This document shows positions 1 to 64,000 of a stretch of 64,000 nt of DNA, one piece after another. The stretch is from Nocardioides sp. URHA0032. GTDB taxonomy: Bacteria > Actinomycetota > Actinomycetes > Propionibacteriales > Nocardioidaceae. The stretch spans positions 248,001-312,000 of the forward strand of contig NZ_JIAV01000018.1 in the NCBI RefSeq assembly GCF_000620645.1, written 5' to 3'. Numbering within the stretch: position 1 is the first letter of the stretch; every line of letters begins with the position of its first letter. The position numbers and the translations under genes are program-made. A model generated the notes under the pieces. That model made no database searches, had not been told where the DNA came from, and saw only the letters and a list, made by a program, of their open reading frames with translations.

Positions 1-128
1 TCGGGCAGCAGCCGCCGGTAGCGGGTGACGAAGACGACCGCGAAGGCGTGGTCGCCGGGGTGGCCGGTCAGGCCGCTGACCGCCTCCGCGTCGAAGACGG
101 CGGGCGGGTCGATCGTGTCCGCGATCAT
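1..128 (-). CDS. N-terminus of an unidentified protein (possible Hpt-like), cut by window edge
   Basis: Only the first 42 codons are in the window, reading leftward from ATG at 128. The start codon overlaps the stop of the upstream signal peptidase gene in an ATGA, so the two genes are probably translationally coupled. The visible peptide ends with an FVTRYRRLLP-like helix. That resembles the start of small histidine-phosphotransfer-type helical proteins, but too little is visible to assign a family. Function is unassigned; the Hpt idea is a weak inference from one helix. Confidence 0.5.
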   Translation of the reverse strand, partial: MIADTIDPPAVFDAEAVSGLTGHPGDHAFAVVFVTRYRRLLP

Positions 129-697
129 TCCTCCTCCTTCGTCCCCCAGATGGTGCTGAGGCCGAGCAGGATGAGGCCGCCGAAGCCGACCCACAGGATG
201 CCGTGCTGGACGACGGGCGCGCGCAGCGCGCGGACCGCGGTGCCGAGGTGCGGGACCACGGCCTTCATCTCCCAGACGGTGTCGTCCTGGAGGGTGGCGG
301 TCCACGGGTCGTCGTCCTGGTTGGCGTCGCCCTTGGTCCTGATCACGATCTGGCCGTCGTGGTGGCGGATCTGGGTGACCCGGTGCGTCTCGACCCGGTG
401 GTCCTCGACGGGGATCTGGTAGGTGATCACGTCGCCGACCTCCAGCTCCGACGCGGGCTCGGGCACGGTGACCACGACGTCGCCGGGCATGATGCCCGGC
501 TCCATGCTGCCGGTGAGCATCGTCGAGGTGCGGTAGCCGAGCAGGTGCGGGCCGACCGCCAGGAAGAGGAAGCCGAGAAGGCCGACGGCGAGCAGCAGGC
601 TGGTGACGACGTTGAGGAGCCGGCGCAGCCTCGACGGCTTGTCCGGCCGGGACGCGACGTGCGTGCCGGCAGGGCGTACGGCGTTGGTGGTGCTCAT
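125..697 (-). CDS. SipW-like (archaeal/ER-type) signal peptidase I
   Basis: Membrane peptidase of 190 aa that removes signal peptides, probably from the TasA-like protein encoded just upstream. An N-terminal membrane helix spans about residues 29-50 and is followed by TGSMEPGIMPGD with the catalytic Ser64. The general base is His105 (VETHRV) rather than the Lys of ordinary LepB, which is the archaeal/SipW-type hallmark. A second hydrophobic segment lies near the C-terminus. The reading frame is open further upstream, but homology begins at the ATG at 697, which follows a purine-rich AAGAGAGGG stretch. The stop overlaps the start of the next gene at 128. Confidence 0.85.
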   Translation of the reverse strand: MSTTNAVRPAGTHVASRPDKPSRLRRLLNVVTSLLLAVGLLGFLFLAVGPHLLGYRTSTMLTGSMEPGIMPGDVVVTVPEPASELEVGDVITYQIPVEDHRVETHRVTQIRHHDGQIVIRTKGDANQDDDPWTATLQDDTVWEMKAVVPHLGTAVRALRAPVVQHGILWVGFGGLILLGLSTIWGTKEEE

Positions 698-768
698 CGG
701 CTCGGACCCTCTCTTCCTGGATGAGGTCGGGTGGCCGGCCCCCCATGAGGCCGGCCACCCGATCGTGG

Positions 769-1383
769 TCAGAGCGACTGTGCGGCGCGCTGGGTGGCGT
801 CGAAGGTGAAGCTGACGGTGTTCGACAGGCCCTGGAACGTGTTGTCCGCGGAGGTCGGGAGCGACAGCGTGACGCGGAGGTTGGAGGCCGCGGCCGCGGT
901 GTTCAGGGTGGTGGTCGCGGCACCGAGGTCCAGCGTCGAGCCGATCACGGCGCGCTGGGCGATCACCGGCGTCGTCGTACCGGAGCAGGTGAGGACGTTG
1001 CCGCCCGCGGGCTGGACCCAGGCGACCGAGCACTGGTCGACCTTCATCTGCAGACCGTTGGTGGCGTCGGTGGTCAGCACGTTGTTGGTGGTGGCGGCGG
1101 TGGTGAGCTTCACCGAGCCGAACGACTCCGTGTCGCTGGAGCGGGTCAGGGTGACGGTGCGCTCGACGGTGTCACCGGGGACCAGGTTGGTCGCGCTGAC
1201 GTCCAGGCCGCGGACGCTCGCGCCGGTGGCGAGGACGACCTTGCCGGTGCCGGTGGCGGCGCTGGCGGAGGTGGTCGAGGTGAACGAGCCGAAGGTGCCG
1301 AGGCCGGCGACGGAGGCGGCGCCGCCGACGAGGACGACGGAGGCGAAGATCTTGACGGCGGTCTTGCGGGTACCGAGACGCAT
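769..1383 (-). CDS. TasA/camelysin-like SipW-dependent secreted protein
   Basis: Secreted protein of 204 aa. The N-terminus (about residues 9-40) is a hydrophobic leader running into GTFGSFTSTTSASA, which matches the SipW-dependent signal type of TasA/camelysin-like proteins. The remainder is Thr/Ala/Val-rich and looks all-beta, with one Cys pair (DQCSVAW and LTCSGT). It is the likely substrate of the downstream signal peptidase (71-bp gap, same strand). AAGGAG lies about 9 nt before the ATG at 1383. In relatives such proteins form cell-surface fibres or matrix, but whether this one does cannot be seen here. Confidence 0.75.
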   Translation of the reverse strand: MRLGTRKTAVKIFASVVLVGGAASVAGLGTFGSFTSTTSASAATGTGKVVLATGASVRGLDVSATNLVPGDTVERTVTLTRSSDTESFGSVKLTTAATTNNVLTTDATNGLQMKVDQCSVAWVQPAGGNVLTCSGTTTPVIAQRAVIGSTLDLGAATTTLNTAAAASNLRVTLSLPTSADNTFQGLSNTVSFTFDATQRAAQSL

Positions 1384-1556
1384 GGCTGGGCTCCTTCTGG
1401 TGGGACCAGCGGGCTTGGTTTCGGCTGGTCGGTTCCTTGCTGACCAGAACTCTGCCGCGCCCTCTTCAAGCCTCCCCGCGGCGAATCCCCGAGGTTTCCT
1501 CAAGGACTGCTCAAGCATCTGCGGGGTTCGCCGTTGGTGACCGACCCGCAGGGACT

Positions 1557-2645
1557 TCAGCCGAGCACGATCTCCCGCCACCAGCCCGCGACGACGGCCG
1601 GCTCGAAGTCGAGGGAGGCGGCCTGCACGGCGACCTCGGTGGTGGCGAAGCCGGGGACGGGCGCGTCCCACCAGGACCCGGACGGTACGACGGACTCGCG
1701 CTCCAGGAACGCCAGCAGCCGCTCGTTGATCGCCTCGGCCGGACCGGGGGCGTGCACGAGGAACGTGTTCGTGTGCGGCGGATCCGGGTCGACGGTGAGC
1801 CCCGCGTCGGCCAGCAGCGCGGCGAGCGAGCGCGCCCAGGCGGCGTACTCCCCCATCCGCGGCAGCAGATCGCGCAGCCCGACCAGCGCACCGACGGCGT
1901 ACGGCGTGAGGCGGAACAGCGTGCCGCCCATCCGGCGCCGCCACAGCCGGAGCTCGTCGGCCAGGTCCGCGGGGCCGGCCACCGCGGCGCCGGCCGGGCC
2001 GCCGAGCCCCTTGTAGAACGAGACGTACATCGAGTCCGCGAGCGCGGCGATCTCCGCCAGCGGCCGATCGTAGAACGGCTGCGACTCCCAGATCCGGGCG
2101 CCGTCGGCGTGGAGGGGTACGCCGAGCTCCCGCGCCGCCTCGGAGAGCGCGACCAGCTCCTCCCACGACGGCAGCCGGCACCCGGCGTCCCGCAGCGGCA
2201 GCTCGACGAGCGCGGCGCCGAGGCCGCGCGGCAGCCCGCGCAGGTCCGCCGCGGTCGCGGTACGCCGGCCGATCGTGAGGTGCTCGAACCGGAAGCCGTG
2301 GAGCAGGCGCGGACCGTCGTCCTCGTGCACCAGCAGGTGGGAGCGGTCCGGGATCGCCACCCGCGTCGACCCGGTCCGCTCGCACCACGCGCGCAGCGCG
2401 GCCTGCTGGCCCATCACACCGCTCGGGAAGAACACCGCCGCCGGCTTGCCGAGCAGGTCCGCGACCTCGGCCTCGACCCGGGCGACCGCCCCGCCGTCGC
2501 CGTACACGTCCCACTCGTCGATGCCGAGCTCCTCGCACGCCGAGGCGAGGGCGGCGAACGCCGCGCCGGGCGGCACCCGCGGGCTGCGGATCGCGGTGCG
2601 GGTGCAGGCGTCCGCGGCGGCCTTGAGCCGCTCGTCGAGATCCAT
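1557..2645 (-). CDS. Threonine aldolase / beta-eliminating lyase family PLP enzyme
   Basis: PLP-dependent fold-type I enzyme of 362 aa, related to low-specificity threonine aldolases that cleave threonine to glycine and acetaldehyde. Visible signatures are the N-terminal DVYGDGGAVARVEAEVADLLG (GD plus cofactor-site helix), ADGARIWES, and SFYKGLGGP with the expected Schiff-base lysine. The ATG at 2645 overlaps the stop of the preceding PEP-mutase-family gene (TGATG), so the two are translationally coupled. Substrate is not certain; other beta-eliminating lyases share these motifs. Confidence 0.82.
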   Translation of the reverse strand: MDLDERLKAAADACTRTAIRSPRVPPGAAFAALASACEELGIDEWDVYGDGGAVARVEAEVADLLGKPAAVFFPSGVMGQQAALRAWCERTGSTRVAIPDRSHLLVHEDDGPRLLHGFRFEHLTIGRRTATAADLRGLPRGLGAALVELPLRDAGCRLPSWEELVALSEAARELGVPLHADGARIWESQPFYDRPLAEIAALADSMYVSFYKGLGGPAGAAVAGPADLADELRLWRRRMGGTLFRLTPYAVGALVGLRDLLPRMGEYAAWARSLAALLADAGLTVDPDPPHTNTFLVHAPGPAEAINERLLAFLERESVVPSGSWWDAPVPGFATTEVAVQAASLDFEPAVVAGWWREIVLG

Positions 2646-3421
2646 CAGTTGAGGATCCGCATGGTGCTCGGCACGCCGCCGCCGCCGTGCACGTCCTCGA
2701 CGAGCTGCTGGAGGGCGGTCAGCGCGACGTTCTGCGACATCGGGCCGTACGACACCCGCGCCACCCCGAGCTCCTCGAGGCGGGCCAGCGGCGGGGTGCC
2801 GGGGATGCCGATCAGGGTCAGCTTCTGCGGGCCCCACGCGTCCACGATGGCGGCGATCTGCTCCTCGTCCAGCCGGCCGGGCACGAACACGACGGGCGCC
2901 CCTGCGTCCAGGTAGGCGCGGCCGCGCTCGATCGCGTCGGCCAGCACCTCGCCCTGGTCGCGGTCGCGACCCTGCGCGAACGCGTCGGTGCGCGCGTTGA
3001 GCACGAAGTCGACGCCTTCCTGCTCTGCGACCTTCATGATCGCGGCGACGTTCGCTGCGGCCTCGGACAGCGGCCGCATCTGGTCCTCGATGTTGGCACC
3101 GACCACGCCGATGCCGATCGCCCGCCGGACGGTGCCGGCCGGGTCGCCGTACCCACCCTCGAGGTCGGCGGTCACCGGCAGGTCCGTCACGTCGACGATC
3201 CGGCGGACCATCTCCAGCATCAGGTCGAGCGGGATGTTCTCGCCGTCCTCGTAGCCGTACGTCGCCGCGATCGAGTGGCTCGCGGTGGCGAGTGCGCGGG
3301 TGCGCCCGACGGCCGCGACGGTGCGCGCGCTCACGACGTCCCAGACGTTGACGACGGTGAGGAGCTCGGGGGCGCGGTGGAGGTCCAGGAGGGTCGTCGC
3401 CCGGGAGGCGGTCTCAGTCAT
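2645..3421 (-). CDS. Isocitrate lyase / PEP mutase family protein (copy 1)
   Basis: TIM-barrel protein of 258 aa in the isocitrate lyase/phosphoenolpyruvate mutase superfamily. Visible motifs include VTADLEGGYGD (metal-binding acidic loop), NIEDQ and NARTDAF. The length suits the single-domain branch (oxaloacetate decarboxylase, methylisocitrate lyase-like or 2,3-dimethylmalate lyase-like enzymes), and the sequence does not decide among these. It is first in a two-gene unit, and its stop overlaps the start of the PLP enzyme. A paralogue lies at 22127-22888. Confidence 0.82.
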   Translation of the reverse strand: MTETASRATTLLDLHRAPELLTVVNVWDVVSARTVAAVGRTRALATASHSIAATYGYEDGENIPLDLMLEMVRRIVDVTDLPVTADLEGGYGDPAGTVRRAIGIGVVGANIEDQMRPLSEAAANVAAIMKVAEQEGVDFVLNARTDAFAQGRDRDQGEVLADAIERGRAYLDAGAPVVFVPGRLDEEQIAAIVDAWGPQKLTLIGIPGTPPLARLEELGVARVSYGPMSQNVALTALQQLVEDVHGGGGVPSTMRILN

Positions 3422-3453
3422 GCTCGCCAGCCTAGTCAGCCGTGGCCCCACCA

Positions 3454-6426
3454 CTACTCCCAGAACACCCGCTCGACGACGCCGCGGGCGAGCCGGGTGT
3501 AGCGGAGCTGGTCGTTGACCATGGCGTCCGAGGAGCCGGGCGGGTAGCCGAGCACGGCGGCGACCGCCGCGCGCTCCCGGATGTCGCGCGGGAGCTCGTC
3601 GCTCGCCTTGCCCCGCACCAGCGTCACGGCGTTGCGCACCCGGCTGACCCGGCGCCAGGCCTGCTGCAGCACGGCGGCGTCGTCCTCGTCGACGAGGCCG
3701 GCCTCCCGGGCGGCGGCCAGCGCCTCCAGGGTGCGCGCGGTGCGCAGGCCGGGTACGTCGCCGGCGTACCGCATCTGCAGCAGCTGGACGGTCCACTCGA
3801 TGTCGGCGAGGCCACCGCGGCCGAGCTTGAGGTGCGTGTGCGGGTCGGCGCCGCGAGGCAGCCGCTCCTGGTCGACCCGCGCCTTGATGCGGCGCACCTC
3901 GAACGCGGCCTTCTCCGAGATCCCGCCGGCCGGGTAGCGCAGAGGATCGACCAGGGCGCGGAACCGGTCGAGCAGGTCCCGGTCGCCGACGACCGGGTCG
4001 GCACGGAGCAGCGCCTGGGCCTCCCAGACCTCGGACCACTTCGCGTAGTACGCCGCGTAGGAGTCGAGTGTGCGCACGAGCGGGCCGTTCTTGCCCTCCG
4101 GCCGGAGGTCGGCGTCCACCTCGAGCGCCGGGTCCGGACCGGGCCGGGCGAGCAGCCGGCGCACCTCGTTCGCCACGGCCTGGGCGTACGACGCCGCCGC
4201 CTGCGCGTCCGCGCCCGGCTCGGGGTCGTGCACGAACATCACGTCGGCGTCGCTCCCGTAGGACAGCTCGAACCCGCCGTAGCGCCCCATCGCGACGATC
4301 GCGATCCGGGTCGGTGCCATCGCCAGGCCGCGCTGGGCGCGGACGGACCGGCCGGCGACCTCGAGCGTGGCCTCCAGGGTGGCGTCGGTCAGCCGGGACA
4401 GCCCGGCGCCGACATCCGCGACGTCGGTGAGGCCGAGCAGGTCGCCTGCTGCGATGCGCAGCAGCTCGCGCCGGCGCACACCCCTGATCGCGAGCACGGC
4501 GTCCTCGGCGACGTCGTGGCGACGTCCGGACGCCAGCATCTCCTCGGTGAGCGCCTCGGCCGGCAGCGGGGTGAGGTCCCCGTTCAGCATCCGCACGCCC
4601 TGCGGCTCCCGCTCGAGGAGGTCGGTGGCGTACCGCGAGGTGGCCAGGATCCGGGCCAGCCGCTCGGCGACCTGGCCCTCGTCGCGGAGCGTGGAGAGGT
4701 ACCACGGGGTCGACCCGAGCGACTCGCTGATCCGGCGGAACCCGAACAGCCCGGCGTCCGGGTCCGGCGCGTCCGCGAACCACCCGAGCAGCACCGGCAG
4801 CAGTGTGCGCTGGATCTGCGCGGCCCGGGTGACGCCCGAGGTGAGCGCCTCGAGGTGCCGCAGCGCGGCCTGCGGGTCGAGGTAGCCGAGCGCAGCCAGC
4901 CGCTTCTCGGCCGCCTCCGGCGAGAGCCGGGCCTCCTCGCCGGGGATCTTCGCGACCGCGGTGAGCAGCGGCCGGTAGAAGAGCTTCTCGTGCAGCCGCC
5001 GCACCTCGCGCCGGTGGTGCTGCCAGGTCTTGTCCAGGATCCCCACCGGGTCCTTGAGGTAGCCCATGCCCCGGCCGAGGCGGCGCAACGCCGCCTCGTC
5101 GTCGGGTACGACGTGGATGCGCCGCAGCCCGTGCAGCTGCATGCGGTGCTCGAGCGTGCGGAGGAACGCGTACGCCTCGTGCAGCGCCTCGCCGTCCTGG
5201 CGCCCGACGTACCCGCCGTCGGTCAGCTCGACCAGCGCGCTGAGCGTCGCCTGGGCCCGGACCCGCCCGTCGGTGCGGCCGTGCACGAGCTGGAGCAGCT
5301 GCACCGCGAACTCCACGTCGCGCAGGCCGCCCTCCCCCAGCTTGAGCTGCCGCTCCGCCTCCTTGGCCGGGATGTGGTCGACCACCCGGCGGCGCATCGC
5401 CTGGGTGTCCTCGACGAACCCCTCCCGCTCGGCGGCGGACCACACCAGCGGCCGGGTCAGCTCGACGAAGCCGTGCGCGAGCGCCACGTCGCCGGCGACG
5501 GCGCGCGCCTTCAGCAGGGCCTGGTACTCCCAGGTCTTGGCCCAGCGCTCGTAGTAGCCCTGGTGGCTGGCGAGCGTGCGCACCAGCGGCCCGGCCTTGC
5601 CCTCGGGACGCAGCGCGGCGTCCACGGGCCAGATGGTGCCCTCGCCGGTGTGGTCGGAGCAGACCCGCATCAGGTTGCTGGCGAGCTGGGTCGCGACGCG
5701 CAGCGCGTCGTTCTCGTCGGCCCCGTCGGCGGCGGCGTGCACGAAGATCACGTCGACGTCGGAGACGTAGTTGAGCTCGTGGCCGCCGCACTTGCCCATC
5801 GCCACGACGCCGAGCCGCGCCAGCGCCGCGTCGGGCACCCGGGCCCGCGCGACGGCGAGCGCCGCGTCGAGCGTCCCGGCCGCGAGGTCGGAGAGCTCGG
5901 CGGCGGCGTCGTCGACGCCGAGGTGGTGCGCGAGGTCCCGGGCGGCGAGCCGGAGCAGCAGCCGCCGGTACTCCACCCGCAGCGCGTCCACCGCCTCCGC
6001 GTCGGGCCGGGTCGCGGTCGGCGCCGGCTCGTCCGGATCCGCCCCGACGGCTGCGAGCAGGCAGGCGCGCACGGCCCAGGCGGCCGGGCGGGTGGCGCCC
6101 AGCCGGGAGTCGGCGAGCTCCTGCCAGTGGTCGGGGTGCCGGACCAGGTGGTCGGAGAGGGCCGGGCTGGCGCCGAGCACGCAGAGCAGCCGCATCGCGG
6201 TGCCTTCGTCCTCGACGAGCGCGGCGAGCAGCGCGTCCGGGTCCGCGACGACGTCGAGCAGCCGCACCAGCGCCGCGGCCGCCTCGTCGGGGTCGGCGGT
6301 CCGGGCGATCAGCGCGACGAGCGGGTCGGCCGCGTCGCCGAGGCGGTCCAGCGCGGCCAGCGACGCGTCGGGGTCGAGGAACCCCAGGCGCAGCAGGTGC
6401 CCCTTGCCGGTGGCCGCCCGGCTCAT
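3454..6426 (-). CDS. glnE: Bifunctional glutamine synthetase adenylyltransferase/adenylyl-removase
   Basis: Protein of 990 aa that adds and removes AMP on glutamine synthetase according to nitrogen status. It has the diagnostic duplicated nucleotidyltransferase architecture: first catalytic core GKCGGHELNYVSDVDVIFVH near residues 210-230, second GRYGGFELSYGSDADVMFVH near 700-720. Each carries the DxD metal pair and is followed by a helical domain (KLGEGGLRDVEF and KLGRGGLADIEW). The start is the ATG at 6426, which overlaps the stop of the amidotransferase gene (ATGA); an open frame further upstream has no homology. It is the last gene of a coupled block with glnA2. Confidence 0.96.
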   Translation of the reverse strand: MSRAATGKGHLLRLGFLDPDASLAALDRLGDAADPLVALIARTADPDEAAAALVRLLDVVADPDALLAALVEDEGTAMRLLCVLGASPALSDHLVRHPDHWQELADSRLGATRPAAWAVRACLLAAVGADPDEPAPTATRPDAEAVDALRVEYRRLLLRLAARDLAHHLGVDDAAAELSDLAAGTLDAALAVARARVPDAALARLGVVAMGKCGGHELNYVSDVDVIFVHAAADGADENDALRVATQLASNLMRVCSDHTGEGTIWPVDAALRPEGKAGPLVRTLASHQGYYERWAKTWEYQALLKARAVAGDVALAHGFVELTRPLVWSAAEREGFVEDTQAMRRRVVDHIPAKEAERQLKLGEGGLRDVEFAVQLLQLVHGRTDGRVRAQATLSALVELTDGGYVGRQDGEALHEAYAFLRTLEHRMQLHGLRRIHVVPDDEAALRRLGRGMGYLKDPVGILDKTWQHHRREVRRLHEKLFYRPLLTAVAKIPGEEARLSPEAAEKRLAALGYLDPQAALRHLEALTSGVTRAAQIQRTLLPVLLGWFADAPDPDAGLFGFRRISESLGSTPWYLSTLRDEGQVAERLARILATSRYATDLLEREPQGVRMLNGDLTPLPAEALTEEMLASGRRHDVAEDAVLAIRGVRRRELLRIAAGDLLGLTDVADVGAGLSRLTDATLEATLEVAGRSVRAQRGLAMAPTRIAIVAMGRYGGFELSYGSDADVMFVHDPEPGADAQAAASYAQAVANEVRRLLARPGPDPALEVDADLRPEGKNGPLVRTLDSYAAYYAKWSEVWEAQALLRADPVVGDRDLLDRFRALVDPLRYPAGGISEKAAFEVRRIKARVDQERLPRGADPHTHLKLGRGGLADIEWTVQLLQMRYAGDVPGLRTARTLEALAAAREAGLVDEDDAAVLQQAWRRVSRVRNAVTLVRGKASDELPRDIRERAAVAAVLGYPPGSSDAMVNDQLRYTRLARGVVERVFWE

Positions 6427-7148
6427 CGGACCGCGTGCTCCCGGACCAGCGCCGCGAAGCCCGCCGCGAGGGGTCGCCACGCGTCGTCGAGCTCGGCCCG
6501 CGCGGCGTCGATGTCGCGGAGCAGCGCGTCGGTGTCGATGCCGCGCGTCTCGTGGGAGCCGCGGTCCTCCTCGGCCCAGGGACGCAGCACGGGTACGTCG
6601 ACCTCGGGGTGGAGCTGCACGCCCCACAGCTGCGGCGCGTAGCGCGCCACCTGCACCTCGTCGCGGGAGGTGCCCGCCAGCACCGTGGCCCCCGGCGGCA
6701 GCGCGGCGACGACGTCGTCGTTCCAGTGCACGCCCCGGCGAGGGGTCGCGAGCGGCGCGAACAGCCGGTCCTCCTCCGCCGCCCCGGTCCAGCCGACGCC
6801 GAGCAGGCCCACCTGCTGGCCGAGCGGGTTGCGGGTCACCGAGCCGCCGAGCGCCACCGCGATCAGCTGGTGGCCCAGGCAGATCCCCAGCGTGGGCAGC
6901 CGCGCGGCCCGCGCCTCGCGGACCAGTTCCTTCACCGGCGCCAGCCAGGCGTGCTTCTCATCGTCCTCCGCACCCATCGGACCGCCGAGGACGACGAGGC
7001 CGTCGTGCCCCGCCAGCGGGGGCAGCTCGTCACCGGCGTACGGCCGGCAGACGTCGAGGTCGACGCCGGCGTCCTCGAGCCAGGTGCCGAACAGCGCGGG
7101 CGGGCACTCGGCGTCGTGCTCGACGACGAGCACGGCGGGACGGCTCAC
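6423..7148 (-). CDS. Class I glutamine amidotransferase domain protein
   Basis: Stand-alone amidotransferase of 241 aa that hydrolyses glutamine. The triad is visible: Cys90 in GICLGHQ, then His180 and Glu182 in GVQLHPEVD. The free-standing form resembles GMP-synthase-subunit-like or gamma-glutamyl hydrolase-like proteins with no fused synthase. The start is GTG at 7148, chosen because it overlaps the upstream stop (GTGA) and gives the canonical N-terminus RPAVLVVEHD. It sits between glnE and the glnA2 unit, coupled on both sides, which suggests a role in glutamine turnover. The physiological acceptor is unknown. Confidence 0.85.
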   Translation of the reverse strand: MSRPAVLVVEHDAECPPALFGTWLEDAGVDLDVCRPYAGDELPPLAGHDGLVVLGGPMGAEDDEKHAWLAPVKELVREARAARLPTLGICLGHQLIAVALGGSVTRNPLGQQVGLLGVGWTGAAEEDRLFAPLATPRRGVHWNDDVVAALPPGATVLAGTSRDEVQVARYAPQLWGVQLHPEVDVPVLRPWAEEDRGSHETRGIDTDALLRDIDAARAELDDAWRPLAAGFAALVREHAVR

Positions 7149-7501
7149 GGGGCCTCCCGCTCGGGCGCCAGCAGGACGACCAGCAGGCCGATGCCGGCCA
7201 CGATCGTGATCAGGCCGATCCAGATCGGCATCAGGGGGACGGACAGCACGCACGTCGCCAGGCCGGTCCGGAAGGTCAGCTTGCGGGCACCGGGCCGGCG
7301 CTGCTGCACCGCGCGCAGCGAGAGGACGCCGAGGGTCCCGAGCGCACCCGCGATGCCGAGCACGAGGCAGCCGTAGACCAGGTAGTCGCCGAGCAGCAGC
7401 GGGATCGACACCACCACCAGGACGATGGCCAGGAAGAGCACCACCAGCAGCAGCCGGCGGATGCCCCGGGCCCGGTCGTCCGTCAGGACCTCGGACGTCA
7501 T
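7145..7501 (-). CDS. Small integral membrane protein
   Basis: Membrane protein of 118 aa with about four predicted hydrophobic segments (roughly residues 15-35, 36-56, 78-92 and 94-112) and a basic N-terminus. No recognised family motif is seen. Its ATG at 7501 overlaps the stop of glnA2 (TGATG) and its stop overlaps the start of the amidotransferase gene (GTGA). It is therefore embedded in the nitrogen operon. Function unassigned. Confidence 0.75.
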   Translation of the reverse strand: MTSEVLTDDRARGIRRLLLVVLFLAIVLVVVSIPLLLGDYLVYGCLVLGIAGALGTLGVLSLRAVQQRRPGARKLTFRTGLATCVLSVPLMPIWIGLITIVAGIGLLVVLLAPEREAP

Positions 7502-8838
7502 CACACCACCGGGAGCATGCGGTCGCGCTCGAACGCCGAGACCTGGCCGCGGTACTCCTCCCACTCCGCGCGCTTGTTGCGCAGGAAGTAGTCGAAGACG
7601 TGCTCGCCGAGGGTCTCCGCGAGCAGCTCGGAGTGCTCGGCGACCACGATCGCCTCGGACAGGCTCTTGGGCAGCGGCTCGATCCCGAGGCTCTTGCGCT
7701 CGCGCTCGGTCAGCGCCCACACGTCGTCCTCGGCCTCGAGCGGCAGGTCGTAGTCCTGCTCGATGCCCTTCATGCCGGCCGCGAGCACGGTCGCGAACGC
7801 GAGGTAGGGGTTGCAGGCAGCGTCGATCGTGCGCAGCTCGATGCGCGTCGACTGGCCCTTGTTGGGCTTGTACATCGGCACCCGGATCATCGCCGAGCGG
7901 TTGTTGTGGCCCCAGCAGACGTACGACGGCGCCTCGCCGCCGAACATCAGCCGCTTGTAGCTGTTCACCCACTGGTTGGTGATCACGCTGATCTCGGGGG
8001 CGTGCCGGAGCACCCCGGCGATGAACTGCCGGCCGGTCTTGGAGAGCTGGTACTCCGCGCCCGCCTCGAAGAACGCGTTGCGGTCGCCCTCGAACAGCGA
8101 CACGTGGGTGTGCATCCCCGACCCCGGGTGGGTGGTGAACGGCTTGGGCATGAATGTCGCCCAGACGCCCTGACTCAGCGCCACCTCACGGATCACCGTG
8201 CGGAAGGTCATGATGTTGTCGGCGGTCGACAGCGCGTCGGCGTACCGCAGGTCGATCTCCTGCTGGCCGGGCCCGCCCTCGTGGTGGCTGAACTCCACGG
8301 AGATGCCCATCGACTCGAGCATGGTGATCGCCTCGCGCCGGAAGTCGGCGCCCATCGACTGCGCGGTGTGGTCGAAGTAGCCGCTGCGGTCCACCGGGAC
8401 CGGCTCGGCCCCCGGCTCCGGGGCGTTCTTGAACAGGTAGAACTCGATCTCGGGGTGCGTGTAGAACGTGAAGCCCTGCTCGGCGGCCTTGGACAGGGTC
8501 CGCTTGAGGACGTAGCGCGGGTCGGCGTACGACGCGGAGCCGTCCGGCATCACGATGTCGCAGAACATCCGCGCCGTCGACGGGCCCTCGCCGCGCCAGG
8601 GCAGGATCTGGAACGTCGCCGGGTCGGGCATCGCGAGCATGTCGGCCTCGTAGACGCGCGCGAAGCCCTCGATCGCCGAGCCGTCGAACCCGATGCCCTC
8701 GGAGAACGCGCCCTCGAGCTCGGCGGGCGCCACGGCCACCGACTTCAGGAACCCCAGGACGTCGGTGAACCACAGCCGCACGAACCGGACGTCACGCTCC
8801 TCGAGCGCGCGGAGAACGAAGTCTTCCTGCTTTCCCAT
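7501..8838 (-). CDS. glnA2: Type I glutamine synthetase, GlnA2-like
   Basis: Enzyme of 445 aa making glutamine from glutamate, ammonia and ATP. Signatures present: FDGSAIEGFARV in the beta-grasp region, HHEGGPGQQEIDLRY and KPFTTHPGSGMHTHVSL for ATP/metal binding, and NNRSAMIRVP. The length and lack of the 25-residue insertion fit the short GSI-alpha-like GlnA2 group next to glnE in actinobacteria. A YDLP motif occurs at the position corresponding to the adenylylated tyrosine loop of the longer enzymes; whether it is modified cannot be told. First gene of the glnA2-membrane protein-amidotransferase-glnE unit. Confidence 0.94.
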   Translation of the reverse strand: MGKQEDFVLRALEERDVRFVRLWFTDVLGFLKSVAVAPAELEGAFSEGIGFDGSAIEGFARVYEADMLAMPDPATFQILPWRGEGPSTARMFCDIVMPDGSASYADPRYVLKRTLSKAAEQGFTFYTHPEIEFYLFKNAPEPGAEPVPVDRSGYFDHTAQSMGADFRREAITMLESMGISVEFSHHEGGPGQQEIDLRYADALSTADNIMTFRTVIREVALSQGVWATFMPKPFTTHPGSGMHTHVSLFEGDRNAFFEAGAEYQLSKTGRQFIAGVLRHAPEISVITNQWVNSYKRLMFGGEAPSYVCWGHNNRSAMIRVPMYKPNKGQSTRIELRTIDAACNPYLAFATVLAAGMKGIEQDYDLPLEAEDDVWALTERERKSLGIEPLPKSLSEAIVVAEHSELLAETLGEHVFDYFLRNKRAEWEEYRGQVSAFERDRMLPVV

Positions 8839-8893
8839 GGGCGTGAGCCTATCGGCGCAGGACCACGCGCCGTCGCCCGTGTCAGCGGCGGTG

Positions 8894-9526
8894 TCAGGAG
8901 GGGCGCTCCCCGCAGACGTTGACGTCCTGTGAGCCCATCACGCCGTCCCACACGTCGCGCATCGGGACCATCCAGTCCTGGGTGACCGCGGCGTACGCGA
9001 TCGAGCCGCGGACGCGGTGCCGCACGCCCTCGACCCAGACCTTGCGGACGGTGAGCGGGATGGTCACCTCGTCGGCGCTCGTGCCGGCCCAGCAGGCCGA
9101 TGCCTTGGACTTCGAGCGAGCCTCGGCGAAGCCGACCTCGTCACCGACCTGCTCCCCGCCGTACCGGAACGCGACCGTCGTGACGTAGCCGGTGTGGCCC
9201 TCCCACGGCGCGGTCAGGGTCATCGACATGCCTCGCGTGTGCTTGGTCGGGACCGTGAAGGAGACGGTGCCGTCGGAGACGGTCTTCTGGCCGGTGTCCC
9301 AGTACCTCACGCCGTACTGTGCGTGCTTGTCCCAGCGGGCCTGCATCAGCCCGACCTCGCAGCCGTCGCAGCCGGACATCTCGAAGGTGATCGTGGTCTT
9401 GGCGACGGCGGCGCGCGCCGGGGTGGAGGCATCGGCGGCCGGGCTGCCGGCGGCGACGGCGCCGGTGAGGCCGGCGACGAGCGCGGCCACGGCGGCGGTG
9501 CCGCGTCGGAGGGTGTAGGTGCTCAT
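8894..9526 (-). CDS. Secreted protein of unknown function
   Basis: Protein of 210 aa with a clear signal peptide (TLRRGTAAVAALVAGLTG then an Ala-rich cleavage region near residue 33). The mature part has a CDGC motif at its start, a later Cys in ACWAG and a C-terminal Cys, consistent with disulfides outside the cell. No family recognised. The ATG at 9526 follows a GTCTCCCCGGC leader with no strong ribosome site. It sits alone between glnA2 and nadE on the same strand. Confidence 0.7.
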   Translation of the reverse strand: MSTYTLRRGTAAVAALVAGLTGAVAAGSPAADASTPARAAVAKTTITFEMSGCDGCEVGLMQARWDKHAQYGVRYWDTGQKTVSDGTVSFTVPTKHTRGMSMTLTAPWEGHTGYVTTVAFRYGGEQVGDEVGFAEARSKSKASACWAGTSADEVTIPLTVRKVWVEGVRHRVRGSIAYAAVTQDWMVPMRDVWDGVMGSQDVNVCGERPS

Positions 9527-9561
9527 GCCGGGGAGACGCACGGGGCGGACCTCCGGTTGCA

Positions 9562-11592
9562 TCACTTCTCGGGAATGTTGGCCTCGAGCTCGGCGAGCCA
9601 GGCCGCCGGGCTGGCGTCCGAGGGCATCCGCCAGTCGCCACGCGGCGACATGGTGCCGCCGTGGCTGACCTTGGGGCCGTTCGGGAGCGCCGAGCGCTTG
9701 AACTGGCTGGCGAAGAACCGCCGCACGAACACCTCGAGCCACCGGCGGATCGTGGCCAGGTCGAAGGCGAGCCGCCGGTCGTCGGGGTAGTTCGGCGGCC
9801 ACTCCCCCGCGTCGGCGTCGTGCCACGCGTGCCAGGCGAGGAACGCGATCTTGCTGGGCCGGTAGCCGTACCGCAGCACGTGGAACAGCGTGAAGTCCTG
9901 GAGGGAGTACGGCCCGACGGAGTCCTCGGTCGACTGCGGCAGGTGGTCCTCGCGGGTCGGGATGAGCTCCGGGGTGATCTCCTGCCCGACGATCTCGGCG
10001 AGGACCTCGTTGGTCTCCTCGTCGAACTGCCCGGTGCTGATCACCCAGCGGATCAGGTGCTGGATCAGCGTCTTCGGCACGCCGGCGTTCACGTTGTAGT
10101 GGGACATCTGGTCGCCCACGCCGTACGTGCACCAGCCGAGCGCGAGCTCCGACAGGTCGCCGGTGCCGAGCACGATGCCGCCCCGGTGGTTGGCGAGGCG
10201 GAAGAGGTAGTCGGTGCGCAGCCCCGCCTGGACGTTCTCGAACGTGACGTCGTAGAGCTCCTCACCCGCCGCGAACGGGTGCTGGAGGTCCGCGAGCATC
10301 TGCTGGGCCGCGGGCCGGATGTCGAGCTCCTCGAACGAGATGCCGAGGGAGGTGGCCAGCCGGGTGGCGTACGACTTGGTCGCGTCCCCGGTGGCGAAGC
10401 CCGGCATCGTGAAGCCGAGGACCTCGCTGCGGTCGCGGCCGAGCCGGTCCATCGCCTTCGCGGCGACGATCAACGCGTGGGTCGAGTCGAGGCCGCCGCT
10501 GATCCCGATCACCACCTTGGGCTGGCCGATCGAGCAGAGACGCTGCTCGAGGCCCGAGACCTGGATGTTGTACGCCTCGTAGCAGTCCTGGGCGAGCCGC
10601 TCCGGGTCGTCGGGCACGAACGGGAAGCGGTCCACCTTGCGGCGCAGCCCGATGTCCGCGGTCGGCGGCGCGAGCTCGAACTCGACGGTCCTGAACTCGG
10701 GCGCCAGCGTCCTCCGGTTGTCGTCGAACGTCCCGGTGCGCAGCCGGTCCAGGCGGATCCGGTCGAGGTCGACGTCGGCGACCGCGGCGCGCGGCCCGTC
10801 GGGGAACCGCTCGGACTCGGCGAGCAGCTCGCCGTGCTCGTAGATCATCGTCTGCCCGTCCCACGACAGGTCGGTGCTCGACTCCCCCTGGCCCGCGGCG
10901 GCATAGGCGTACGCCGCCAGGCAGCGGCTCGACGCCGACCGGACCAGGAGCCGGCGGTCCTCGGCGCGGCCGATGGTGATCGGGCTGCCGGAGAGGTTCG
11001 CGAGCACCGTGGCACCCGCGAGCGCGGCCTCGGCGCTCGGCGGGATCGGGACCCACATGTCCTCGCACACCTCGACGTGCAGGACCAGCCCGCGCACGTC
11101 GGCCGCCTCGAAGAGCAGGTCCGGCCCGATCGGCACCTCCTGGCCCGCGAGCACGATGGTGCCCCGGACGTCGTCGCCGGGGGCGAACCAGCGGCGCTCG
11201 TAGAACTCGCGGTACGTCGGGAGGTAGGACTTCGGCGCGACGCCGAGGATCTGGCCGCGGTGGATCACGACCGCGCAGTTGAGCACCCGGTTGCCGTGGG
11301 CGATCGGCGCGCCGACCACCAGCACCGGCAGCAGGTCCTCGGAGGCGCGCAAAATCTCGGCGACCGCGTCGGTCACGGCGTCGAGCAGCGGGTCCTGCAG
11401 GAGCAGGTCGTCGACGGCGTACCCGCTCAGGCAGAGCTCGGGGAAGATCGCGACCGCGACGCCCTCCTCGGAGCACGCGCGGGCGCTGTCGAGCACGGCG
11501 CGGGCGTTCGTCGCGGGGTCGGCGACGCGGACCGGCAGGGTGCAGGCCGCGACCCGGGCGAACCCGTGGGCGTAGGCGGAGTAGAAGTCCAC
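9562..11592 (-). CDS. nadE: Glutamine-dependent NAD+ synthetase
   Basis: Enzyme of 676 aa performing the last step of NAD synthesis, deamido-NAD to NAD, with ammonia from its own glutaminase domain. The N-terminal nitrilase-type domain shows the triad Glu52 (FPELCLSGY), Lys121 (APKSYLPTYREFYERRWF) and Cys176 (VEVCEDMW). The C-terminal synthetase domain has the ATP-pyrophosphatase P-loop SGGLDST at 365-371 and GTGDLSELALGW. Length matches the two-domain mycobacterial enzyme (about 680 aa). Position near panB and glnA2/glnE is the usual actinobacterial order. Confidence 0.96.
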   Translation of the reverse strand: MDFYSAYAHGFARVAACTLPVRVADPATNARAVLDSARACSEEGVAVAIFPELCLSGYAVDDLLLQDPLLDAVTDAVAEILRASEDLLPVLVVGAPIAHGNRVLNCAVVIHRGQILGVAPKSYLPTYREFYERRWFAPGDDVRGTIVLAGQEVPIGPDLLFEAADVRGLVLHVEVCEDMWVPIPPSAEAALAGATVLANLSGSPITIGRAEDRRLLVRSASSRCLAAYAYAAAGQGESSTDLSWDGQTMIYEHGELLAESERFPDGPRAAVADVDLDRIRLDRLRTGTFDDNRRTLAPEFRTVEFELAPPTADIGLRRKVDRFPFVPDDPERLAQDCYEAYNIQVSGLEQRLCSIGQPKVVIGISGGLDSTHALIVAAKAMDRLGRDRSEVLGFTMPGFATGDATKSYATRLATSLGISFEELDIRPAAQQMLADLQHPFAAGEELYDVTFENVQAGLRTDYLFRLANHRGGIVLGTGDLSELALGWCTYGVGDQMSHYNVNAGVPKTLIQHLIRWVISTGQFDEETNEVLAEIVGQEITPELIPTREDHLPQSTEDSVGPYSLQDFTLFHVLRYGYRPSKIAFLAWHAWHDADAGEWPPNYPDDRRLAFDLATIRRWLEVFVRRFFASQFKRSALPNGPKVSHGGTMSPRGDWRMPSDASPAAWLAELEANIPEK

Positions 11593-11620
11593 GTCGGGAA
11601 GTTTCCCATGCGGAGCACCG

Positions 11621-12379
11621 CTATCCCCGCGCGATCACCGTCCACGCGGTCGCGTCGACGGTGAACGCGCCCTGCGGCAGCAGCTCCGCGCAGTGGTCGC
11701 GCACGGCGGTGCGGGTCGCGTCGTCGAGCCGGGTGACGTAGGCACCGGCCGGCCCGACGCCCAGGGTGTACGGCTCCCACCACTCCTCGAAGCCGGTGTA
11801 GGGCACGGTCACGGTGAGCGTCCCCTCGACGACGTCTCGGAGCCCGGCGTCCCGCGCGATCGCACCGAGGTCGCCCTCGCCGGTGCCCGGCAGCGCGGAC
11901 TCGTCGGCGGCAGCGGGGTCGAGGTCCTTGACCGCGCGCCAGAACGTCGAGAGCGGCCCGGTCGCCGTGGCGTGGTTCCAGACTGTCGCGCCGACCATCC
12001 CGCGGTCCCCGACCACGCGGCCCATCTCGGCCAGGCCGCCCGCGGGGTCGCTCATGAAGTGCACGACCAGGTTCGCGAGCGCGATGTCGAAGGCGCCGTC
12101 GGCGTCGGGCAGCTGCTCGGCCGTCCCCTGCCGTACGTCGACGCCCGGACAGCGCTCCCGTGCGGCCGCGACGAAGGACGGTGACGGGTCGAGGGCGACC
12201 ACGTGCTCGGCACCGAGCCGGTCGACGAGCCGGCTGGTCAGGATGCCGGGGCCGCAGCCGACGTCCAGCGCGCGCATGCCGGGGCGCACCCCGGCGAGCT
12301 CGACGAACTGGTCGGCGAGCGGTTCGGAGTAGCGCCCCATGAAGCGGGCGTACGCATCAGCGGCGACGTCGAAGGTCAC
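11621..12379 (-). CDS. Class I SAM-dependent methyltransferase
   Basis: Methyltransferase of 252 aa (UbiE/Methyltransf_11 type). The SAM-binding loop is ALDVGCGPG at about residues 37-45, followed by the acidic VALDPS at the end of strand 2 and ALANLVVHF (motif post-II). GTG at 12379 is used because the sequence upstream in frame shows no homology and this start gives the canonical TFDVAADAYARFMGRYSEPL N-terminus. There is no clear ribosome site, so the message may be leaderless. Divergent from the VOC gene. Methyl acceptor unknown. Confidence 0.8.
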   Translation of the reverse strand: MTFDVAADAYARFMGRYSEPLADQFVELAGVRPGMRALDVGCGPGILTSRLVDRLGAEHVVALDPSPSFVAAARERCPGVDVRQGTAEQLPDADGAFDIALANLVVHFMSDPAGGLAEMGRVVGDRGMVGATVWNHATATGPLSTFWRAVKDLDPAAADESALPGTGEGDLGAIARDAGLRDVVEGTLTVTVPYTGFEEWWEPYTLGVGPAGAYVTRLDDATRTAVRDHCAELLPQGAFTVDATAWTVIARG

Positions 12380-12430
12380 CAGCAGACTGTAGGCCGATGA
12401 GTTCGAGCCGGATAGCCGGTCGGTAGTGCC

Positions 12431-12892
12431 ATGCCCGAGATCAGCACCTGCCTGTGGTTCGACGACAACCTGATGGAGGCCGTGGAGTTCTACACGACGG
12501 TCTTCCCGAGCTCCGAGATCCGTGCGGTCTCGCACTACGACGACGGTCGCGTCCTCGCCGCGGAGTGGACCCTCGACGGCCAGCCCTTCCGCGGCATCAA
12601 CGGGGGGCCGGTGCACGCCGGTTTCACGGAGACGATCTCGCTGAGCGTCAACTGCGCCGACCAGTCGGAGGTCGACTACTACTGGGACACCCTCGTCGCC
12701 GGTGGGCAGCCCGACCAGTGCGCCTGGCTCAAGGACAGGTTCGGGCTGTCCTGGCAGATCGTGCCGGTGCGCCTCTACGAGCTGATCTCCGACCCGGATC
12801 CCGCCCGGGCGCAGGCGGCGATCGCGGCGATGATGAAGCAGCAGAAGATCGTCATCGCCGACATCGAGGCCGCCGCCGACGCGGCCGGGTGA
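12431..12892 (+). CDS. VOC family (PhnB/glyoxalase-like) protein
   Basis: Protein of 153 aa with two beta-alpha-beta-beta-beta (VOC) half-modules. It begins with STCLWFDDNLMEAVEFYTTVF and has a second module near DQCAWLKDRFGLSWQIVP, which marks the PhnB/3-demethylubiquinone-methyltransferase-like subfamily. Members are small metal-dependent or metal-free dimeric proteins of diverse function, so the reaction here cannot be named. Reads away from the methyltransferase; panB follows 47 bp downstream. Confidence 0.85.
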   Translation: MPEISTCLWFDDNLMEAVEFYTTVFPSSEIRAVSHYDDGRVLAAEWTLDGQPFRGINGGPVHAGFTETISLSVNCADQSEVDYYWDTLVAGGQPDQCAWLKDRFGLSWQIVPVRLYELISDPDPARAQAAIAAMMKQQKIVIADIEAAADAAG

Positions 12893-12939
12893 CCAGCGAC
12901 ACAGGCTCGGCCGGCCGGAGCCGGGACTAGCCTGCCCTC

Positions 12940-13791
12940 ATGACCGAGGAGACCGCGCCGTACGGCACCGGTCCGGCGAAGCCGGACGCACCCGCGATCA
13001 AGCGGATCCGCACGCACCACCTGCGGGAGATGAAGCAGCGCGGCGAGAGGTTCGCGATGCTCACGGCCTACGAGCAGTACGCCGCGCAGACCTTCGACGA
13101 GGCCGGCATCGAGGTGCTGCTCGTCGGTGACAGCGCGTCCAACAACGTCTACGCCAACGAGACGTCGCTCCCGGTCACGGTCGACGAGCTGATCCCGCTG
13201 GCGCGCGCGGTCACCCGTTCGGTGCGCCGCGCGCTCGTCGTCGCCGACCTGCCCTTCGGGTCCTACCAGGCCTCGCCCGAGCAGGCCTACCTCACCGCCG
13301 TCCGCTTCATGAAGGAGGCGAACGCCCACGCGGTGAAGCTCGAGGGCGGGATCGAGATGGTGCCCCAGGTCCGCAAGCTCACCGAGGGCGGCATCCCGGT
13401 GATGGCGCACATCGGCTTCACCCCGCAGTCCGAGCACAACCTCGGCGGCTACCGCGTCCAGGGCCGGGGCGAGGCCGCGAAGAAGGTCGTGGAGGAGGCC
13501 CAGGCGATGGAGGAGGCCGGCGCCTTCGCCGTGGTCATGGAGATGGTCCCGGGCGACGTCGCCACCGAGGTCACCGCGAGCGTCGGCATCCCCACGATCG
13601 GCATCGGCGCCGGCCCCAACTGCGACGGCCAGGTGCTCGTCTGGGGCGACGCGTTCGGCTTCCGCACCGGCAGGATGCCGCGGTTCGTCAAGCAGTACGC
13701 CGACCTCCACGGCGTACTCCTGAAGGCGGCGCAGGAGTACGCCGCCGACGTCAAGGCGGGCACGTTCCCCGCCGAGGAGCACACCTTTTAA
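12940..13791 (+). CDS. panB: 3-methyl-2-oxobutanoate hydroxymethyltransferase
   Basis: Enzyme of 283 aa for the first committed step of pantothenate (vitamin B5/CoA) synthesis, transferring a one-carbon unit from methylene-tetrahydrofolate to alpha-ketoisovalerate. Motifs: MLTAYEQYAAQTFDEAGIE, LLVGDSASN (metal site), ETSLPVTVDEL, ADLPFGSYQ, IPVMAHIGFTPQ and GIGAGPNCDGQVLV. Length is near the usual 265-285 aa. No panC or panD neighbour is seen. Its place next to nadE/glnA2 follows the actinobacterial pattern. Confidence 0.95.
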   Translation: MTEETAPYGTGPAKPDAPAIKRIRTHHLREMKQRGERFAMLTAYEQYAAQTFDEAGIEVLLVGDSASNNVYANETSLPVTVDELIPLARAVTRSVRRALVVADLPFGSYQASPEQAYLTAVRFMKEANAHAVKLEGGIEMVPQVRKLTEGGIPVMAHIGFTPQSEHNLGGYRVQGRGEAAKKVVEEAQAMEEAGAFAVVMEMVPGDVATEVTASVGIPTIGIGAGPNCDGQVLVWGDAFGFRTGRMPRFVKQYADLHGVLLKAAQEYAADVKAGTFPAEEHTF

Positions 13792-13806
13792 GAACGCATG
13801 ACAACT

Positions 13807-13825
13807 GTCACGGGCGAGTCGTGAC
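13807..13825. promoter_or_regulatory. Short inverted repeat upstream of the ABC exporter operon
   Basis: A perfect 6-bp inverted repeat, GTCACG then seven bases then CGTGAC, lies 45 bp before the ABC ATPase start and 16 bp after panB. It could be the operator for the response regulator encoded in the same operon or a weak stem at the end of the panB message. No T-run follows. Function is inference. Confidence 0.3.
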
Positions 13826-13869
13826 GCCGGTGTGAGGCGGCGAGCACCGGGAGCCGACAGAGTGCTGCC

Positions 13870-14805
13870 ATGACCTCCTCCAGCGCCCTCACCGAGGGCT
13901 CCCCGACGGCCGGCACCCACCCGGTCCCGGCGGTCCGGCTCCGCGGGGTGACGAAGGACTTCGGCCCCGTGCACGCCGTGCGCGGGATCGACCTCGAGCT
14001 CCAGCAGGGCGAGATCGTCGCGTTCCTCGGCCCGAACGGCGCCGGCAAGACCACCACCATCGACATGGTCCTCGGCCTCTCGCGGCCGACCACCGGCACG
14101 GCGCAGGTGCTCGGCCTCGAGCCGCGCCAGGCCGTGGCCCGCGGGCTCGTGTCCGCGGTCATGCAGACCGGCGGGCTGCTCAAGGACCTCACGGTCCGCG
14201 AGACCGTCGAGTACACCGCGAGCCTCTTCGCCGACACCCGTCCCGTCGACGAGGTGCTCGAGAACGCCGGCATCTCGGGGCTCGGCGACCGGAAGGTCGC
14301 GAAGTGCTCGGGCGGCGAGCAGCAGCGGCTGCGGTTCGCGATGGCGCTCCTCTCGGATCCGGCGCTGCTGCTGCTCGATGAGCCGACGACCGGCATGGAC
14401 GTCGAGGGCCGGCGCACCTTCTGGTCGGCGATCCGTGCCGACGCCGAGCGCGGCCGCACGGTCATGTTCGCGACGCACTACCTCGAGGAGGCGGACGCGT
14501 ACGCCGACCGGATCGTGCTGATCAGCCACGGCCGGATCGTCGCCGACGGCACCGGCGCGCAGATCAAGGCGCTCGCCTCGGGCCGGACGATCCGCGCCAC
14601 CCTGCCCGGCGCCGACACCAGCGCGCTGGCCGCGATGCCGGGCGTCACCGGCGTCGAGGTGCGCGGTGACACCGTGCTCGTGCACAGCAAGGACAGCGAC
14701 GCGGTCGCGCGCCACCTGCTCACCCACACCCACGCCCGGGACCTGGAGATCACCTCCCAGGGCCTCGAGGACGCGTTCCTGAGCCTGACCGGAGAGGACT
14801 CCTGA
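13870..14805 (+). CDS. ABC transporter ATP-binding protein (DrrA-like exporter type)
   Basis: ATPase subunit of 311 aa. Walker A GPNGAGKT is at residues 54-61, the signature is CSGGEQQRLRFA, Walker B is LLLLDEPTTGMD, and the switch His is in FATHYLEEAD. A C-terminal extension of about 80 residues ending in LEDAFLSLTGED is typical of DrrA/NatA-type exporters. TGATG couples it to the permease gene. With the following kinase and regulator it forms a four-gene efflux/stress-sensing operon; substrate unknown. Confidence 0.92.
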   Translation: MTSSSALTEGSPTAGTHPVPAVRLRGVTKDFGPVHAVRGIDLELQQGEIVAFLGPNGAGKTTTIDMVLGLSRPTTGTAQVLGLEPRQAVARGLVSAVMQTGGLLKDLTVRETVEYTASLFADTRPVDEVLENAGISGLGDRKVAKCSGGEQQRLRFAMALLSDPALLLLDEPTTGMDVEGRRTFWSAIRADAERGRTVMFATHYLEEADAYADRIVLISHGRIVADGTGAQIKALASGRTIRATLPGADTSALAAMPGVTGVEVRGDTVLVHSKDSDAVARHLLTHTHARDLEITSQGLEDAFLSLTGEDS

Positions 14806-15587
14806 TGAGCACGACGACGATCGACCCGACCGCGCGCAGGGTGCCGCCGCTGGGCGGCTTCAACCTCACGATCCTGCGGATCGAGCTGAAGCGGATGCTG
14901 CGCAACCGCCGCACGGTGATCTTCACGCTGATCTTCCCGGCCGCGCTGTTCCTGAGCTTCGGCTCCACCGAGGACTGGAACGACGGCGTCGGGCACGGCA
15001 ACGTCGCCGCGTACGTCATGGTCTCGATGGCCCTGTACGGCGCCGCGCTGACCGCCGCCGCGGCCGGCACCCAGGTCGCCCTGGAGCGGGCGATGGGCTG
15101 GTCACGCCAGCTGCGGCTCACGCCGCTGAACCCGGCGGTGTACATCGTCATCAAGGCGATGCTCGCGCTGGTGCTCGGCGCCCTCGCGATCGCGGTCGTC
15201 AACCTGGTCGGCTACCTCCAGGGCAAGCCGGACATGGCGTCCGGCGTCTGGATCGAGTGCGCCTTGCTGACGCTGGCCTGCACGTCAGTCTTCGCGGCGC
15301 TCGGCCTGTTCGTCGGCTACCTGGTCCCCGGGGAGAACGCCATGCAGATCCTCGGCCCCGGCCTGGCCCTGCTCTCCTTCCTCGGCAACGTCTTCATCCC
15401 GATCGACGAGGGCACCTGGATCTACGCGATCGCCCAGTGGACCCCGATGTACGGCGTCGCCGAGATCAGCCGCTACCCGCTCACCGGCGACCTGAGCTGG
15501 ATCGCCTGCGTGAACGCCGCGCTGTGGCTGGCGGTCTTCGTCGGCGGTGCGGCCTGGCGGATGGCGAAGGACACGGCTCGCGTGTGA
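14805..15587 (+). CDS. ABC-2 type transporter permease
   Basis: Membrane subunit of 260 aa with six predicted hydrophobic segments. The basic N-terminus before the first helix (RIELKRMLRNRRTVIFTLIF) and the Pro/Gly-rich PGLALLSFLGNVFIP loop are typical of ABC-2 exporters of the drug/ion type. The ATG overlaps the ATPase stop (TGATG). It pairs with that ATPase; the downstream histidine kinase probably senses the same stimulus. Confidence 0.9.
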   Translation: MSTTTIDPTARRVPPLGGFNLTILRIELKRMLRNRRTVIFTLIFPAALFLSFGSTEDWNDGVGHGNVAAYVMVSMALYGAALTAAAAGTQVALERAMGWSRQLRLTPLNPAVYIVIKAMLALVLGALAIAVVNLVGYLQGKPDMASGVWIECALLTLACTSVFAALGLFVGYLVPGENAMQILGPGLALLSFLGNVFIPIDEGTWIYAIAQWTPMYGVAEISRYPLTGDLSWIACVNAALWLAVFVGGAAWRMAKDTARV

Positions 15588-15601
15588 CTACCCTTCCGGC
15601 C

Positions 15602-16702
15602 ATGAGCGAGCAGCGGACGCCGCCGAACCAGATGGCTCGGTTCGGTCCGATGTTCGCCGCCGTCTGGCTGTTCTTCCTCATCGACCCGCTGCTGACCGGC
15701 TGGCACCACCGCGACGAGGTCAGCGGCATCGTCGGGATGCTCGCGACCGTCGCGTTCGCGGTCGTCTACATGGCGCTCTGGGTGCGGATGCGCGAGGACC
15801 GGGTGCGGCTGATCGAGCACTCCCCGCTGCGGTTCACCGCGCCGTACCTGGGCGGACTCGCGGCGCTCGCCCTCGTGATGATCCTCAGCCTCGGCGAGAC
15901 CGGCCTGGCCAGCGTCGTCTACATCGCGGTCGCCTGCATGATGGTGCTGCCGCTACGGGTCGCGGCCGCCGTCGTCGTGGTCCTGACCATCGGCTCGGTC
16001 GCGCTCAGCGGCGTGGAGGGCTGGGGAAGCCAGCTCGGTCTCGCGTTCGGGATCGTCGCGGCCTCGGTCGCGATCTTCGGCATGCGGATGGTGATCCGCC
16101 GCAACCTCGACCTGCTCCGCGCCGAGCAGGAGAACGCCAACCTCGCGATCGAGAACGAGCGCAGCCGCTTCGCCCGCGACCTGCACGACATCCTCGGCCA
16201 CTCGCTCACGGTCATCACCGTGAAGGCCGAGCTCGCCCAGCGGCTCTTCGACGTCGACCCGGAGCGGGCCCGCGCGGAGATCGCCGACCTGGAGCGGCTC
16301 AGCCGCGACGCGCTCGCCGACGTACGCCGGGCGGTCGAGGGCTACCGCGAGCTCACGCTGCCGGGCGAGCTGGCCCGGGCGCGCACCGCGCTGGCCGCGG
16401 CCGAGATCGAGGCGCACCTGCCGAACTCCACCGACGACGTGCCGACCGACCTGCGCGAGCTGTTCGCGTGGACGGTCCGCGAGGGCGTCACCAACGTGAT
16501 CCGGCACTCCGGCGCCCGGGTCTGCGAGGTCCGGCTCTCCCCCACCTGCGCCGAGGTCCTCGACGACGGCCGCGGCCCGGACGGCACCGGCCGGGGCTCC
16601 GGCCTGAACGGCCTCCGCGAGCGGGCCGACGTCGTCGGCGCCACGGTCGTGACCCGTCGCCTCGAGCCGGGCTTCAGCCTCCAGGTCGTGCGCGCCCCAT
16701 GA
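15602..16702 (+). CDS. Sensor histidine kinase (HisKA_3 / NarL-type, DesK/LiaS-like)
   Basis: Kinase of 366 aa. Four to five membrane segments fill residues 18-160. A HisKA_3 dimerisation domain follows with the phosphoacceptor His195 in RDLHDILGHS, then an HATPase domain with VREGVTNVIRHSGA (N box), a degenerate DDGRG (G1) and GSGLNGLRERA. The ATG at 15602 lacks a ribosome site; an in-frame GTG at 15584 overlaps the permease stop (GTGTGA) and has GAAGGA upstream, so the true start may be 15584. The stop overlaps the response regulator start (ATGA). Confidence 0.9.
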   Translation: MSEQRTPPNQMARFGPMFAAVWLFFLIDPLLTGWHHRDEVSGIVGMLATVAFAVVYMALWVRMREDRVRLIEHSPLRFTAPYLGGLAALALVMILSLGETGLASVVYIAVACMMVLPLRVAAAVVVVLTIGSVALSGVEGWGSQLGLAFGIVAASVAIFGMRMVIRRNLDLLRAEQENANLAIENERSRFARDLHDILGHSLTVITVKAELAQRLFDVDPERARAEIADLERLSRDALADVRRAVEGYRELTLPGELARARTALAAAEIEAHLPNSTDDVPTDLRELFAWTVREGVTNVIRHSGARVCEVRLSPTCAEVLDDGRGPDGTGRGSGLNGLRERADVVGATVVTRRLEPGFSLQVVRAP

Positions 16703-17316
16703 GCGACCGAGCGATCCGACTGCTGCTCGCCGACGACCAGGCCCTGGTGCGCGGCGCGCTGTCCGCGCTGCTCGGCCTCGAGCCCGACCTCGAGGTGGTC
16801 GCGGAGGTGGGCGCGGGCGACCAGGTCGTCCCGGCCGCCCTCGAGCACCATCCCGACGTCGCGCTCCTGGACGTCGAGATGCCCGGCATGGACGGCATCG
16901 CCGCGACGGCCGCGCTGCGCGCCTCGGTGCCGGACGTCCGGGTGCTCATCGTGACCACGTTCGGGCGGCCCGGCTACCTCCGCCGTGCGATGCAGGCCGG
17001 TGCGTCCGGGTTCGTCGTCAAGGACACGCCGGCGGCGCAGCTGGCCGACGCGGTACGCCGGGTGCACGCCGGGCTGCGCGTCGTCGATCCCGCGCTCGCG
17101 ACCGACAGCCTGGTCGCCGGCGAGTCCCCGCTCACCGCTCGGGAGACCGAGGTGCTGCAGGCGGCGCGGGATGGCTCGTCGGTCGCGGCGATCGCCGCGA
17201 AGCTCTTCCTCTCCGAGGGCACGGTGCGCAACCACCTGTCGTCGGCGATCGGCAAGACCGGCGCCACCAACCGCGCGGAGGCGGTGCTCACCGCCGACGG
17301 CAACGGTTGGCTCTGA
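16699..17316 (+). CDS. NarL/LuxR-family response regulator
   Basis: DNA-binding regulator of 205 aa. The receiver domain has acidic pair Asp12/Asp13, phosphoacceptor Asp58 (VALLDVEMPGMDG) and conserved Lys in VVKDTPA. The C-terminal LuxR-type HTH covers about residues 137-195 (LTARETEVLQAARDG and LSEGTVRNHLSSAIGKTGA). Coupled to its kinase by ATGA. Likely autoregulates the ABC exporter operon, as DesR/LiaR-type systems beside ABC-2 exporters do; that is inference from context. Confidence 0.92.
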   Translation: MSDRAIRLLLADDQALVRGALSALLGLEPDLEVVAEVGAGDQVVPAALEHHPDVALLDVEMPGMDGIAATAALRASVPDVRVLIVTTFGRPGYLRRAMQAGASGFVVKDTPAAQLADAVRRVHAGLRVVDPALATDSLVAGESPLTARETEVLQAARDGSSVAAIAAKLFLSEGTVRNHLSSAIGKTGATNRAEAVLTADGNGWL

Positions 17317-17338
17317 CCCGGCTGGGTAGGTTGGCCGC

Positions 17339-18496
17339 ATGCGCAGGATCGTGCTCGGAGCCCTCGTCGCCCTTACCGCCTCGCTGCTCCCGCCGCCCGC
17401 GCACGCGCAGGCACCCACGCCCGAACGCGCGCCGCACTTCCCCGCGCTCCGCGTGCACCGGCTCGTCACGGGGCTCGACCATCCCTGGGACGTGCGCCCG
17501 ATCGGCGACGGGAGGCTGCTGTTCACCCAGCGCGACCGGGCGACCGTGTCGCTGTGGGACGGGCAGCAGGCCCACCCGATCCAGGGGTTCCCGACCGACT
17601 CGGTCTGGGTGTCCGGCGAGACCGGGCTGATGGGGCTGGAGACGGATCCCCACTTCGCCACCAACCGGCGCTTCTACACCTGCCAGGGCGGGACGACCGA
17701 GACCGGCCACGACGTCCGGGTCATGTCCTGGACGCTCACCGAGGACCTCACGACCATCGCGACCAGCAAGGAGCTACTGCACGGGCTCCCCGCGACCAGC
17801 GGGCGGCACGGCGGCTGCCGGCTGCTCGCGCTCGACGACGGCTCGCTCTACGTCGGCACCGGCGACGCCGCGACCGGCACCAACCCGGAGAACAAGAAGT
17901 CGCTCGGTGGCAAGACGCTCCGTCTCGACGCCTCCACCGGCAGGCCGTGGCCGGACAACCCGTTCCACAACTCCGACAACCGCCGGAAGCGCTACGTGCA
18001 GACCTACGGGCACCGCAACGTCCAGGGCCTGACCCTCCGCAAGGACGCCTCGGGAGGCGTCTGGTCGATCGAGCAGGGCACCTACCGCGACGACGAGGTC
18101 AACGTCCTCGAGAACGGCGGGGACTACGGCTACAACCCGGTCCCCGGCTACAACGAGAGCGTGCCGATGACCGACCACTCGCTCCCCGGCCAGCAGATCG
18201 GTGCGGTGTGGCGCTCCGGCGACCCGACCGTCGCGACCTCCGGCGGCGACTTCGTCTACGGCAAGCGCTGGGGCGCGTACGACGGCACCCTCGCGGTCGC
18301 CGCGCTCAAGGGCGAGCGGGTGCTGTTCCTGCGGCTGAAGCCGACCGCGGACCTCGCCGGTGTCCGGGTGCCGCCGGCGCTGCGGAAGTACGGCCGGATC
18401 CGCACCGTCGTCGACGGCCCGGGGTCGGTCGTCTACGTGACCACCGACAACGGCGCGGGCAACGACGTGATCCTGGCGGTGCGGCCGCGCCGCTGA
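17339..18496 (+). CDS. Secreted PQQ-dependent aldose sugar dehydrogenase-like protein
   Basis: Exported protein of 385 aa with a signal peptide ending near AHAQA (residue 26). The rest is a six-bladed propeller of the soluble glucose/sorbosone dehydrogenase family (YliI/Asd-like). Motifs include GLDHPWDV, ETGLMGLETDPHF, YVGTGDAATGTNPENKKSLGGK, TYGHRNVQGL and NGGDYGYNPV, in the usual order. PQQ and calcium ligands are expected in this fold, but no PQQ synthesis genes are in the window. The reaction may be oxidation of aldoses in the periplasm/exterior. Confidence 0.88.
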   Translation: MRRIVLGALVALTASLLPPPAHAQAPTPERAPHFPALRVHRLVTGLDHPWDVRPIGDGRLLFTQRDRATVSLWDGQQAHPIQGFPTDSVWVSGETGLMGLETDPHFATNRRFYTCQGGTTETGHDVRVMSWTLTEDLTTIATSKELLHGLPATSGRHGGCRLLALDDGSLYVGTGDAATGTNPENKKSLGGKTLRLDASTGRPWPDNPFHNSDNRRKRYVQTYGHRNVQGLTLRKDASGGVWSIEQGTYRDDEVNVLENGGDYGYNPVPGYNESVPMTDHSLPGQQIGAVWRSGDPTVATSGGDFVYGKRWGAYDGTLAVAALKGERVLFLRLKPTADLAGVRVPPALRKYGRIRTVVDGPGSVVYVTTDNGAGNDVILAVRPRR

Positions 18497-18545
18497 TGCG
18501 GGCGAAAGGGTCAAGCGACCGGCCCGGGTCGCCGATGATCCATCC

Positions 18546-19370
18546 GTGCTCTCTCGGATGATCCTTCCTGCCCTGCTCCTGCTCGCCGCCCCGCTCGCGC
18601 CGACCCCGGCGCACGCCGCCGACGGCCCGCGCCACCTGGTGGTCGCCTCGTTCAACGTGCTCGGCGCCGACCACACCGACGGCAAGCACGGCCGGCGTGG
18701 GTTCGACGACTCCCCGGCCCGCCTGGACCGGGCGATCAAGCTGCTCCGGCGTACCCACGTCGACCTGGTCGGCTTCCAGGAGCTCCAGGACCCGCAGTAC
18801 GACCGGTTCCTCGCCAGGGTCGGCGACCGGTGGGGCGTCTACGCCGGCGCGGCGTGGGACACCGACAACTCGATCGGCTGGCGGCTGGACCGGTTCTCGC
18901 TCGTGCAGGGCTGGTCCGTCGCGGTGCCGTACTTCCACGGGAACACCCGCTACATGCCGGTCGTCGAGCTGCGCGTGCTCCACACGCGGCGGCACGTGTT
19001 CGTGATGAACACCCACAACCCGGCCGACACGCGCGGAGACGCCTCGGCCTGGCGCGCGCAGGCGGTGCGCACCGAGCGGGCGGTCACCCGGAAGCTGTCG
19101 AACCAGCAGCACGCCCCGGTGATCATGACCGGGGACATGAACGACCGCGCCGCGTTCTTCTGCCCGTTCACCCAGAGCGGTGTCATGCACTCGTTCATCG
19201 GCGGCGGGCACGCCAAGGGAGCCGACTGCCGGCCGCCCGACGCGATGGGCGTCGACTGGATCCTCGGCAACCGGTACGTCGAGTTCGGCGCGCCGCGGGT
19301 CGACCGCTCGGCCCTGGTCGCGGCGACCACCGACCACCCGCTGGTCAGCGCACCGGTCACCCTGCGCTGA
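18546..19370 (+). CDS. Secreted endonuclease/exonuclease/phosphatase-family protein
   Basis: Protein of 274 aa starting with GTG at 18546 and an N-terminal signal peptide (LPALLLLAAPLAPTPAHA). The EEP/DNase I-like fold is shown by VASFNVLG, GFQELQDP, MNTHNPADT, MTGDMND and the terminal TTDHPLVSA, which carries the catalytic Asp-His pair. The family includes DNases, sphingomyelinases and inositol phosphatases. Secretion suggests an extracellular nuclease or phosphodiesterase, but the substrate cannot be read. Its 3' end overlaps the opposite-strand gene at 19357-19608 by 14 bp. Confidence 0.87.
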   Translation: MLSRMILPALLLLAAPLAPTPAHAADGPRHLVVASFNVLGADHTDGKHGRRGFDDSPARLDRAIKLLRRTHVDLVGFQELQDPQYDRFLARVGDRWGVYAGAAWDTDNSIGWRLDRFSLVQGWSVAVPYFHGNTRYMPVVELRVLHTRRHVFVMNTHNPADTRGDASAWRAQAVRTERAVTRKLSNQQHAPVIMTGDMNDRAAFFCPFTQSGVMHSFIGGGHAKGADCRPPDAMGVDWILGNRYVEFGAPRVDRSALVAATTDHPLVSAPVTLR

Positions 19371-19608
19371 GCAGCGCCACCCCGCCGGCCCACAGCAGGA
19401 GCGCGACCACCGCCACCGCCGGCACCCAGCGGGGGTGCAGCGTCCACCAGGCGCAGGCGACGACGAACAGCGCCGCCCACGCCAGCAGCAGCAGGAGCAC
19501 GACCCACCACGGCGCGAACAGCAGGCTCGCGGCGTACAGGAAGAACGCGCACGCCATCCCGGCCATGCCGACGAACGGCCAGGGCGAGACCTCGGCGCGC
19601 TCGATCAC
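19357..19608 (-). CDS. Small membrane protein
   Basis: Protein of 83 aa with three hydrophobic segments (about residues 10-28, 32-54 and 60-80), rich in Trp/Leu/Ala/Val. It starts at GTG 19608, which abuts the stop of the 57-aa gene, and converges on the secreted EEP gene with a 14-bp tail overlap. No family recognised. Confidence 0.6.
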   Translation of the reverse strand: MIERAEVSPWPFVGMAGMACAFFLYAASLLFAPWWVVLLLLLAWAALFVVACAWWTLHPRWVPAVAVVALLLWAGGVALLSAG

Positions 19609-19782
19609 TCAGTCGTTCCAGCTCGGGTCGTCGTCCCAGTCCTGGTTGCGCTGCTCGGCCTTCTCGAGGGCGTGCTCGGCCTCTTCCCGGGTGGGGTACG
19701 GCCCGAGCCGGTCGATGGGCGGGCACACGTCCTCGCCCTGCTCGACCCGGTGGTGCTTGACGCAGAACCAGAAGTCGCTCAT
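19609..19782 (-). CDS. Small conserved actinobacterial protein (57 aa)
   Basis: A 57-aa reading frame from ATG 19782 that begins MSDFWFCVKHHRVEQGEDVC and ends DPSWND. One Cys and two adjacent His (FCVKHH) plus a second Cys suggest a mini zinc knuckle. The middle (GPYPTREEAEHALEKAEQR) reads like a SPOR-type alpha-beta element. The pattern is typical of short conserved actinobacterial proteins, and the composition and acidic tail look genuinely coding. It is sandwiched without gaps between two minus-strand genes. Function unknown. Confidence 0.75.
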   Translation of the reverse strand: MSDFWFCVKHHRVEQGEDVCPPIDRLGPYPTREEAEHALEKAEQRNQDWDDDPSWND

Positions 19783-19791
19783 GCGGCGACC

Positions 19792-20205
19792 CTAGTCCGC
19801 GAGCAGCTGCTCCACGCGCAGCGCGGCGAGCCCGTGGTCGGGGTCACCGCTCATCACGGCGGCCAGCCGCAGGTGCGGCAGCGCGTCGGCGTACCGGCTC
19901 TGGCGCTCCAGGCAGCGGCCGAGCGCGTGCTGCGCCCAGTCGTCGGACGGGTTCTCCTCGACCAGCTTCTCGAGCTCCGCCTCCGCGCGCTGGAGCTGGA
20001 CGCGCATCAGGTAGGCCCAGGCCCGCAGCGTGCGCAGGCCGGTGTTGTCCGGCTCCTGCTCCAGCGCGGGCTCCAGTACCTCGAGCGCCTCCTTGGGCGC
20101 CCGGCGGGCGAGGAGGTCGAAGGCAGTGCGGTACGCCGACTCGGGGGACGCCTGGCCGCCCGGGAAGACGACCGGCGGCGCCTGCAGCTCGTGGTTCTCA
20201 GTCAT
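19792..20205 (-). CDS. Tetratricopeptide repeat protein
   Basis: Protein of 137 aa with about three TPR-like helical pairs. The helices AFDLLARRAPKEALEVLEPAL, TLRAWAYLMRVQLQRAEAEL and ALGRCLERQSRYADALPHLRLA follow the W/L-G-Y-A-P TPR spacing. It probably acts as a small protein-binding adaptor. Its ATG at 20205 overlaps the stop of the GNAT gene (ATGA), so they are co-translated. Confidence 0.82.
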   Translation of the reverse strand: MTENHELQAPPVVFPGGQASPESAYRTAFDLLARRAPKEALEVLEPALEQEPDNTGLRTLRAWAYLMRVQLQRAEAELEKLVEENPSDDWAQHALGRCLERQSRYADALPHLRLAAVMSGDPDHGLAALRVEQLLAD

Positions 20206-20771
20206 GCCTGCTCAACGTCGTTGCCGGCCCGCGGATTCCCGGGCGGCTCGTCGTGGAGGATGCGCTGGAAGAGCACGTGGTCCTGCCACTCGCCGCCGAT
20301 GTAGAGGAACCGTCGCGCCAGGCCGTACTCCTCGAAACCGGCCCTGCGCAGGACGCCCTGGCTCCTGGTGTTGTGCACGAGCGTGCCGGCCTCCAGCCGG
20401 TGCAGCCCGAGCCGTCGTGCCTCGACGGCCGCGTGCTCCACCATCGCGGTCGCGAGGCCCCGCCCGAGGTGGTCGCCGTCGACCCAGTAGCCCACGGTCG
20501 CGCTCTGCAGCATCCCGCGCACGACGTTGTCGATCGCGACCTGCCCGGCGATCGCGCCGTCGTCCCAGAGCAGGAACGGGTGCCGCTTGCCCGCGTCGCG
20601 GTCGGCGGACTGGCGTGCGATGTCCTCGCGCTGGCCCTCGACGGTGAAGAAACGCTCGGGGCGGACCGGGTCCCACGGCGCGAGGTGCTCGCGGTTGCGG
20701 TCGTACGCCGCCGCCCGCGCCTCCGCGTCCTCGATCCTCAGTGGCCGGAGCTCGTAGCCGTCGGGAAGCAC
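20202..20771 (-). CDS. GNAT N-acetyltransferase (RimJ/RimL-like)
   Basis: Acetyltransferase of 189 aa. The acetyl-CoA loop is seen as HLGRGLATAMVEHA (Q/R-x-x-G-x-G/A type). The preceding beta-bulge GYWVDGDHLGRG and the later LHRLEAGTLVHNTRSQGVLRRAGFEEYG are the RimJ/RimL hallmark, suggesting N-terminal acetylation of a protein. The target is unknown. Coupled to the downstream TPR gene. Confidence 0.88.
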   Translation of the reverse strand: MLPDGYELRPLRIEDAEARAAAYDRNREHLAPWDPVRPERFFTVEGQREDIARQSADRDAGKRHPFLLWDDGAIAGQVAIDNVVRGMLQSATVGYWVDGDHLGRGLATAMVEHAAVEARRLGLHRLEAGTLVHNTRSQGVLRRAGFEEYGLARRFLYIGGEWQDHVLFQRILHDEPPGNPRAGNDVEQA

Positions 20772-20840
20772 TCGCTCAGGTTAGTGGGGGCTCGCGGGGT
20801 CGCCCCGAAAGAATTTCGACGAGTTGTCTCACATCCCGGT

Positions 20841-20856
20841 CAGAACCAGGGTTCTG
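20841..20856. repeat. Perfect palindrome CAGAACC-AG-GGTTCTG
   Basis: Two 7-bp arms separated by two bases, located between the divergent GNAT and DUF222-HNH genes, 45 bp before the latter's start. Suitable as an operator for a dimeric regulator. No ligand or regulator is implied by the sequence. Confidence 0.35.
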
Positions 20857-20900
20857 GGCCCTCGAATGTCGGTGGCCGGTGGTGGGGTGGAGCTGTGATC

Positions 20901-22130
20901 GTGACCGACAGCAGCCACCAGCCTCTCGTGGTCGAGGACCTCGACGACGACTGGCTGCTGGCGCTGTGCGAGGACACCGAGGTCGAGTCCCGGCGTCTGG
21001 ACCGCACCAAGCTGCGGCTCGCACTGGAGTGGGCACACCGGCACCCCGCGGCCCCCGAGGACGTCGTCAAGGGCCACGTCGACCCGGTCAGCAATCCCGG
21101 GACCCCCGAGGTGGAGGAGTTCACCGCGGAGTCCCTCGGCGCCGCGTTCGGGATCACCACCCACGCCGCCCTCCAGCTGATGGCCGACGCCCTGGCCCTG
21201 CACCACCGTCTCCCGCGCACCTGGGCGCGCGTCGAGGCTTTGGAGGTGCCCGCCTGGCGGGGCCGCCGGATCGCGCAGGCCACCGGCCCGCTCACCGCCG
21301 AGCAGGCCGCGGCGGTCGACGCCGTCCTCGCCCCCCGGGCCGACAGGTGCGGGGTCCGGGCCATCGACCAGGCCGTGGCCGAGGCCACCGACACCGTCGT
21401 GCAGGAGCAGACCGAGCGGCTGGACCGGAGCAACTGGAACGTCGAGCTCTTCCACGGCCCGATGGCCGGGGCCGGACGCTGGGCCGGCACGTCGGTGCTG
21501 GTGGTCACCGGTGACACCGCCGACCTGACCCACCACTACGAGCAGATCAACGCCCACCTCGAGCCGGGACCGGAGCCGATCGAGGTACGCCGCGCGATCG
21601 CGTTCGGTGTCCTGGCCCGCAAGCTCGGCGGCGGGAAGCCGCCCCGGCTCAGGCTCTACGTGCACGCCGACCTCACCGACCTCGACGACGAGACGATCGG
21701 CACCGGATCGGTCGAGCGGCTCGGTCCGCTGACGATGGGCCGGATCAAGGAGTGGGTCGGCCACGCCCAGGTGACCGTGCTGCCGGTGCTGCGGATGGAC
21801 CGGTCGGACTCCGTCGACCGGCACGACCCGCCGCCGTGGATGCGGGAGCTCGTCATCCTGCGCGACCAGCACTGCGTGTTCCCGCACTGCCAGACCGACG
21901 CCCGGTCCTGCGACCTCGACCACGTCATCGCCTACCGAGACGGCGGTCCGACCTGCCCGTCGAACCTCGCACCGCTGTGCCGACGCCACCACCGCGCCAA
22001 GACCCGACGACGATGGCGCTACCGACGCGACCCCGACGGCACCTACACCTGGACCGGACCCCACGACCGCCGCTTCACCGTCTCGTCCGACGGCACGGCG
22101 TCGCTGCCGCCTGCTTCACTCGGCCCATGA
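20901..22130 (+). CDS. DUF222 / HNH endonuclease domain protein
   Basis: Protein of 409 aa. The N-terminal 300 residues are the alpha-helical DUF222 domain. The C-terminus has an HNH nuclease motif: CVFPHCQTDARSCDLDHVIAY, then NLAPLCRRHHRAKT, with the two CxxC-like zinc pairs and the His-Asn-His order intact. The start is GTG 20901 (GGTGGAG eight bases upstream); GTG 20895 in frame is an alternative. Such genes are multicopy in actinobacteria and often linked to mobile DNA. Stop overlaps the next start (ATGA). Confidence 0.88.
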   Translation: MTDSSHQPLVVEDLDDDWLLALCEDTEVESRRLDRTKLRLALEWAHRHPAAPEDVVKGHVDPVSNPGTPEVEEFTAESLGAAFGITTHAALQLMADALALHHRLPRTWARVEALEVPAWRGRRIAQATGPLTAEQAAAVDAVLAPRADRCGVRAIDQAVAEATDTVVQEQTERLDRSNWNVELFHGPMAGAGRWAGTSVLVVTGDTADLTHHYEQINAHLEPGPEPIEVRRAIAFGVLARKLGGGKPPRLRLYVHADLTDLDDETIGTGSVERLGPLTMGRIKEWVGHAQVTVLPVLRMDRSDSVDRHDPPPWMRELVILRDQHCVFPHCQTDARSCDLDHVIAYRDGGPTCPSNLAPLCRRHHRAKTRRRWRYRRDPDGTYTWTGPHDRRFTVSSDGTASLPPASLGP

Positions 22131-22888
22131 CGTCGTTCCGCGCCCTCCACCACGCCGGGCTGCCCCTGCTGCTGCCGAACGCGTGGGACGTGCCGTCGGC
22201 GATCGCGTTCGTGGAGGCGGGGTTCCCCGCGGTGGGGACCACGAGCTTCGGGGTCGCGACGTCGGCGGGGCACCCGGACGGGGACGGCACGACCCGTGAC
22301 GCCAACCTGGTGCTCGCGCGGCGGCTGAAGCGCCTTCCGGTGCCGGTCTCGGTCGACGTCGAGGACGGGTATTCCGAGGATCCCGCACAGGTCGCGGAGT
22401 ACGTCGCCGAGCTGGGCGTCGACGGCGTCAACATCGAGGACAGCGCCGCGGCACTGCTGGTCGACCCCGCGCGGCACGCCGCCAAGGTGGCGGCCGTCAA
22501 GGAGCGCAGCCCCGACGTGTTCGTGAACGCGCGCGTCGACACCTACTGGTTCGGCCAGGACGCGACCGTCGAGGCGACCGTCGCGCGGGCGATGGCGTAC
22601 GTCGCCGCGGGGGCCGACGGCGTCTTCGTGCCGGGCCTCACGGACCCGGCCGCGATCCGCGAGATCGCCGCCGCCGTCCCGGCTCCCCTCAACCTCCTCC
22701 CGGTGCCCGGGATGACGCTCGCCGAGCTCGCCGGCCTCGGCGTACGCCGGGTCAGCACCGGCTCGCTGCCCTACCGCGCGGCCGTCGACGCGGCCGTGGC
22801 GGTCGCGACGACCATCCGCGACGGAGGTCCCCCGCCGGCCGCCACGCCGTACGACGAGGCGCAGGCCCGGCTGCGCCGCTATCCTTGA
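22127..22888 (+). CDS. Isocitrate lyase / PEP mutase family protein (copy 2)
   Basis: TIM-barrel protein of 253 aa. Motifs are LPNAWDVPSA, VSVDVEDGYSEDP (metal-binding), GVNIEDS and FVNARVDTYW, as in oxaloacetate decarboxylase/methylisocitrate lyase-like single-domain enzymes. The ATG at 22127 overlaps the DUF222-HNH stop. It is paralogous to 2645-3421, which it resembles in motif order and length. The exact substrate is undetermined. Its stop falls at the 5' edge of the RNase P RNA gene. Confidence 0.85.
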   Translation: MTSFRALHHAGLPLLLPNAWDVPSAIAFVEAGFPAVGTTSFGVATSAGHPDGDGTTRDANLVLARRLKRLPVPVSVDVEDGYSEDPAQVAEYVAELGVDGVNIEDSAAALLVDPARHAAKVAAVKERSPDVFVNARVDTYWFGQDATVEATVARAMAYVAAGADGVFVPGLTDPAAIREIAAAVPAPLNLLPVPGMTLAELAGLGVRRVSTGSLPYRAAVDAAVAVATTIRDGGPPPAATPYDEAQARLRRYP

Positions 22889-22890
22889 GC

Positions 22891-23281
22891 CGCGGATGGG
22901 CTGGCCGGGCGACCGCGTGGAGGCAACTCCCCGAGGAAGGTCCGGGCTCCACAGGGCAAGGTGGTGGGTAACACCCACCCGGGGCAACCCGCGGGAAAGT
23001 GCCACAGAGAACAGACCGCCCCTCCCGTCTCGACGAGAGGGGTAAGGGTGAAACGGTGGAGTAAGAGCCCACCAGCGACCGGGGCGACCCGGCCGGCTCG
23101 GCAAACCCCACCTGGAGCAAGGTCAAGAAGTTCGGTGCTCGCACCGGACGCGCGCACGTTCGAGGGCGGCCCGCCCGAGTGCGCGGGTAGACCGCTGGAG
23201 GGCGTCGGCAACGGCGCTCGTAGATGGATGGTCGCCACGCTTCGGCGTACAGAACCCGGCCTACAGGCCAGCCCGTCCGCA
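22891..23281 (+). ncRNA. rnpB: RNase P RNA component, bacterial class A
   Basis: Catalytic RNA that trims tRNA 5' ends. The P1 stem is visible: CGGATGGGCTGGCC at 22893 pairs with GGCCAGCCCGTCCG ending at 23279. The conserved GAGGAAGGTCCGGGCTC (CR-I) lies at 22932-22950. The segment ACAGGGCAAGGTGGTGGGTAA follows, and AGGGTGAAACGGTG with GTAAGAGCCCACC (CR-II/III) is near 23045-23075. The 3' conserved ACAGAACCCGGCCTACAGGCC (CR-V) is at 23249-23269. Ends are estimated from the P1 helix and may be off by several bases. Confidence 0.95.
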
Positions 23282-23303
23282 CAACTACCGTCTTCCGCTC
23301 GCT

Positions 23304-23346
23304 GGTCGAGTAGCCGAGCGAGGAACGAGCGAGGCGTATCGAGACC
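23304..23346. repeat. Dispersed intergenic repeat (GGTCGAGTAGCCGAGCGAGG... family)
   Basis: A 43-bp element reading GGTCGAGTAGCCGAGCGAGG and ending GGCGTATCGAGACC. It has imperfectly complementary ends that could form a hairpin and an internal tandem GAGCGAGGAAC/GAGCGAGG. The same motif is familiar as a multicopy intergenic element in Nocardioides and related genomes. Here it lies 22 bp after rnpB and may act as its terminator hairpin. Only one copy is in this window. Confidence 0.6.
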
Positions 23347-23396
23347 CCCGCAGCGAACCCGGGACGTAGGCCTCGGTCCGTAGCTAGGGTCCGAAT

Positions 23397-24221
23397 ATGT
23401 CCGCCGACGAGAAGCAGATGAAGCTCCGTTACGCCGGCGTCTGCCGTCGCTGCGGAGCCGAGCTGACGGCCCGCACAGAGGCGATCTACGAGCGCTCGAC
23501 GAAGACCGTCCGCTGCCTCGACTGCTCCCCTGCTGAGCCAGCGCCGCTGGACGAGCTTGTCGAGTCCCCGGAGCCGATCGACATCGGCACCCCCGGTGCC
23601 TCCGCAAGACGCGAGTACGAGCGTCGCCAGGCCAAGCGCGAGACGCGCGTCCGCGAGAAGCACCCCAAGCTCGGCGGCCTGATCCTCGCGCTGAGCGACG
23701 ACCCGCAGTCCACGATGGTCTGGGACCAAGGCGCCAACGGCGAGGAGACCCTCGGCCAAGGTCTCAACAAGCTCGCCTCCGACACACTGCGCGTCCTCCA
23801 CGACCGCCGCATCCCCGGCACCCGCGCCAACATCGACCACATCGCCGTCACGCCGACCGGCATCTACGTCATCGACGCCAAGAAGTACAAGGGCCGACCA
23901 TCGCTCAAGGTCGAGGGCGGCATCCTCCGCCCCCGCGTCGAGAAGCTCCTGGTCGGCACTCGCGACCAGACCAAACTTGTGGACGGCGTCCTCAAGCAGG
24001 TCGACGTCGTCCGCGCGATCATCGGCAACGACATCCCCGTCACCGGCGTCCTCTGCTTCATCGAAGCGGACTGGCCGCTCGTCGGCGGCGCCTTCAGCAC
24101 CCGCGGGGTCGAGGTCCTTTGGCCAAAAAAGCTCTACCCGCGGCTCACCACCGACGGCTCGATTGCCTCTGACGTCGAGGATTTGCACCGCAGGTTGGTG
24201 TCAGCGCTGCCGCCCGCATGA
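23397..24221 (+). CDS. NERD-domain (nuclease-related) protein with N-terminal zinc ribbon
   Basis: Protein of 274 aa. The N-terminal zinc ribbon has Cys16-Cys19 (CRRC) and Cys40-Cys43 (CLDC). A basic coiled segment (about 75-95) leads into a NERD domain near 120-240, marked by NIDHIAVTPTGIYVIDAKKYKG with the D...K active-site-like pattern of the restriction-nuclease fold. NERD proteins are thought to process nucleic acid, often beside mobile DNA. The gene borders the prophage-scar region. Intact frame. Confidence 0.85.
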   Translation: MSADEKQMKLRYAGVCRRCGAELTARTEAIYERSTKTVRCLDCSPAEPAPLDELVESPEPIDIGTPGASARREYERRQAKRETRVREKHPKLGGLILALSDDPQSTMVWDQGANGEETLGQGLNKLASDTLRVLHDRRIPGTRANIDHIAVTPTGIYVIDAKKYKGRPSLKVEGGILRPRVEKLLVGTRDQTKLVDGVLKQVDVVRAIIGNDIPVTGVLCFIEADWPLVGGAFSTRGVEVLWPKKLYPRLTTDGSIASDVEDLHRRLVSALPPA

Positions 24222-24458
24222 ATGTGACGTGAACCGACGCCCCGCTGCACAGCGCACAGAATGGCGCGCCTGCGTATGCCTCGATCGGCGTCACAACCTC
24301 CCGCGCAGTGAGGAAGTCACCGATCCGGCGAGCAGTCTTCGCGTCCTGCACCCGACGCTCGTTCGCGGCCTTCACCTGCGGAGCAGCTGCCCCTTGCCGG
24401 CGAGCGCACACTTCGAGCAGTCCTTCAAAGGTTCCAGCGGCACCTCACGCGCCATAGG

Positions 24459-25329
24459 TCACGCCACGACCCGAAACCGGCCGTGGCTCAGACGCGTCAA
24501 CGACGACTCCCCAGAGACACCGTCAGCATCCGCACCGGTGTACCCGAGATTGCGCTGCCACCGCGCGTACGCCTGCCGGGTGTCGGGACCGAACACGCCG
24601 TCGACGGTGAGCTTGGTCCCGAGTTCCGTGTTGAGCGCGGCTGGATCCCCCTCACGCCCGGGAGCGCCATGACGACCTCCGCCTGGTGGGTGACGTTCGA
24701 CAGGTCGACCGCAGGCAGCGCCGGCTTCGGGGCGTCTTCGGGCCCTTGTGTGAACCAGGCTTTCGCCCGGGCGTCCCAGCGGCTGCGGCGGCGATGTCGG
24801 CACGGAACTTGTCCAGGTCGAGCATGCCCCGGGTCCCACTCGCCGGTCGTCGACGTCTCCTTGTGTGCGCGCTGCTCTGGACGGACGTGCCGAGGAGGCG
24901 CTCGAGGACGACGCCGGTGGTGACCATCGCGTCGTACTAGGCGGGCTTCCAGCCTTCGGATCCGGTGTTCTGGACCTCGACGCCGATGTAGAGGACGTTG
25001 CCGTCTCCGCCTGCGACGCTCGGGGAGGGGCGTGCGACGCCGGCGTGGTTGGCGCGCCCGGCTGAGCACACGTACACGGCTCCGTCGCGGCCGATCGACA
25101 GGTGGGAGAGCGGTGCGGGGAGGTCGGACCGGCCGTCGCAGGCGAGCCACTTCGCGTACGCGAGGCCGCCGGGCGCGCCGCCGGTGTCGTGCCAGAGGAC
25201 GCCGACGGGGTCGAACCCGCCGGTGTAGCTGGGGCGGCCGCGCCTCTGCCAGCCGTCGATCTCGACGACGGTGAGTCCTGCTGTGCGGGGCAGCTTCGGG
25301 AGGGTGGGTGGCAGGTAGCGGTACGTCAT
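24459..25329 (-). pseudogene. Decayed phage endolysin (amidase + peptidoglycan-binding domain)
   Basis: Reads leftward from ATG 25329. The first 130 codons (25329-24940) give a good N-acetylmuramoyl-L-alanine amidase (Amidase_2): VLWHDTGGAPGG, LSHLSIGRDGAVYVCSAGRANHAG and YIGVEVQNTG. A TAG at 24937-24939 then interrupts it; the frame resumes with YDAMVTTGVVLERLL, so a CAG-to-TAG change is likely. Homologous stretches continue in alternating frames: AHKETSTTGEWDPG, LDKFRADIAAAA, LPAVDLSNVTHQAEV and finally a peptidoglycan-binding module (TVDGVFGPDTRQAYARWQR). At least three frameshifts are needed. This is a phage lysin remnant. Confidence 0.85.
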
Positions 25330-25372
25330 GCCTGGGACGGTCCGATTCGTCGGCCCCAGGGCAGGGGTCAGA

Positions 25373-25618
25373 TCAGCGCTGTCGTGACGACAACCCCACG
25401 GCCTGGTGAGCCATGACGGCCAGCACGAACGCAGCGATCCAGCCGATGAGGGTCCACCCGAGGAACAGGTTCAGCCAGAAGATCGCCCACGCGTTCGACT
25501 TCCCGCGCAGGGCCGCGATCATCCACGGGAGGAAGTACCCGACGGTGAGGACGGTCAGGACGACGCTGATGGTGGCGCTGATCGGCCGGGCGCGCCGGTC
25601 GGTGATGACCCTGGCCAT
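25373..25618 (-). CDS. Superinfection-immunity-like small membrane protein
   Basis: Protein of 81 aa with two hydrophobic helices (about residues 13-36 and 44-70). The sequence YFLPWMIAALRGKSNAWAIF followed by WLNLFLGWTLIGWIAAFVLA is the characteristic core of the T4 Imm-type superinfection immunity family, found on phages and across bacteria. Phage members block DNA entry by related phages. It follows the DUF4839 gene by 2 bp and lies beside the endolysin remnant, so it is plausibly prophage-derived cargo. Confidence 0.8.
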   Translation of the reverse strand: MARVITDRRARPISATISVVLTVLTVGYFLPWMIAALRGKSNAWAIFWLNLFLGWTLIGWIAAFVLAVMAHQAVGLSSRQR

Positions 25619-25620
25619 GG

Positions 25621-26382
25621 TCACTTCCGGAACTCGGTGGAGACCGGCTCGAGGAAGAACAGGCACGTCTGCGGGTTGTACTCGTCGACGTCGGCAACGA
25701 CGTGGATGAGGTCCCCGGTCCCGAACCGGTTGGGCACGTCCCCGGTGAAGTTCAGATCGCCGGTGTTGACGTCCTCGAACTTGAAGTACGGCCCGATGGC
25801 GGCGTTGGGTCCCTTGTCGCCCGGGGTGATGAGGATGTCGTAGCGGGTGTCGTAGCTGCCGTGCGGGGCCATGTCGGCGATGCCGCCGTCGAACTCGATG
25901 GTCCGGTCCGCGTTGTCTGTTGCGAACGTCTTGACTGCCTTGTCGCATTCGCCACCGACGAGGAGGGCTGCGAAGTCGTCGTTGTTCTTGGCCGTGATGA
26001 CCTCGTCGGCGTCGTCGGTTTCCGTGGGGGTCTCTCCGGGCTCCTCGGTGGGGGTCTCGGCGGCCGTCTCTGACGGGGTGTCGGACGGGGTGGGCGTGCT
26101 GGTAGCCGCGGCCGTCGCCGGGGTGTCATTGTCGTCCCCCTGGAACAGGCTGGCGATGCCGACGATGGCGAGGATAAGGACGCCGACACCAAGCAGCGCG
26201 GCAATCGGGAGCCACGGGACCTTCGGTGCGAGCTTGCGGAAGTTCAGCGTGGTGCGAAGCTTGCCCGGGGTCTGGTCGATGAGCTCCCAGCCCTGACCTT
26301 CCCATTTCGCGATCGAGCGTGCCTCGGTGCCGCGGATCGCCTGGACGGTCTTGTGCTGGTATTTCACGTTGTCGTCAGCCAT
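25621..26382 (-). CDS. DUF4839-type membrane protein
   Basis: Protein of 253 aa. The N-terminal ~50 residues (EGQGWELIDQTPGKLRTTLNFRK) form a small cytosolic domain. A transmembrane helix follows near 56-80, then a Thr/Pro/Glu-rich linker at about 85-125, then a C-terminal domain (DILITPGDKGPNAAIGPYFK, NPQTCLFFLEPV) that fits DUF4839. The start is ATG 26382, chosen over an upstream ATG at 26412. Function of the family is unknown; it is frequent in actinobacterial accessory regions. Confidence 0.75.
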   Translation of the reverse strand: MADDNVKYQHKTVQAIRGTEARSIAKWEGQGWELIDQTPGKLRTTLNFRKLAPKVPWLPIAALLGVGVLILAIVGIASLFQGDDNDTPATAAATSTPTPSDTPSETAAETPTEEPGETPTETDDADEVITAKNNDDFAALLVGGECDKAVKTFATDNADRTIEFDGGIADMAPHGSYDTRYDILITPGDKGPNAAIGPYFKFEDVNTGDLNFTGDVPNRFGTGDLIHVVADVDEYNPQTCLFFLEPVSTEFRK

Positions 26383-26666
26383 GTGGCTTCGAGCCCCCGG
26401 TTTCATTCTCATCGGCTACGGAACTCACGGGAGCATACGGGCCATCCGGACGGTGAGCGTCAACGACGAGAGAACCTACTAGCAGGGGGTGAACCCATGA
26501 GGAACCGATGAACCCAAAGAGAGTCAGAATCGGTTTCTTCTTTCCCTAACTACTACTACTTCTACTCGATCTCCTGTTGTTCTGTGTTAGCGCGCTGATG
26601 GGCTCCACGGGTTCTTTTCGCAGGTCATCCCGTGAAGGGGCGGGGCAGATCGTCCGGTTCCGCGCT

Positions 26667-26694
26667 GGGTTCCGACGGGTTCCTGAATGGGTTC
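26667..26694. repeat. Three phased GGGTTC hexamers (iteron-like)
   Basis: GGGTTC occurs at 26667, 26677 and 26689, spaced 10 and 12 bp, about one helical turn. Further copies lie nearby: GGGTTC at 26609 and the reverse GAACCC at 26491, 26510 and 26884. The surrounding 26500-26580 stretch is unusually AT-rich for this genome. This could be a relic of a replication or regulator-binding region of the decayed element; chance in GC-rich DNA is not excluded. Confidence 0.3.
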
Positions 26695-26771
26695 ACCCGA
26701 AGCTGTGTCAGTGGTGCAATGGCAACCACCTGTCTCCTGGGCGGAGACGGGTCTGCCGGGGTCGTGCTTGG

Positions 26772-26989
26772 TCAGAACGGGTTGGGTCCTGTGGAGGCGT
26801 CTACCCTTAGTCCGACGCCGAACCAGTGGTACCGGCGCTCGGGTCCCTGCTTCTTCCACTCGAGGCGGTCCGTCCACCGCGGTGAACCCCCGCTCCGCAG
26901 ACCACGTGCGCCGCGATGGTGACGGCGTCGGCCATGAGTAGCAGCGACCAGGCCTCGTGATCGTGCCCCAACGGAGAGCGACGTGCCAA
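26772..26989 (-). pseudogene. Frameshifted remnant of a mobile-element gene
   Basis: Two frames of the minus strand carry protein-like fragments in sequence order. One is DHEAWSLLLMADAVTIAAHV near 26960-26900. The other is WTDRLEWKKQGPERRYHWFG, continuing VGLRVDAS to a stop at 26772. Together they resemble the C-terminus of a small phage/integrative-element protein, split by a frameshift. No intact start is visible. The rest of 26383-26998 holds no convincing gene. Confidence 0.4.
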
Positions 26990-26998
26990 GAGGAGCGT

Positions 26999-27832
26999 TC
27001 AGGAGACCACGTGAGCGTCGTCGAGCCAGGCAATCGTGTGGTACCCGAAGTTCATGCATGCCTCCCGCGGCGAGGTCGCCGGATCACGCTCAGCACGCAG
27101 CACGATCTCACCCTCCACCTGGTAGAGGGTGACCGCCGCCAACGCCACGGCGGCAGGAGCCGGTTCCAGGGGGACGTCGATCCGCGAGCCGGCTTGCGTG
27201 GAGATCAGCAGCGCTCCCGCCCAGGTCACGGCGGTGCCCGAGCTTGAGTACAGCACGAAAACTGCTCTCGCCAGGGATCGGACCTGCCGCAGGTCGATGC
27301 TGAGGCGAGGGAATCGGTCCTGCCCGGCGGTCAGCAGGGGAAGCCGCGCCTCAGGCGGTCCTGTCCGCTGTCCGCTATGGGGATTCAGGAACGAAGTCTG
27401 GCCCGAGTCCAACGCATAGGCGCAGCCGAGGGCGACGTCGCCAGCCCCGGAGGTGACCGCGGCCTGCACGCTCAAGGTGCCGATCCCGCTCGCGAGACGC
27501 GTGAGCGCCACCGCTGGCGCGATGGGTGAGAGCAGCAGCCGGCCACTTGCGGGCATGCTCGCAAGCCGCCGCCGCGCGGGCGAAGGATCCGTTCGTCCGG
27601 TCGTGGGCGCGGGGCTCGCCCGAGGCGTCGTCTCCGGCACCGCGGCGAACGGCTCGGTCGAATTGTCGTCCAGGTCGAGCGATGAGCTTGGGGACGGCCT
27701 CGTGGCAGCGCGCGCCTCCGCGGGTGATGGCGGTGGCACCGGAGGAGGGACCGGAGTCAACGATCGCGACGACCGCACGGAGAGGAAGGTGAGGTCCGCA
27801 CGTGGGCGAGCGCCGGTCGGGTCCAGTCTCAC
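26999..27832 (-). CDS. Divergent TerD-like domain protein with Pro/Ala-rich N-terminus
   Basis: Protein of 277 aa starting at GTG 27832, which overlaps the stop of the upstream terD gene (GTGA). Residues 1-110 are low-complexity Pro/Ser/Ala. The remainder aligns by eye with the TerD-like protein at 54000-54722: VALGCAYALDSGQ (there DLDLGCLYEFSDG), FPRLSIDLRQVRSLARAVFV, LYQVEGEIVLRAE and a closing FGYHTIAWLDD. The Asp pair of the calcium site is replaced (GDVALG for IDLDLG), so metal binding may be lost. Last gene of the leftmost Ter unit. Confidence 0.62.
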   Translation of the reverse strand: MRLDPTGARPRADLTFLSVRSSRSLTPVPPPVPPPSPAEARAATRPSPSSSLDLDDNSTEPFAAVPETTPRASPAPTTGRTDPSPARRRLASMPASGRLLLSPIAPAVALTRLASGIGTLSVQAAVTSGAGDVALGCAYALDSGQTSFLNPHSGQRTGPPEARLPLLTAGQDRFPRLSIDLRQVRSLARAVFVLYSSSGTAVTWAGALLISTQAGSRIDVPLEPAPAAVALAAVTLYQVEGEIVLRAERDPATSPREACMNFGYHTIAWLDDAHVVS

Positions 27833-28392
27833 AGGGGAAGCCCGAAGTCACGAGCGAGTGCCGTAATGCCCTCGGCGTACCCCTCACCGAGGACCTTGAA
27901 CTTCCAGCCGCTCTCGTGCCGGTACATCTCGCCGAGGGTCAGGGCCGTCTCGAAGCTCAGTGCCGGTGCGAGATTCTCGGAGGTGACCAGCTCGGCGTTG
28001 TCTGCCCGGTTCAGCACCCGGACTGTGCAGGACCGCAGCTGGCCCAGGGTCCGCCGGGGCACAGGACCGTCATTGACGTAGACCGCGACCGCAATCCGGG
28101 TCACCTCCGCAGGAACAGAACCGAGATCGATCTCGACCTGCTCCTTGTCGCCGGCCAGCGCGGTCTCGAGCTGCTTGACCGAAAGATCCGGCGAGCTCAA
28201 CTGGTTGAAGAACACGAAGTGCTCGTCGGACAGTGCATGGTTCGGTCGGTCGCACAACAACGTCGCCATCACTAGGTTGGCTTCGAGGACATGCTCCCGG
28301 CCTGTGTCCCAGCGCACGCCGACCACCACTCCCGTCAACGACGGAATCTCGCGGGTGAGCGCCACGTTGGCGCCACGCTTCATCGGCGGCAT
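27829..28392 (-). CDS. TerD family protein (divergent)
   Basis: Stress protein of 187 aa with the TerD fold: KRGANVALTREIP, LSDEHFVFFNQLSSPD, and the C-terminal LGEMYRHESGWKFKVLGEGYAEG signature. The canonical acidic loops (DLDAS and DNLTGEGxGDDE) are absent; at those places it reads VLEANLVMATLLCD and LETALAGDKEQVEIDL. It therefore belongs to a non-calcium subclass present several times here. It abuts the upstream 159-aa gene with no gap. Confidence 0.9.
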   Translation of the reverse strand: MPPMKRGANVALTREIPSLTGVVVGVRWDTGREHVLEANLVMATLLCDRPNHALSDEHFVFFNQLSSPDLSVKQLETALAGDKEQVEIDLGSVPAEVTRIAVAVYVNDGPVPRRTLGQLRSCTVRVLNRADNAELVTSENLAPALSFETALTLGEMYRHESGWKFKVLGEGYAEGITALARDFGLPL

Positions 28393-28872
28393 CTACAGGT
28401 CCAGATCTGATCGTGTGAACTTCGTGCGGAGGAAGTTGCCCTGCGTGACTAGTTTGTCGGCATCGCGGGCGCGTGTCGCGACAAGTACGTCGGTGGCGGC
28501 CGACCACAGGTTGTCCAGCTGTTCCCTGATCTGCGCACGGGGATCATGAGACGTCGACAAGGATGCCTCAGCCGTCGCGAGATCGAGGGCCAGAAAGCCG
28601 CGAAGTGTTGTCGGCAGGTAGTCACGCACGATCCCGCGCACCGAGAGGATTGCCTGGATGTCTGGCACGTCGTCATCCGAGAGGCAGTCCAGGATCTCCC
28701 GGACCACATCGGTGACACCGCGGGCGGCCACCACCGCACCGACGGGCAGCCGCCCCGCGTTGCGGTTGATCATGCGGATCAGCTCAACCAGGTCGGCGGC
28801 GAGGACCTCCGGGGTGTCCGGATCCCGCTCCGTCGGCTCGGGGCTGCGGGCGCGACGGAACCAGGACGTCAT
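28393..28872 (-). CDS. Helical protein of unknown function in the Ter locus
   Basis: Protein of 159 aa, predicted almost wholly alpha-helical, with an acidic N-terminal third and a basic tail (RTKFTRSDLDL). No known motif is seen. It is fixed between telA (45 bp upstream) and a terD gene (0 bp downstream), so it is very likely co-expressed with them and may bind TelA or TerD. Its content includes two helices rich in Leu/Val (VELIRMINRNAG, YLPTTLRGFLALDLATAEAS) that could dimerise. Confidence 0.72.
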   Translation of the reverse strand: MTSWFRRARSPEPTERDPDTPEVLAADLVELIRMINRNAGRLPVGAVVAARGVTDVVREILDCLSDDDVPDIQAILSVRGIVRDYLPTTLRGFLALDLATAEASLSTSHDPRAQIREQLDNLWSAATDVLVATRARDADKLVTQGNFLRTKFTRSDLDL

Positions 28873-28917
28873 GGGCGCCAGTATCCCAAGGCTCTACTCG
28901 CGGTCGGGCGCAGCCCG

Positions 28918-30159
28918 TCAGGAGGTGATCTGGCCAGCGCTTCCCGCCTGGGTCCGCTCCAGGTATGGCTTGGCGCGCTCGATCTGACCCTCCAGCGCGG
29001 TGACGGTCTGCGCCATGCTGTCGACCGCCTGCGCCCGGAAGGTGTCCAGAGCGTCCATTGTTGCGAACACGTTGTCGAAGGCCGCCTGCAGCTTCTGCAC
29101 GTCGAGGGTGGCCGAGGCGGCCTGCTCGTTGATCTGAGCGCCCTGGACCCGCAGCTGCTGGGACGTCGACTCGATGAGGTTGGAGGTTGTCGTGTTGAGA
29201 GCGCTGATCTGGTCGAGCACTAGCTTCTGGCGGCTGAGCGCCTGAGAGACAATGACCGCCGTACGGAGTGCGGTCACGGTGGTCGTCTGGGCTCGGTCGA
29301 CGCCCTTGATCAGCTCAATGTTGTTCTTCCGGACCAGGTCCAGAGCCAGGTAGCCCTGCGCTGCCACCGCCATCTGCGTCATGATGTCTTGCCGCCGCTG
29401 ACGGATCGCGAAGAGAACGTCCGAGCGCATGGTGTTGGCGTCCTCCGAGCGTCCCGCCGCCTCGAGCTCGGCGATCTTGGACTCCACGGCGGTGTCCAGC
29501 GCGGTGGCCAGTGCGTTGTACTCGTTGAGCGTGCCCATCGCCAACCACATGTTCGCCTTCTCGGTCTCGATCGCGGCGTTGTCCTTCCGCAGCTCGTCCT
29601 GGCCGGAGTCCAACGCCTTGATGATGGCGTTGAGGTGGTTCTGCGCGGACTGGTACTTGGCGAAGTACCGCGACATCTTGTCGCCACCAGGTATCCACTT
29701 AAGGACGCGCTTCACGCCTGTCAGGTCGGCCCGGTTGGGATCGAGCTCCGTCACGGTGACCCGCAGGTCGACGAGCGCGTTCGCGACCCGGGTCTGGGCG
29801 TCTCCCGCATCCCCGCCCTTGCTTCCCTTCACAATCGCGGCAGGCCGCTCGAGCATGCGATTGGACACGCTTGCCGACGCTCGCATGTCCTTATCGCCCA
29901 TCGACGTGATCGAGTCGACCTTCTTGGTGAACTCGGGAGAACGAGCGTCCAAACTCGCGAGCTCGTCGGCGAACGCCTGGGCGCGGCTCTGGAGCTCGGT
30001 CTGCTTGGCCGGATCGATCGGCACGGAACCGGCAGCCTGCTCCGGCGCCACCACAGTGACCGGGGCAGGAGGCTCAAGCACGAGGGAACCGCTCGTCGCG
30101 GGGATCGCCTGGGACGCCCCAGGGGTGGCGGTGGTGCCGCTGAGGTCGAGCTCGGACAT
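28918..30159 (-). CDS. telA: TelA family toxic-anion-resistance protein
   Basis: Protein of 413 aa, the usual TelA length (about 380-420). It is largely coiled-coil: RAQAFADELASLDARSPEF, MSRYFAKYQSAQNHLNAIIK, MWLAMGTLNEYNALATALD, IRQRRQDIMTQMAVAAQGYL. The last part contains ALRTAVIVSQALSRQKLVL, a TelA hallmark. TelA proteins accompany TerD/TerC in stress and colicin/phage/tellurite phenotypes; their mechanism is unresolved. The start is ATG 30159 with AAGGAG six bases upstream (30165-30170). Confidence 0.93.
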   Translation of the reverse strand: MSELDLSGTTATPGASQAIPATSGSLVLEPPAPVTVVAPEQAAGSVPIDPAKQTELQSRAQAFADELASLDARSPEFTKKVDSITSMGDKDMRASASVSNRMLERPAAIVKGSKGGDAGDAQTRVANALVDLRVTVTELDPNRADLTGVKRVLKWIPGGDKMSRYFAKYQSAQNHLNAIIKALDSGQDELRKDNAAIETEKANMWLAMGTLNEYNALATALDTAVESKIAELEAAGRSEDANTMRSDVLFAIRQRRQDIMTQMAVAAQGYLALDLVRKNNIELIKGVDRAQTTTVTALRTAVIVSQALSRQKLVLDQISALNTTTSNLIESTSQQLRVQGAQINEQAASATLDVQKLQAAFDNVFATMDALDTFRAQAVDSMAQTVTALEGQIERAKPYLERTQAGSAGQITS

Positions 30160-30287
30160 GAAGACTCCTTCGTAAGCCTGTTGGCGCCTTAAGCTACCTG
30201 CCCGGCTTTGGGGAGGCGGTGGCATCGGCGGCTGCCGTCCCGCCGCCGCGCTCCACGGGCTCGTTGGTCGGTGAGCTGGGGTCTGCC

Positions 30288-30866
30288 TCAGAGGTGCGGC
30301 GTAATCGCAGGCAGCAAGTCCTTGAACGTCCGGCCGTTGGCGATCGCGCCCAGGGCGGTCATCGCCCAACCGTCACCAGTTCGAGCGACCTTCGCCATCA
30401 CCTGCGCGGTGTGTGGCCCGGAACCGGTCAGCTCGTATCGGGCGATCTCGTCACCCGTCTGCTCGTCGACGAGGCGGCAGAAGGCGTTCTCGATCTGGCT
30501 GAAGTTCTGACCGGTGAACGAGTTCACCAAGAAGACGATCGAGTGGACCTGGGCCGGCAGGCGGTCGAGTCGTACGGCGATCGACTCGTCGTCACCATCC
30601 CCGTCACCGGTCAGATTGTCCCCACTGTGCTCGATGGCGCCGTCCTTGCTTGTCAACTGCTGGAACCAGACCTGGTCCAGGACATTGCCACGGGCGTCGT
30701 ACACGACCGCCGAGGCGTCAAGATCGATCGACTGCGACTTCAGCCCGCCGAAAAGTCCGCGCTTCTTGACCGCGTCCCATCCCAACCCCATCCGCACGTG
30801 CGTCAGCGTCGCGCCACCCTTCTTGACGAGCGAAACGGCTTGACCCTTGCTGAGAGATACCGACAC
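30288..30866 (-). CDS. TerD family protein (canonical calcium-site type)
   Basis: Protein of 192 aa from GTG 30866 (VSVSLSKGQAVSLVKKGG, the TerD N-terminal pattern). The acidic metal-binding loops are intact: SIDLDASAVV and IEHSGDNLTGDGDGDDESIA. C-terminal part ITGDEIARYELT... leads to GDGWAMTALGAI. An upstream ATG would add about 95 non-homologous residues, so the GTG is preferred. It heads the leftward unit toward telA (128-bp gap with a likely promoter). Confidence 0.92.
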   Translation of the reverse strand: MSVSLSKGQAVSLVKKGGATLTHVRMGLGWDAVKKRGLFGGLKSQSIDLDASAVVYDARGNVLDQVWFQQLTSKDGAIEHSGDNLTGDGDGDDESIAVRLDRLPAQVHSIVFLVNSFTGQNFSQIENAFCRLVDEQTGDEIARYELTGSGPHTAQVMAKVARTGDGWAMTALGAIANGRTFKDLLPAITPHL

Positions 30867-31059
30867 CCGAATCTGCCTTTCAAGCTGCTCGCGCAGCGAC
30901 CTCTGGACGGGCCGCGGCAGGCTGCCGTCGACCGGAGACTTCCATCGCGACTCTAACCGCCAACTGGGACGTCGTCCGGCGAACTGAAGCGGGTGCGACG
31001 TCTCGGTACCGGACCTCCGCGGAGTAATGGTCATCCTCGACAGCCGCGAGGAGACAGCG

Positions 31060-31250
31060 CCCCGATTGACGCCGACATCAGCGTGCTGCTGCTCGACGGG
31101 AGCGGTCGGCTGGTCCTCGGACGTGATCACACTCCACCTCGACGACGTCACGGACGAGATGGGCGAAACGTGTGTTCGCCACCATCGACCCGCCCGCGGG
31201 CGTGACCTTCGGTGAAACGCTGCTGATTAGGAAGAACCGGGATGACCGCC
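31060..31250 (+). pseudogene. Possible frameshifted gene remnant
   Basis: The plus strand between the TerD gene and the HNH gene carries three consecutive protein-like pieces in three frames: PIDADISVLLLDGSGRLVLG, then VITLHLDDVTDEMGETC, then VFATIDPPAGVTFGETLLIR. The first is reminiscent of a TerD acidic strand (DxDxSxLLLD). No intact start exists. It may be what is left of another TerD-like gene, but the evidence is only by eye. Confidence 0.3.
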
Positions 31251-31342
31251 CCTCATCACGAACCACCCGCCAACAACGGCGATGGAAGTTGAGTTTGGAT
31301 TCCCTGCGGTGCCCCGCGTGAGGCTGACGTCCGGGTCTAGAG

Positions 31343-32383
31343 CTACTCGCAAGCAACGCCGTCCCCGTCGCCGTCCAAATGCGAGTCGTAGCCGGGGTCG
31401 CCACGGTAGATCGGGGCCGCGCCCGCGGCCCGAACGGCATCGCAGTTCTCGTAGTAGACGGTCGCACTGCTCAAGCTGCTGCTATCGCTGCTCGAGTCGA
31501 CCGAGCCGCTGCCGGAGCTGCCGATGTCGTCAGCTCCGGGGTCGGTAATGTTGAGCGGGACCTCGACGGGATACCCGGAGTCCGCCAGCGTGGCCTGGCC
31601 TGGGCACCCGGCAAGGACTTGCTCCATCACGGCCTTCTCCGGAGAGGTGACCCACAGTCCGAACTTCGCCTTCACCGCAATCTGGCGGGCCACGTACTGG
31701 CAGCGGTAAGACTTGTTCGACGGCAGCCAGGTAGCGGCGTCGCCGTCGCCCTTCTGCCGGTTCGCAGACGCGTCGACCGGCAGCAGGTTCAGCGGGTCGG
31801 TCGCGATCGCGGCACGCTTCTTGATCGGCCAGTTGAACGCACCGGTGACCCAAGCGTTCCCGAGCGCGACGACGTGGTCTATGTCGACCAGGGTGCCGTC
31901 GCCCTTGACGAAGTGGATGGTGGTGCCGGTGTACGGGTCGGCGAGGTCGCCAGACGTCACGACACAGTCGTGGGTGCCAAGCTCGTAGACGACCGCGGTC
32001 AGGTCGCGGGTGAGCATGTCGTTGCGCTGATCGCAACCATTGCGGTCCGCGTCGAGCCAGGCAGCTCCGAACCGGTCCCGGTCGTACCCGGTCATGGGAG
32101 CACGGCCCTTGACCGAGAGCGCGGCGAGCACCGCGAGCGCGGAGTCCGCGCCGACGGGCGCCTCGATGGCCGACTCGGTCTCCGACGCGATGACAGTGGG
32201 TGCGGCCGGGGCGGTGGTGGTCTCGGGGGCCGGCGGCTGCGTGGCCGCGGCCGCGGTCTCGGCCAGAGACGGCTTCGGTTCCGCAGGAGCGGCGCTTGAG
32301 GTCGCGCCGCAGGCGGCGAACGTGAGAGCGCAGGCTGCCGCGGCAACCGCGGCGGACAGGCGGCCCAGAGTTTGGTTGGTCAT
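31343..32383 (-). CDS. Secreted HNH-type nuclease with Excalibur domain (probable lipoprotein)
   Basis: Protein of 346 aa. A lipoprotein-like leader (ALTFAACGATSS, Cys near residue 25) is followed by a Pro/Thr/Ala linker. A GmrSD-type/DUF1524 HNH nuclease core follows: VDIDHVVALGNAWVTGAFNW and LNLLPVDASANRQKGD, with the H-N-N pattern. The C-terminus is an Excalibur calcium-binding motif (NCDAVRAAGAAPIYRGDPGY ... DGDGDGVACE). Such exported nucleases scavenge or defend against external DNA. ATG 32383 is the chosen start; an in-frame GTG is 9 bp upstream. Confidence 0.88.
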   Translation of the reverse strand: MTNQTLGRLSAAVAAAACALTFAACGATSSAAPAEPKPSLAETAAAATQPPAPETTTAPAAPTVIASETESAIEAPVGADSALAVLAALSVKGRAPMTGYDRDRFGAAWLDADRNGCDQRNDMLTRDLTAVVYELGTHDCVVTSGDLADPYTGTTIHFVKGDGTLVDIDHVVALGNAWVTGAFNWPIKKRAAIATDPLNLLPVDASANRQKGDGDAATWLPSNKSYRCQYVARQIAVKAKFGLWVTSPEKAVMEQVLAGCPGQATLADSGYPVEVPLNITDPGADDIGSSGSGSVDSSSDSSSLSSATVYYENCDAVRAAGAAPIYRGDPGYDSHLDGDGDGVACE

Positions 32384-32671
32384 GCCACGTACCGTGCTTT
32401 CCCCCATATCGACCGCGATGGTTTGCTGCGCGCAGCAGCGAGCAGCACACCACTGCCTGAGACGCAGGAGCGCTCGGGCCGTGGAAGAATCTACCCAACT
32501 TGGGGCGCTAGCGGATCATTTCCGCGACCAGGTCGACGCACCCGTTAGATCCCCGCGCTAGGCATCTGGCCATTCAAGGTTCGCCTACCTCAGGTACCGA
32601 CGGCTACGGCGACCCAAGCCACAACGCCCGGTTCGACTGCGGTGTCGGGCGCATCCGGCAAGATGTCCGCC

Positions 32672-33346
32672 ATGCAGGAGTTAACTAAGGGGGCGAACGC
32701 CCCCGTGCCGGCCGACGCAGTCCTGATCCGGGTCCGCTGGTCGACTGGACCGGCCGTCCCCGACGTGGACGTGTCCGCGCTGCTGTGTGGCACCACCGGC
32801 AAGGTCAGCAGCGATCACGACTTCATCTTCTACAACCAGCCGACCCATCCGTCCGGCAGTGTTCGCCACCTCGGCAAGTCCTCCGCCGGCACGATCGCCA
32901 CCGACCTGCTCGGGGTCAACCTCACGCAAGTTCCAACACCGGTCGACAAGGTCGTCATCGCCACGTCCGCGGACGGCACTTTCGGGCAGGTTCCCGGCCT
33001 GAGTGTCGAGGTGCTCGACGCTCGCGGCGACGAGCCACTGCTGCGGTTCCCGATGACCGCTACCTCCGAGGCTGGGCTCATCGTGGGCGAGCTCTACCGC
33101 CACGCCGGCCGTTGGAAGTTCCGCGCCGTCGGACAGGGATACAACGACGGCCTTGCCGGCCTGGCCCGCGACTTCGGGATCACCGTGGACGACGCCCCCA
33201 CGCAATCCGCCACCCCCGTCCCAGGCCCTGCGTCAGCCCCATCTGACGTGGGAGCCCCGGCACCGGTCACGGCGCCCGGCCTATCGGGTGGCTCTGGCGG
33301 CATCGACTGGCTTAACCCTCCGGTCCCAGTCGGTTACGACAACTAA
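32672..33346 (+). CDS. TerD family protein (divergent, Pro-rich tail)
   Basis: Protein of 224 aa starting MQELTKGANAPV, the standard N-terminus of this TerD branch. In-frame ATGs further upstream (32663, 32642) are therefore less likely. Core motifs: [50 protein letters not shown]. The DNLTGEGxGDDE loop is replaced by a shorter LGKSSAGTIATDLLGV, so it is of the reduced type. A 40-residue Pro/Ala/Ser tail ends in IDWLNPPVPVGYDN, which could be a docking peptide. Only 15 bp separate it from the next gene. Confidence 0.9.
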   Translation: MQELTKGANAPVPADAVLIRVRWSTGPAVPDVDVSALLCGTTGKVSSDHDFIFYNQPTHPSGSVRHLGKSSAGTIATDLLGVNLTQVPTPVDKVVIATSADGTFGQVPGLSVEVLDARGDEPLLRFPMTATSEAGLIVGELYRHAGRWKFRAVGQGYNDGLAGLARDFGITVDDAPTQSATPVPGPASAPSDVGAPAPVTAPGLSGGSGGIDWLNPPVPVGYDN

Positions 33347-33361
33347 CGGAGCAAGCCCACT

Positions 33362-34384
33362 GTGGGATTCAGGTACAGCAAGTCGATCAAGGTGCTTCCG
33401 GGCGTCCGCATGAACGTCTCCAAGTCCGGGATCGGCTACTCCGCCGGCGTCCGCGGCGCGCGCATCACCCGATCCGCCACCGGACGCACCTACCGGACGC
33501 TATCGCTGCCCGGCACCGGCCTGTCCCATGTCCAGATGATCGGCGGTGGCAGGAGCCAATCCGGTTCGAACTCACGAACGCGCACGACCGCCAGCCCATC
33601 CCAGCCGCCGTTGCCGCCGGCCCCGCAGCCCGGGCTGCTCGCCCCCGCTGCGGAGAAGGCGCTGTTCAAGGCCGTCCTCTCTGGGTCCCCGAACCCTGAC
33701 GCGTTGTCCAAGGTCGGGCGTGAGCACGGCGACTACCGAGTCCTGGCCGCGGCGCTCGAGGGCTTCCTCCGGTTCCAGATCGGTGACTACGCCAGGGCCC
33801 GCGAGCTCCTCGCCTGGGTGTTCGCGCAGCGGCAGGAGATTGCCGCGCATCCGTTCGCCCGCAAGTACTTGGCCGGGTCTACCATCACCGTCGAGATCGC
33901 CGACGGCGTCTCGGTGACGCTCCCGATGGACACCTCGACCGCAGGGCTCGCCGTCGCCGAGCTCCACCAGTCCGCCGGCGACCTCGCCGTAGCGATCGCC
34001 ACCGTCGAGAACGTCGACCCACCTACGACCATCGCCGCGCTCTCCCTCGCCGAGCTCTACATCGAAGCGGGCCGGCATGTGGACGTCGTCGACCTCACCA
34101 ATGGCGTCACAAACGTCGACGATCCCACCGCACTGCTGTGCGTGTTTCGCGGCATCGGTCTGCGTGAACAGGGCTACCACGACGCCGCCCGCGACGCGTT
34201 CAAAGAGGCGCTGAAGTCCCGCTCTCGGGGAACCGAGATCCGACATCGCGGCTATATCGAACGTTCGCTGACGTATCTGGCGCAGAACAAGAACGCGATG
34301 GCCCGTAAGGACCTCGAGCGGGTCCTGGCTGAGGACGCGAACGCGCCCGGTCTGCGTGAGGCTCTCGCCCAACTGCCGAACTGA
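33362..34384 (+). CDS. DUF4236 plus TPR-like repeat protein
   Basis: Protein of 340 aa from GTG 33362. Residues 1-55 are a DUF4236 domain (GFRYSKSIKVLPGVRMNVSK ... GIGYSAGVRGARI...). A Ser/Pro linker follows, then a tetratricopeptide-like C-terminal half (EGFLRFQIGDYARARELLAW, GIGLREQGYHDAARDAFKEA, RSLTYLAQNKNAMARKDLER). DUF4236 is common in phage and accessory regions, function unknown. Co-directional and probably co-transcribed with the preceding terD. Confidence 0.85.
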   Translation: MGFRYSKSIKVLPGVRMNVSKSGIGYSAGVRGARITRSATGRTYRTLSLPGTGLSHVQMIGGGRSQSGSNSRTRTTASPSQPPLPPAPQPGLLAPAAEKALFKAVLSGSPNPDALSKVGREHGDYRVLAAALEGFLRFQIGDYARARELLAWVFAQRQEIAAHPFARKYLAGSTITVEIADGVSVTLPMDTSTAGLAVAELHQSAGDLAVAIATVENVDPPTTIAALSLAELYIEAGRHVDVVDLTNGVTNVDDPTALLCVFRGIGLREQGYHDAARDAFKEALKSRSRGTEIRHRGYIERSLTYLAQNKNAMARKDLERVLAEDANAPGLREALAQLPN

Positions 34385-34489
34385 GCGGGCACGCCACTGT
34401 GGGCGGCATGTGGCGATCGATCCCAGATGCGCGATCCGGGGGGCCCGCCAAGAGCGAAGAAGAACGCTGCCCCTGACATGAAGACAGGG

Positions 34490-34860
34490 GGCACGCTAAA
34501 CGTGCACGAGAACCGACCGAGCTCGGTGCCGAGCCCCAGGGCGCCGTCCTCGTCGAGGAGGGAAGGCCGAGGACCTGTGTCTCCTCGGGCGGGGTGCCCC
34601 GCTACGGCGAGGCCCGGGCCGTCCCGTCGGCTGCTGGCCGTTGAGCACCCGGCACGGCCGACCGGCGGCCACGGCAGTGTCGTACAGCAGCGTCAGCATC
34701 CACGAGCCCATCTCCGCAGTTCCGGACGATCAGGCGCCGCCATACGGCTCCAAGTCGGCGGGCGAGCAGCCGAAGGTCTCAGTGTCGGCGGTTACCAGGA
34801 CGGTTTTCGTATCCCGGCCTGCGTCGCTTCCTGAGGTGCCTCGGTAGTCATGGAGTTCAC
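34490..34860 (-). pseudogene. Broken gene of unknown function in the Ter locus
   Basis: A minus-strand frame reads DTKTVLVTADTETFG, SPADLEPYGGA, TGA (34730-34732), then in the same frame SSGTAEMGSWMLTLLYDTAV and AAGRPCRVLNGQQPTG before the frame degenerates near 34640. The continuity across the stop and the loss of frame afterwards look like a decayed conserved gene (one nonsense, at least one frameshift). Family not recognised. The remaining bases of 34385-34974 show no intact gene. Confidence 0.45.
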
Positions 34861-34974
34861 GGTGTCTGTTCGCCGTCGAGGCACAACCGGGCGGCCCCAG
34901 GGCAGCCGGGACGGACAGGCCGCCCAGCTCGTTCCGCGGGTCGCGACGGTCGCCGTATCGGCGCCAAGCAGGGT

Positions 34975-36156
34975 TCAGGTGCAGGCGCTCGCGGCGAGCA
35001 GGTCGACGAACCCAACTTCGGGGGCAGCCACCCCGAACGCCGCTGCGCGGCGCACGGTCCGCTCCGCCCACGATCGGTGGGGCCTCGCCTCATTCATCTT
35101 GTTCCGGTACGCAGACGCGCGCACCCCGCCGCTCGTCATCTGCTCCCCCAGGATGTCGCACGCGTCGGCGTACTCCTCGTGGGTCACAACGGAGAGGGCA
35201 TGCACGGCCGCAACGTGCGTCGGGTGGATGACCGTCTTGCCCGTCAGACCGTTCGCCTTGTCGAGGACGGCCTCACGGATGAGCCCGTCCAGGTCGCGAC
35301 GAATCAGCCGATGTCGAAGCTTCCGCTCATCGTTTTCGTCGAACGGCGACTCGCGCAGCAACGGCTTGGACATCCGGTCATGGTTGACGAAGTACTCCCA
35401 CACCGGGCCGGTCACCACGTACCCGGACCCGTCGGCGCGGCCCAAGACGTTGACGACGTCAGAGATGACCTCGGCGACGACTCGAACATCGTAGATGGTC
35501 AGGTCCCGGTCGCGGCGTATCCCGAACGCCGCCGACAGGTCCGTGGCGCCCAGCCGCACGGCCAGCACGACATCGCGATGCTTGGCCAGCAGACGCTGCA
35601 CTCCCAGAAGCATGTCGGTGCGAGTCTCGACGTGGACGGCCTCGGGAGACTCGATGACCGGCATGGCGTGCAGCGCCAACCCGGTTCTCGATCTGACGTC
35701 GGCTAGCGCCTCGAGGAACTCGACCCCGGTTTCTTCGGTGAACTTCGGGAGCACGAACCCCGACAGGACGCGGGCGTGCACCCCCAGCCCGTCAACGACG
35801 TCGACGATCTGATCTGGGTTACGGACCCGAACGAACGTCAACGGAAACTGCGCCGCGGGGCCGCCTCCGATGACGGCCCGGCCGAGCTCGCCCAGCTGAT
35901 TCACGACATTCTTCTCGGCGGCCGGAAGGTCAACGTCAGCGATTGCGTCCTCCAGACACACGACACTGCTCACCACACCCGACCCGCCCTGCTTGACCAG
36001 GTCTCTTGCCAGCGTCGTCCGGGTCGCCGGCATGTACAGGGTCGCGCCCAGGGCGACCGCAAGGACCTCGGCGTCCGCGTCGCGGTCGAACTCCTCGGGA
36101 TGTACCGAGAACAGCCGCTCGGTCTCGGTAGGGTTGAGGTGGTCGAAGTGCCGCAT
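34975..36156 (-). CDS. HpcH/HpaI aldolase / citrate lyase beta (CitE)-like protein, Ter-associated
   Basis: TIM-barrel C-C lyase/ligase-like enzyme of 393 aa. Features: ATLYMPATRTTLARDLVK, VSSVVCLEDAIAD (metal-ligand Glu/Asp), LPKFTEETG, PVIESPEAVHVETR, AVRLGATDLSAAFG and GKTVIHPTHV. These fit the CitE-like group found next to TerD genes, proposed to help build a nucleoside-like metabolite. The start is ATG 36156 preceded by CGGAGGAACCGG, a strong ribosome site. It is separated by the terD/GTPase operon from the PRTase set at 57.8-61.3 kb. Confidence 0.9.
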   Translation of the reverse strand: MRHFDHLNPTETERLFSVHPEEFDRDADAEVLAVALGATLYMPATRTTLARDLVKQGGSGVVSSVVCLEDAIADVDLPAAEKNVVNQLGELGRAVIGGGPAAQFPLTFVRVRNPDQIVDVVDGLGVHARVLSGFVLPKFTEETGVEFLEALADVRSRTGLALHAMPVIESPEAVHVETRTDMLLGVQRLLAKHRDVVLAVRLGATDLSAAFGIRRDRDLTIYDVRVVAEVISDVVNVLGRADGSGYVVTGPVWEYFVNHDRMSKPLLRESPFDENDERKLRHRLIRRDLDGLIREAVLDKANGLTGKTVIHPTHVAAVHALSVVTHEEYADACDILGEQMTSGGVRASAYRNKMNEARPHRSWAERTVRRAAAFGVAAPEVGFVDLLAASACT

Positions 36157-36432
36157 CCGGTTCCTCCGTGCTCGGTCGCGCTGTTCGCAGGCCGTCACGC
36201 TACCAACGGCCGCACCGCTGCCGATCGCAGACGCGTAGCGCACACCGCCGTCCCCACGGCAGATCCGAGCGTCCCGGTCAGCAGCCGGCCCAATGCGTGC
36301 GTCCGAGACCCGGGCACGGTGCCGGCTCTGGAACGATCTCAGGCATGCCCGTGTCACGCGAGGTACCTGTGACGTCCCGCCTCTCCCTTCCTTGCGGGCG
36401 GAAACCAGCGGACCGGTTTACGATCACACCGG

Positions 36433-36981
36433 TCAGTCGCTGATGGAGACCCCGTAGTCCTCACTCAGGCCGCGCAAACCGGTTTCGTACCCCTGCCCGA
36501 CAGCTCGGATCTTCCATTCGCTGCCACGGCGATACAGCTCCACGAGGATCAGACAGGCCGTGCCTGCCTTCTCGGGCCCGACCTCGTAGCTCGCTAAGAC
36601 CCGCCCTGAGGCGGGGTCGAAGGCGGCCACCTCGATACCGGACACCGACGTCAAGGACACCCCCGGCTCAAGGGCCGCCAACGCCACGATCACCTGATGT
36701 GCCCTGTCCGGGAGTTGCGCCAGGTGCACCTGAAACTGGCCGCGGTCTCCGTCCGTCGGAACACCCATGGCGAGGTGCCTGAGGAACACTGCCCGTTCGG
36801 GGGAAACCACGTTGTTGAAGAACACCATGTGGCCATCGCCAAGTACCTTCCGGTCCTCGTCGCACACCAACGCCACCAGGTCGCAGTCGACTGAGTCGAC
36901 CCTCCACCGTGCCCCGACCACCAGACCGTTCATCGACGACGGTCCCAAGACCGTGTTGGCACCCCGCGACAGCGTGGTCAT
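36433..36981 (-). CDS. TerD family protein (last gene of the tubulin/GTPase operon)
   Basis: Protein of 182 aa from ATG 36981, overlapping the GTPase stop (ATGA). TerD core: LSRGANTVLG, LGDGHMVFFNNVVSPERAV, LVELYRRGSEWKIRAVGQGY, and a C-terminal YGVSISD. The acidic loops are reduced (DCDLVALVCD; no DNLTGEG loop), so it is the non-calcium type. Its position as terminal gene of the ten-gene unit suggests it is the output or partner of that apparatus. Confidence 0.9.
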   Translation of the reverse strand: MTTLSRGANTVLGPSSMNGLVVGARWRVDSVDCDLVALVCDEDRKVLGDGHMVFFNNVVSPERAVFLRHLAMGVPTDGDRGQFQVHLAQLPDRAHQVIVALAALEPGVSLTSVSGIEVAAFDPASGRVLASYEVGPEKAGTACLILVELYRRGSEWKIRAVGQGYETGLRGLSEDYGVSISD

Positions 36982-38120
36982 CCGGCCACCTGCAACGCCC
37001 ACTTGAAGGGATCCAGCACACGGAACGGCGCCATCCCTCCGGAATGGAGCATCTCGCCCTCCGGGCTGGCGCCGAGGGCTGAGACCGCGAAGTACCGGTA
37101 GCTCTCCGCGGACTCCTCGATCATCGCCGTCACGCCGGTCGCCTCGAGACGGTCAAGGAGCGCGCGCACCTCCATGTGCAGCAGGTCCGCGTCCGCAGCG
37201 TCGAACCACGCGCTGCGCAGCGACGGGTCTCGCTGCAGCGGCGAACCAGGCCGGTTCATGATCCGCGACCACTCGGTGCCCTCAACCCTGCGCAACTCTT
37301 GCATCGTGTCGAACTTCGAGAGCACCACCGCCAACGGAATGCCCGTCCGCGCACCAACCTTCTTGCCCGTCATCAGCGACAGCAGGTGCTGGAGCACTGC
37401 CGTGCCGTCGCCACCCACCCGGGAATCGGAGGGGACCGCATCGCTGAGCATGTGGCGAATCGCGGGCACCTTGAGCGGATCCAGGAGCGCGATCACGGCA
37501 TCGGCGCGCGAGAAGAAGCTCAAGGCCAGGTCGCGCTTGTCCTCCAGGTCCTCCCCCGCAACGTCGCGCATCACCAGGACCCTGCTGCGGCGCGTGTTGT
37601 CCGGCATCACCTCAGTGAACCCGAACATCAACGGCTCCCGCGCAGTCGTCTGGTCGTCCCCGATCGACGCCGTCGGCGCGAGCAGCTGCCGTTCCTCCTG
37701 CAACCGGCGGGTGTAGGTGTCGTAAAAGATTCTCTCGGTCTCCCCGATGCCGCGCAGAGCCGAGCGGTGGTGTCGTTCCACCAGCAGCTCGAGCTGCGCC
37801 TTCGCAGCGGCCAGCATCAGGCTCTTGCCGGTTGCTCGCGCACCCGACATCGCTACGCACGTGACCTTCGCAGAACGCCAGCTCGGCGGGATCTCGCCCA
37901 GGCAAGCCGGGCAGGCTTCCACGTCGGTCACCGTCTGACACTTCGAACACGTTGCCCGGTCCGCGCCGCGTGCCTCGAGCACGGGCTTCAGGTGCGTCTC
38001 GTGGCCGCGAGCCGCTGTCGCTGTCTCGTTGCGGGTGCTCTGGCACGTACCCACGCACACGAAGTACTGGGGCTCTGCCGGTAGGTACCGGAAGCACGTG
38101 GGGCACTTGGTTTCACTCAC
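36978..38120 (-). CDS. Zinc-ribbon GTPase of the double-GTPase (DO-GTPase2-like) type
   Basis: Protein of 380 aa from GTG 38120 (overlaps upstream stop, GTGA). Two zinc ribbons come first: Cys6/Cys9 with Cys22/Cys26, and Cys58/Cys61 with Cys70/Cys73. A P-loop GTPase follows: Walker A GARATGKS (93-100), switch II RDVAGED (185-191) where DxxG reads DVAG, and a G4-like SKFD (268-271). Actinobacterial genes of this kind sit with GAP1-family proteins and are annotated as double-GTPase/GTPase-associated systems. It likely acts as a regulated switch. Confidence 0.8.
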   Translation of the reverse strand: MSETKCPTCFRYLPAEPQYFVCVGTCQSTRNETATAARGHETHLKPVLEARGADRATCSKCQTVTDVEACPACLGEIPPSWRSAKVTCVAMSGARATGKSLMLAAAKAQLELLVERHHRSALRGIGETERIFYDTYTRRLQEERQLLAPTASIGDDQTTAREPLMFGFTEVMPDNTRRSRVLVMRDVAGEDLEDKRDLALSFFSRADAVIALLDPLKVPAIRHMLSDAVPSDSRVGGDGTAVLQHLLSLMTGKKVGARTGIPLAVVLSKFDTMQELRRVEGTEWSRIMNRPGSPLQRDPSLRSAWFDAADADLLHMEVRALLDRLEATGVTAMIEESAESYRYFAVSALGASPEGEMLHSGGMAPFRVLDPFKWALQVAG

Positions 38121-39289
38121 CGAACCACCGCCAAGCTCGAGGTGAGTCGCGCCGCCAGCTCTGCCGCCCGGGAACCACCCAACGACGGCTCGCCGGCTGG
38201 TCCCAGCTGGACTGCGACGGCGGAGAAGTTGTCGACACCTTCCGCGAGCTCGAGACCGCTGAGTTCCTCGGCCCACCACTCCACGTCACCGAGGTCGCTG
38301 GTCAGCCCCACGCGTGACCTGCCGAAGGTCAGCAGCCGGAAATCCACCTGGCGGTGCTGCCGGGCTAAGTCAAGCAGGGCAGGGAGGTCTCCAGGCACGC
38401 CGTCCGCGACCAGCAGCACCACGCCACCGGGACCGACCCGGCCCGCGAGCTCGGCGGCGGTAGCGGCCACGTAGCACCACGACGCCGGCTCGACGCTCTC
38501 GTACAACGCAGCGACCAGAGCGCTCGGATCCGTACGTGCATCCGCTACGGCGACCGCGGAGACACCCGACAAGACGGCTTCGGAGGCCCAGTTGCCAGTC
38601 CACTCCACCAAGGTTCCGCACGCAAGCTCCAGCACCGCCGTGAGCGATTCGCGCGGAAGTGCGGAAGTGATCGAGGCCGAGCCGTCCAGCGCTACCGCCC
38701 ACGCCTTGCCGGTGCCGTCGTTTCGCTGAGCTGTCGAGGACAGCCGCGAGGTGTCGCGAAGTGCATAGCGGCCCGGCCGGATCCACGGATGGGCGGTGTC
38801 GTCGGGGCGCACCAGCGCCACGGACTCACGCTCGCCTCCGAACAGGTCCCCCGAGGTGAACCGCTCTTCCGGTGCCCCGGGGTTCGCGGGGACCAGGCCA
38901 GTATCGGATGCGGTGATGATCGAGCGACCGGGTGCGAACTCCACGACGGCGAGCTCGCAGTTCGGCAACGCCCCGACGTCGACCTGGGCGATCAGTACCT
39001 GCTCGGTCGCGACGCTGGCTCCCAAGGTGGTCACGGTCAGACCCAGGGTCGTGCCGGCCGGGAACGCTCTGCTGTCGACGGGCCGGGTGACCAGGCGCAG
39101 GCGCCGTGGTTCGGGGGTGATCACGACCTCCGTGGCGGACTTGCGGATCATGACCGTCGTCTCGTGTCCGGCCTGGTCGAGCGCGGCCAGCTGGACGACG
39201 CGAGGGTCCGCTCCCGTGAGCGTCACCTCGAGCGCGGCGTGGGGCAGGTCGTGCGACTGTCCCGGGTCAAGTTCGCGGTTGGCGACCAT
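38117..39289 (-). CDS. vWA-like protein with N-terminal TerD-like module
   Basis: Protein of 390 aa from ATG 39289; its stop overlaps the GTPase start. The N-terminal ~120 residues (LDPGQSHDLPHAALEVTLTG) resemble the first strands of TerD-like domains. The C-terminal ~200 residues look like a von Willebrand A fold: WAVALDGSASITSALP at 198-212 (DGSAS at the MIDAS place, a variant of DxSxS) and VLLVADGVPGDLPALLD near the fifth strand. The MIDAS is imperfect, so metal binding is uncertain. Overlaps the GAP1 gene by 23 bp. Confidence 0.68.
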   Translation of the reverse strand: MVANRELDPGQSHDLPHAALEVTLTGADPRVVQLAALDQAGHETTVMIRKSATEVVITPEPRRLRLVTRPVDSRAFPAGTTLGLTVTTLGASVATEQVLIAQVDVGALPNCELAVVEFAPGRSIITASDTGLVPANPGAPEERFTSGDLFGGERESVALVRPDDTAHPWIRPGRYALRDTSRLSSTAQRNDGTGKAWAVALDGSASITSALPRESLTAVLELACGTLVEWTGNWASEAVLSGVSAVAVADARTDPSALVAALYESVEPASWCYVAATAAELAGRVGPGGVVLLVADGVPGDLPALLDLARQHRQVDFRLLTFGRSRVGLTSDLGDVEWWAEELSGLELAEGVDNFSAVAVQLGPAGEPSLGGSRAAELAARLTSSLAVVR

Positions 39290-41417
39290 CAGATCCTCCG
39301 TACATGAGTTGTTCGATCCGAGATGACCAATCTCTCGGCATCCCGCGGTAGCCGGAGAACTTCTCCTCGAAGATGTAGTCCTGCGTGCTGTGCTCCAGGG
39401 CGTTCCACGCTCGGAGGGCTCCAGCCCATCCCAGCGTTCGTCCGGGAGCCACTGGGAACGAAAGTGGTGACTGCGCCGGGCGCGGGTCGACGTCGCGGTT
39501 CAGCGCGGCCACCACGAGCTCGGCGGCCAGTGGGGCGTCCTTACCGACGATCAGCCCGGTGACGACCTTGACCCACTGGGCCGTTTCCCGCTCGAGGCTG
39601 TCCAAGCTCGCTGGCGTCAGGTCCTCTCGGACCCCCATCACGTCTCGAAGGACTTCCTCCATGGCGTGGTAGTGCCACAAGAGGTTCTCGGTCTCGGTGC
39701 GCTTCTTGACGACGTCGCTGATCTGGACTGCGAGCCTGGCGATCGCCGGCTCGCTGATCCCGAGTCCGGGAGGCGTCGAGGTGCGCAGCACCGGTGCCCC
39801 GGCGACACCGGCCGTGGGTCGGGTCACCGTCGGCCGGAGGGGCGCTGCGGTGGGCGCTGCGGTGGGCGCTGCGACGGGCGCCTCGGGGCCTGGGACCGTC
39901 GGCGTCATTTTTGGGTGGACAGGGCCGGGCGATCGCGATGTCGACGCCTCCCGTCTGGCCGCCGCTGACTCAGCTGCCGCTGTCAACGGGTTCGGCGCCT
40001 CCTGAGGCGACCGCGTCGACCACGGCGACCTCGCCGGCGGTGGGTTCGCTTCGGAGGCGGTCTCGTCCGGAGCAAGGTCCGCGTCTGCGGGCGCATCCAG
40101 TTCGCGCTGTGGCGCGCCGGCGGCGGCATCCGTCCACGCAGAAGCCCGTGCCTGGTACGTCCCCTCGGAACCTCCCGCTCCGCTGCCGGCCTCTCGGGCA
40201 GTCGCTGGGACTCGTGTGCCCTGTCCGGACTCGACGCCCGTGGGCGAATCCGCATCCGAAGATGTCTCCCGCGCGGCCGGTCGGCCCGCATCGATGTGAC
40301 GAACGGGCACGAACTCCGCCAGACGGGGATGCGCGTCGAGCTCGGAGGGGAACGTCTCCACGCACTCGCGCCGCATCCGCTCCGCGTCGGTGACCGGCGA
40401 CCCGGTCACCAGCATCGCTATCGACAGGCCCCAGTGCAGCGGCAGGCCCGCGGCAACCGCATGCGTGAGGCCCGAGGTGATGTCGTCCATCGTCTCGAGT
40501 ACCGCTACAACGCTGGCTCGGTCGAGCGCGAACAGGTCGAGCATCGCGTCCTGCCATCGTGGAGCATCCGGCCAGGACTGCCCGCCCGGCGCCTCCCACG
40601 TCTCGCCGTCGTCATCGAGGCCCCACCGTGGGTCCAGCGCCAACAGCTTCGGCGAGGCCGTCGACATCACCTCGTCCAGGTCTTCGCGCGGCACGCAGAC
40701 CACGTCCAGATGTTCGCCGGCAAGCAGCCGGCCGATGCCTGCTCCTCGCTCGTAGGTGACCCACCTGATCCCGCGCGCTTGTGCCGGCGGCATCAGGTGG
40801 CACAGCACCCCGATCCACCGGGCGCCCTCATCGGGCGTCTCCACCGCGAGCACCAACGTGGTGCCGCTGGCGTAGGCGTGTGCCATCGCCGCGAGCAGCC
40901 ACTCGGCCACGAAGCGGTGCTCCCCCTCCATGATGAAGTCGACGACTTGGGTGCGGCCCACCGCGTCTCCGGGGCGAAGGTCTCCGAGCTTCGCCGAGTT
41001 CACCTCGCCAATCCCGAACGGCGTCAGCCAGTCGGGCGAGCGCCAATAGTCGATCGGTCTGGTGGCCGGCGCCGACTCCCGTCTCGCAGCGGCGTGGGTG
41101 AACACGTTCCCAGGGCGCCCGGAGGCGTCCTGTCCCGCACTGGCTGCGTGCCACATGAGCGTGGCTCCGTCGTCCGCCTCGGTTGCCAGCATCCTCCGGG
41201 GCCGCGCATCCAGCTCTGCCTGGGTCGCGAACGGCGACGTGGCGACGACTTCCTCCAGCGAGGTCGTCACACCGTTGCGCAGCACCTCCACCAGATCGGC
41301 GGGTGCGCCGGGGCTGACCTCGCCGACACCCCAACCTCCCCGTGAAGCGCCTGGCCGGTCCATGGAGACGTAGGTCAGCTGCGCCCACGACGTCTCCGCT
41401 GACATCTCCGCGCTCAT
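39267..41417 (-). CDS. GTPase-associated protein 1 (GAP1-N2)-family protein
   Basis: Protein of 716 aa. The first ~380 residues fit the GAP1 N-terminal and middle domains: AQLTYVSMDRPG, RRMLATEADDGATLMWHAAS, GNVFTHAAARRES, YWRSPDWLTPFG. A Pro/Ala/Ser-rich disordered segment (about 385-560) contains a short tandem APTAAPTAAP. A helical C-terminal part (HYHAMEEVLRDVMG) follows. GAP1-type proteins accompany double-GTPase genes in actinobacteria and are presumed regulators or platforms for them. ATG 41417 overlaps the upstream stop (ATGA). Confidence 0.75.
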   Translation of the reverse strand: MSAEMSAETSWAQLTYVSMDRPGASRGGWGVGEVSPGAPADLVEVLRNGVTTSLEEVVATSPFATQAELDARPRRMLATEADDGATLMWHAASAGQDASGRPGNVFTHAAARRESAPATRPIDYWRSPDWLTPFGIGEVNSAKLGDLRPGDAVGRTQVVDFIMEGEHRFVAEWLLAAMAHAYASGTTLVLAVETPDEGARWIGVLCHLMPPAQARGIRWVTYERGAGIGRLLAGEHLDVVCVPREDLDEVMSTASPKLLALDPRWGLDDDGETWEAPGGQSWPDAPRWQDAMLDLFALDRASVVAVLETMDDITSGLTHAVAAGLPLHWGLSIAMLVTGSPVTDAERMRRECVETFPSELDAHPRLAEFVPVRHIDAGRPAARETSSDADSPTGVESGQGTRVPATAREAGSGAGGSEGTYQARASAWTDAAAGAPQRELDAPADADLAPDETASEANPPPARSPWSTRSPQEAPNPLTAAAESAAARREASTSRSPGPVHPKMTPTVPGPEAPVAAPTAAPTAAPLRPTVTRPTAGVAGAPVLRTSTPPGLGISEPAIARLAVQISDVVKKRTETENLLWHYHAMEEVLRDVMGVREDLTPASLDSLERETAQWVKVVTGLIVGKDAPLAAELVVAALNRDVDPRPAQSPLSFPVAPGRTLGWAGALRAWNALEHSTQDYIFEEKFSGYRGMPRDWSSRIEQLMYGGSDGRQPRT

Positions 41418-43699
41418 GCGTCGCCCACCGAGAGCCGGCCAACCGCGGGGTCCAGGACCGCGATCAAATGCGCGTGCTCTGCGGGCATTTCCACGAACAG
41501 GCGAATGTACCCGCTCATCCCCACAAGGTTGAGATTCTCGAACACCGACGCGGGTGTGGCCTCAGGCATCGCCAGTCGCCGGCGCGCCACTTCGATTCCG
41601 TCCCGTTCGCGCGAGTGCAACGGCAACCTGTACGGGTGGTTCACCAGGACGAGAGTGATGTCGTCGACCGAGCCGTCCGCAGTCACCGTGACTCGCCGCA
41701 GTGCCGGCGTTGTCCCGGCGCGCCCGAGAAGCCCTCGAGGCTGTTCCTCCGTGGTCACGTCGTACCGCAACCGCAGCAGCCCCGGGTAGTCGATTGACCT
41801 GGGCTCTGACAAGGTTGAGCGTGCCTCTGCGAACGAGACTGCGACCACGTGGACCACGCAACCTCGAGCCGGCAGTGGTGCCGCCAGATGCGCACCACCC
41901 TGCTTTACGTACTCGTCCTCAAACAGCTCCGCGACGGGCTCCTGCAGCTCCGGCACGAGCGGGGTGCCCGGCGATCCGATGTAGATCCGCACCTGGCCTG
42001 CTCCCGGCGGCCACGCGAACGTCAAGAACTGCTCGTCGACGCGCTCGACCAGGCGTAGGCGATCGACGGCCGCGGACCTGTTGAGGATGACGACGTTGCC
42101 GACCTGAATCTGGTCCTCGGACAGCACGGTCACCGCCGTGAAGTACACACGCGACCATCCTTGCGGCCACGGCACGCCACGCATCGAGTCAACGCCGTCT
42201 GCGGACTCCAGTTGACGTGTCTGCAGCAGCTCCGGCGTCAGGCCTCCGGGCTGACGAGTGAGCGCGCCCCGGTCGATGACTCGCGCGCCGATGCCGGAGG
42301 TGGGCGGGGTCGCCGACCGGTAGATCTCGACCTTGCCGAGCGCTGGACGGGTCCACTGGAGATCGCAGACGTCCTCGGACCCCTCCTGGAGGGTCACCTT
42401 CAGGTCTTCGACCTTCTCCAGGACCGCTTGGACCCGCACCGGCCGCACCACAGGAGGTGACTGCGTGCCCACGTCCGCGATGTTCGCGAACGCGTAGACG
42501 CGGTACTCGTAGGACTGCCCCGGATGTGCGGCGTCGTCGCTGAACCCTCCCATCCCGACGATGTTGGCCGGCAGGAGGTAGTTCGGGTTGTAGTGCGTCT
42601 GGGTTGCGGCAACCTCGGCCGGGATGCGGAGCACGTCGACCCGCTCGACACCGTCAGCGGTCTGCCACTGCCCGATGACCGTGCCCTCGTCCTCGCGAAT
42701 CACGCAATTGCGCACAGGCATGACGCAACTGCCCGACGCGTACAGCCGTGGCAGCAAGTCGCGAGCCGCGCGCTCGGTGACGCCCTCGTGTACCCACACT
42801 GCTACGTGACGCACCGGATGTTCCACGGCACGGGTGTCGGCTGCTTCACGGTCGTAGGTAGCGACCAGCAGATCACCCAGCTCCGGTGACAGGTTCGGCA
42901 GGAACTGGTCGTTGGTCACGACCCGGTAGATCCGCACCATGTGGTCTTGCGGAGGCTCGGGCCACGCCATGCTCAGGGCGCCTTCGTCCGAGATGGTGAA
43001 CGTGACCTCGAGCGGCGCAGGCCCAGGGTCCGTCTGCGCTCCGTAGACCCAGGCTGCGAAGTCGGTGCCCTCGGCCTCCCCCGTCTTCTCCGGTCCGCCC
43101 TCTTCCGCAGTGTCCGGGATCTGTGCTGGCTCGTCCTCCGCTGCCGTCTCGTCGACGTGCACAGCGGCGAGAAGCTCGCGCACCTCGGCCTCGTGCTGAC
43201 GCAGGAACGGCCCGAGACGCTTGAACGACACCCGGTCCGACTCAGCTGCTTCCCGCAGGTTCGCGTCGTTGACGTTGCTGACGTCCTCCCCGGAGGACTT
43301 GCGCCGCTCCACGTACTCCACGAGCGCTTCGTAGCGGACCGCCGCCAGGGCGCTCATCCCGGAAGTGCTCGAAACTCCAGCGCTCGACCCTCCAGCGCTC
43401 GATCGAGTGCGGTGGGACTGGTCGGGGCGCGGAGCTGGCTGGAGCGCGTTCGGCCCACTGGTGGCGGGTGTCGCCGCAACCTTCGGGCCGGCCGCAGCGG
43501 AGAGCGCCCGGTCGTCTATCGCAGCCAGCAGCCCGTCCCACGCCGAGACTAGGCGGTCTCGATCTTCCCAGAGCATCCGGTCGACGACCTCCAGGTCGCG
43601 CACTCCTAGGCGCACGACGACCTCGACGTCTACCGCGTCGGGTGCCGCGTTGCCCAGCGCTGTACGCCAGGTCAGCGCCCGGTCCAGTTCTGCACTCAC
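41414..43699 (-). CDS. Large protein with FN3-like beta repeats, Ter/GTPase operon
   Basis: Protein of 761 aa from GTG 43699 (GGAG upstream, overlap with the preceding stop). The N-terminal ~240 residues are helical and acidic. From about residue 240 come at least three fibronectin type III-like modules, each with a W-P ... V-x-IYR core: MAWPEPPQDHMVRIYRVVT, LQWTRPALGKVEIYRS, FAWPPGAGQVRIYIGSPG. No signal peptide or membrane helix is visible, so it is predicted cytosolic. A C-terminal beta domain (LIAVLDPAVGRLSVGDA) closes it. Family not known to me by name. Confidence 0.7.
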   Translation of the reverse strand: MSAELDRALTWRTALGNAAPDAVDVEVVVRLGVRDLEVVDRMLWEDRDRLVSAWDGLLAAIDDRALSAAAGPKVAATPATSGPNALQPAPRPDQSHRTRSSAGGSSAGVSSTSGMSALAAVRYEALVEYVERRKSSGEDVSNVNDANLREAAESDRVSFKRLGPFLRQHEAEVRELLAAVHVDETAAEDEPAQIPDTAEEGGPEKTGEAEGTDFAAWVYGAQTDPGPAPLEVTFTISDEGALSMAWPEPPQDHMVRIYRVVTNDQFLPNLSPELGDLLVATYDREAADTRAVEHPVRHVAVWVHEGVTERAARDLLPRLYASGSCVMPVRNCVIREDEGTVIGQWQTADGVERVDVLRIPAEVAATQTHYNPNYLLPANIVGMGGFSDDAAHPGQSYEYRVYAFANIADVGTQSPPVVRPVRVQAVLEKVEDLKVTLQEGSEDVCDLQWTRPALGKVEIYRSATPPTSGIGARVIDRGALTRQPGGLTPELLQTRQLESADGVDSMRGVPWPQGWSRVYFTAVTVLSEDQIQVGNVVILNRSAAVDRLRLVERVDEQFLTFAWPPGAGQVRIYIGSPGTPLVPELQEPVAELFEDEYVKQGGAHLAAPLPARGCVVHVVAVSFAEARSTLSEPRSIDYPGLLRLRYDVTTEEQPRGLLGRAGTTPALRRVTVTADGSVDDITLVLVNHPYRLPLHSRERDGIEVARRRLAMPEATPASVFENLNLVGMSGYIRLFVEMPAEHAHLIAVLDPAVGRLSVGDA

Positions 43700-44484
43700 C
43701 TGTGTTCTCCGTTCGGGTGGGCCTTCCCAGGCTCGCCATCCAGGAACTGACTCACGATCGGGGCAGTGGTCGAACTGCTGCTGCCGCTGTTGTGTAGCTC
43801 GCCGACCGGGGCACTCCACACGCCCGCGGCAAGTACTGATGGCTGCCCCGCCGCGAGAGCCGGCCGCTGCGTTCCCACATCCGGAGGCCGCACCACCATC
43901 GCCTGATTCGTCCCCCGCCGCTTCACCGGCGCCGGCCAGCTCATGATCACCGCCGCGGCCACCAACACAGACGCCGAAAGAGCCATCCAAACGGCCAGCC
44001 CAACAGTCGCCTGACCTGACGTCTTGTCTGCCGCCGTGGACGATCCGATGCCCGCCACCTCGTTGACGGCCGACGCCACCAGCATCGCGTCGACCACCAG
44101 ACCCGCCCACGCCGACGCGGCCAGGAGGGAGAAGACCACAAGCACGCGGGAGTCCCGGCCGGCGAGCAGCACGACCGCGTGCGCCCCGACCAACGTTGCC
44201 GTGACCAGGCACGCGACGAGTCCGACGAACGTATCCGCCGGACGCGCGTCCATCGACAGGAAGGAGGTGGACAGAACCTCGCCTTCAACCCTGCCCCATG
44301 CTGCGGGCAGACACGCGACCATGAGCACGCTGGCGGTTCCCAGCAGCGCCGCACCCCACGGCCGTCGACGCGACGGTGCACTCCAGTCCCGGCGCCGGCC
44401 GAGCAGCCACACGATCACCGCGAGCGTCGCGCACCCCAACGCGACGTCGAACGTGACCAGCAGCATCAGCTGAGCGAACGGCAA
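43696..44484 (-). CDS. Polytopic membrane protein, Ter/GTPase operon
   Basis: Protein of 262 aa starting at TTG 44484 (ATG 44466 is an alternative giving 256 aa). About five hydrophobic helices lie in residues 6-190 (LMLLVTFDVALGCATLAVIV, WGAALLGTASVLMVACLPAA, FVGLVACLVTATLVGAHAVV, VVFSLLAASAWAGLVVDAML, AVWMALSASVLVAAAVIMSW). A disordered cytosolic tail of ~70 residues follows. No motif identifies it. Overlap with the FN3-like gene (GTGA) implies joint translation. Confidence 0.75.
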   Translation of the reverse strand: MPFAQLMLLVTFDVALGCATLAVIVWLLGRRRDWSAPSRRRPWGAALLGTASVLMVACLPAAWGRVEGEVLSTSFLSMDARPADTFVGLVACLVTATLVGAHAVVLLAGRDSRVLVVFSLLAASAWAGLVVDAMLVASAVNEVAGIGSSTAADKTSGQATVGLAVWMALSASVLVAAAVIMSWPAPVKRRGTNQAMVVRPPDVGTQRPALAAGQPSVLAAGVWSAPVGELHNSGSSSSTTAPIVSQFLDGEPGKAHPNGEHR

Positions 44485-44497
44485 GCTACGTCACCGC

Positions 44498-47185
44498 CTA
44501 CATCTGGGGGCGCTCGACAGGCGTGTCGACCACGTCGCTGTCAGCGGGGTGCGTGGGTGCCGCCGTCGCGGCTGAGCTCTCGTTCGCGCGGATCAGATCG
44601 TGCGAGCTGAACCCGCGAGAGAACTGCGTCACGACGACCACATGGTTCGCGTCGCTTCCGGACGAGTCCGGCACGGTCTCCGCAACCCTCCACGGCTCGA
44701 TGCTTTGCGCGGAGGAGGAGAAGGTGGCTCGCAGGAACATGTGGCCGCTGTCGTCGACAGCAGCGTCGAGGCCGCCGTTGAACTCCTCTAGTGACGTGCG
44801 CACGAGTGCTCCCGAGACGGGGTCGCGAGTTTCGACGTCGGACAGCAACGCGGCACGCAGATCCTGCCCGGTTGTGCCCAGCACCTCCGAGACGCGACCC
44901 TCCAGCACGCCAGGCGTACCCTCCCAACGGCGGGCCGCCACGACTTCGCTCCACGTCGTGAGCAGCGAACGTTGCGTGATCGGTGGATCGGTGAAGAGCA
45001 GCTCGCGGCTCTCGCTCAGGCGGTAGCCGTCGGATCCGAGGTCGGGCAGGTCGTCTACGAACGCGTCCCACGCGGCGCTCAGCCAGCCGACCTGGAACAG
45101 GTCGTGACGCAGCCGAGCGGCCGACCTGTTGATGGTGGCCGAGTCCGGCCGTGCTGAGCCGAACCGGTGGTTCTTCGGGAACCGGGAACCGATCAGCAGA
45201 TCGGCAACGGCGCCGACCTCGGGGTAGCCCAAAGGAGCGTGCACGAACGTCCCGAACGCGCGCGCCCAGTCCAAGTACTGACGGTAGGCGCGACCCAGCC
45301 TGCGCAGGTCCGAGCGCGCCGCCGCCGCGTTCGCGAGGAGAGCCTCCTCGGCGTCGGCGAGCTGCTGGCGTCGGTGGATGAGCGCAAACAGCGCTGTCTG
45401 CCCCTTGACGAACACGACCCCCGAGGTGGCCAGCCAGCCGAGAAACGTCACGACCAGCACGGCTGCCATCACGCTCAGGCCGATAACGCCCAGAACGGCA
45501 AGGACGACCGCCGCTACCCCGATGCCTACGGCGGCGACGAGGATGATCTTCAGGGTGCGCGCCAGCCGCTGCTGCTGCCGGTAGACGTCGTCGGAGGCCT
45601 CGGTCTGCGACTGGAGGGCCTTCATCTGATCGTCGTAGGACTTCAGCTCCGTACGACACCTGGTGATGTCTTCGAAGATCCGGTACCCGAAGCGTCCGGT
45701 GAAGGTGCGTGCCTTCTCGTCGAAGAACGTCTGCAGGTCCTGCTTGACCTTGCCGGCGTTCGCGACCAGATGGGGCGCACGCTCCGGGAGGGTCTCCAAC
45801 TGGTGATATACGTCCCGCGCTCCCAGGACATCAGCGGGCTCCACACGGTCCCGGTTGATGTAGGGCGCCACCTCGCTGCTGACGACGAACTGGATCGAGG
45901 GATCCGGGGCCACCCGGCCCGGGTCGACAATGACCGCCTTGCTGCTCCCGATCTCCTGGGGCGCCAGACCGTCTGCCCGGGTCCCAGCGTCGAGCAACGT
46001 CATGCCGGAGCTCAGGAAGTCGCGCCACAGCGCCGACAGGTCGGCCGGGGCGAGATGAACCACGTCGGCCCGACCTTCGGCACGAGCATCGACCTGTGCC
46101 AACGCCTGGTCGAACTGGTCCCAGCTGGCCGGGCGCCCGTCAGGCCCGATCCCGCCCACGACCACCTTGAACGCAGGGTCGGTGCCCCCGAACACGGCTC
46201 GGTTCACGGCCGCTGCTGTCCCGGCCGACGCCTCGTAGAGAACCCGATCAGCGAAGGCCCTGGGGGCGTTGCGGATGGCCTGGCCCAGGAACGAGAAGAG
46301 CATCCTCAACAGCTGCCCGACCTTGATCGGCTGCTGCGGGACCGTCCGCGCCTGGGCCCGGGCTCCAGCGAACACGTAGTGGTGCTTGTTCTCGAGGGCT
46401 TGCGCCATCGAGGTGACGGCACCCACCTCGTCGTCGATGATCTCGGCAGCGGACCCGTCCACCAGGGGCAGCGGGTATCCGAGGCTCAGGTCCGCCAACT
46501 TCGTCAGCAGCTCAGACTCGACCGCGGCCGTGGACAGGTGGCGGGTGAACGAGCGTGCCGCAAGGAACGACTGTCCTGGCGCCACGGGACGCTCGTCAAG
46601 CGGTGCGGACTGCTGGGCCGACCAGAGGCCGGCCAACGAGCACAGGCATCCCGCAAGCTGGAGAGTCTGGGTCGGGTCGCCCGCCTGCCGCACGATCGGT
46701 GAAACGCCTGCTGTCGGGGACTGGGCGCTCTCGGGCGCGACGATGACGTTATGCCAGCCCAGCCACGCGAGGTCGTCGATGCCGGTGAAGGGTCGTGCCG
46801 CGTCGACGACTGTCGTGATCAGGTGGATGCGGACCAGGTCGACGGTCGGCAACGACGCATTGACCTGGGCGACCAGGTCGAGCGCGAGACGGTCTGAGAC
46901 GGTCGACAACTGCGACGAGCTCTCGCTGACCGCAACCACCCGGACGACTCGTGTCGAGACTCTGGCCGCCAGCTCTTCCTGCAGGACTGCGCCGCGCACC
47001 CCGTTCTCTTCGAGCACGGTGCACGGGATCCGCACCTCCCCGTCCTTGAGGGCGTCGACGTTGACGAGCGTAACGCTTGTCGTCAGCCCGAGCCGGACCC
47101 AATCGTCCAGCACGTCGCGCAGCGCGAGGTACTGCTCGGCTCGAGCAGCGACGACAGCAAGGTCAGAAATCGGGCCGCGCGACAC
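44498..47185 (-). CDS. Large two-pass membrane protein, Ter/GTPase operon
   Basis: Protein of 895 aa. GTG 47185 gives MSRGPISDLAVVAARAEQYL and overlaps the tubulin-like gene by 23 bp; the open frame above it is the antisense-like continuation in the neighbouring gene. Two adjacent hydrophobic segments near residues 560-610 (IILVAAVGIGVAAVVLAVLG and MAAVLVVTFLGWLATSGVVF) form a hairpin, flanked by basic and coiled helices (RIFEDITRCRTELKSYDDQM). The N-terminal half is Leu/Val-rich alpha-beta, as in a GTPase-effector or vWA-like scaffold. Family unknown. Confidence 0.72.
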   Translation of the reverse strand: MSRGPISDLAVVAARAEQYLALRDVLDDWVRLGLTTSVTLVNVDALKDGEVRIPCTVLEENGVRGAVLQEELAARVSTRVVRVVAVSESSSQLSTVSDRLALDLVAQVNASLPTVDLVRIHLITTVVDAARPFTGIDDLAWLGWHNVIVAPESAQSPTAGVSPIVRQAGDPTQTLQLAGCLCSLAGLWSAQQSAPLDERPVAPGQSFLAARSFTRHLSTAAVESELLTKLADLSLGYPLPLVDGSAAEIIDDEVGAVTSMAQALENKHHYVFAGARAQARTVPQQPIKVGQLLRMLFSFLGQAIRNAPRAFADRVLYEASAGTAAAVNRAVFGGTDPAFKVVVGGIGPDGRPASWDQFDQALAQVDARAEGRADVVHLAPADLSALWRDFLSSGMTLLDAGTRADGLAPQEIGSSKAVIVDPGRVAPDPSIQFVVSSEVAPYINRDRVEPADVLGARDVYHQLETLPERAPHLVANAGKVKQDLQTFFDEKARTFTGRFGYRIFEDITRCRTELKSYDDQMKALQSQTEASDDVYRQQQRLARTLKIILVAAVGIGVAAVVLAVLGVIGLSVMAAVLVVTFLGWLATSGVVFVKGQTALFALIHRRQQLADAEEALLANAAAARSDLRRLGRAYRQYLDWARAFGTFVHAPLGYPEVGAVADLLIGSRFPKNHRFGSARPDSATINRSAARLRHDLFQVGWLSAAWDAFVDDLPDLGSDGYRLSESRELLFTDPPITQRSLLTTWSEVVAARRWEGTPGVLEGRVSEVLGTTGQDLRAALLSDVETRDPVSGALVRTSLEEFNGGLDAAVDDSGHMFLRATFSSSAQSIEPWRVAETVPDSSGSDANHVVVVTQFSRGFSSHDLIRANESSAATAAPTHPADSDVVDTPVERPQM

Positions 47186-50100
47186 GCGAGTCTCCCATCG
47201 TCGGTCTACCGCCGGCTGCTGCCGCCGCGTTCTGGACGCTCGCCTCGATCTCCTCGAGAACGGAGTCCACAACTTCGGCAATCTCAGCGAACATCGGCGC
47301 CCGCTCCAGAGCAGCCACGTCGGGAACCCGAGTGCGCTTGACGGCCAAGGCGCCCACGCCTCCCCCTTCGGAGAGGTACTGGGCAGCCACGTACTCACGC
47401 ACCGCGGCCAGCCACGTGCTCGCCGCGTCCACACGCGATGCCACGTCCGCCGAGCCGGCTGCGGCCAACGAGTCCACCGTTGGCGGTCGGCCTGTCGGCC
47501 ACGTCCCCGAGCTCACCCACGCGGCGATCAGCCGGTCACCACTGGACCCGTCGTAGGCCACGAACGGCTCCGACAGGGAGTCGTCGGCGATGCCACGAAG
47601 TGCGACGTAGGGACGCAGCGCGGAAAGTTGCACGTCGTTGTTGCAGTTGATGAGCGCCAGGGTGTGCCCCTCCAGCACTCCGGGTAGCCAGTCGTCAGCG
47701 CCGCGGTACCGGTCTCGGGCCGTCATCTGTCGCGTCGCGAACGGGATCCACGTATGGGTAGCAGAACTGAACACCTGCACGGGGTCTGGCGAGGACGTGT
47801 CGGTAGGCACCTCCACCATCCCGAGCATCCGCCCGATGAACCACCCCTTGATCATTGCGCGCTGCTCCGAGGCCCCCATCGCGAGCGCGCCCGGCAGCGG
47901 GCGGGTGCGGCGCCAGCGCCACAGCATCCGCAGCGCGTGCTCCTGGGATCCTGCCCAGCTGCGTTGCACCTGGTCGAGCAGCGAGCTGAAGACCAGCGGC
48001 GAGTACGTCGGGTACGACCCGAACATCGCGATCCGGTTCGCCTTCGAGGTTCCCCTGAGTGCGGACTTGAAGTTCGTCACCGCGGGGACGCCGATCGACG
48101 GGTCTTGTTCCAGCGAAGCGATGAGTCGCTGCGCTGCCGCGCTGGAGTCCTCGAGGGGCACCGTTCCGAAGGAGTACTCGTAGGACAGGGACGCTCCCGA
48201 GTGGACCTTCCCGATCATCGACGGGCTCACTCCGACCAGCGGGCGAGCCAGCAGCCGCGCCTCGGTGAACTTCTGCACGAACAGGTCCAGTCTCCGTGCC
48301 CTCTCCGAGTCGGGCTCAGACATGTCGTTGAGGAAGTCGTCGAACGTCTCGGAGGAGAACTCCTCGAACTTCTCCCCGGGACGCTGCTGGAATGCGCGAG
48401 CCCGGTCCAGCACCTCGCTCGCGGACGCAGCGACTCGGTACACCGGCTGCTGCTTCGGCGTCGGCACCTGTGTTGCCGCGGCCTTCGGCAGGGCCGCCGA
48501 ACGCCATACGACCTGGGTGCTCAACACCTCGATGTCGCCGGGCTGTCCGCCAGCGCTCTCCCACTTGCCGGCCACGATGGAGCTCACGATCTCCGACAGT
48601 GCGGTGTGGTAGATCCCGCCGGCCGACACCACAGTCGCCGCGACGTCCTGGGCGAACTGCTCTGGGAAGTCCTTCGACGTCGTCAGCAGCACCTCGTTGT
48701 CGGCGTGGTCGAACCTGGAGGGCACCACGGCCGACTCGGCGGGCCATTCGGAGTAGATGGCCGTCTCCAGCTGCGCGAGGCCAGCCTCCGTGGTCGTCTC
48801 GCGCTCGGCCGCCTCGAGGTTGATGAGCGCGTTGGTGGCTGCGGCTTCGAGCCCTCCGAGGACGTCGTGGGCGAACGTGGCGAGCACGTCCGCTGCCAGT
48901 CGCGCCGCGGACAGTTCCACCGCGCGCGAGGCGCCCCCGAGAAGACCGACGGTGATGGCCTCGACCAGGGCGTGCCCGGAAGAGACCAGCGTCTTCTTCA
49001 AGCCGGCGGCCTGGGCTGCGACCGAGTTGTCCATCACCAGAGGAGGCGCGTCGTCCGGGTTCGCCCGGCGCAGTTCCTCGATGACCGGCGTGAGGTGCGA
49101 GGCGAGCTTGCGCATCACATCCCGGGCGTACGGCAGACCTGCTGCGGTCATCGACCGTACGAACTCCTCACGGGCCCGCTTCTCCAGCGTCGTGGCCCAC
49201 GCCTCGCCCCACGCGTAGGTTGCAGCGTTGATGCGCTGCTTGGCATCGGCTTGGTGGTAGCCGAGTCGGGTGCGTACCGTCTCGACGAACGCAGGCGCCT
49301 GGCTCGGAGGGATGCTCCCCACGTCGAGCAGTGCCGCACTGATCGCCTGTTGCGCCTCGGCGCGAACCGTCTGCGACGAGAGCGCACGGTCGGACAGGAA
49401 CCACCCGCGCACGCTCTCGTCGCGCTGGGGGAACATGAGACGGTCGACAATGAGGGGCCAGTCGGACGCCACGCGCTGCTTGAGCTGTTCCTCGGCAGGC
49501 AGCTGACTCTGCTGTGCCCGGTAGCCACGCACCAGGCGGTCGACGGCGTTGCGCGCCAGCCGCTGGCTTGCGTACTCGGCGTACCGGTCACGGCCAAGGC
49601 TGAGGCTGGCGTACCCGAAGGACCCCCACGCAAACGCGGTCGGGTCCACGCCCCAGCCCAGGGAGGCTCGGTCCATGGGCGGCGCGGTCGTGTTCTCCAG
49701 CTTCGACTTGACGTACTGGCCCGCGGCCGCCTCCGAGCCGATCGTGGCAGCCAGCGCCCGGCCCAGTCCCCGGTAGACACCTTCCATGGTCCCGTCGCCG
49801 AACTTCGCGCCGTCCCCGCCGATGGCCGCGCCGATGGGGATTACCCGCTTGAACGGGGGCTCGTCGACCGTCTCTGGTGGCAGGCCGAGAGCGGAGAGTA
49901 GCTCTGCGTCGACGGCGTCCGCGGCGCGAGTCTGAGCAGCGATCAGATCCCCCATAGCCCCGGTGGCGTTTCCGTCGATGCCCATGCGCAGCGCCTCGTC
50001 GAGCGAATTGAACACGTCGGAGGTGAAGAGGAACACTCCGAGCTCGGAACGCGACATCCCGGGTACCCGGCCCAGGAGGCGGCACACGTCGAGGAACATC

Positions 50101-50657
50101 GCTGCCCCCGAGCCGCCAGCCATCGACCCGACCACGATCGGGATGACGTAGGAGTTGGTCTCGTAGGGACCACCCTCGGGGTAGCGCGCAGGCAGATCTC
50201 CCCACGCGTCGGGGCGCTGCAGCTGCTCCCAGGCGCGCCCCATCTCGGCTTGGAGCTCCTTGAGCCTGGTCAAGGTGAGCATCCGACCCACGGCGCGGTT
50301 CTGGCCGGCGCCGCTGATCACGTTCACTGCCGATGCGTCGGCCTTCGGCATCGGCGCCCATCCCAGCAGTGACCGAAGCTCCTGCTTGGCCCCGAGCGAG
50401 CTCTCGATGTTGTTGGCGACCAGCGAGTACATGTTGCCGGGGCTGCTGACCGACTTGTAGCGGCCGCCCAGGTCGACTACCGACCCCAGACCGGGCGTGC
50501 TTTCCGGGGTTGGGTTGACGTCAATGTGGACGAACTGCCACGCCGGCGGGATCGCGTCGATGCCGTGCGTGCGCAGGTCGGCACGCAACTGGTCCATGGC
50601 GAAACGCAGCGTGGCGCCGCCCGAACCGCCGCAACCGACGACCAAGAACTTCTTCAC
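47163..50657 (-). CDS. Tubulin-like GTPase (Tubulin_2 family)
   Basis: Protein of 1164 aa from GTG 50657 (GGAAGGGA upstream). Residues 1-300 are tubulin/FtsZ-like: first loop VVGCGGSGG (T1, 6-14), GAGQNRAVGR at 116-125 (T3-like), and the T4-type GSMAGGSGAAMFLD at 177-190, close to the tubulin signature GGGTGSG. Beyond lies a large helical region (300-900) and an alpha-beta C-terminus. The length is about three times FtsZ, as in bacterial tubulin-like proteins linked to Ter/vWA genes. Likely a GTP-dependent filament or switch. Confidence 0.85.
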   Translation of the reverse strand: MKKFLVVGCGGSGGATLRFAMDQLRADLRTHGIDAIPPAWQFVHIDVNPTPESTPGLGSVVDLGGRYKSVSSPGNMYSLVANNIESSLGAKQELRSLLGWAPMPKADASAVNVISGAGQNRAVGRMLTLTRLKELQAEMGRAWEQLQRPDAWGDLPARYPEGGPYETNSYVIPIVVGSMAGGSGAAMFLDVCRLLGRVPGMSRSELGVFLFTSDVFNSLDEALRMGIDGNATGAMGDLIAAQTRAADAVDAELLSALGLPPETVDEPPFKRVIPIGAAIGGDGAKFGDGTMEGVYRGLGRALAATIGSEAAAGQYVKSKLENTTAPPMDRASLGWGVDPTAFAWGSFGYASLSLGRDRYAEYASQRLARNAVDRLVRGYRAQQSQLPAEEQLKQRVASDWPLIVDRLMFPQRDESVRGWFLSDRALSSQTVRAEAQQAISAALLDVGSIPPSQAPAFVETVRTRLGYHQADAKQRINAATYAWGEAWATTLEKRAREEFVRSMTAAGLPYARDVMRKLASHLTPVIEELRRANPDDAPPLVMDNSVAAQAAGLKKTLVSSGHALVEAITVGLLGGASRAVELSAARLAADVLATFAHDVLGGLEAAATNALINLEAAERETTTEAGLAQLETAIYSEWPAESAVVPSRFDHADNEVLLTTSKDFPEQFAQDVAATVVSAGGIYHTALSEIVSSIVAGKWESAGGQPGDIEVLSTQVVWRSAALPKAAATQVPTPKQQPVYRVAASASEVLDRARAFQQRPGEKFEEFSSETFDDFLNDMSEPDSERARRLDLFVQKFTEARLLARPLVGVSPSMIGKVHSGASLSYEYSFGTVPLEDSSAAAQRLIASLEQDPSIGVPAVTNFKSALRGTSKANRIAMFGSYPTYSPLVFSSLLDQVQRSWAGSQEHALRMLWRWRRTRPLPGALAMGASEQRAMIKGWFIGRMLGMVEVPTDTSSPDPVQVFSSATHTWIPFATRQMTARDRYRGADDWLPGVLEGHTLALINCNNDVQLSALRPYVALRGIADDSLSEPFVAYDGSSGDRLIAAWVSSGTWPTGRPPTVDSLAAAGSADVASRVDAASTWLAAVREYVAAQYLSEGGGVGALAVKRTRVPDVAALERAPMFAEIAEVVDSVLEEIEASVQNAAAAAGGRPTMGDSRVARPDF

Positions 50658-50682
50658 GTGAGGTCCCTTCCTGAAGTACTGC

Positions 50683-53361
50683 TCACCACTGGTCGTATCC
50701 GCTCGGTCGCGTTGAGCCGCTCGGATCTGGTCCACCTGATGCCGGTCCACCTGACGCCGGGCCACCGGGCGCCGGGCCACCGGGCGCCGGCCCACCGGGC
50801 GCCGGCCCACCGGGCGCTGGTCCACCCCAGGGGTTGGTCGAGAGTCCGGTACTACCGCCCGCCCCCGGCGGGCGCCCTCCCCAGTCGTCTCCACTCCCGC
50901 CGCCGACGGTCGCGAGCGGCGGCGGGTCCCCCAGGGCCGAACGGAGCCGTGCGATCAGCTCCGGTGCCCGTGTCTTCGCGTCGTCCAGCACCTCGGGAAG
51001 CTTCGTCGCCTCCGCTGAGAGCACCAAGACGATCTCCACGTCTCCGTGGTGCGGGTTCTGCGGGTCCAGGGCTGCGATCCAGCGATCCTGGACCGCGAGG
51101 GGCAGCTTGCGGCTCCCCGTGGACGTGACGACTGGCTCTGGTTCGACGGCGACGTATCCCGGCTCGGTCAGCCCGATGCCGACCTTCGTGGCCATGCTCA
51201 CTCGGGAGGTGAGCACGATCCGGCGGCGGTTGTTGCCCTCAAGGGGCACGACTCGCGTGTCCTGACGTCGCAGGGCCACCGTGCCGAGGAAGTTCTCCTC
51301 AGCCGAGACGCGGCCTCTGATCTCGGCCACCGTCAGGCTCATGCCCGGCACTTGGGCGGTGCGCCACTTCAGCAGGTAAAGCATGGCGACCGGGATCAGG
51401 ACTCCGCCGACCAAGATCACGGCGAACAAGGACCAGAAGACTGTCTCGTTGCGTGGGCGCGTCATCTCGTAGGTGTAGGGAACGGTCACTTCCACGACCT
51501 GGCCCGAACACCCTTCGGCCATGGTCGCGAACTTCAGCTCCCCACCAACCAGGCCGGTCCCGGTCGCGTCGACGCTCAGGTTGAGCGGAACCGTCCCCGT
51601 GCCCGCGGGCGCTTCCTGCGAGGTCGATGAGGTCACCGACGCGGTCGAGACGCCGTCGGGCAGCGATTGTGCGTCCGACGATGCGAGCCATACACACCCG
51701 GCTCCTTCGAACGCCATGTCGAGCGCGGCCGGTTCGGTGACCTCGCCGGCACCGAAGCTCACCTCGTGCGGCAAGGTCGGGTAGTTCGGTGGCGATAGGA
51801 CGGTGAGTGGGTACTCCACGACGTCGGGTTGCAGTTCGGTGCCGGGGTCGCCCTTGGTGGTGACCTCGAGGGTGAGCACGAGCTTGGCCGGGCCTGGTGA
51901 GACCTCCGAGAGGTCGAGCTGCTGCGGGGTTCCGATCTGCCCCTGGTCGAGGGAAGGCAGTTGCGCCGCCTCGCCTGACTCGGGTACCAGCTCGGCGCTC
52001 AGGACGGCGGTTCCAAGCAGGTTGTTGACCGGGGTTCCTTCGCCGTCTTGGAGATCGACGGTCACCGGTACCGTCTCTCCGGCGGTCACTTCCTCGGTCT
52101 TCTCTGCCCACACCGCGTGCACGTCTCCGTACAGCCGCAAGTTCGTGTTGGCGACCGCGTTGCCTGGGTCTGCGTCGGTGAGGAAGACCATCTGCCAACG
52201 TCCCGACCAGTTCGGGCCGGACTTGCCCATGTTCAGCTCGAACGTGCGGTCGCTCTCCCAGTCCCCGGACAGCTGGACTCCCTTAGTGCTCGGGATGGGC
52301 TGTCCCGGTCGGATGGTGTACTCCGTGCCCTTCGGGTCGACCAGGACGGCGTAGTAGTCGTCGATGGACGCGCCGGCGAGGATGCGGACCTGGGAGATCG
52401 TGTCGTCGAGGAAGAACACGTGCGCTCCCGCGGGACACACGCTCGCGTGGCACAGCGGCGTCTGCGTGCTGACCGGCGGCGTCTGGGGGTCGGCGAACGT
52501 GTCGAAGGCGAACAGCAGGTCGTCGATGTTGCGGGCGAGCACGAACTCTCCGAGGTGCTCGGCCGGCTGCTCGCCGCATCCTCCTGCGCCGGTGGCCAAC
52601 CCGTCCATGAACTCGAAGCCTGAGTCACCGAGCCCGACCGCGAGCGTGGTCACTCCCTGGAACCGCAGGGAGTCCGCGACCCCGCCGGCCCGGCACAGAT
52701 CCTTCTCACCGGCCCGCTGGACCTGCTCGACCGCGGTGTCGCTGGTGAGCTCCACCTCGGGCCCGTAGGGCTTGGTCGTTCCGTACTGCTTCTTCTCACT
52801 GGCGGTGTCGCGCTTGTCCAGGTCGTACCTGCCGTCGCTGAACCACACCCACGCCTGACAGTCCTGGGCGTCCTTGTCCTGGGCGTCCAAGTACTTGCGC
52901 GCCCCGGTAGCCGCAGCCCAGTAGTCGGTCTCGAACCCGCGGTCGCGGTCGCGGTACTCCTCGATCGCGTCGGTCACTGTCCCGACTGTGCCGGACGACA
53001 GCGCGGTCCAGTCCAGGCTCGGCTCGAAGGAGTCGGCGAACCCAGCGACCGCGACGTTGAGCTTGATCGAGCCTGCGTCCGACACGTACTGGGCGAGCTG
53101 GTCGACCATGTAGTTGGCGGCGGTGACTCTCTGGTAGTCAGGGTCGGTTTCCCGCAGCGACGCCGAAGTGTCCAAGACGATCAGGAGATCGCCGGTCAAC
53201 CCTGCCGCCAAGCAGCTCCCGAATCGCTGAATGGTGTCCGAGGAGTCCGTAGCCGGCGACGCGGCGGACGCGGGCGCGGTCGACGGCACGAGGAGGAGGA
53301 CTACGACCTGTGCGACGGTCGCGGCGAGTAGGGCAACCGCGCCGGCGAGGCGCCGGATCAC
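50683..53361 (-). CDS. Secreted/transmembrane vWA-domain protein
   Basis: Protein of 892 aa from GTG 53361 (overlaps the next-upstream stop). Signal peptide 1-34. The extracellular vWA domain runs from about 55 to 300, with an intact MIDAS Asp64-Thr-Ser66-Ala-Ser68 (VLDTSASL) and WVWFSDGRYDLD. Extracellular beta domains fill 300-630 and a single transmembrane helix lies near 640-666. The cytosolic tail begins RTAQVPGM and ends in a Gly/Pro repeat GGPAPGGPAPGG. The layout (external metal-dependent adhesion domain, internal tail) suggests a surface sensor or anchor for the cytosolic tubulin/GTPase proteins. Confidence 0.86.
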   Translation of the reverse strand: MIRRLAGAVALLAATVAQVVVLLLVPSTAPASAASPATDSSDTIQRFGSCLAAGLTGDLLIVLDTSASLRETDPDYQRVTAANYMVDQLAQYVSDAGSIKLNVAVAGFADSFEPSLDWTALSSGTVGTVTDAIEEYRDRDRGFETDYWAAATGARKYLDAQDKDAQDCQAWVWFSDGRYDLDKRDTASEKKQYGTTKPYGPEVELTSDTAVEQVQRAGEKDLCRAGGVADSLRFQGVTTLAVGLGDSGFEFMDGLATGAGGCGEQPAEHLGEFVLARNIDDLLFAFDTFADPQTPPVSTQTPLCHASVCPAGAHVFFLDDTISQVRILAGASIDDYYAVLVDPKGTEYTIRPGQPIPSTKGVQLSGDWESDRTFELNMGKSGPNWSGRWQMVFLTDADPGNAVANTNLRLYGDVHAVWAEKTEEVTAGETVPVTVDLQDGEGTPVNNLLGTAVLSAELVPESGEAAQLPSLDQGQIGTPQQLDLSEVSPGPAKLVLTLEVTTKGDPGTELQPDVVEYPLTVLSPPNYPTLPHEVSFGAGEVTEPAALDMAFEGAGCVWLASSDAQSLPDGVSTASVTSSTSQEAPAGTGTVPLNLSVDATGTGLVGGELKFATMAEGCSGQVVEVTVPYTYEMTRPRNETVFWSLFAVILVGGVLIPVAMLYLLKWRTAQVPGMSLTVAEIRGRVSAEENFLGTVALRRQDTRVVPLEGNNRRRIVLTSRVSMATKVGIGLTEPGYVAVEPEPVVTSTGSRKLPLAVQDRWIAALDPQNPHHGDVEIVLVLSAEATKLPEVLDDAKTRAPELIARLRSALGDPPPLATVGGGSGDDWGGRPPGAGGSTGLSTNPWGGPAPGGPAPGGPAPGGPAPGGPASGGPASGGPDPSGSTRPSGYDQW
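50731..50820 (-). repeat. Six tandem 15-bp repeats in the vWA gene tail
   Basis: Units start at 50731, 50746, 50761, 50776, 50791 and 50806. Two are identical (gccaccgggcgccgg) and the others differ by one to several bases. They encode GGPAP/GGPAS pentapeptides at the cytosolic C-terminus of the vWA protein. Because the unit is a multiple of three, slippage changes repeat number without breaking the frame. Confidence 0.85.
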
Positions 53362-53837
53362 CAGTTACTCCGGGCGAAGGCGTCGGCGATGGTCCAAGCG
53401 CTCAATGTGACCCCAATGAGTGACAGCACGACGACCGTGCGGCGGCCCCAGTCGATGACCGACGACTCGGCGTACCAGGGGTCAGCTCGGCGCAGAGTGT
53501 CGACTCGCACGAACACCGCGAGAAGCGTGATGGTCACGGGGCCGGCTAGCACCCACGCCCCAATGGCGACCCAGTGCGAGTCGGACAGCATGCTCAGCAC
53601 TATCGCAACGGCGGCGGACACGAGCGCCGCGATCAGCCAGACGACGGGCGCGGTGGTGCCGCGGTTTGCAGACGGCCCACTGGCTGGCGCCGGCGCCGGA
53701 CCCGGGTCGTCCACGGATGGCTGTCCCCATCCGGCACCTTGGGGCGACTGCGCTGACGGGGATCCCGGCGCATCGCCCCAAGAACCTCCCGACCCGGCTC
53801 CACTCCCTGGGTCTCCGAAGTTCCACGACGAAGACAT
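53358..53837 (-). CDS. Membrane protein with disordered N-terminus, head of tubulin/GTPase operon
   Basis: Protein of 159 aa from ATG 53837 (GGGGAG seven bases before). Residues 1-65 are Gly/Ser/Pro-rich and probably unstructured. Three hydrophobic helices follow (VVWLIAALVSAAVAIVLSML, VAIGAWVLAGPVTITLLAVF, RTVVVLSLIGVTLSAWTIAD). It is the first gene of the ten-gene leftward unit, coupled by GTGA to the vWA gene. No known motif. The 162-bp gap upstream is the likely promoter region of the operon. Confidence 0.72.
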   Translation of the reverse strand: MSSSWNFGDPGSGAGSGGSWGDAPGSPSAQSPQGAGWGQPSVDDPGPAPAPASGPSANRGTTAPVVWLIAALVSAAVAIVLSMLSDSHWVAIGAWVLAGPVTITLLAVFVRVDTLRRADPWYAESSVIDWGRRTVVVLSLIGVTLSAWTIADAFARSNW

Positions 53838-53999
53838 GACCGCACTCCCCATCCGCGCCACCGTGAGGCGCTCTCTAGCGCCGCTCAATCCGCCCGTCAC
53901 CCTAGTGCCCTTTTGGACGGTCAGCGACCGTTCTTGGGGCTGAACTTGTCCGGTCCCAGCGCTCCCGGGGCGGGCCACCGTCTCCCCGTTCGGGTGGGG

Positions 54000-54722
54000 C
54001 TACTTGCGTCCAGCGGTCCAGTTCATGCCCCAGCCGTACGCCTGGTCGAGGTCGCGGTGACCGCCGACGTAGCGAACCTCGCGACGCACCGACAGCTCAC
54101 CGCCGACGTTCTCCAGCATCGCGATACCGCACATGCTTGAGCTCGCCGCGTGCTCGTCGAGGCGGACCTCGATCTGCGGTCCGGACACGGGGAAGAGGGT
54201 GACGACGCCGTCGGCCGCAGCCCAGTTCGGGACCCCGTCGTAGATGAACGCGAAGACCATGATGCGGCGGATCCTGGAGACGTCGCTCAGGTCGATGTGC
54301 AGGTTCTCGCCTGCCTGATTCGTCCCGCTGCGGTCGTCGCCGTCGAGCCAGATGATCGGGTTCTGGCTGAACTGGTTCCGGTCACGGAACGCGTTCCCGA
54401 GCGCCTGGACGGCGCCCTTGGTGCCGTCGCTGAACTCGTAGAGGCAGCCGAGGTCCAGGTCGATCGCACCGCTCCCGCCACCCATGGCCCGCTTGAAGAA
54501 CCCTCCGGACGCCGGCGTGCCGGCCGGCCGCGCGTTCCAGTTCAGGTTGACCCGCATCGTGCCGCCCACCGAACCCTGCTTGGTCAGCGACACCGACGGC
54601 GCTGCCTTGGTCAACGTGACCTTGCTCAGCGAAACCGGAGCCCCACCAGCGGCCTGGCCTCCTGCCTGCCCGTCGCCGGACTGTGCGCCACTGGAAGGGC
54701 GCTTGGTGTAGTCGATTCCCAT
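54000..54722 (-). CDS. TerD-domain protein with N-terminal extension (TerA-like subgroup)
   Basis: Stress protein of 240 aa. After a Gly/Ser-rich start it carries VSLSKVTLTKAAPSVSLTK and then the TerD-like core: IDLDLGCLYEFSDGTKGAVQ, NPIIWLDGDDRSGTNQAGEN (acidic metal loop in place of the standard DNLTGEG), IDLSDVSRIRRIMVFAFI, and a closing YGWGMNWTAGRK. The GDLDQAYGWGMNW-like ending marks the subgroup related to TerA/AIM-like proteins. The divergent protein at 26999 appears to be a degenerate relative. Confidence 0.87.
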   Translation of the reverse strand: MGIDYTKRPSSGAQSGDGQAGGQAAGGAPVSLSKVTLTKAAPSVSLTKQGSVGGTMRVNLNWNARPAGTPASGGFFKRAMGGGSGAIDLDLGCLYEFSDGTKGAVQALGNAFRDRNQFSQNPIIWLDGDDRSGTNQAGENLHIDLSDVSRIRRIMVFAFIYDGVPNWAAADGVVTLFPVSGPQIEVRLDEHAASSSMCGIAMLENVGGELSVRREVRYVGGHRDLDQAYGWGMNWTAGRK

Positions 54723-54830
54723 GGTTGTGACTCCTTGTGCCGGGGCCAGCTGCTTCCGGCGGGTTGGGGCGGGTGCCGCGGTCGCGATCTCCGCAGGGGC
54801 CGGGCGCGGCCGGCGGGTGGTGCTGACTTG

Positions 54831-55973
54831 TCAGGTGCCGACGGTGGCATCTTCCAGCTCGCCGGGCGGTTCCTGGCTCGCGCGACGGCGGTTGCGCAGT
54901 AGCGACGAGCCGAACGCTGCTGCGATGAAGCCGACGCCGATCAGGCCGGTGATGACCTCGGGGACCTCGTGGGAGATGCTGACCAGCAGCAGGGTCGCCA
55001 GCGCGCCGATCGCCCAGTGCGCGCCGTGCTCGAGGTAGACGTAGTCGTCGAGCGTGCCCTGGCGGACCAGGTACACCGTCAGCGACCGGATGTAGACGGC
55101 GCCGACGCCGAGCCCGACGGCGATGATGAAGATGTTCTGGGTGATCGCGAACGCGCCGATGACCCCGTCGAAGGAGAACGACGCGTCGATGAGCTCCAGG
55201 TACAAGAAGAGCGCGAGCCCGGCACGGCCAGCAACCTGTGCGACCTGGCCCTTGGGGGGGCTGCCGACGACCTCGACGACCCGGTCCGCGTCGCCGTGAA
55301 TGCCCGGCAGCGACTCCGGCTCGTCCTCGTCGGACTCCCCAGCCTCGAACAGCTCGGCCAGGCTGTTGACCAGCAGGTAGGCGATGATGCCGCAGCCGCC
55401 GGCGACCAACACGTCCTCGGGGTGCTCGGCAAGGAACTCGGCGCAAACGACGAGCGCGACGAGCGCGACCACGACCGAGAGTTGGTCGAGCTTGCCGATG
55501 CGGGCCAACGGACGCTCCAGCCAGGACAGCCAGGAGATGTCGCGGTCCTCGAAGATGAAGTCGAGGAAGAGCATGCCGAGGAACATGCCGCCGAACGCGG
55601 CGATGCTCGGGTGCGCCTCGTGCAGCAGGTACGCGTACGTCCCGGGCTCGTCGATCGGCCCGCCCTCCAGTGCCAGGCGCACAGCCTCACCGGGGCTGAG
55701 GTGGGCGGTGATGCCCACGATGACCAGCGGGAACAGCAGCCGCATGCCGAACACGGCGATGAGGATGCCGACGGTCAGGAACAGCTTCTGCCAGAGCTGG
55801 CTCATCTTGACGAGGATGGTCGCGTTGACGACCGCGTTGTCGAACGACAGCGACACCTCGAGGACGATCAGGATCAGCACCAGCGCGAAGACTGAAGGTC
55901 CGCCGATGGCTAACGCTCCCGCGAGCGCCAAGAATGTGATTGCGAACGACCAGCCGAAGGTCTTGAAGATCAC
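54831..55973 (-). CDS. TerC/DUF475 family integral membrane protein
   Basis: Membrane protein of 380 aa with about nine hydrophobic helices. The TerC/DUF475 hallmark acidic helices are present: IVLEVSLSFDNAVVNATIL and ELIDASFSFDGVIGAFAI, with Asp/Asn pairs likely to bind metal ions. A cytosolic acidic loop (GESDEDEPESLPG) lies near the middle. TerC proteins handle metal export linked to the Ter response. GTG 55973 is chosen: GGGGGAAG lies 5-12 bases upstream, and the longer open frame lacks homology. Confidence 0.92.
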   Translation of the reverse strand: MIFKTFGWSFAITFLALAGALAIGGPSVFALVLILIVLEVSLSFDNAVVNATILVKMSQLWQKLFLTVGILIAVFGMRLLFPLVIVGITAHLSPGEAVRLALEGGPIDEPGTYAYLLHEAHPSIAAFGGMFLGMLFLDFIFEDRDISWLSWLERPLARIGKLDQLSVVVALVALVVCAEFLAEHPEDVLVAGGCGIIAYLLVNSLAELFEAGESDEDEPESLPGIHGDADRVVEVVGSPPKGQVAQVAGRAGLALFLYLELIDASFSFDGVIGAFAITQNIFIIAVGLGVGAVYIRSLTVYLVRQGTLDDYVYLEHGAHWAIGALATLLLVSISHEVPEVITGLIGVGFIAAAFGSSLLRNRRRASQEPPGELEDATVGT

Positions 55974-56093
55974 GGTGCTTCCCCCGTTGAAGCCAGGTTG
56001 GCGAGCTGGGACTCCAGCGGCCCTGAGCTCGGTGATGCGGTTGTTCTTGTCGCAACGGTTGCGTGACCTGATGGTCACGCACCCGCCGATGGT

Positions 56094-56675
56094 TCAGCCG
56101 ACGTTGACGCCGTAGTCCTTGGCGATGCCCCCGAGACCGGAGGCGTAGCCCTGGCCTATAGCGCGGAACTTCCACTCGCCCTGGTGGCGGTAGAGCTCAC
56201 CGAAGATCATGGCGGTCTCGGTGGACGCGTCCTCAGTCAGGTCGTAGCGGGCCAGCTCGGTGCCGTTGCTCGCGTCGAGGACCCGGATGTACGCGTTGGT
56301 CACCTGGCCGAACGACTGCTGGCGCGCGTGCGCGTCGTAGATGGACACCGGGAAGACGATCTTCTCGACGGTCTGCGGCACGCTCACCAGGCTGACGTTG
56401 ATCACCTCGTCGTCACCGTCGCCCTCACCGGTCAGGTTGTCGCCGGTGTGCTCGACGGAGCCGTCGGGCGACCGAAGGTTGTTGAAGAAGACGAAGTGTG
56501 AGTCGTCGATGACCTTGCCGGACGCGCCGCACATCAGCGCGCTCGCGTCGAGGTCGAAGTCGGCGCCGGTGGTGGACCGCGCGTCCCAGCCGAGGCCGAC
56601 CGACACCGCGGTGAGGCTCGGGGCCATCTTGGTCAGGCTGACGTTGCCACCCTTGGTCAGGGAAACACCCGACAT
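56094..56675 (-). CDS. terD: TerD/TerE family calcium-binding stress protein
   Basis: Canonical TerD of 193 aa, starting [20 protein letters not shown]. Metal loops intact: [10 protein letters not shown] and [21 protein letters not shown]-terminal [20 protein letters not shown] and YGVNVG. GGAGGA lies nine bases before the ATG. In characterised Ter systems these proteins bind calcium and associate with TerC at the membrane. It is a near-duplicate of the gene at 57030-57611. Confidence 0.95.
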
Positions 56676-57029
56676 GGTTCTATCCTCCAGATTGCTTGCT
56701 TGGTACGGGCCTTGGTTGGGTCCCGTTGCCAGCTACCGTGATGGCCCAGGCGCCCGGGACATTCGCCTCCGAGACGGTACCGACGACAGCGGACCCTGTC
56801 CGCGTTTCCATTCATTTCCCGCCACCGGGTGAGAGACGCGGTTCGACAGGGTCCATGACGCGGCCTCTGCCGCCCGACCCCGGTGAGCACAGCCGAACGT
56901 CGGCCTCCAGGTCCCCCAGATCACCCAAGCCGTCAGGGCGCGCTCCAGCCGCGACAGGCCCGGGGCCTGTGGCGGTCCCGGGCCTGGAGAAGCAACGTCG
57001 CATGCACCGGCCCGGTCCGGTGCTGGATG
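56676..57029. other. 354-bp non-coding gap between two terD genes
   Basis: No supported gene lies here. The part next to 56675 is the leader/promoter of the downstream terD (GGAGGA site at about 56684-56689 on the minus strand). The part next to 57030 holds the hairpin described separately. Short open frames present have no homology by eye. Confidence 0.6.
56955..56986 (-). terminator. Probable terminator hairpin after the first terD copy
   Basis: A perfect 9-bp stem, CAGGCCCGG (56955-56963) pairing with CCGGGCCTG (56978-56986), loop 14 bases, lies 44 bp beyond the stop of the terD at 57030-57611 (minus strand). The loop itself contains GGCCTGT, which can form an alternative 8-bp palindrome with ACAGGCCC. 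No U-tract follows, which is common in high-GC actinobacteria. Transcription termination is inferred. Confidence 0.5.
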
Positions 57030-57611
57030 TTAGACGTTGACGCCGTAGTCCTTCGCGATGCCAGCCAGTCCGGAGGCGTAGCCCTGGCCGACGGCACGGA
57101 ACTTCCACTCGGCACCGTTGCGGTACAGCTCACCGAAGACCATCGCGGTCTCGGTCGAGGCATCCTCGGACAGGTCGTAGCGGGCCAGCTCGGTGCCGTT
57201 GGCCTGGTTCACGACCCGGATGAACGCGTTCTTCACTTGCCCGAACGACTGCGAGCGTGAGTCGGCATCGTAGATCGAGACCGGAAACACGACCTTGTCG
57301 ATGTCTGGAGGGACCGACGCGAGATTGACCTTGATGGCCTCGTCGTCGCCCTCGCCCTCACCGGTCAGGTTGTCCCCGGTGTGCTCGACCGAGCCGTCCG
57401 GGCTGACCAGGTTGTTGAAGTAGATGAAGTGCTGGTCCGAGGCGACCTTCCCGTCGGACTTGCACGCCAGCGCGCTCGCGTCGAGGTCAAAGTCGGTGCC
57501 GGTGGTAGTCCGCACGTCCCAGCCAAGGCCGACGAGGACAGCGGTCAGGCCGACGGGACCGGCCTCCTTAGTAAGTGAAACGTTCCCGCCCTTGGTCAGG
57601 CTGACTCCCAC
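57030..57611 (-). CDS. terD: TerD/TerE family calcium-binding stress protein (second copy)
   Basis: Canonical TerD of 193 aa beginning [18 protein letters not shown]. Both acidic loops intact ([30 protein letters not shown]); C-terminal [20 protein letters not shown] and YGVNV. It shares most residues with the copy at 56094-56675, so the pair likely arose by tandem duplication. It is separated by 182 bp from the HAD gene upstream and by a hairpin downstream, so it may be monocistronic and highly expressed. Confidence 0.95.
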
Positions 57612-57793
57612 AACACTCTCCCGTTCTGTGTCGACGGGTTTCCCCCCGCCCGTGTTCGGTCCGACGCCGTCAGCAGCGCACGATTCGCGAGGTTAGCAGC
57701 CACATACCCTTCTAGGCGGGAGAAACCGATCAGCCACGCGTCTGGCCAGGAGCCCTCTCGATCCATCGAATCTTGCACCGCGTCCAGAGATGG

Positions 57794-58663
57794 TCACAGG
57801 CCAGCTTGCCGCACCATCCACGCCGACATTTCCTCGCCGGCCATCACCCCGGCCGTCGCCGTGACCACGACATGCGGCGGCGACCACTTGACGCTGTCGA
57901 GCTCGCCGTGGGCCGGCCGGATAGCCGCGTCAGCCTCCTCCAGCAGTGGCAGGTCTAGGAGCGAGTCGCCAGCAGCCAGGAGTCGGGGCGCGCCCAGCAT
58001 GTCCGCGACCTCACGGGCCGCGGCTGCCTTCGACAGCGCTGTCGGCACCAGGTAGACCTTCCGACCCTGGACCGACACCGTCCATGCCCGCTCCTGAGCG
58101 AACTCTGTCAGTTCCTGCACCCACCCCGCGGGCAGGTGCTTGCGCTCCACGACCGCGTAGCAGAACAGTCCGGACGCGTCGCGCACATTCTCCACGAACT
58201 TGTCCCCACAGGTCGGGACTGACACACGCCGCAGCTTGGAGAGCATTTCGCCGTGCGGGGCGCCGGATTCGGCGAGCCGAGCTGTGACGGCGGCACTGAA
58301 GTCGAGGTCCTCCACACCATCGCGCAGTAGCCGGCCGCCGTTCGCACACAGCGCGAACTTCGACGCCGGACCGGGCAACTCGATGCGCAGGAATTGCTCC
58401 ACGGTGCGGGTCGTGACCGGCATTAGGACACCAGCCTTGTTGAGCGTCGCGATGTTCGCAGCCGACCGCTCGGTCATGAACGAGTGCGGCGTGCCCTTGA
58501 AGATCTCCACGCACGACAGCCGCTTGACCCGACCGCCCTCCTCCGGCAGCTCGAGCGCTGACGGGGAGTAGATCAGCGTCCGATCCAGGTCGCTGGCCAC
58601 CACCACACCGCTCACAGATCCAACGATCCGACCGGTCGACGACCCGCTCGCAGGCCAGCTCAC
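57794..58663 (-). CDS. HAD superfamily hydrolase, Ter-associated
   Basis: HAD phosphatase-like enzyme of 289 aa. Motif I is ASDLDRTLIYSP with nucleophile Asp25 and general acid Asp27; motif IV is LLAAGDSLLDLPLLEEAD. The insert resembles Cof/sucrose-phosphate-phosphatase-type caps. GTG 58663 overlaps the StiP-family stop (GTGA); an internal GTG at 58615 would give 273 aa with the same catalytic core. In Ter biosynthetic clusters this HAD enzyme is thought to dephosphorylate the nucleoside-like product made with the adjacent PRTase. Confidence 0.9.
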   Translation of the reverse strand: MSWPASGSSTGRIVGSVSGVVVASDLDRTLIYSPSALELPEEGGRVKRLSCVEIFKGTPHSFMTERSAANIATLNKAGVLMPVTTRTVEQFLRIELPGPASKFALCANGGRLLRDGVEDLDFSAAVTARLAESGAPHGEMLSKLRRVSVPTCGDKFVENVRDASGLFCYAVVERKHLPAGWVQELTEFAQERAWTVSVQGRKVYLVPTALSKAAAAREVADMLGAPRLLAAGDSLLDLPLLEEADAAIRPAHGELDSVKWSPPHVVVTATAGVMAGEEMSAWMVRQAGL

Positions 58664-59853
58664 GCGTCACGTCCGGCGGTGACCGCGGTGCCGCCGGCGC
58701 CGGTCGCGCCGCGGGTGAACTTCGGGTGGATCAGCCCAATGCAGCTGTACGCGAGATCCTCGACCTCGACGATCTTTACGCCGCGCTGCTCGGCGAGCAT
58801 CCGCACATGTGCGAGCTCGGCCGCCGCGTCCCGACGGACCAGGATCCGCCACGGCACCCGCCGCAGCAGGACCCGGGTGGTCTCCCCGACGCCGGGCTTG
58901 ACGAGGTTGACGTCTCCGAGGCCGTACTCCTCACTGACCTGCTCTACCGCGGCCCAACCGGCCCACGTCGGGGTGTGGTCGGCGGCGAAGTGGTCGCTAA
59001 GGTCGGCGTCGACCTGATCGACCACCTGCTCGAAGCGGGCGACGACCGCGTCGATGAAGTCGTGCGACACGTCCGTGGCTGCGAGGTCGGCGTAAAACTT
59101 CGCACCGTGGAAGTCGCCCTCCCTGATGTAGGCGTCGTTGAGAACGGTGCGGGAGACCAGACCCGAGACCGTCGCGTTCAGGCACGCCGATGGGATCAGG
59201 TAGTCGTCGCGAGTGCCGTAGATCTCGCAGCATCCTCCCGTGTCGGCCAGGACCGCCATCTCGCCGACGAACGCGGTGCTGAGCGCGGCGTTCGCCTCAG
59301 CTACCGACGCGGCGAGCTCGAGCGTGATCGCGCCCTTGCCGGTCCAACCGTCGACGAACATGACTGACGCCGGGTCGTGGTGGGCGGCTAGGTAGCGCAG
59401 CGCGACGTGGTCGATGCCGCGGCCGCGAACGATCGAGACCGCGTAGTGCGGAAGGTCCAGCCCGTGGCGGAACTGGGCCCAGCGGCGCATGGTCACGCCG
59501 ACCGGGGTGCCGGCACGTGCCAGTGACACCAGGACCGCGTTCTCGCCGCGAAGCTTGAGGACCTGTTCAGTCACCAGGCCGACCGCGTACGCGACCCGCT
59601 CGGCAGACGCCCTGAGCGCCTCGGTGAACAGCGCCCGATAGGCCGCGTTCGGCTGGAACTCCACCGGCAGCGACTCGGCGTAATGCGCTCCGCCGACCTG
59701 GATGGCCTCCTCGCGCTCCTCGGTGGGCGCTTCGAGCTCGAGGGTCGAGAGGTCCTTCAGGAGCCAGGCGACGTCCTCGGCTGCGTAGGAGCCGAAGTCC
59801 GGCCCCGTCAGCGGGGTCGGCAGGTTCGGCGCGGAAGCATCGGTCGAGGCCAC
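58660..59853 (-). CDS. StiP-family protein (PELOTA/PRTase-linked, Ter-associated)
   Basis: Protein of 397 aa. Recognisable stretches are SYAAEDVAWLLKDLS, NAVLVSLARAGTPVGVTMRR, DDYLIPSACLNATVSGLVSR and GDVNLVKPGVGETTRVLLRR near the C-terminus. The family is labelled cysteine protease StiP in databases but has also been viewed as a phosphoribosyltransferase-fold plus PELOTA RNA-binding pair in Ter clusters. The exact reaction is unproven. Its start at 59853 lies 46 bp inside the PRTase gene; its stop overlaps the HAD start. Confidence 0.85.
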   Translation of the reverse strand: MASTDASAPNLPTPLTGPDFGSYAAEDVAWLLKDLSTLELEAPTEEREEAIQVGGAHYAESLPVEFQPNAAYRALFTEALRASAERVAYAVGLVTEQVLKLRGENAVLVSLARAGTPVGVTMRRWAQFRHGLDLPHYAVSIVRGRGIDHVALRYLAAHHDPASVMFVDGWTGKGAITLELAASVAEANAALSTAFVGEMAVLADTGGCCEIYGTRDDYLIPSACLNATVSGLVSRTVLNDAYIREGDFHGAKFYADLAATDVSHDFIDAVVARFEQVVDQVDADLSDHFAADHTPTWAGWAAVEQVSEEYGLGDVNLVKPGVGETTRVLLRRVPWRILVRRDAAAELAHVRMLAEQRGVKIVEVEDLAYSCIGLIHPKFTRGATGAGGTAVTAGRDA

Positions 59854-61337
59854 AACGAATCTTCTCCAGTGGTGGTGTCAGCAGTCAGGGTAGAGATGGT
59901 TGGGCGGTAGTCCGGGATCACGACGAGCACGACTCGGTCGCCCGCTTCCGCGAGCTTTGCCAGGAGCCCGGCCGGAGCGTGCAGCTCTGGCGTGTCGGCG
60001 GCGGCGTCGATGACCAGGACCACGGTGCCGAACTTCTCGATGGAGGTAGTCGCTGGAGCCACGTTGTAGGCGTACCTGTCGCCGGGACCGTCGGCCGGGT
60101 CGTCGTGTGCGGGGAACACTATCCGGGACCGGATCGCGTACCCGTCGTCGGCGACCGCCAAAATCGGGGACCGGGTGGTCGTGGAGTACGTGATCTGCTC
60201 GTGCGGCAGCAGCGTGGACAAGGCCTGCGCGAGCCGGAGAGGCGCGTACATGAGCTCCTCGAAACCGAGTACGTGCACCGGGCCTTGTTCGATTCCGGTG
60301 GACGTCGTCGCGGCGACCTCGGCGAGGTAGTGCTCCAGCGCTCTCCTGTCGGTAGGGGTGAACCCGTGCCGTCCCCCGTCGCGCACCCCCGCGGCGGACG
60401 GCAGCGCGACCGTGGTGACGCCATCGTGCGCGGACGGCTCCGCACCAGTCCTGCTGTCTTGCAGCGCCTCGGTCGTTGCGACGAGCTCCTGTCCGGCTGC
60501 CAGGACGCCCTCGGGCAGGTCGACCCGGCCGGCGGCTAGGGCGACCACGTCGATGCGAGCACCGAGGTCGGCGGCCGTCTGCTCTATCCGGGACTGGTCG
60601 GCGCCCGAGCGCAGGTCGACAAGCGCTGCGATCACGTAGTGCGTGCGCGGGTCGAGCGCGTGGAGCTCGGCGATCGTGTTCAACGCGGTCGTCCCGGTGG
60701 AGAGCTCGTCGTCGACCAGAACCAGCGGCCCGATCCCGGCCAGCAGCGTCGGATCCTCGGGCAGCAGCAGGTGGCTGGTGGCGTGTGAGTGCTCCTCCTC
60801 GAAGCCGCCGATCGAGGTGACTCCGGCGACCGGGCGGCGAGTGGAGTGCAAGGTCGGCGCGTCCAGCGCGTCTGCCACGACGTGTCCGAGCGCGGTCGCG
60901 GTCTCGGCGTAGCCAAGCACGACCACGCCCTCCGGCAGCGGTAGAGTCTCGCGGAGCCTGCGCCCGTGGTCGGCGAGCATGGCCGCGGCCCCGGAGGCGC
61001 CCGCGAGCGCACGCCGGAGCAGATTTCCGCCGGCACGGTCGCGCGGGTGCGCGGCGTCAGCGTGTCCGGTCAGCGCCCGGGCGACCAGGCCGCCGAGCAG
61101 AAGACCAGCGCCGTAGACGAGATTCGGGTCGGTGGGAACGTGCTTGCCGAGCACGGTCGAGACCAGAAGGTGCGCACGGCGCGGGTTGCGACGCACGGCC
61201 AGGCCGACGAGCTCGTCGAGCTGGACACCCAGTGGCGCGTCGGTGGTCCGGATGCCGAGGCCCAGCCTGTCGGCAACCCAAGTCCCAGCCCAGTGGTTGG
61301 CCGATCCGGGGCGGGGAATGTCGTCCTTGACATTCAC
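59808..61337 (-). CDS. Phosphoribosyltransferase with C-terminal TRSP domain, Ter-associated
   Basis: Protein of 509 aa. The PRPP-binding loop is LVLVDDELSTGTTALNT (type I PRTase, acidic pair then STGTT) near residues 210-226, preceded by VVVLGYAETATALGHVVADA. A C-terminal TRSP module (EELMYAPLRLAQAL, ITYSTTTRSPILAVADDGYA, IRSRIVFPAHDDP) follows. It would transfer a ribose-5-phosphate to an unknown base, the core reaction of the Ter metabolite pathway. Head gene of PRTase-StiP-HAD, with large overlaps showing tight coupling. Confidence 0.9.
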   Translation of the reverse strand: MNVKDDIPRPGSANHWAGTWVADRLGLGIRTTDAPLGVQLDELVGLAVRRNPRRAHLLVSTVLGKHVPTDPNLVYGAGLLLGGLVARALTGHADAAHPRDRAGGNLLRRALAGASGAAAMLADHGRRLRETLPLPEGVVVLGYAETATALGHVVADALDAPTLHSTRRPVAGVTSIGGFEEEHSHATSHLLLPEDPTLLAGIGPLVLVDDELSTGTTALNTIAELHALDPRTHYVIAALVDLRSGADQSRIEQTAADLGARIDVVALAAGRVDLPEGVLAAGQELVATTEALQDSRTGAEPSAHDGVTTVALPSAAGVRDGGRHGFTPTDRRALEHYLAEVAATTSTGIEQGPVHVLGFEELMYAPLRLAQALSTLLPHEQITYSTTTRSPILAVADDGYAIRSRIVFPAHDDPADGPGDRYAYNVAPATTSIEKFGTVVLVIDAAADTPELHAPAGLLAKLAEAGDRVVLVVIPDYRPTISTLTADTTTGEDSLWPRPMLPRRTCRPR

Positions 61338-61390
61338 GCGGACACCTCACGTCTCTTGAGCCGGTTCGAAAGTTGGGCTGCGCCCGAGGG

Positions 61391-62059
61391 TCAGCGCTCG
61401 TAGATGGTCTCGATGACGTCGGCACCTTGGCGACGCTGAACCTGGAGAACGTGGTCCTCGATGTGGTCGACGCCGCCGATCACGCAGAGTTCCACCACGT
61501 TGTCGACCAGCCGCTTGCGGCGTTCAGCGAAGGGAAAGTCGGAGATCCGCATGAAAGATTCAACGCCGCGGGGTGGCGAGCTGGGGAAGATGGTCGCTCC
61601 GGTGTTCATCCCGGTCAGGCGGATGCGGTCGTAGTAGGTCTGTACGATGCTCGCGGTCTCGAGCACGAGGACGTCGTGACGCTGGCGCCGGTACGCGTTG
61701 GCGCCGAGCAGCCGATCCAGCCGATCCAGCCGATCGGGGTGGGTCCACATGAACACTCGGCTGTTGAGCAGGTCGAGGAACTGCTCAACAGTCACGTCGG
61801 TGAGCTTGGGTGCCAGGTTGTGGAGAAACAGCGGCTTCTGGTCGCGAATGGTTACGGTGCCGACCACCGCGTGCTCGAGGTCGAAGGACCGCGTCCGACG
61901 CTGCCCGAGGATGGCCTCGCGGGTTGCGGGGTCCGGTTGGCACGCGTCGACGATCTGCTCGGTGGTACGCAGGCCGATCTGCTGGATCCGTGGCCACGAG
62001 TTGTACTCCGCCATGTGGTGGAGGACGGGGTAGTGGTGGATCAGTTCGTCCGGGGTCAT
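61391..62059 (-). CDS. DUF7002-type protein
   Basis: Protein of 222 aa with the pattern LHHMAEYNSWPRIQQIGLRT, FLDLLNSRVFMWTHPDRLDR, YYDRIRLTGMNTGATIF and VVELCVIGGVDHIEDHV. The first stretch is reminiscent of the start of ADP-ribosyltransferase-like (ART/DarT-fold) proteins, which begin with H and Y/W-type nicotinamide-pocket residues, but that link is inference. It lies 53 bp upstream of the PRTase gene and 48 bp downstream of the adenylosuccinate synthetase. Confidence 0.72.
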   Translation of the reverse strand: MTPDELIHHYPVLHHMAEYNSWPRIQQIGLRTTEQIVDACQPDPATREAILGQRRTRSFDLEHAVVGTVTIRDQKPLFLHNLAPKLTDVTVEQFLDLLNSRVFMWTHPDRLDRLDRLLGANAYRRQRHDVLVLETASIVQTYYDRIRLTGMNTGATIFPSSPPRGVESFMRISDFPFAERRKRLVDNVVELCVIGGVDHIEDHVLQVQRRQGADVIETIYER

Positions 62060-62107
62060 GGACCTTCTCGCCAGCAGGTGGTGGTGGAGGTGTCAGCGTA
62101 GGGGCTG

Positions 62108-62875
62108 CTACCAACGTCGGCGGTCGATGACCACACGGATGTCGAACCGCGTACTGATGAGACTGACCGGGACGCCCGAGACTTGTTCGACCTCTTCGAT
62201 GAAGCGGATAGTGTCGTCGGTCAACTGGTCGTAGTGCTGCGCTTTCTGGTTGTCGACGGTGAGGTAGTCGGCGAACGTCAGGGCGATGTCGGCGGCGCCG
62301 TTCAGCTCGACGCTGCGGCGCAGCAGGTCCCGGTCGAACTCGGCGATGCGTCGTAGCCGCCTGCTCACCGAGCTGGTCTCAGTTTTCGTGATTTCTTCGA
62401 GCCCGACGCCGGAGCGCTGGGAGAGCTCCTCGAAGGTGATCTCCTGCGACATCGGTCCCGACGTGCCGCCTTCGTCGTCGGGGTCCTTGACCCTGATCGG
62501 GTAAGTGCGCGTCACGAGGATGGCGCCACGCAGGCGGCGCGGACCGATGCCAGCCTCGGCGAGCGTGCCGCTCGTGGTGGTATCTCGGCTGGTCACGTGC
62601 GGGTACTCGCCGTGAAACATGCTGAGGGCCGTGCCTTGGGTTCCTTCGAGAAGGATGCGGTGTCCGCGTCGGTAGGCCTCGTCGAGAATCTCGCGCGCGG
62701 GTCGGACGTATGCGGCCAGTTCGGGAACGTCCTCTGCGAGGCGGACCGGGATGGACAGTTCTCCGCTGCGTCCGAGGATGCGCCGGCTCGCGGCGTGGCC
62801 GCCACCCTTTCCGGTGGAGGCGATGGTCCTCATCGGCGCCTGCTCCGCCTCCAGGTCGCCTGGTTCGATGATCAT
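62108..62875 (-). CDS. 5'-truncated adenylosuccinate synthetase-like protein
   Basis: The 255-residue frame holds only the C-terminal two-thirds of an adenylosuccinate synthetase (IMP + Asp + GTP to adenylosuccinate). Present are STGKGGGHAASRRI, LLEGTQGTALSMFHGEYPHV, TSRDTTTSG and RTYPIRVK. Missing are the N-terminal P-loop (GDEGKGK) and the catalytic Asp/His. Homology extends in frame upstream to about 62913 (CGIDADRLSIDPQAM) with no start codon, so the gene is 5'-cut; ATG 62875 is simply the first available start. Probably non-functional, unless reused as a partial domain. Confidence 0.75.
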   Translation of the reverse strand: MIIEPGDLEAEQAPMRTIASTGKGGGHAASRRILGRSGELSIPVRLAEDVPELAAYVRPAREILDEAYRRGHRILLEGTQGTALSMFHGEYPHVTSRDTTTSGTLAEAGIGPRRLRGAILVTRTYPIRVKDPDDEGGTSGPMSQEITFEELSQRSGVGLEEITKTETSSVSRRLRRIAEFDRDLLRRSVELNGAADIALTFADYLTVDNQKAQHYDQLTDDTIRFIEEVEQVSGVPVSLISTRFDIRVVIDRRRW

Positions 62876-62928
62876 GGCTTGCGGGTCGATAGACAGCCGG
62901 TCCGCGTCGATTCCGCAGTCGGGCGCAG

Positions 62929-64000
62929 GCTCCGACGTATCGGCGAATCCTCGAGCACCTGACGCCGCGTGAGCTGCTCGGTCTCACCGCCACCCCCGAA
63001 CGCGCCGACGGCGTCGACGTCCGCGCCGAGTTCTTCGACGGACGCACCGCCACCGAACTGCGGTTGTGGGACGCGCTCGGCAAGGACCTGCTCTGCCCCT
63101 TCCACTACTTCGCGGTCGCCGACGGCACCGACCTGCGCCGGATCAGCTGGAGCCGCGGTCGCTACGACGAGGGAGAGCTGTCGCACGTCTATACCGGCAA
63201 CCGCGCACGGGCCACGATCGTCTTGCGACAGCTGCGCGAGAAGGTCATCGACCCCGGCGCGATGCGGGCCCTCGGCTTTTGCGTCAGCGTCGCCCACGCC
63301 CGGTTCATGGCCGAGACCTTTGTGGCCGCCGGCATCCCCGCGCTCGCGGTCAGCGGCGACACTCCGGCGATGGACCGGCAACGGGCACTGGAAGACCTCA
63401 AGTCCCGACGCGTCAACATCCTGTTCGCCGCCGACCTATTCAACGAGGGTCTCGATCTGCCCGACGTCGACACCGTGCTCTTCCTGCGGCCGACCGAGAG
63501 CGCGACGGTGTTCCTCCAGCAGCTCGGTCGCGGGCTGCGGCGTACTCCCGACAAGGCGGTGCTGACCGTCCTCGACTTCGTCGGTCACCACCGTCAGGAG
63601 TTCCGATTCGACAAGAAGCTGCGCGCGCTGACAGGGGAAACCCGGCGCGGACTCGAGCGCGAGATCGAACGCGGCTTCCCTTTCCTGCCATCGGGCTGCC
63701 AGATCGTGATGGACCGACAGGCACAGGCATTGATCCTCCAGAACCTCCGCACCCAGGTGGCGAACAGCTGGAAGGCGATGGCCGCGGAGCTACGCTCCTA
63801 CGGCGACCTCGACCTGCCAACCTTCGTACGCGAGTCGGGCACCGAGCTGCCCGACATCTTGCGGCGCGGCCAGAAGTCCTGGACCCAGCTCCGCCGCGAC
63901 GCCGGCCTCCCGACGCCCGACGGCACACCCCGCGAAGCCGAGCTGCTCAAGCGGATCCGCGCCTTTGCCCACGTTGACGACGAAGGCCGCGCGTCCGGCT
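62929..64000 (+). pseudogene. 5'-truncated SF2 helicase (DUF3427-type), continues past window
   Basis: An open frame of 357 codons starts with APTYRRILEHLTPRELLGLT (motif III TATPERADG follows) and runs to the window end. Later motifs are present: LAVSGDTPAMDRQRALEDLK, VNILFAADLFNEGLDLPDVD (V) and FLQQLGRGLRRTPDKAVLTV (VI, QxxGRxxR). The upstream helicase motifs I and II and the N-terminal PLD-like region of this family are absent. The frame is open leftward only to 62893 with no start codon. Hence a 5'-deleted gene. Confidence 0.8.

What the first reader, a model, noticed from the sequence alone, without database searches (positions are those of the whole stretch)
36978..41417. GTPase, TerD/vWA-like and GAP1 genes as a fused translational unit
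The GTPase has two zinc ribbons before a P-loop (GARATGKS), a DVAG switch and SKFD, and is preceded by a vWA-like protein whose N-terminus looks like TerD strands, and by GAP1. The TerD-like start on the vWA-like protein would be a direct structural bridge between Ter proteins and the GTPase system.
Basis: inference. Interest (0 to 1): 0.66.

Follow-up and report, generated by a model that had tools for sequence, protein, structure and literature searches.

The report
TerF-like subunit in GTPase-tubulin operon
A bacterial operon built around a GTPase switch and a tubulin-like protein carries, as built-in parts, probable distant relatives of two tellurite-resistance (Ter) proteins, which suggests that two poorly understood stress or defence systems may work as one machine.

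Summary
The genes are as described: GAP1, a 390-aa protein ("p390") and a zinc-ribbon GTPase with overlapping stops and starts, followed by a TerD gene overlapping the GTPase stop. They end a ten-gene operon with a Tubulin_2 protein, the tubulin type of GAP1-N2/DO-GTPase2 system (PMC7159879). The GTPase has one G domain; "double" refers to paired genes.

Twenty-two p390 proteins were collected; 21 lie between GAP1 and GTPase, the last is at a contig end. The C-terminal half is a vWA domain, for the family as a whole closest to that of TerF: 12 of 15 non-family rows of its profile in 266 genomes are TerF proteins. The N-terminal half has no Pfam match and matches generic TerD profiles poorly, but aligns over its whole length with the TerD domain of TerF proteins, above all controls; part of the family gives only half of that alignment. 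So p390 is probably a strongly diverged TerF (TerD + vWA). A separate TerD follows the GTPase in 12 of 22 loci, one side of the GTPase tree (100/100).

The 2020 text, where read, does not name TerD or TerF in these systems. The mechanism (Ter-type sensor gating the GTPase) is inference.

The parts
39267..41417 (-). GAP1 (GTPase-associated protein 1, type N2), 716 aa
   Evidence: Pfam GAP1-N2 E 2.9e-19 and GAP1-M E 6.1e-9
38117..39289 (-). p390, TerF-like protein (TerD-like N-terminal domain + vWA)
   Evidence: 22-member family; profile comparisons
38906..39283 (-). p390 N-terminal domain, residues 3 to about 128 (profile columns 3-125), collinear with the TerD domain of TerF proteins
   Evidence: hhalign 121 columns, P 6.2e-4; 0 of 95 null windows and 0 of 100 column shuffles score as high
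38306..38707 (-). p390 vWA domain, residues about 195-328, DxSxS at 202-206 and DG at 296-297
   Evidence: alignment range (its numbering starts at residue 7); motif check
36978..38120 (-). DO-GTPase2-family GTPase with two zinc ribbons, GTG start overlapping the p390 stop
   Evidence: PF19993 in 20 of 22 family members, best E 3.6e-10, not in the window protein itself; junction
37821..37844 (-). P-loop GARATGKS
   Evidence: alignment
37551..37565 (-). Walker B/switch DVAGE
37308..37319 (-). SKFD (NKxD-type motif)
36433..36981 (-). operon TerD, start codon overlapping the GTPase stop
   Evidence: PF02342 E 5e-34; ATGA junction
41414..43840 (-). protein at the place of the FN3/HRDC component (named after the 2020 description; Pfam fn3 in 1 of 18 members at E 0.08, HRDC in none at E up to 0.1)
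43696..44484 (-). small protein, probably membrane-bound (by eye); one weak homologue, in G674
44498..47218 (-). p906, large protein of these operons with a probable membrane segment
   Evidence: homologues; weak hits to membrane-protein models around residues 508-631
47163..50666 (-). Tubulin_2 (FtsZ-like) protein
   Evidence: PF13809 E 8.9e-38
50683..53361 (-). large vWA protein of the system, probably exported or membrane-bound (N-terminus, by eye)
   Evidence: PF13519 E 3.1e-7
53358..53978 (-). first gene of the operon
   Evidence: homologues at the same place
54831..56078 (-). TerC/DUF475, flanking Ter island
34975..36357 (-). C-C bond lyase, flanking Ter island
   Evidence: PF15617 E 1e-118
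58660..61337 (-). StiP/PELOTA and PRTase_2/TRSP genes, flanking Ter island
28918..30369 (-). TelA, flanking Ter island
   Evidence: PF05816 E 7.2e-85

Best explanation
p390 is a strongly diverged TerF: a TerD-like domain followed by a TerF-type vWA. It is a fixed subunit of the tubulin-type GAP1-N2/DO-GTPase2 operon, made right beside the GTPase; in one part of the GTPase tree a free-standing TerD joins as the gene behind the GTPase. Shown: gene order, overlaps, families, and that one gain or one loss of the TerD gene suffices on the GTPase tree. Supported by profiles: the TerF kinship. Inferred: p390 and TerD form the sensor or adaptor face of the GTPase switch. The TerD-like domains would bind a Ter-type ligand (a metal or the nucleotide-like product of Ter enzymes); the vWA would hold an extended peptide of GAP1 or the GTPase; ligand binding would change the GTPase state, and GAP1 would pass this on to the tubulin-like polymer and membrane proteins, building a submembrane structure under stress or phage attack.
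For: p390 lies between GAP1 and GTPase in 21 of 22 loci; in the 22nd (L109) the contig ends before GAP1. Its vWA: hhalign of the 22-row C-domain or whole protein to 28 TerF vWA domains 92-93%, P 3.5e-7 to 8.2e-7, 118-134 columns; PF10138 matches 4 of 22 members, best E 0.0039, more members than any other Pfam family at E up to 1; of 15 non-family rows of its profile over 266 genomes 12 are TerF (8 coincide with PF10138 places, 4 by Pfam); ranking 28 TerF against 41 generic vWA domains favours TerF. N-domain: collinear with TerF's TerD over 124 columns in the window clade (6 rows, P 1.6e-4) and 123 in the other 16 (P 3.4e-4). Full-length p390 aligns with TerF over 284 columns across both domains. 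TerD behind the GTPase in 12 of 22; a plausible start overlaps the GTPase stop by 1 or 4 nt in 9 of 12; PF02342 in 12 of 12; one side of a 100/100 branch. The window's genome has no PF10138 match although the window holds a Ter island.
Against: Pfam TerD is not among the hits of 22 p390 proteins, and the window's p390 has no Pfam hit at all. N-domain against TerF's TerD gives only 20-50%, 13.5% with the whole protein as query and 2-4% against the joined TerD+vWA template; the ten remaining members (neither window clade nor g97) align over only 55 columns, the later half. The TerF template was tried after generic TerD had given weak results. In the 284-column alignment the N-domain adds little score (56.2 against 52.4 for the vWA alone). 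With 8 rows the vWA gave 44%; for the window clade alone hhalign favours generic VWA (70%) and VWA_2 (50%) over TerF (33%); the g97 clade shows no TerF preference in the ranking. Generic vWA sets reach 78-90% with the whole family, though over 18-20 columns. The N-domain fold is low confidence (pLDDT 52) with Ig/C2-like neighbours, and the p390 profile touches designed Ig proteins (E 0.0011). Ten of 22 operons have no TerD gene. I know of no experiment on any step.
Confidence: 0.6

Rival explanations
1. p390 is a vWA co-factor protein with an unrelated Ig-like N-terminal domain; the Ter resemblance is convergence of beta-sandwiches and a generic vWA.
For: No Pfam TerD or TerF hit for the window protein; generic VWA scores higher than TerF for the window clade; designed Ig proteins and Ig/C2-like folds; weak N-domain probabilities.
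Against: Collinear N-domain match in two disjoint subsets; no null window of 95 and no shuffle of 100 reaches it; TerF makes up 12 of 15 non-family genome-wide rows.
Confidence: 0.28
2. The TerD gene behind the GTPase is only a neighbour left by the surrounding Ter island, not part of the system.
For: The window has a Ter island with five further TerD genes; 10 of 22 operons lack the gene.
Against: TerD sits at the same place in 12 loci, only two of which (window, G688) have TerC in the stretches fetched; stop/start overlaps; one side of a 100/100 branch on the GTPase tree.
Confidence: 0.06
3. The operon is a membrane-remodelling or envelope-stress machine (FtsZ-like 1 system of Makarova and Koonin 2010, PMC2875224) with no role in defence; p390 and TerD tune it to envelope or metal stress.
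For: That paper predicts membrane remodelling for FtsZl1 operons with a vWA protein and a distinct GTPase (first part and section 6 read); PMC11237479 mentions a DO-GTPase in psp operons as predicted for membrane stress (one passage); probable membrane proteins here.
Against: The 2020 study reads such operons as conflict systems by phyletic pattern and organisation. Neither reading is tested here; they are not exclusive.
Confidence: 0.35

Closest known systems
GAP1-N2-type DO-GTPase system, actinobacterial tubulin theme (eLife 2020, PMC7159879)
   Same: GAP1-N2, zinc-ribbon DO-GTPase2-family GTPase, Tubulin_2 protein, large vWA protein, a protein at the FN3/HRDC place.
   Different: A TerF-like protein between GAP1 and GTPase and, in 12 of 22 loci, a TerD gene behind the GTPase. 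The sections read (27, 29) name neither; TerD occurs once in the main text, elsewhere. Figures and supplements not seen.
FtsZ-like 1 operons (Makarova and Koonin 2010, PMC2875224)
   Same: FtsZ-like protein, vWA protein, diverged P-loop GTPase, membrane proteins.
   Different: No Ter component named in the part, section and passages read ('tellur' 0 occurrences).
TerF (TerD + vWA, PF10138) of the Ter stress system
   Same: Domain order, vWA resemblance, collinear weak TerD resemblance.
   Different: Too diverged for Pfam TerD; encoded inside a GTPase/tubulin operon. 13 of 32 TerF-type proteins gathered here also show no TerD domain upstream.
TerD (PF02342)
   Same: The 12 operon TerDs match the Pfam family.
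   Different: The GDN and GDDE motifs present in two canonical TerDs of the window are missing in 12 of 12 operon TerDs.

Membership tests
GAP1-N2/DO-GTPase2 system | GAP1 with N2 domain | tested here: met
   GAP1-N2 E 2.9e-19
GAP1-N2/DO-GTPase2 system | GTPase of the DO-GTPase family with Walker B glutamate | tested here: met
   PF19993 in 20 of 22 family members at E up to 1, best 3.6e-10, not in the window protein itself; DxAGE invariant in 22
GAP1-N2/DO-GTPase2 system | N-terminal zinc ribbons | tested here: met
   Two Cys-pair patterns in the window protein; DZR at E up to 1 in 12 of 22 members
GAP1-N2/DO-GTPase2 system | Tubulin protein (actinobacterial theme) | tested here: met
   PF13809 E 8.9e-38
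GAP1-N2/DO-GTPase2 system | FNIII-repeat component | tested here: inconclusive
   fn3 in 1 of 18 members at E 0.08, no HRDC at E up to 0.1
GAP1-N2/DO-GTPase2 system | Second G domain or second GTPase gene (not required: 38% of systems have two copies) | tested here: not met
   One P-loop, one GTPase hit per locus
TerF | C-terminal vWA of TerF type (PF10138) | tested here: inconclusive
   4 of 22 members, best E 0.0039, no match for the window protein at E up to 1; hhalign 92-93% for the family, 33% for the window clade alone
TerF | N-terminal TerD domain | tested here: inconclusive
   Pfam TerD 0 of 22; collinear hhalign to TerF's TerD 20-50%, above all controls for the 22-row profile
TerD (gene 36433-36981) | PF02342 over the cut-off | tested here: met
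   E 5.1e-34, 117.8 bits, cut-off 25.3
TerD (gene 36433-36981) | Acidic GDN...GDDE loop (its role in calcium binding is recalled) | tested here: not met
   absent in 12 of 12 operon TerDs, present in two canonical TerDs of the window

The most novel reading that the evidence does not exclude
The Ter system and the DO-GTPase/tubulin system are one machine: a TerF-like protein and a TerD act as ligand-gated regulators of the DO-GTPase, so that a Ter signal molecule switches a tubulin-like filament at the membrane.
Probability: 0.25. Interest if true: 0.82.

Novelty: new variant of a known kind. Interest (0 to 1): 0.6.

Why it matters
As far as I know (recalled), neither the Ter system nor the DO-GTPase systems have a worked-out mechanism. 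Ter-family parts as fixed, translationally coupled neighbours of the GTPase give a small complex (GAP1, p390, GTPase, TerD) that can be purified and assayed, and turn the question of what TerD and TerF do into a GTPase assay.

Tried and rejected
Single-sequence searches of p390 (Pfam, NCBIfam, PADLOC) gave nothing. A single-protein search of 197 class genomes found only the window's own p390; a two-row profile found the window and G179 in 396 genomes. Single-sequence AlphaFold of p390 was useless (pLDDT 32), of its N-domain weak (52); Foldseek found nothing at E up to 0.001, and VIA-align's list was led by 9a6r_B (an integrative model; Z 8.2, 131 aligned, rmsd 3.2) and filamin/Ig-like chains; TerD chains were not among the 50 rows shown by either, which says nothing either way. 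Generic TerD as the partner of the N-domain: weak (2 of 95 null windows score as high for one of four profile pairings, 0 of 95 for the other three), then replaced by TerF's TerD. A second G domain: rejected. TerD by chance of neighbourhood: rejected. Relatives L017 and L018 (28-29% over 72 residues) were not followed; that call used the one genome-contig scan. Rows dropped: a wrongly framed TerD row was corrected; one of 96 null windows gave no score; four TerF proteins found were added only for the TerD part, so the TerF vWA alignment has 28 rows; L191 stays unidentified.
Full report
What is there. On the minus strand the window reads p206, a large vWA protein, Tubulin_2, p906, a small protein, a protein at the FN3/HRDC place, GAP1, p390, GTPase, TerD. 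The junctions around the last four genes overlap: ATGA before GAP1, 23 nt, GTGA, ATGA. The set fits the actinobacterial tubulin theme of the GAP1-N2 systems in PMC7159879 (sections 27 and 29 read; passages) and the FtsZ-like 1 operons of PMC2875224 (first part, section 6 and passages). Around the operon lies a Ter island: TerC, TelA, five further TerD genes, C-C bond lyase, StiP/PELOTA, PRTase_2/TRSP.

How conserved it is. The tubulin protein matches 6 of 215 genomes of the genus, the window's own included, and 10 of 394 of the class. A p390 profile of eight rows matches 19 of 293 genomes of the order, five of them already known. All p390 proteins collected make 22 loci. p390 stands between GAP1 and GTPase in 21 of 22; in L109 the contig ends behind p390. 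TerD follows the GTPase in 12 of 22: the window, G199, G674, G656, G688, G850 and L106, L107, L108, L110, L112, L114. In 9 of these 12 a plausible start codon overlaps the GTPase stop by 1 or 4 nt. On a GTPase tree of the 22 loci the 12 TerD-bearing ones are one side of a branch with 100/100 support, so one gain or one loss suffices; many other branches are weak and the root is not known. TerC occurs near the operon only in the window and G688 among the stretches fetched, so TerD is not just a Ter-island neighbour.

The GTPase. Twenty of 22 family members match PF19993 (DO-GTPase2), best E 3.6e-10; the window protein does not at E up to 1. P-loop, DxAGE and SKxD are invariant. There is one P-loop per protein and one GTPase hit per locus. 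The first zinc ribbon is missing, by predicted starts, in several members.

p390, C-terminal half. It is a vWA with DxSxS intact in 18 of 22. PF10138 (vWA of TerF) is hit by 4 of 22 members, best E 0.0039; VWA_2 by one, at 0.14. Against 28 TerF vWA domains hhalign gives 92-93% over 118-134 columns (44% with only 8 rows); against 30-row VWA_2 and VWA sets 78-90%, but over 18-20 columns, the metal-site motif only. The operon's other vWA gives 3%. A whole-genome search with the 22-row profile (266 genomes) returned 17 rows. Two are the family (window, G179). Of the other 15, eight coincide with PF10138 places, four were shown to be TerF by Pfam, one is a generic vWA and one an ABC ATPase, one is unidentified. 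A ranking of 28 TerF and 41 generic vWA domains favours TerF for the whole family and for the window clade, not for the g97 clade. Against this, hhalign for the window clade alone prefers VWA (70%) and VWA_2 (50%) to TerF (33%).

p390, N-terminal half. Pfam TerD is hit by 0 of 22. Generic TerD profiles give the N-domain 2-28%, P 0.019 to 0.00065, in stretches of 24-60 columns that pair the end of the domain with the TerD C-terminal half. One member, G674, reaches E 5e-5 with a TerD HMM in a 22-protein search, in the same stretch. Nineteen of 32 TerF-type proteins carry a recognisable TerD domain. Against those, the 22-row N-domain aligns columns 3-125 with TerD 5-158 (121 columns, P 6e-4, 28%). 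The window clade alone gives 124 columns (P 1.6e-4, 50%), the other 16 members 123 (P 3.4e-4, 38%), the g97 clade 107 (34%), and the ten remaining members only 55 columns of the later half (P 0.0011, 20%), all in about the same register. None of 95 windows from the operon's other families and none of 100 column shuffles reaches the score (best 18.8 and 17.9 against 27.8); the reversed profile gives 13.1. With the whole protein as query the TerD match is 13.5%, against the joined TerD+vWA template 2-4%. Full-length p390 aligns with that template over 284 columns across both domains, but scores 56.2 against 52.4 for the vWA alone. The TerF template was tried after the generic one, so the P-values are flattered. 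Structure evidence is inconclusive, and an Ig-like reading has some support.

Reading. The account I prefer is that p390 is a diverged TerF. The window's genome has no PF10138 match, so p390 may stand in for TerF there (inference). PMC7824862 (passages) describes TerB and TerD as possible signal sensors and TelA and the TerF vWA protein as parts of submembrane structures, which fits a membrane-near tubulin/GTPase machine. The operon TerDs lack the GDN...GDDE motifs (0 of 12), so they may not bind calcium as canonical TerDs do (recalled). The switch mechanism is inference.

Novelty. Text searches were seen as listings, several of them capped. Of the papers listed, four were opened: PMC7159879, PMC2875224, PMC7824862, PMC11237479. 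None of the parts read says that TerD or TerF belongs to DO-GTPase systems; in PMC7159879 TerD occurs once in the main text, in a list of nucleotide-binding domains, and TerY and 'tellur' not at all. Figures, supplements and the 2012 Ter paper could not be read, so an earlier mention there is possible.

Noticed in passing
window 31343-32407: A predicted nuclease with GmrSD_C and Excalibur domains, probably exported by its start, has a homologue close to the tubulin operon in 10 of 13 loci counting the window, but none was found in the 14 stretches.
   Followed up: partly
L064/L065, L079/L080, L083/L084, L085/L086: Smaller tubulin modules (G638, G928, G106, G835): vWA protein, tubulin, a large third protein and the nuclease, with no GAP1 or GTPase found in the fetched stretch.
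   Followed up: partly
L012/L014, L058, L060: A three-gene module (about 410-490, 176-204 and 362-394 aa) lies beyond TerD in G199, G674 and G656, alike by eye in its start residues, perhaps also in G850 (L076), but not in the window.
   Followed up: no
window 44498-47218: p906 has a weak NCBIfam match to the envelope-stress protein PspM (E 2.7e-4, residues 546-647) and to PADLOC LeoBC (E 7.4e-4).
   Followed up: no
window 54000-54722: A 240-aa protein without Pfam match between TerC and the operon, with VSLSK/VSLTK-like stretches as in TerD starts, by eye.
   Followed up: no
L106-L108, L110, L112, L114: In this clade of the f41 family the GTPase has, by predicted starts, lost its first zinc ribbon while keeping TerD.
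   Followed up: no
L015 8123-17432: G221 carries what looks like an HSP70-type GAP1-N2 system with two GTPase-like genes (blastp to the window; HSP70 by its start residues).
   Followed up: no
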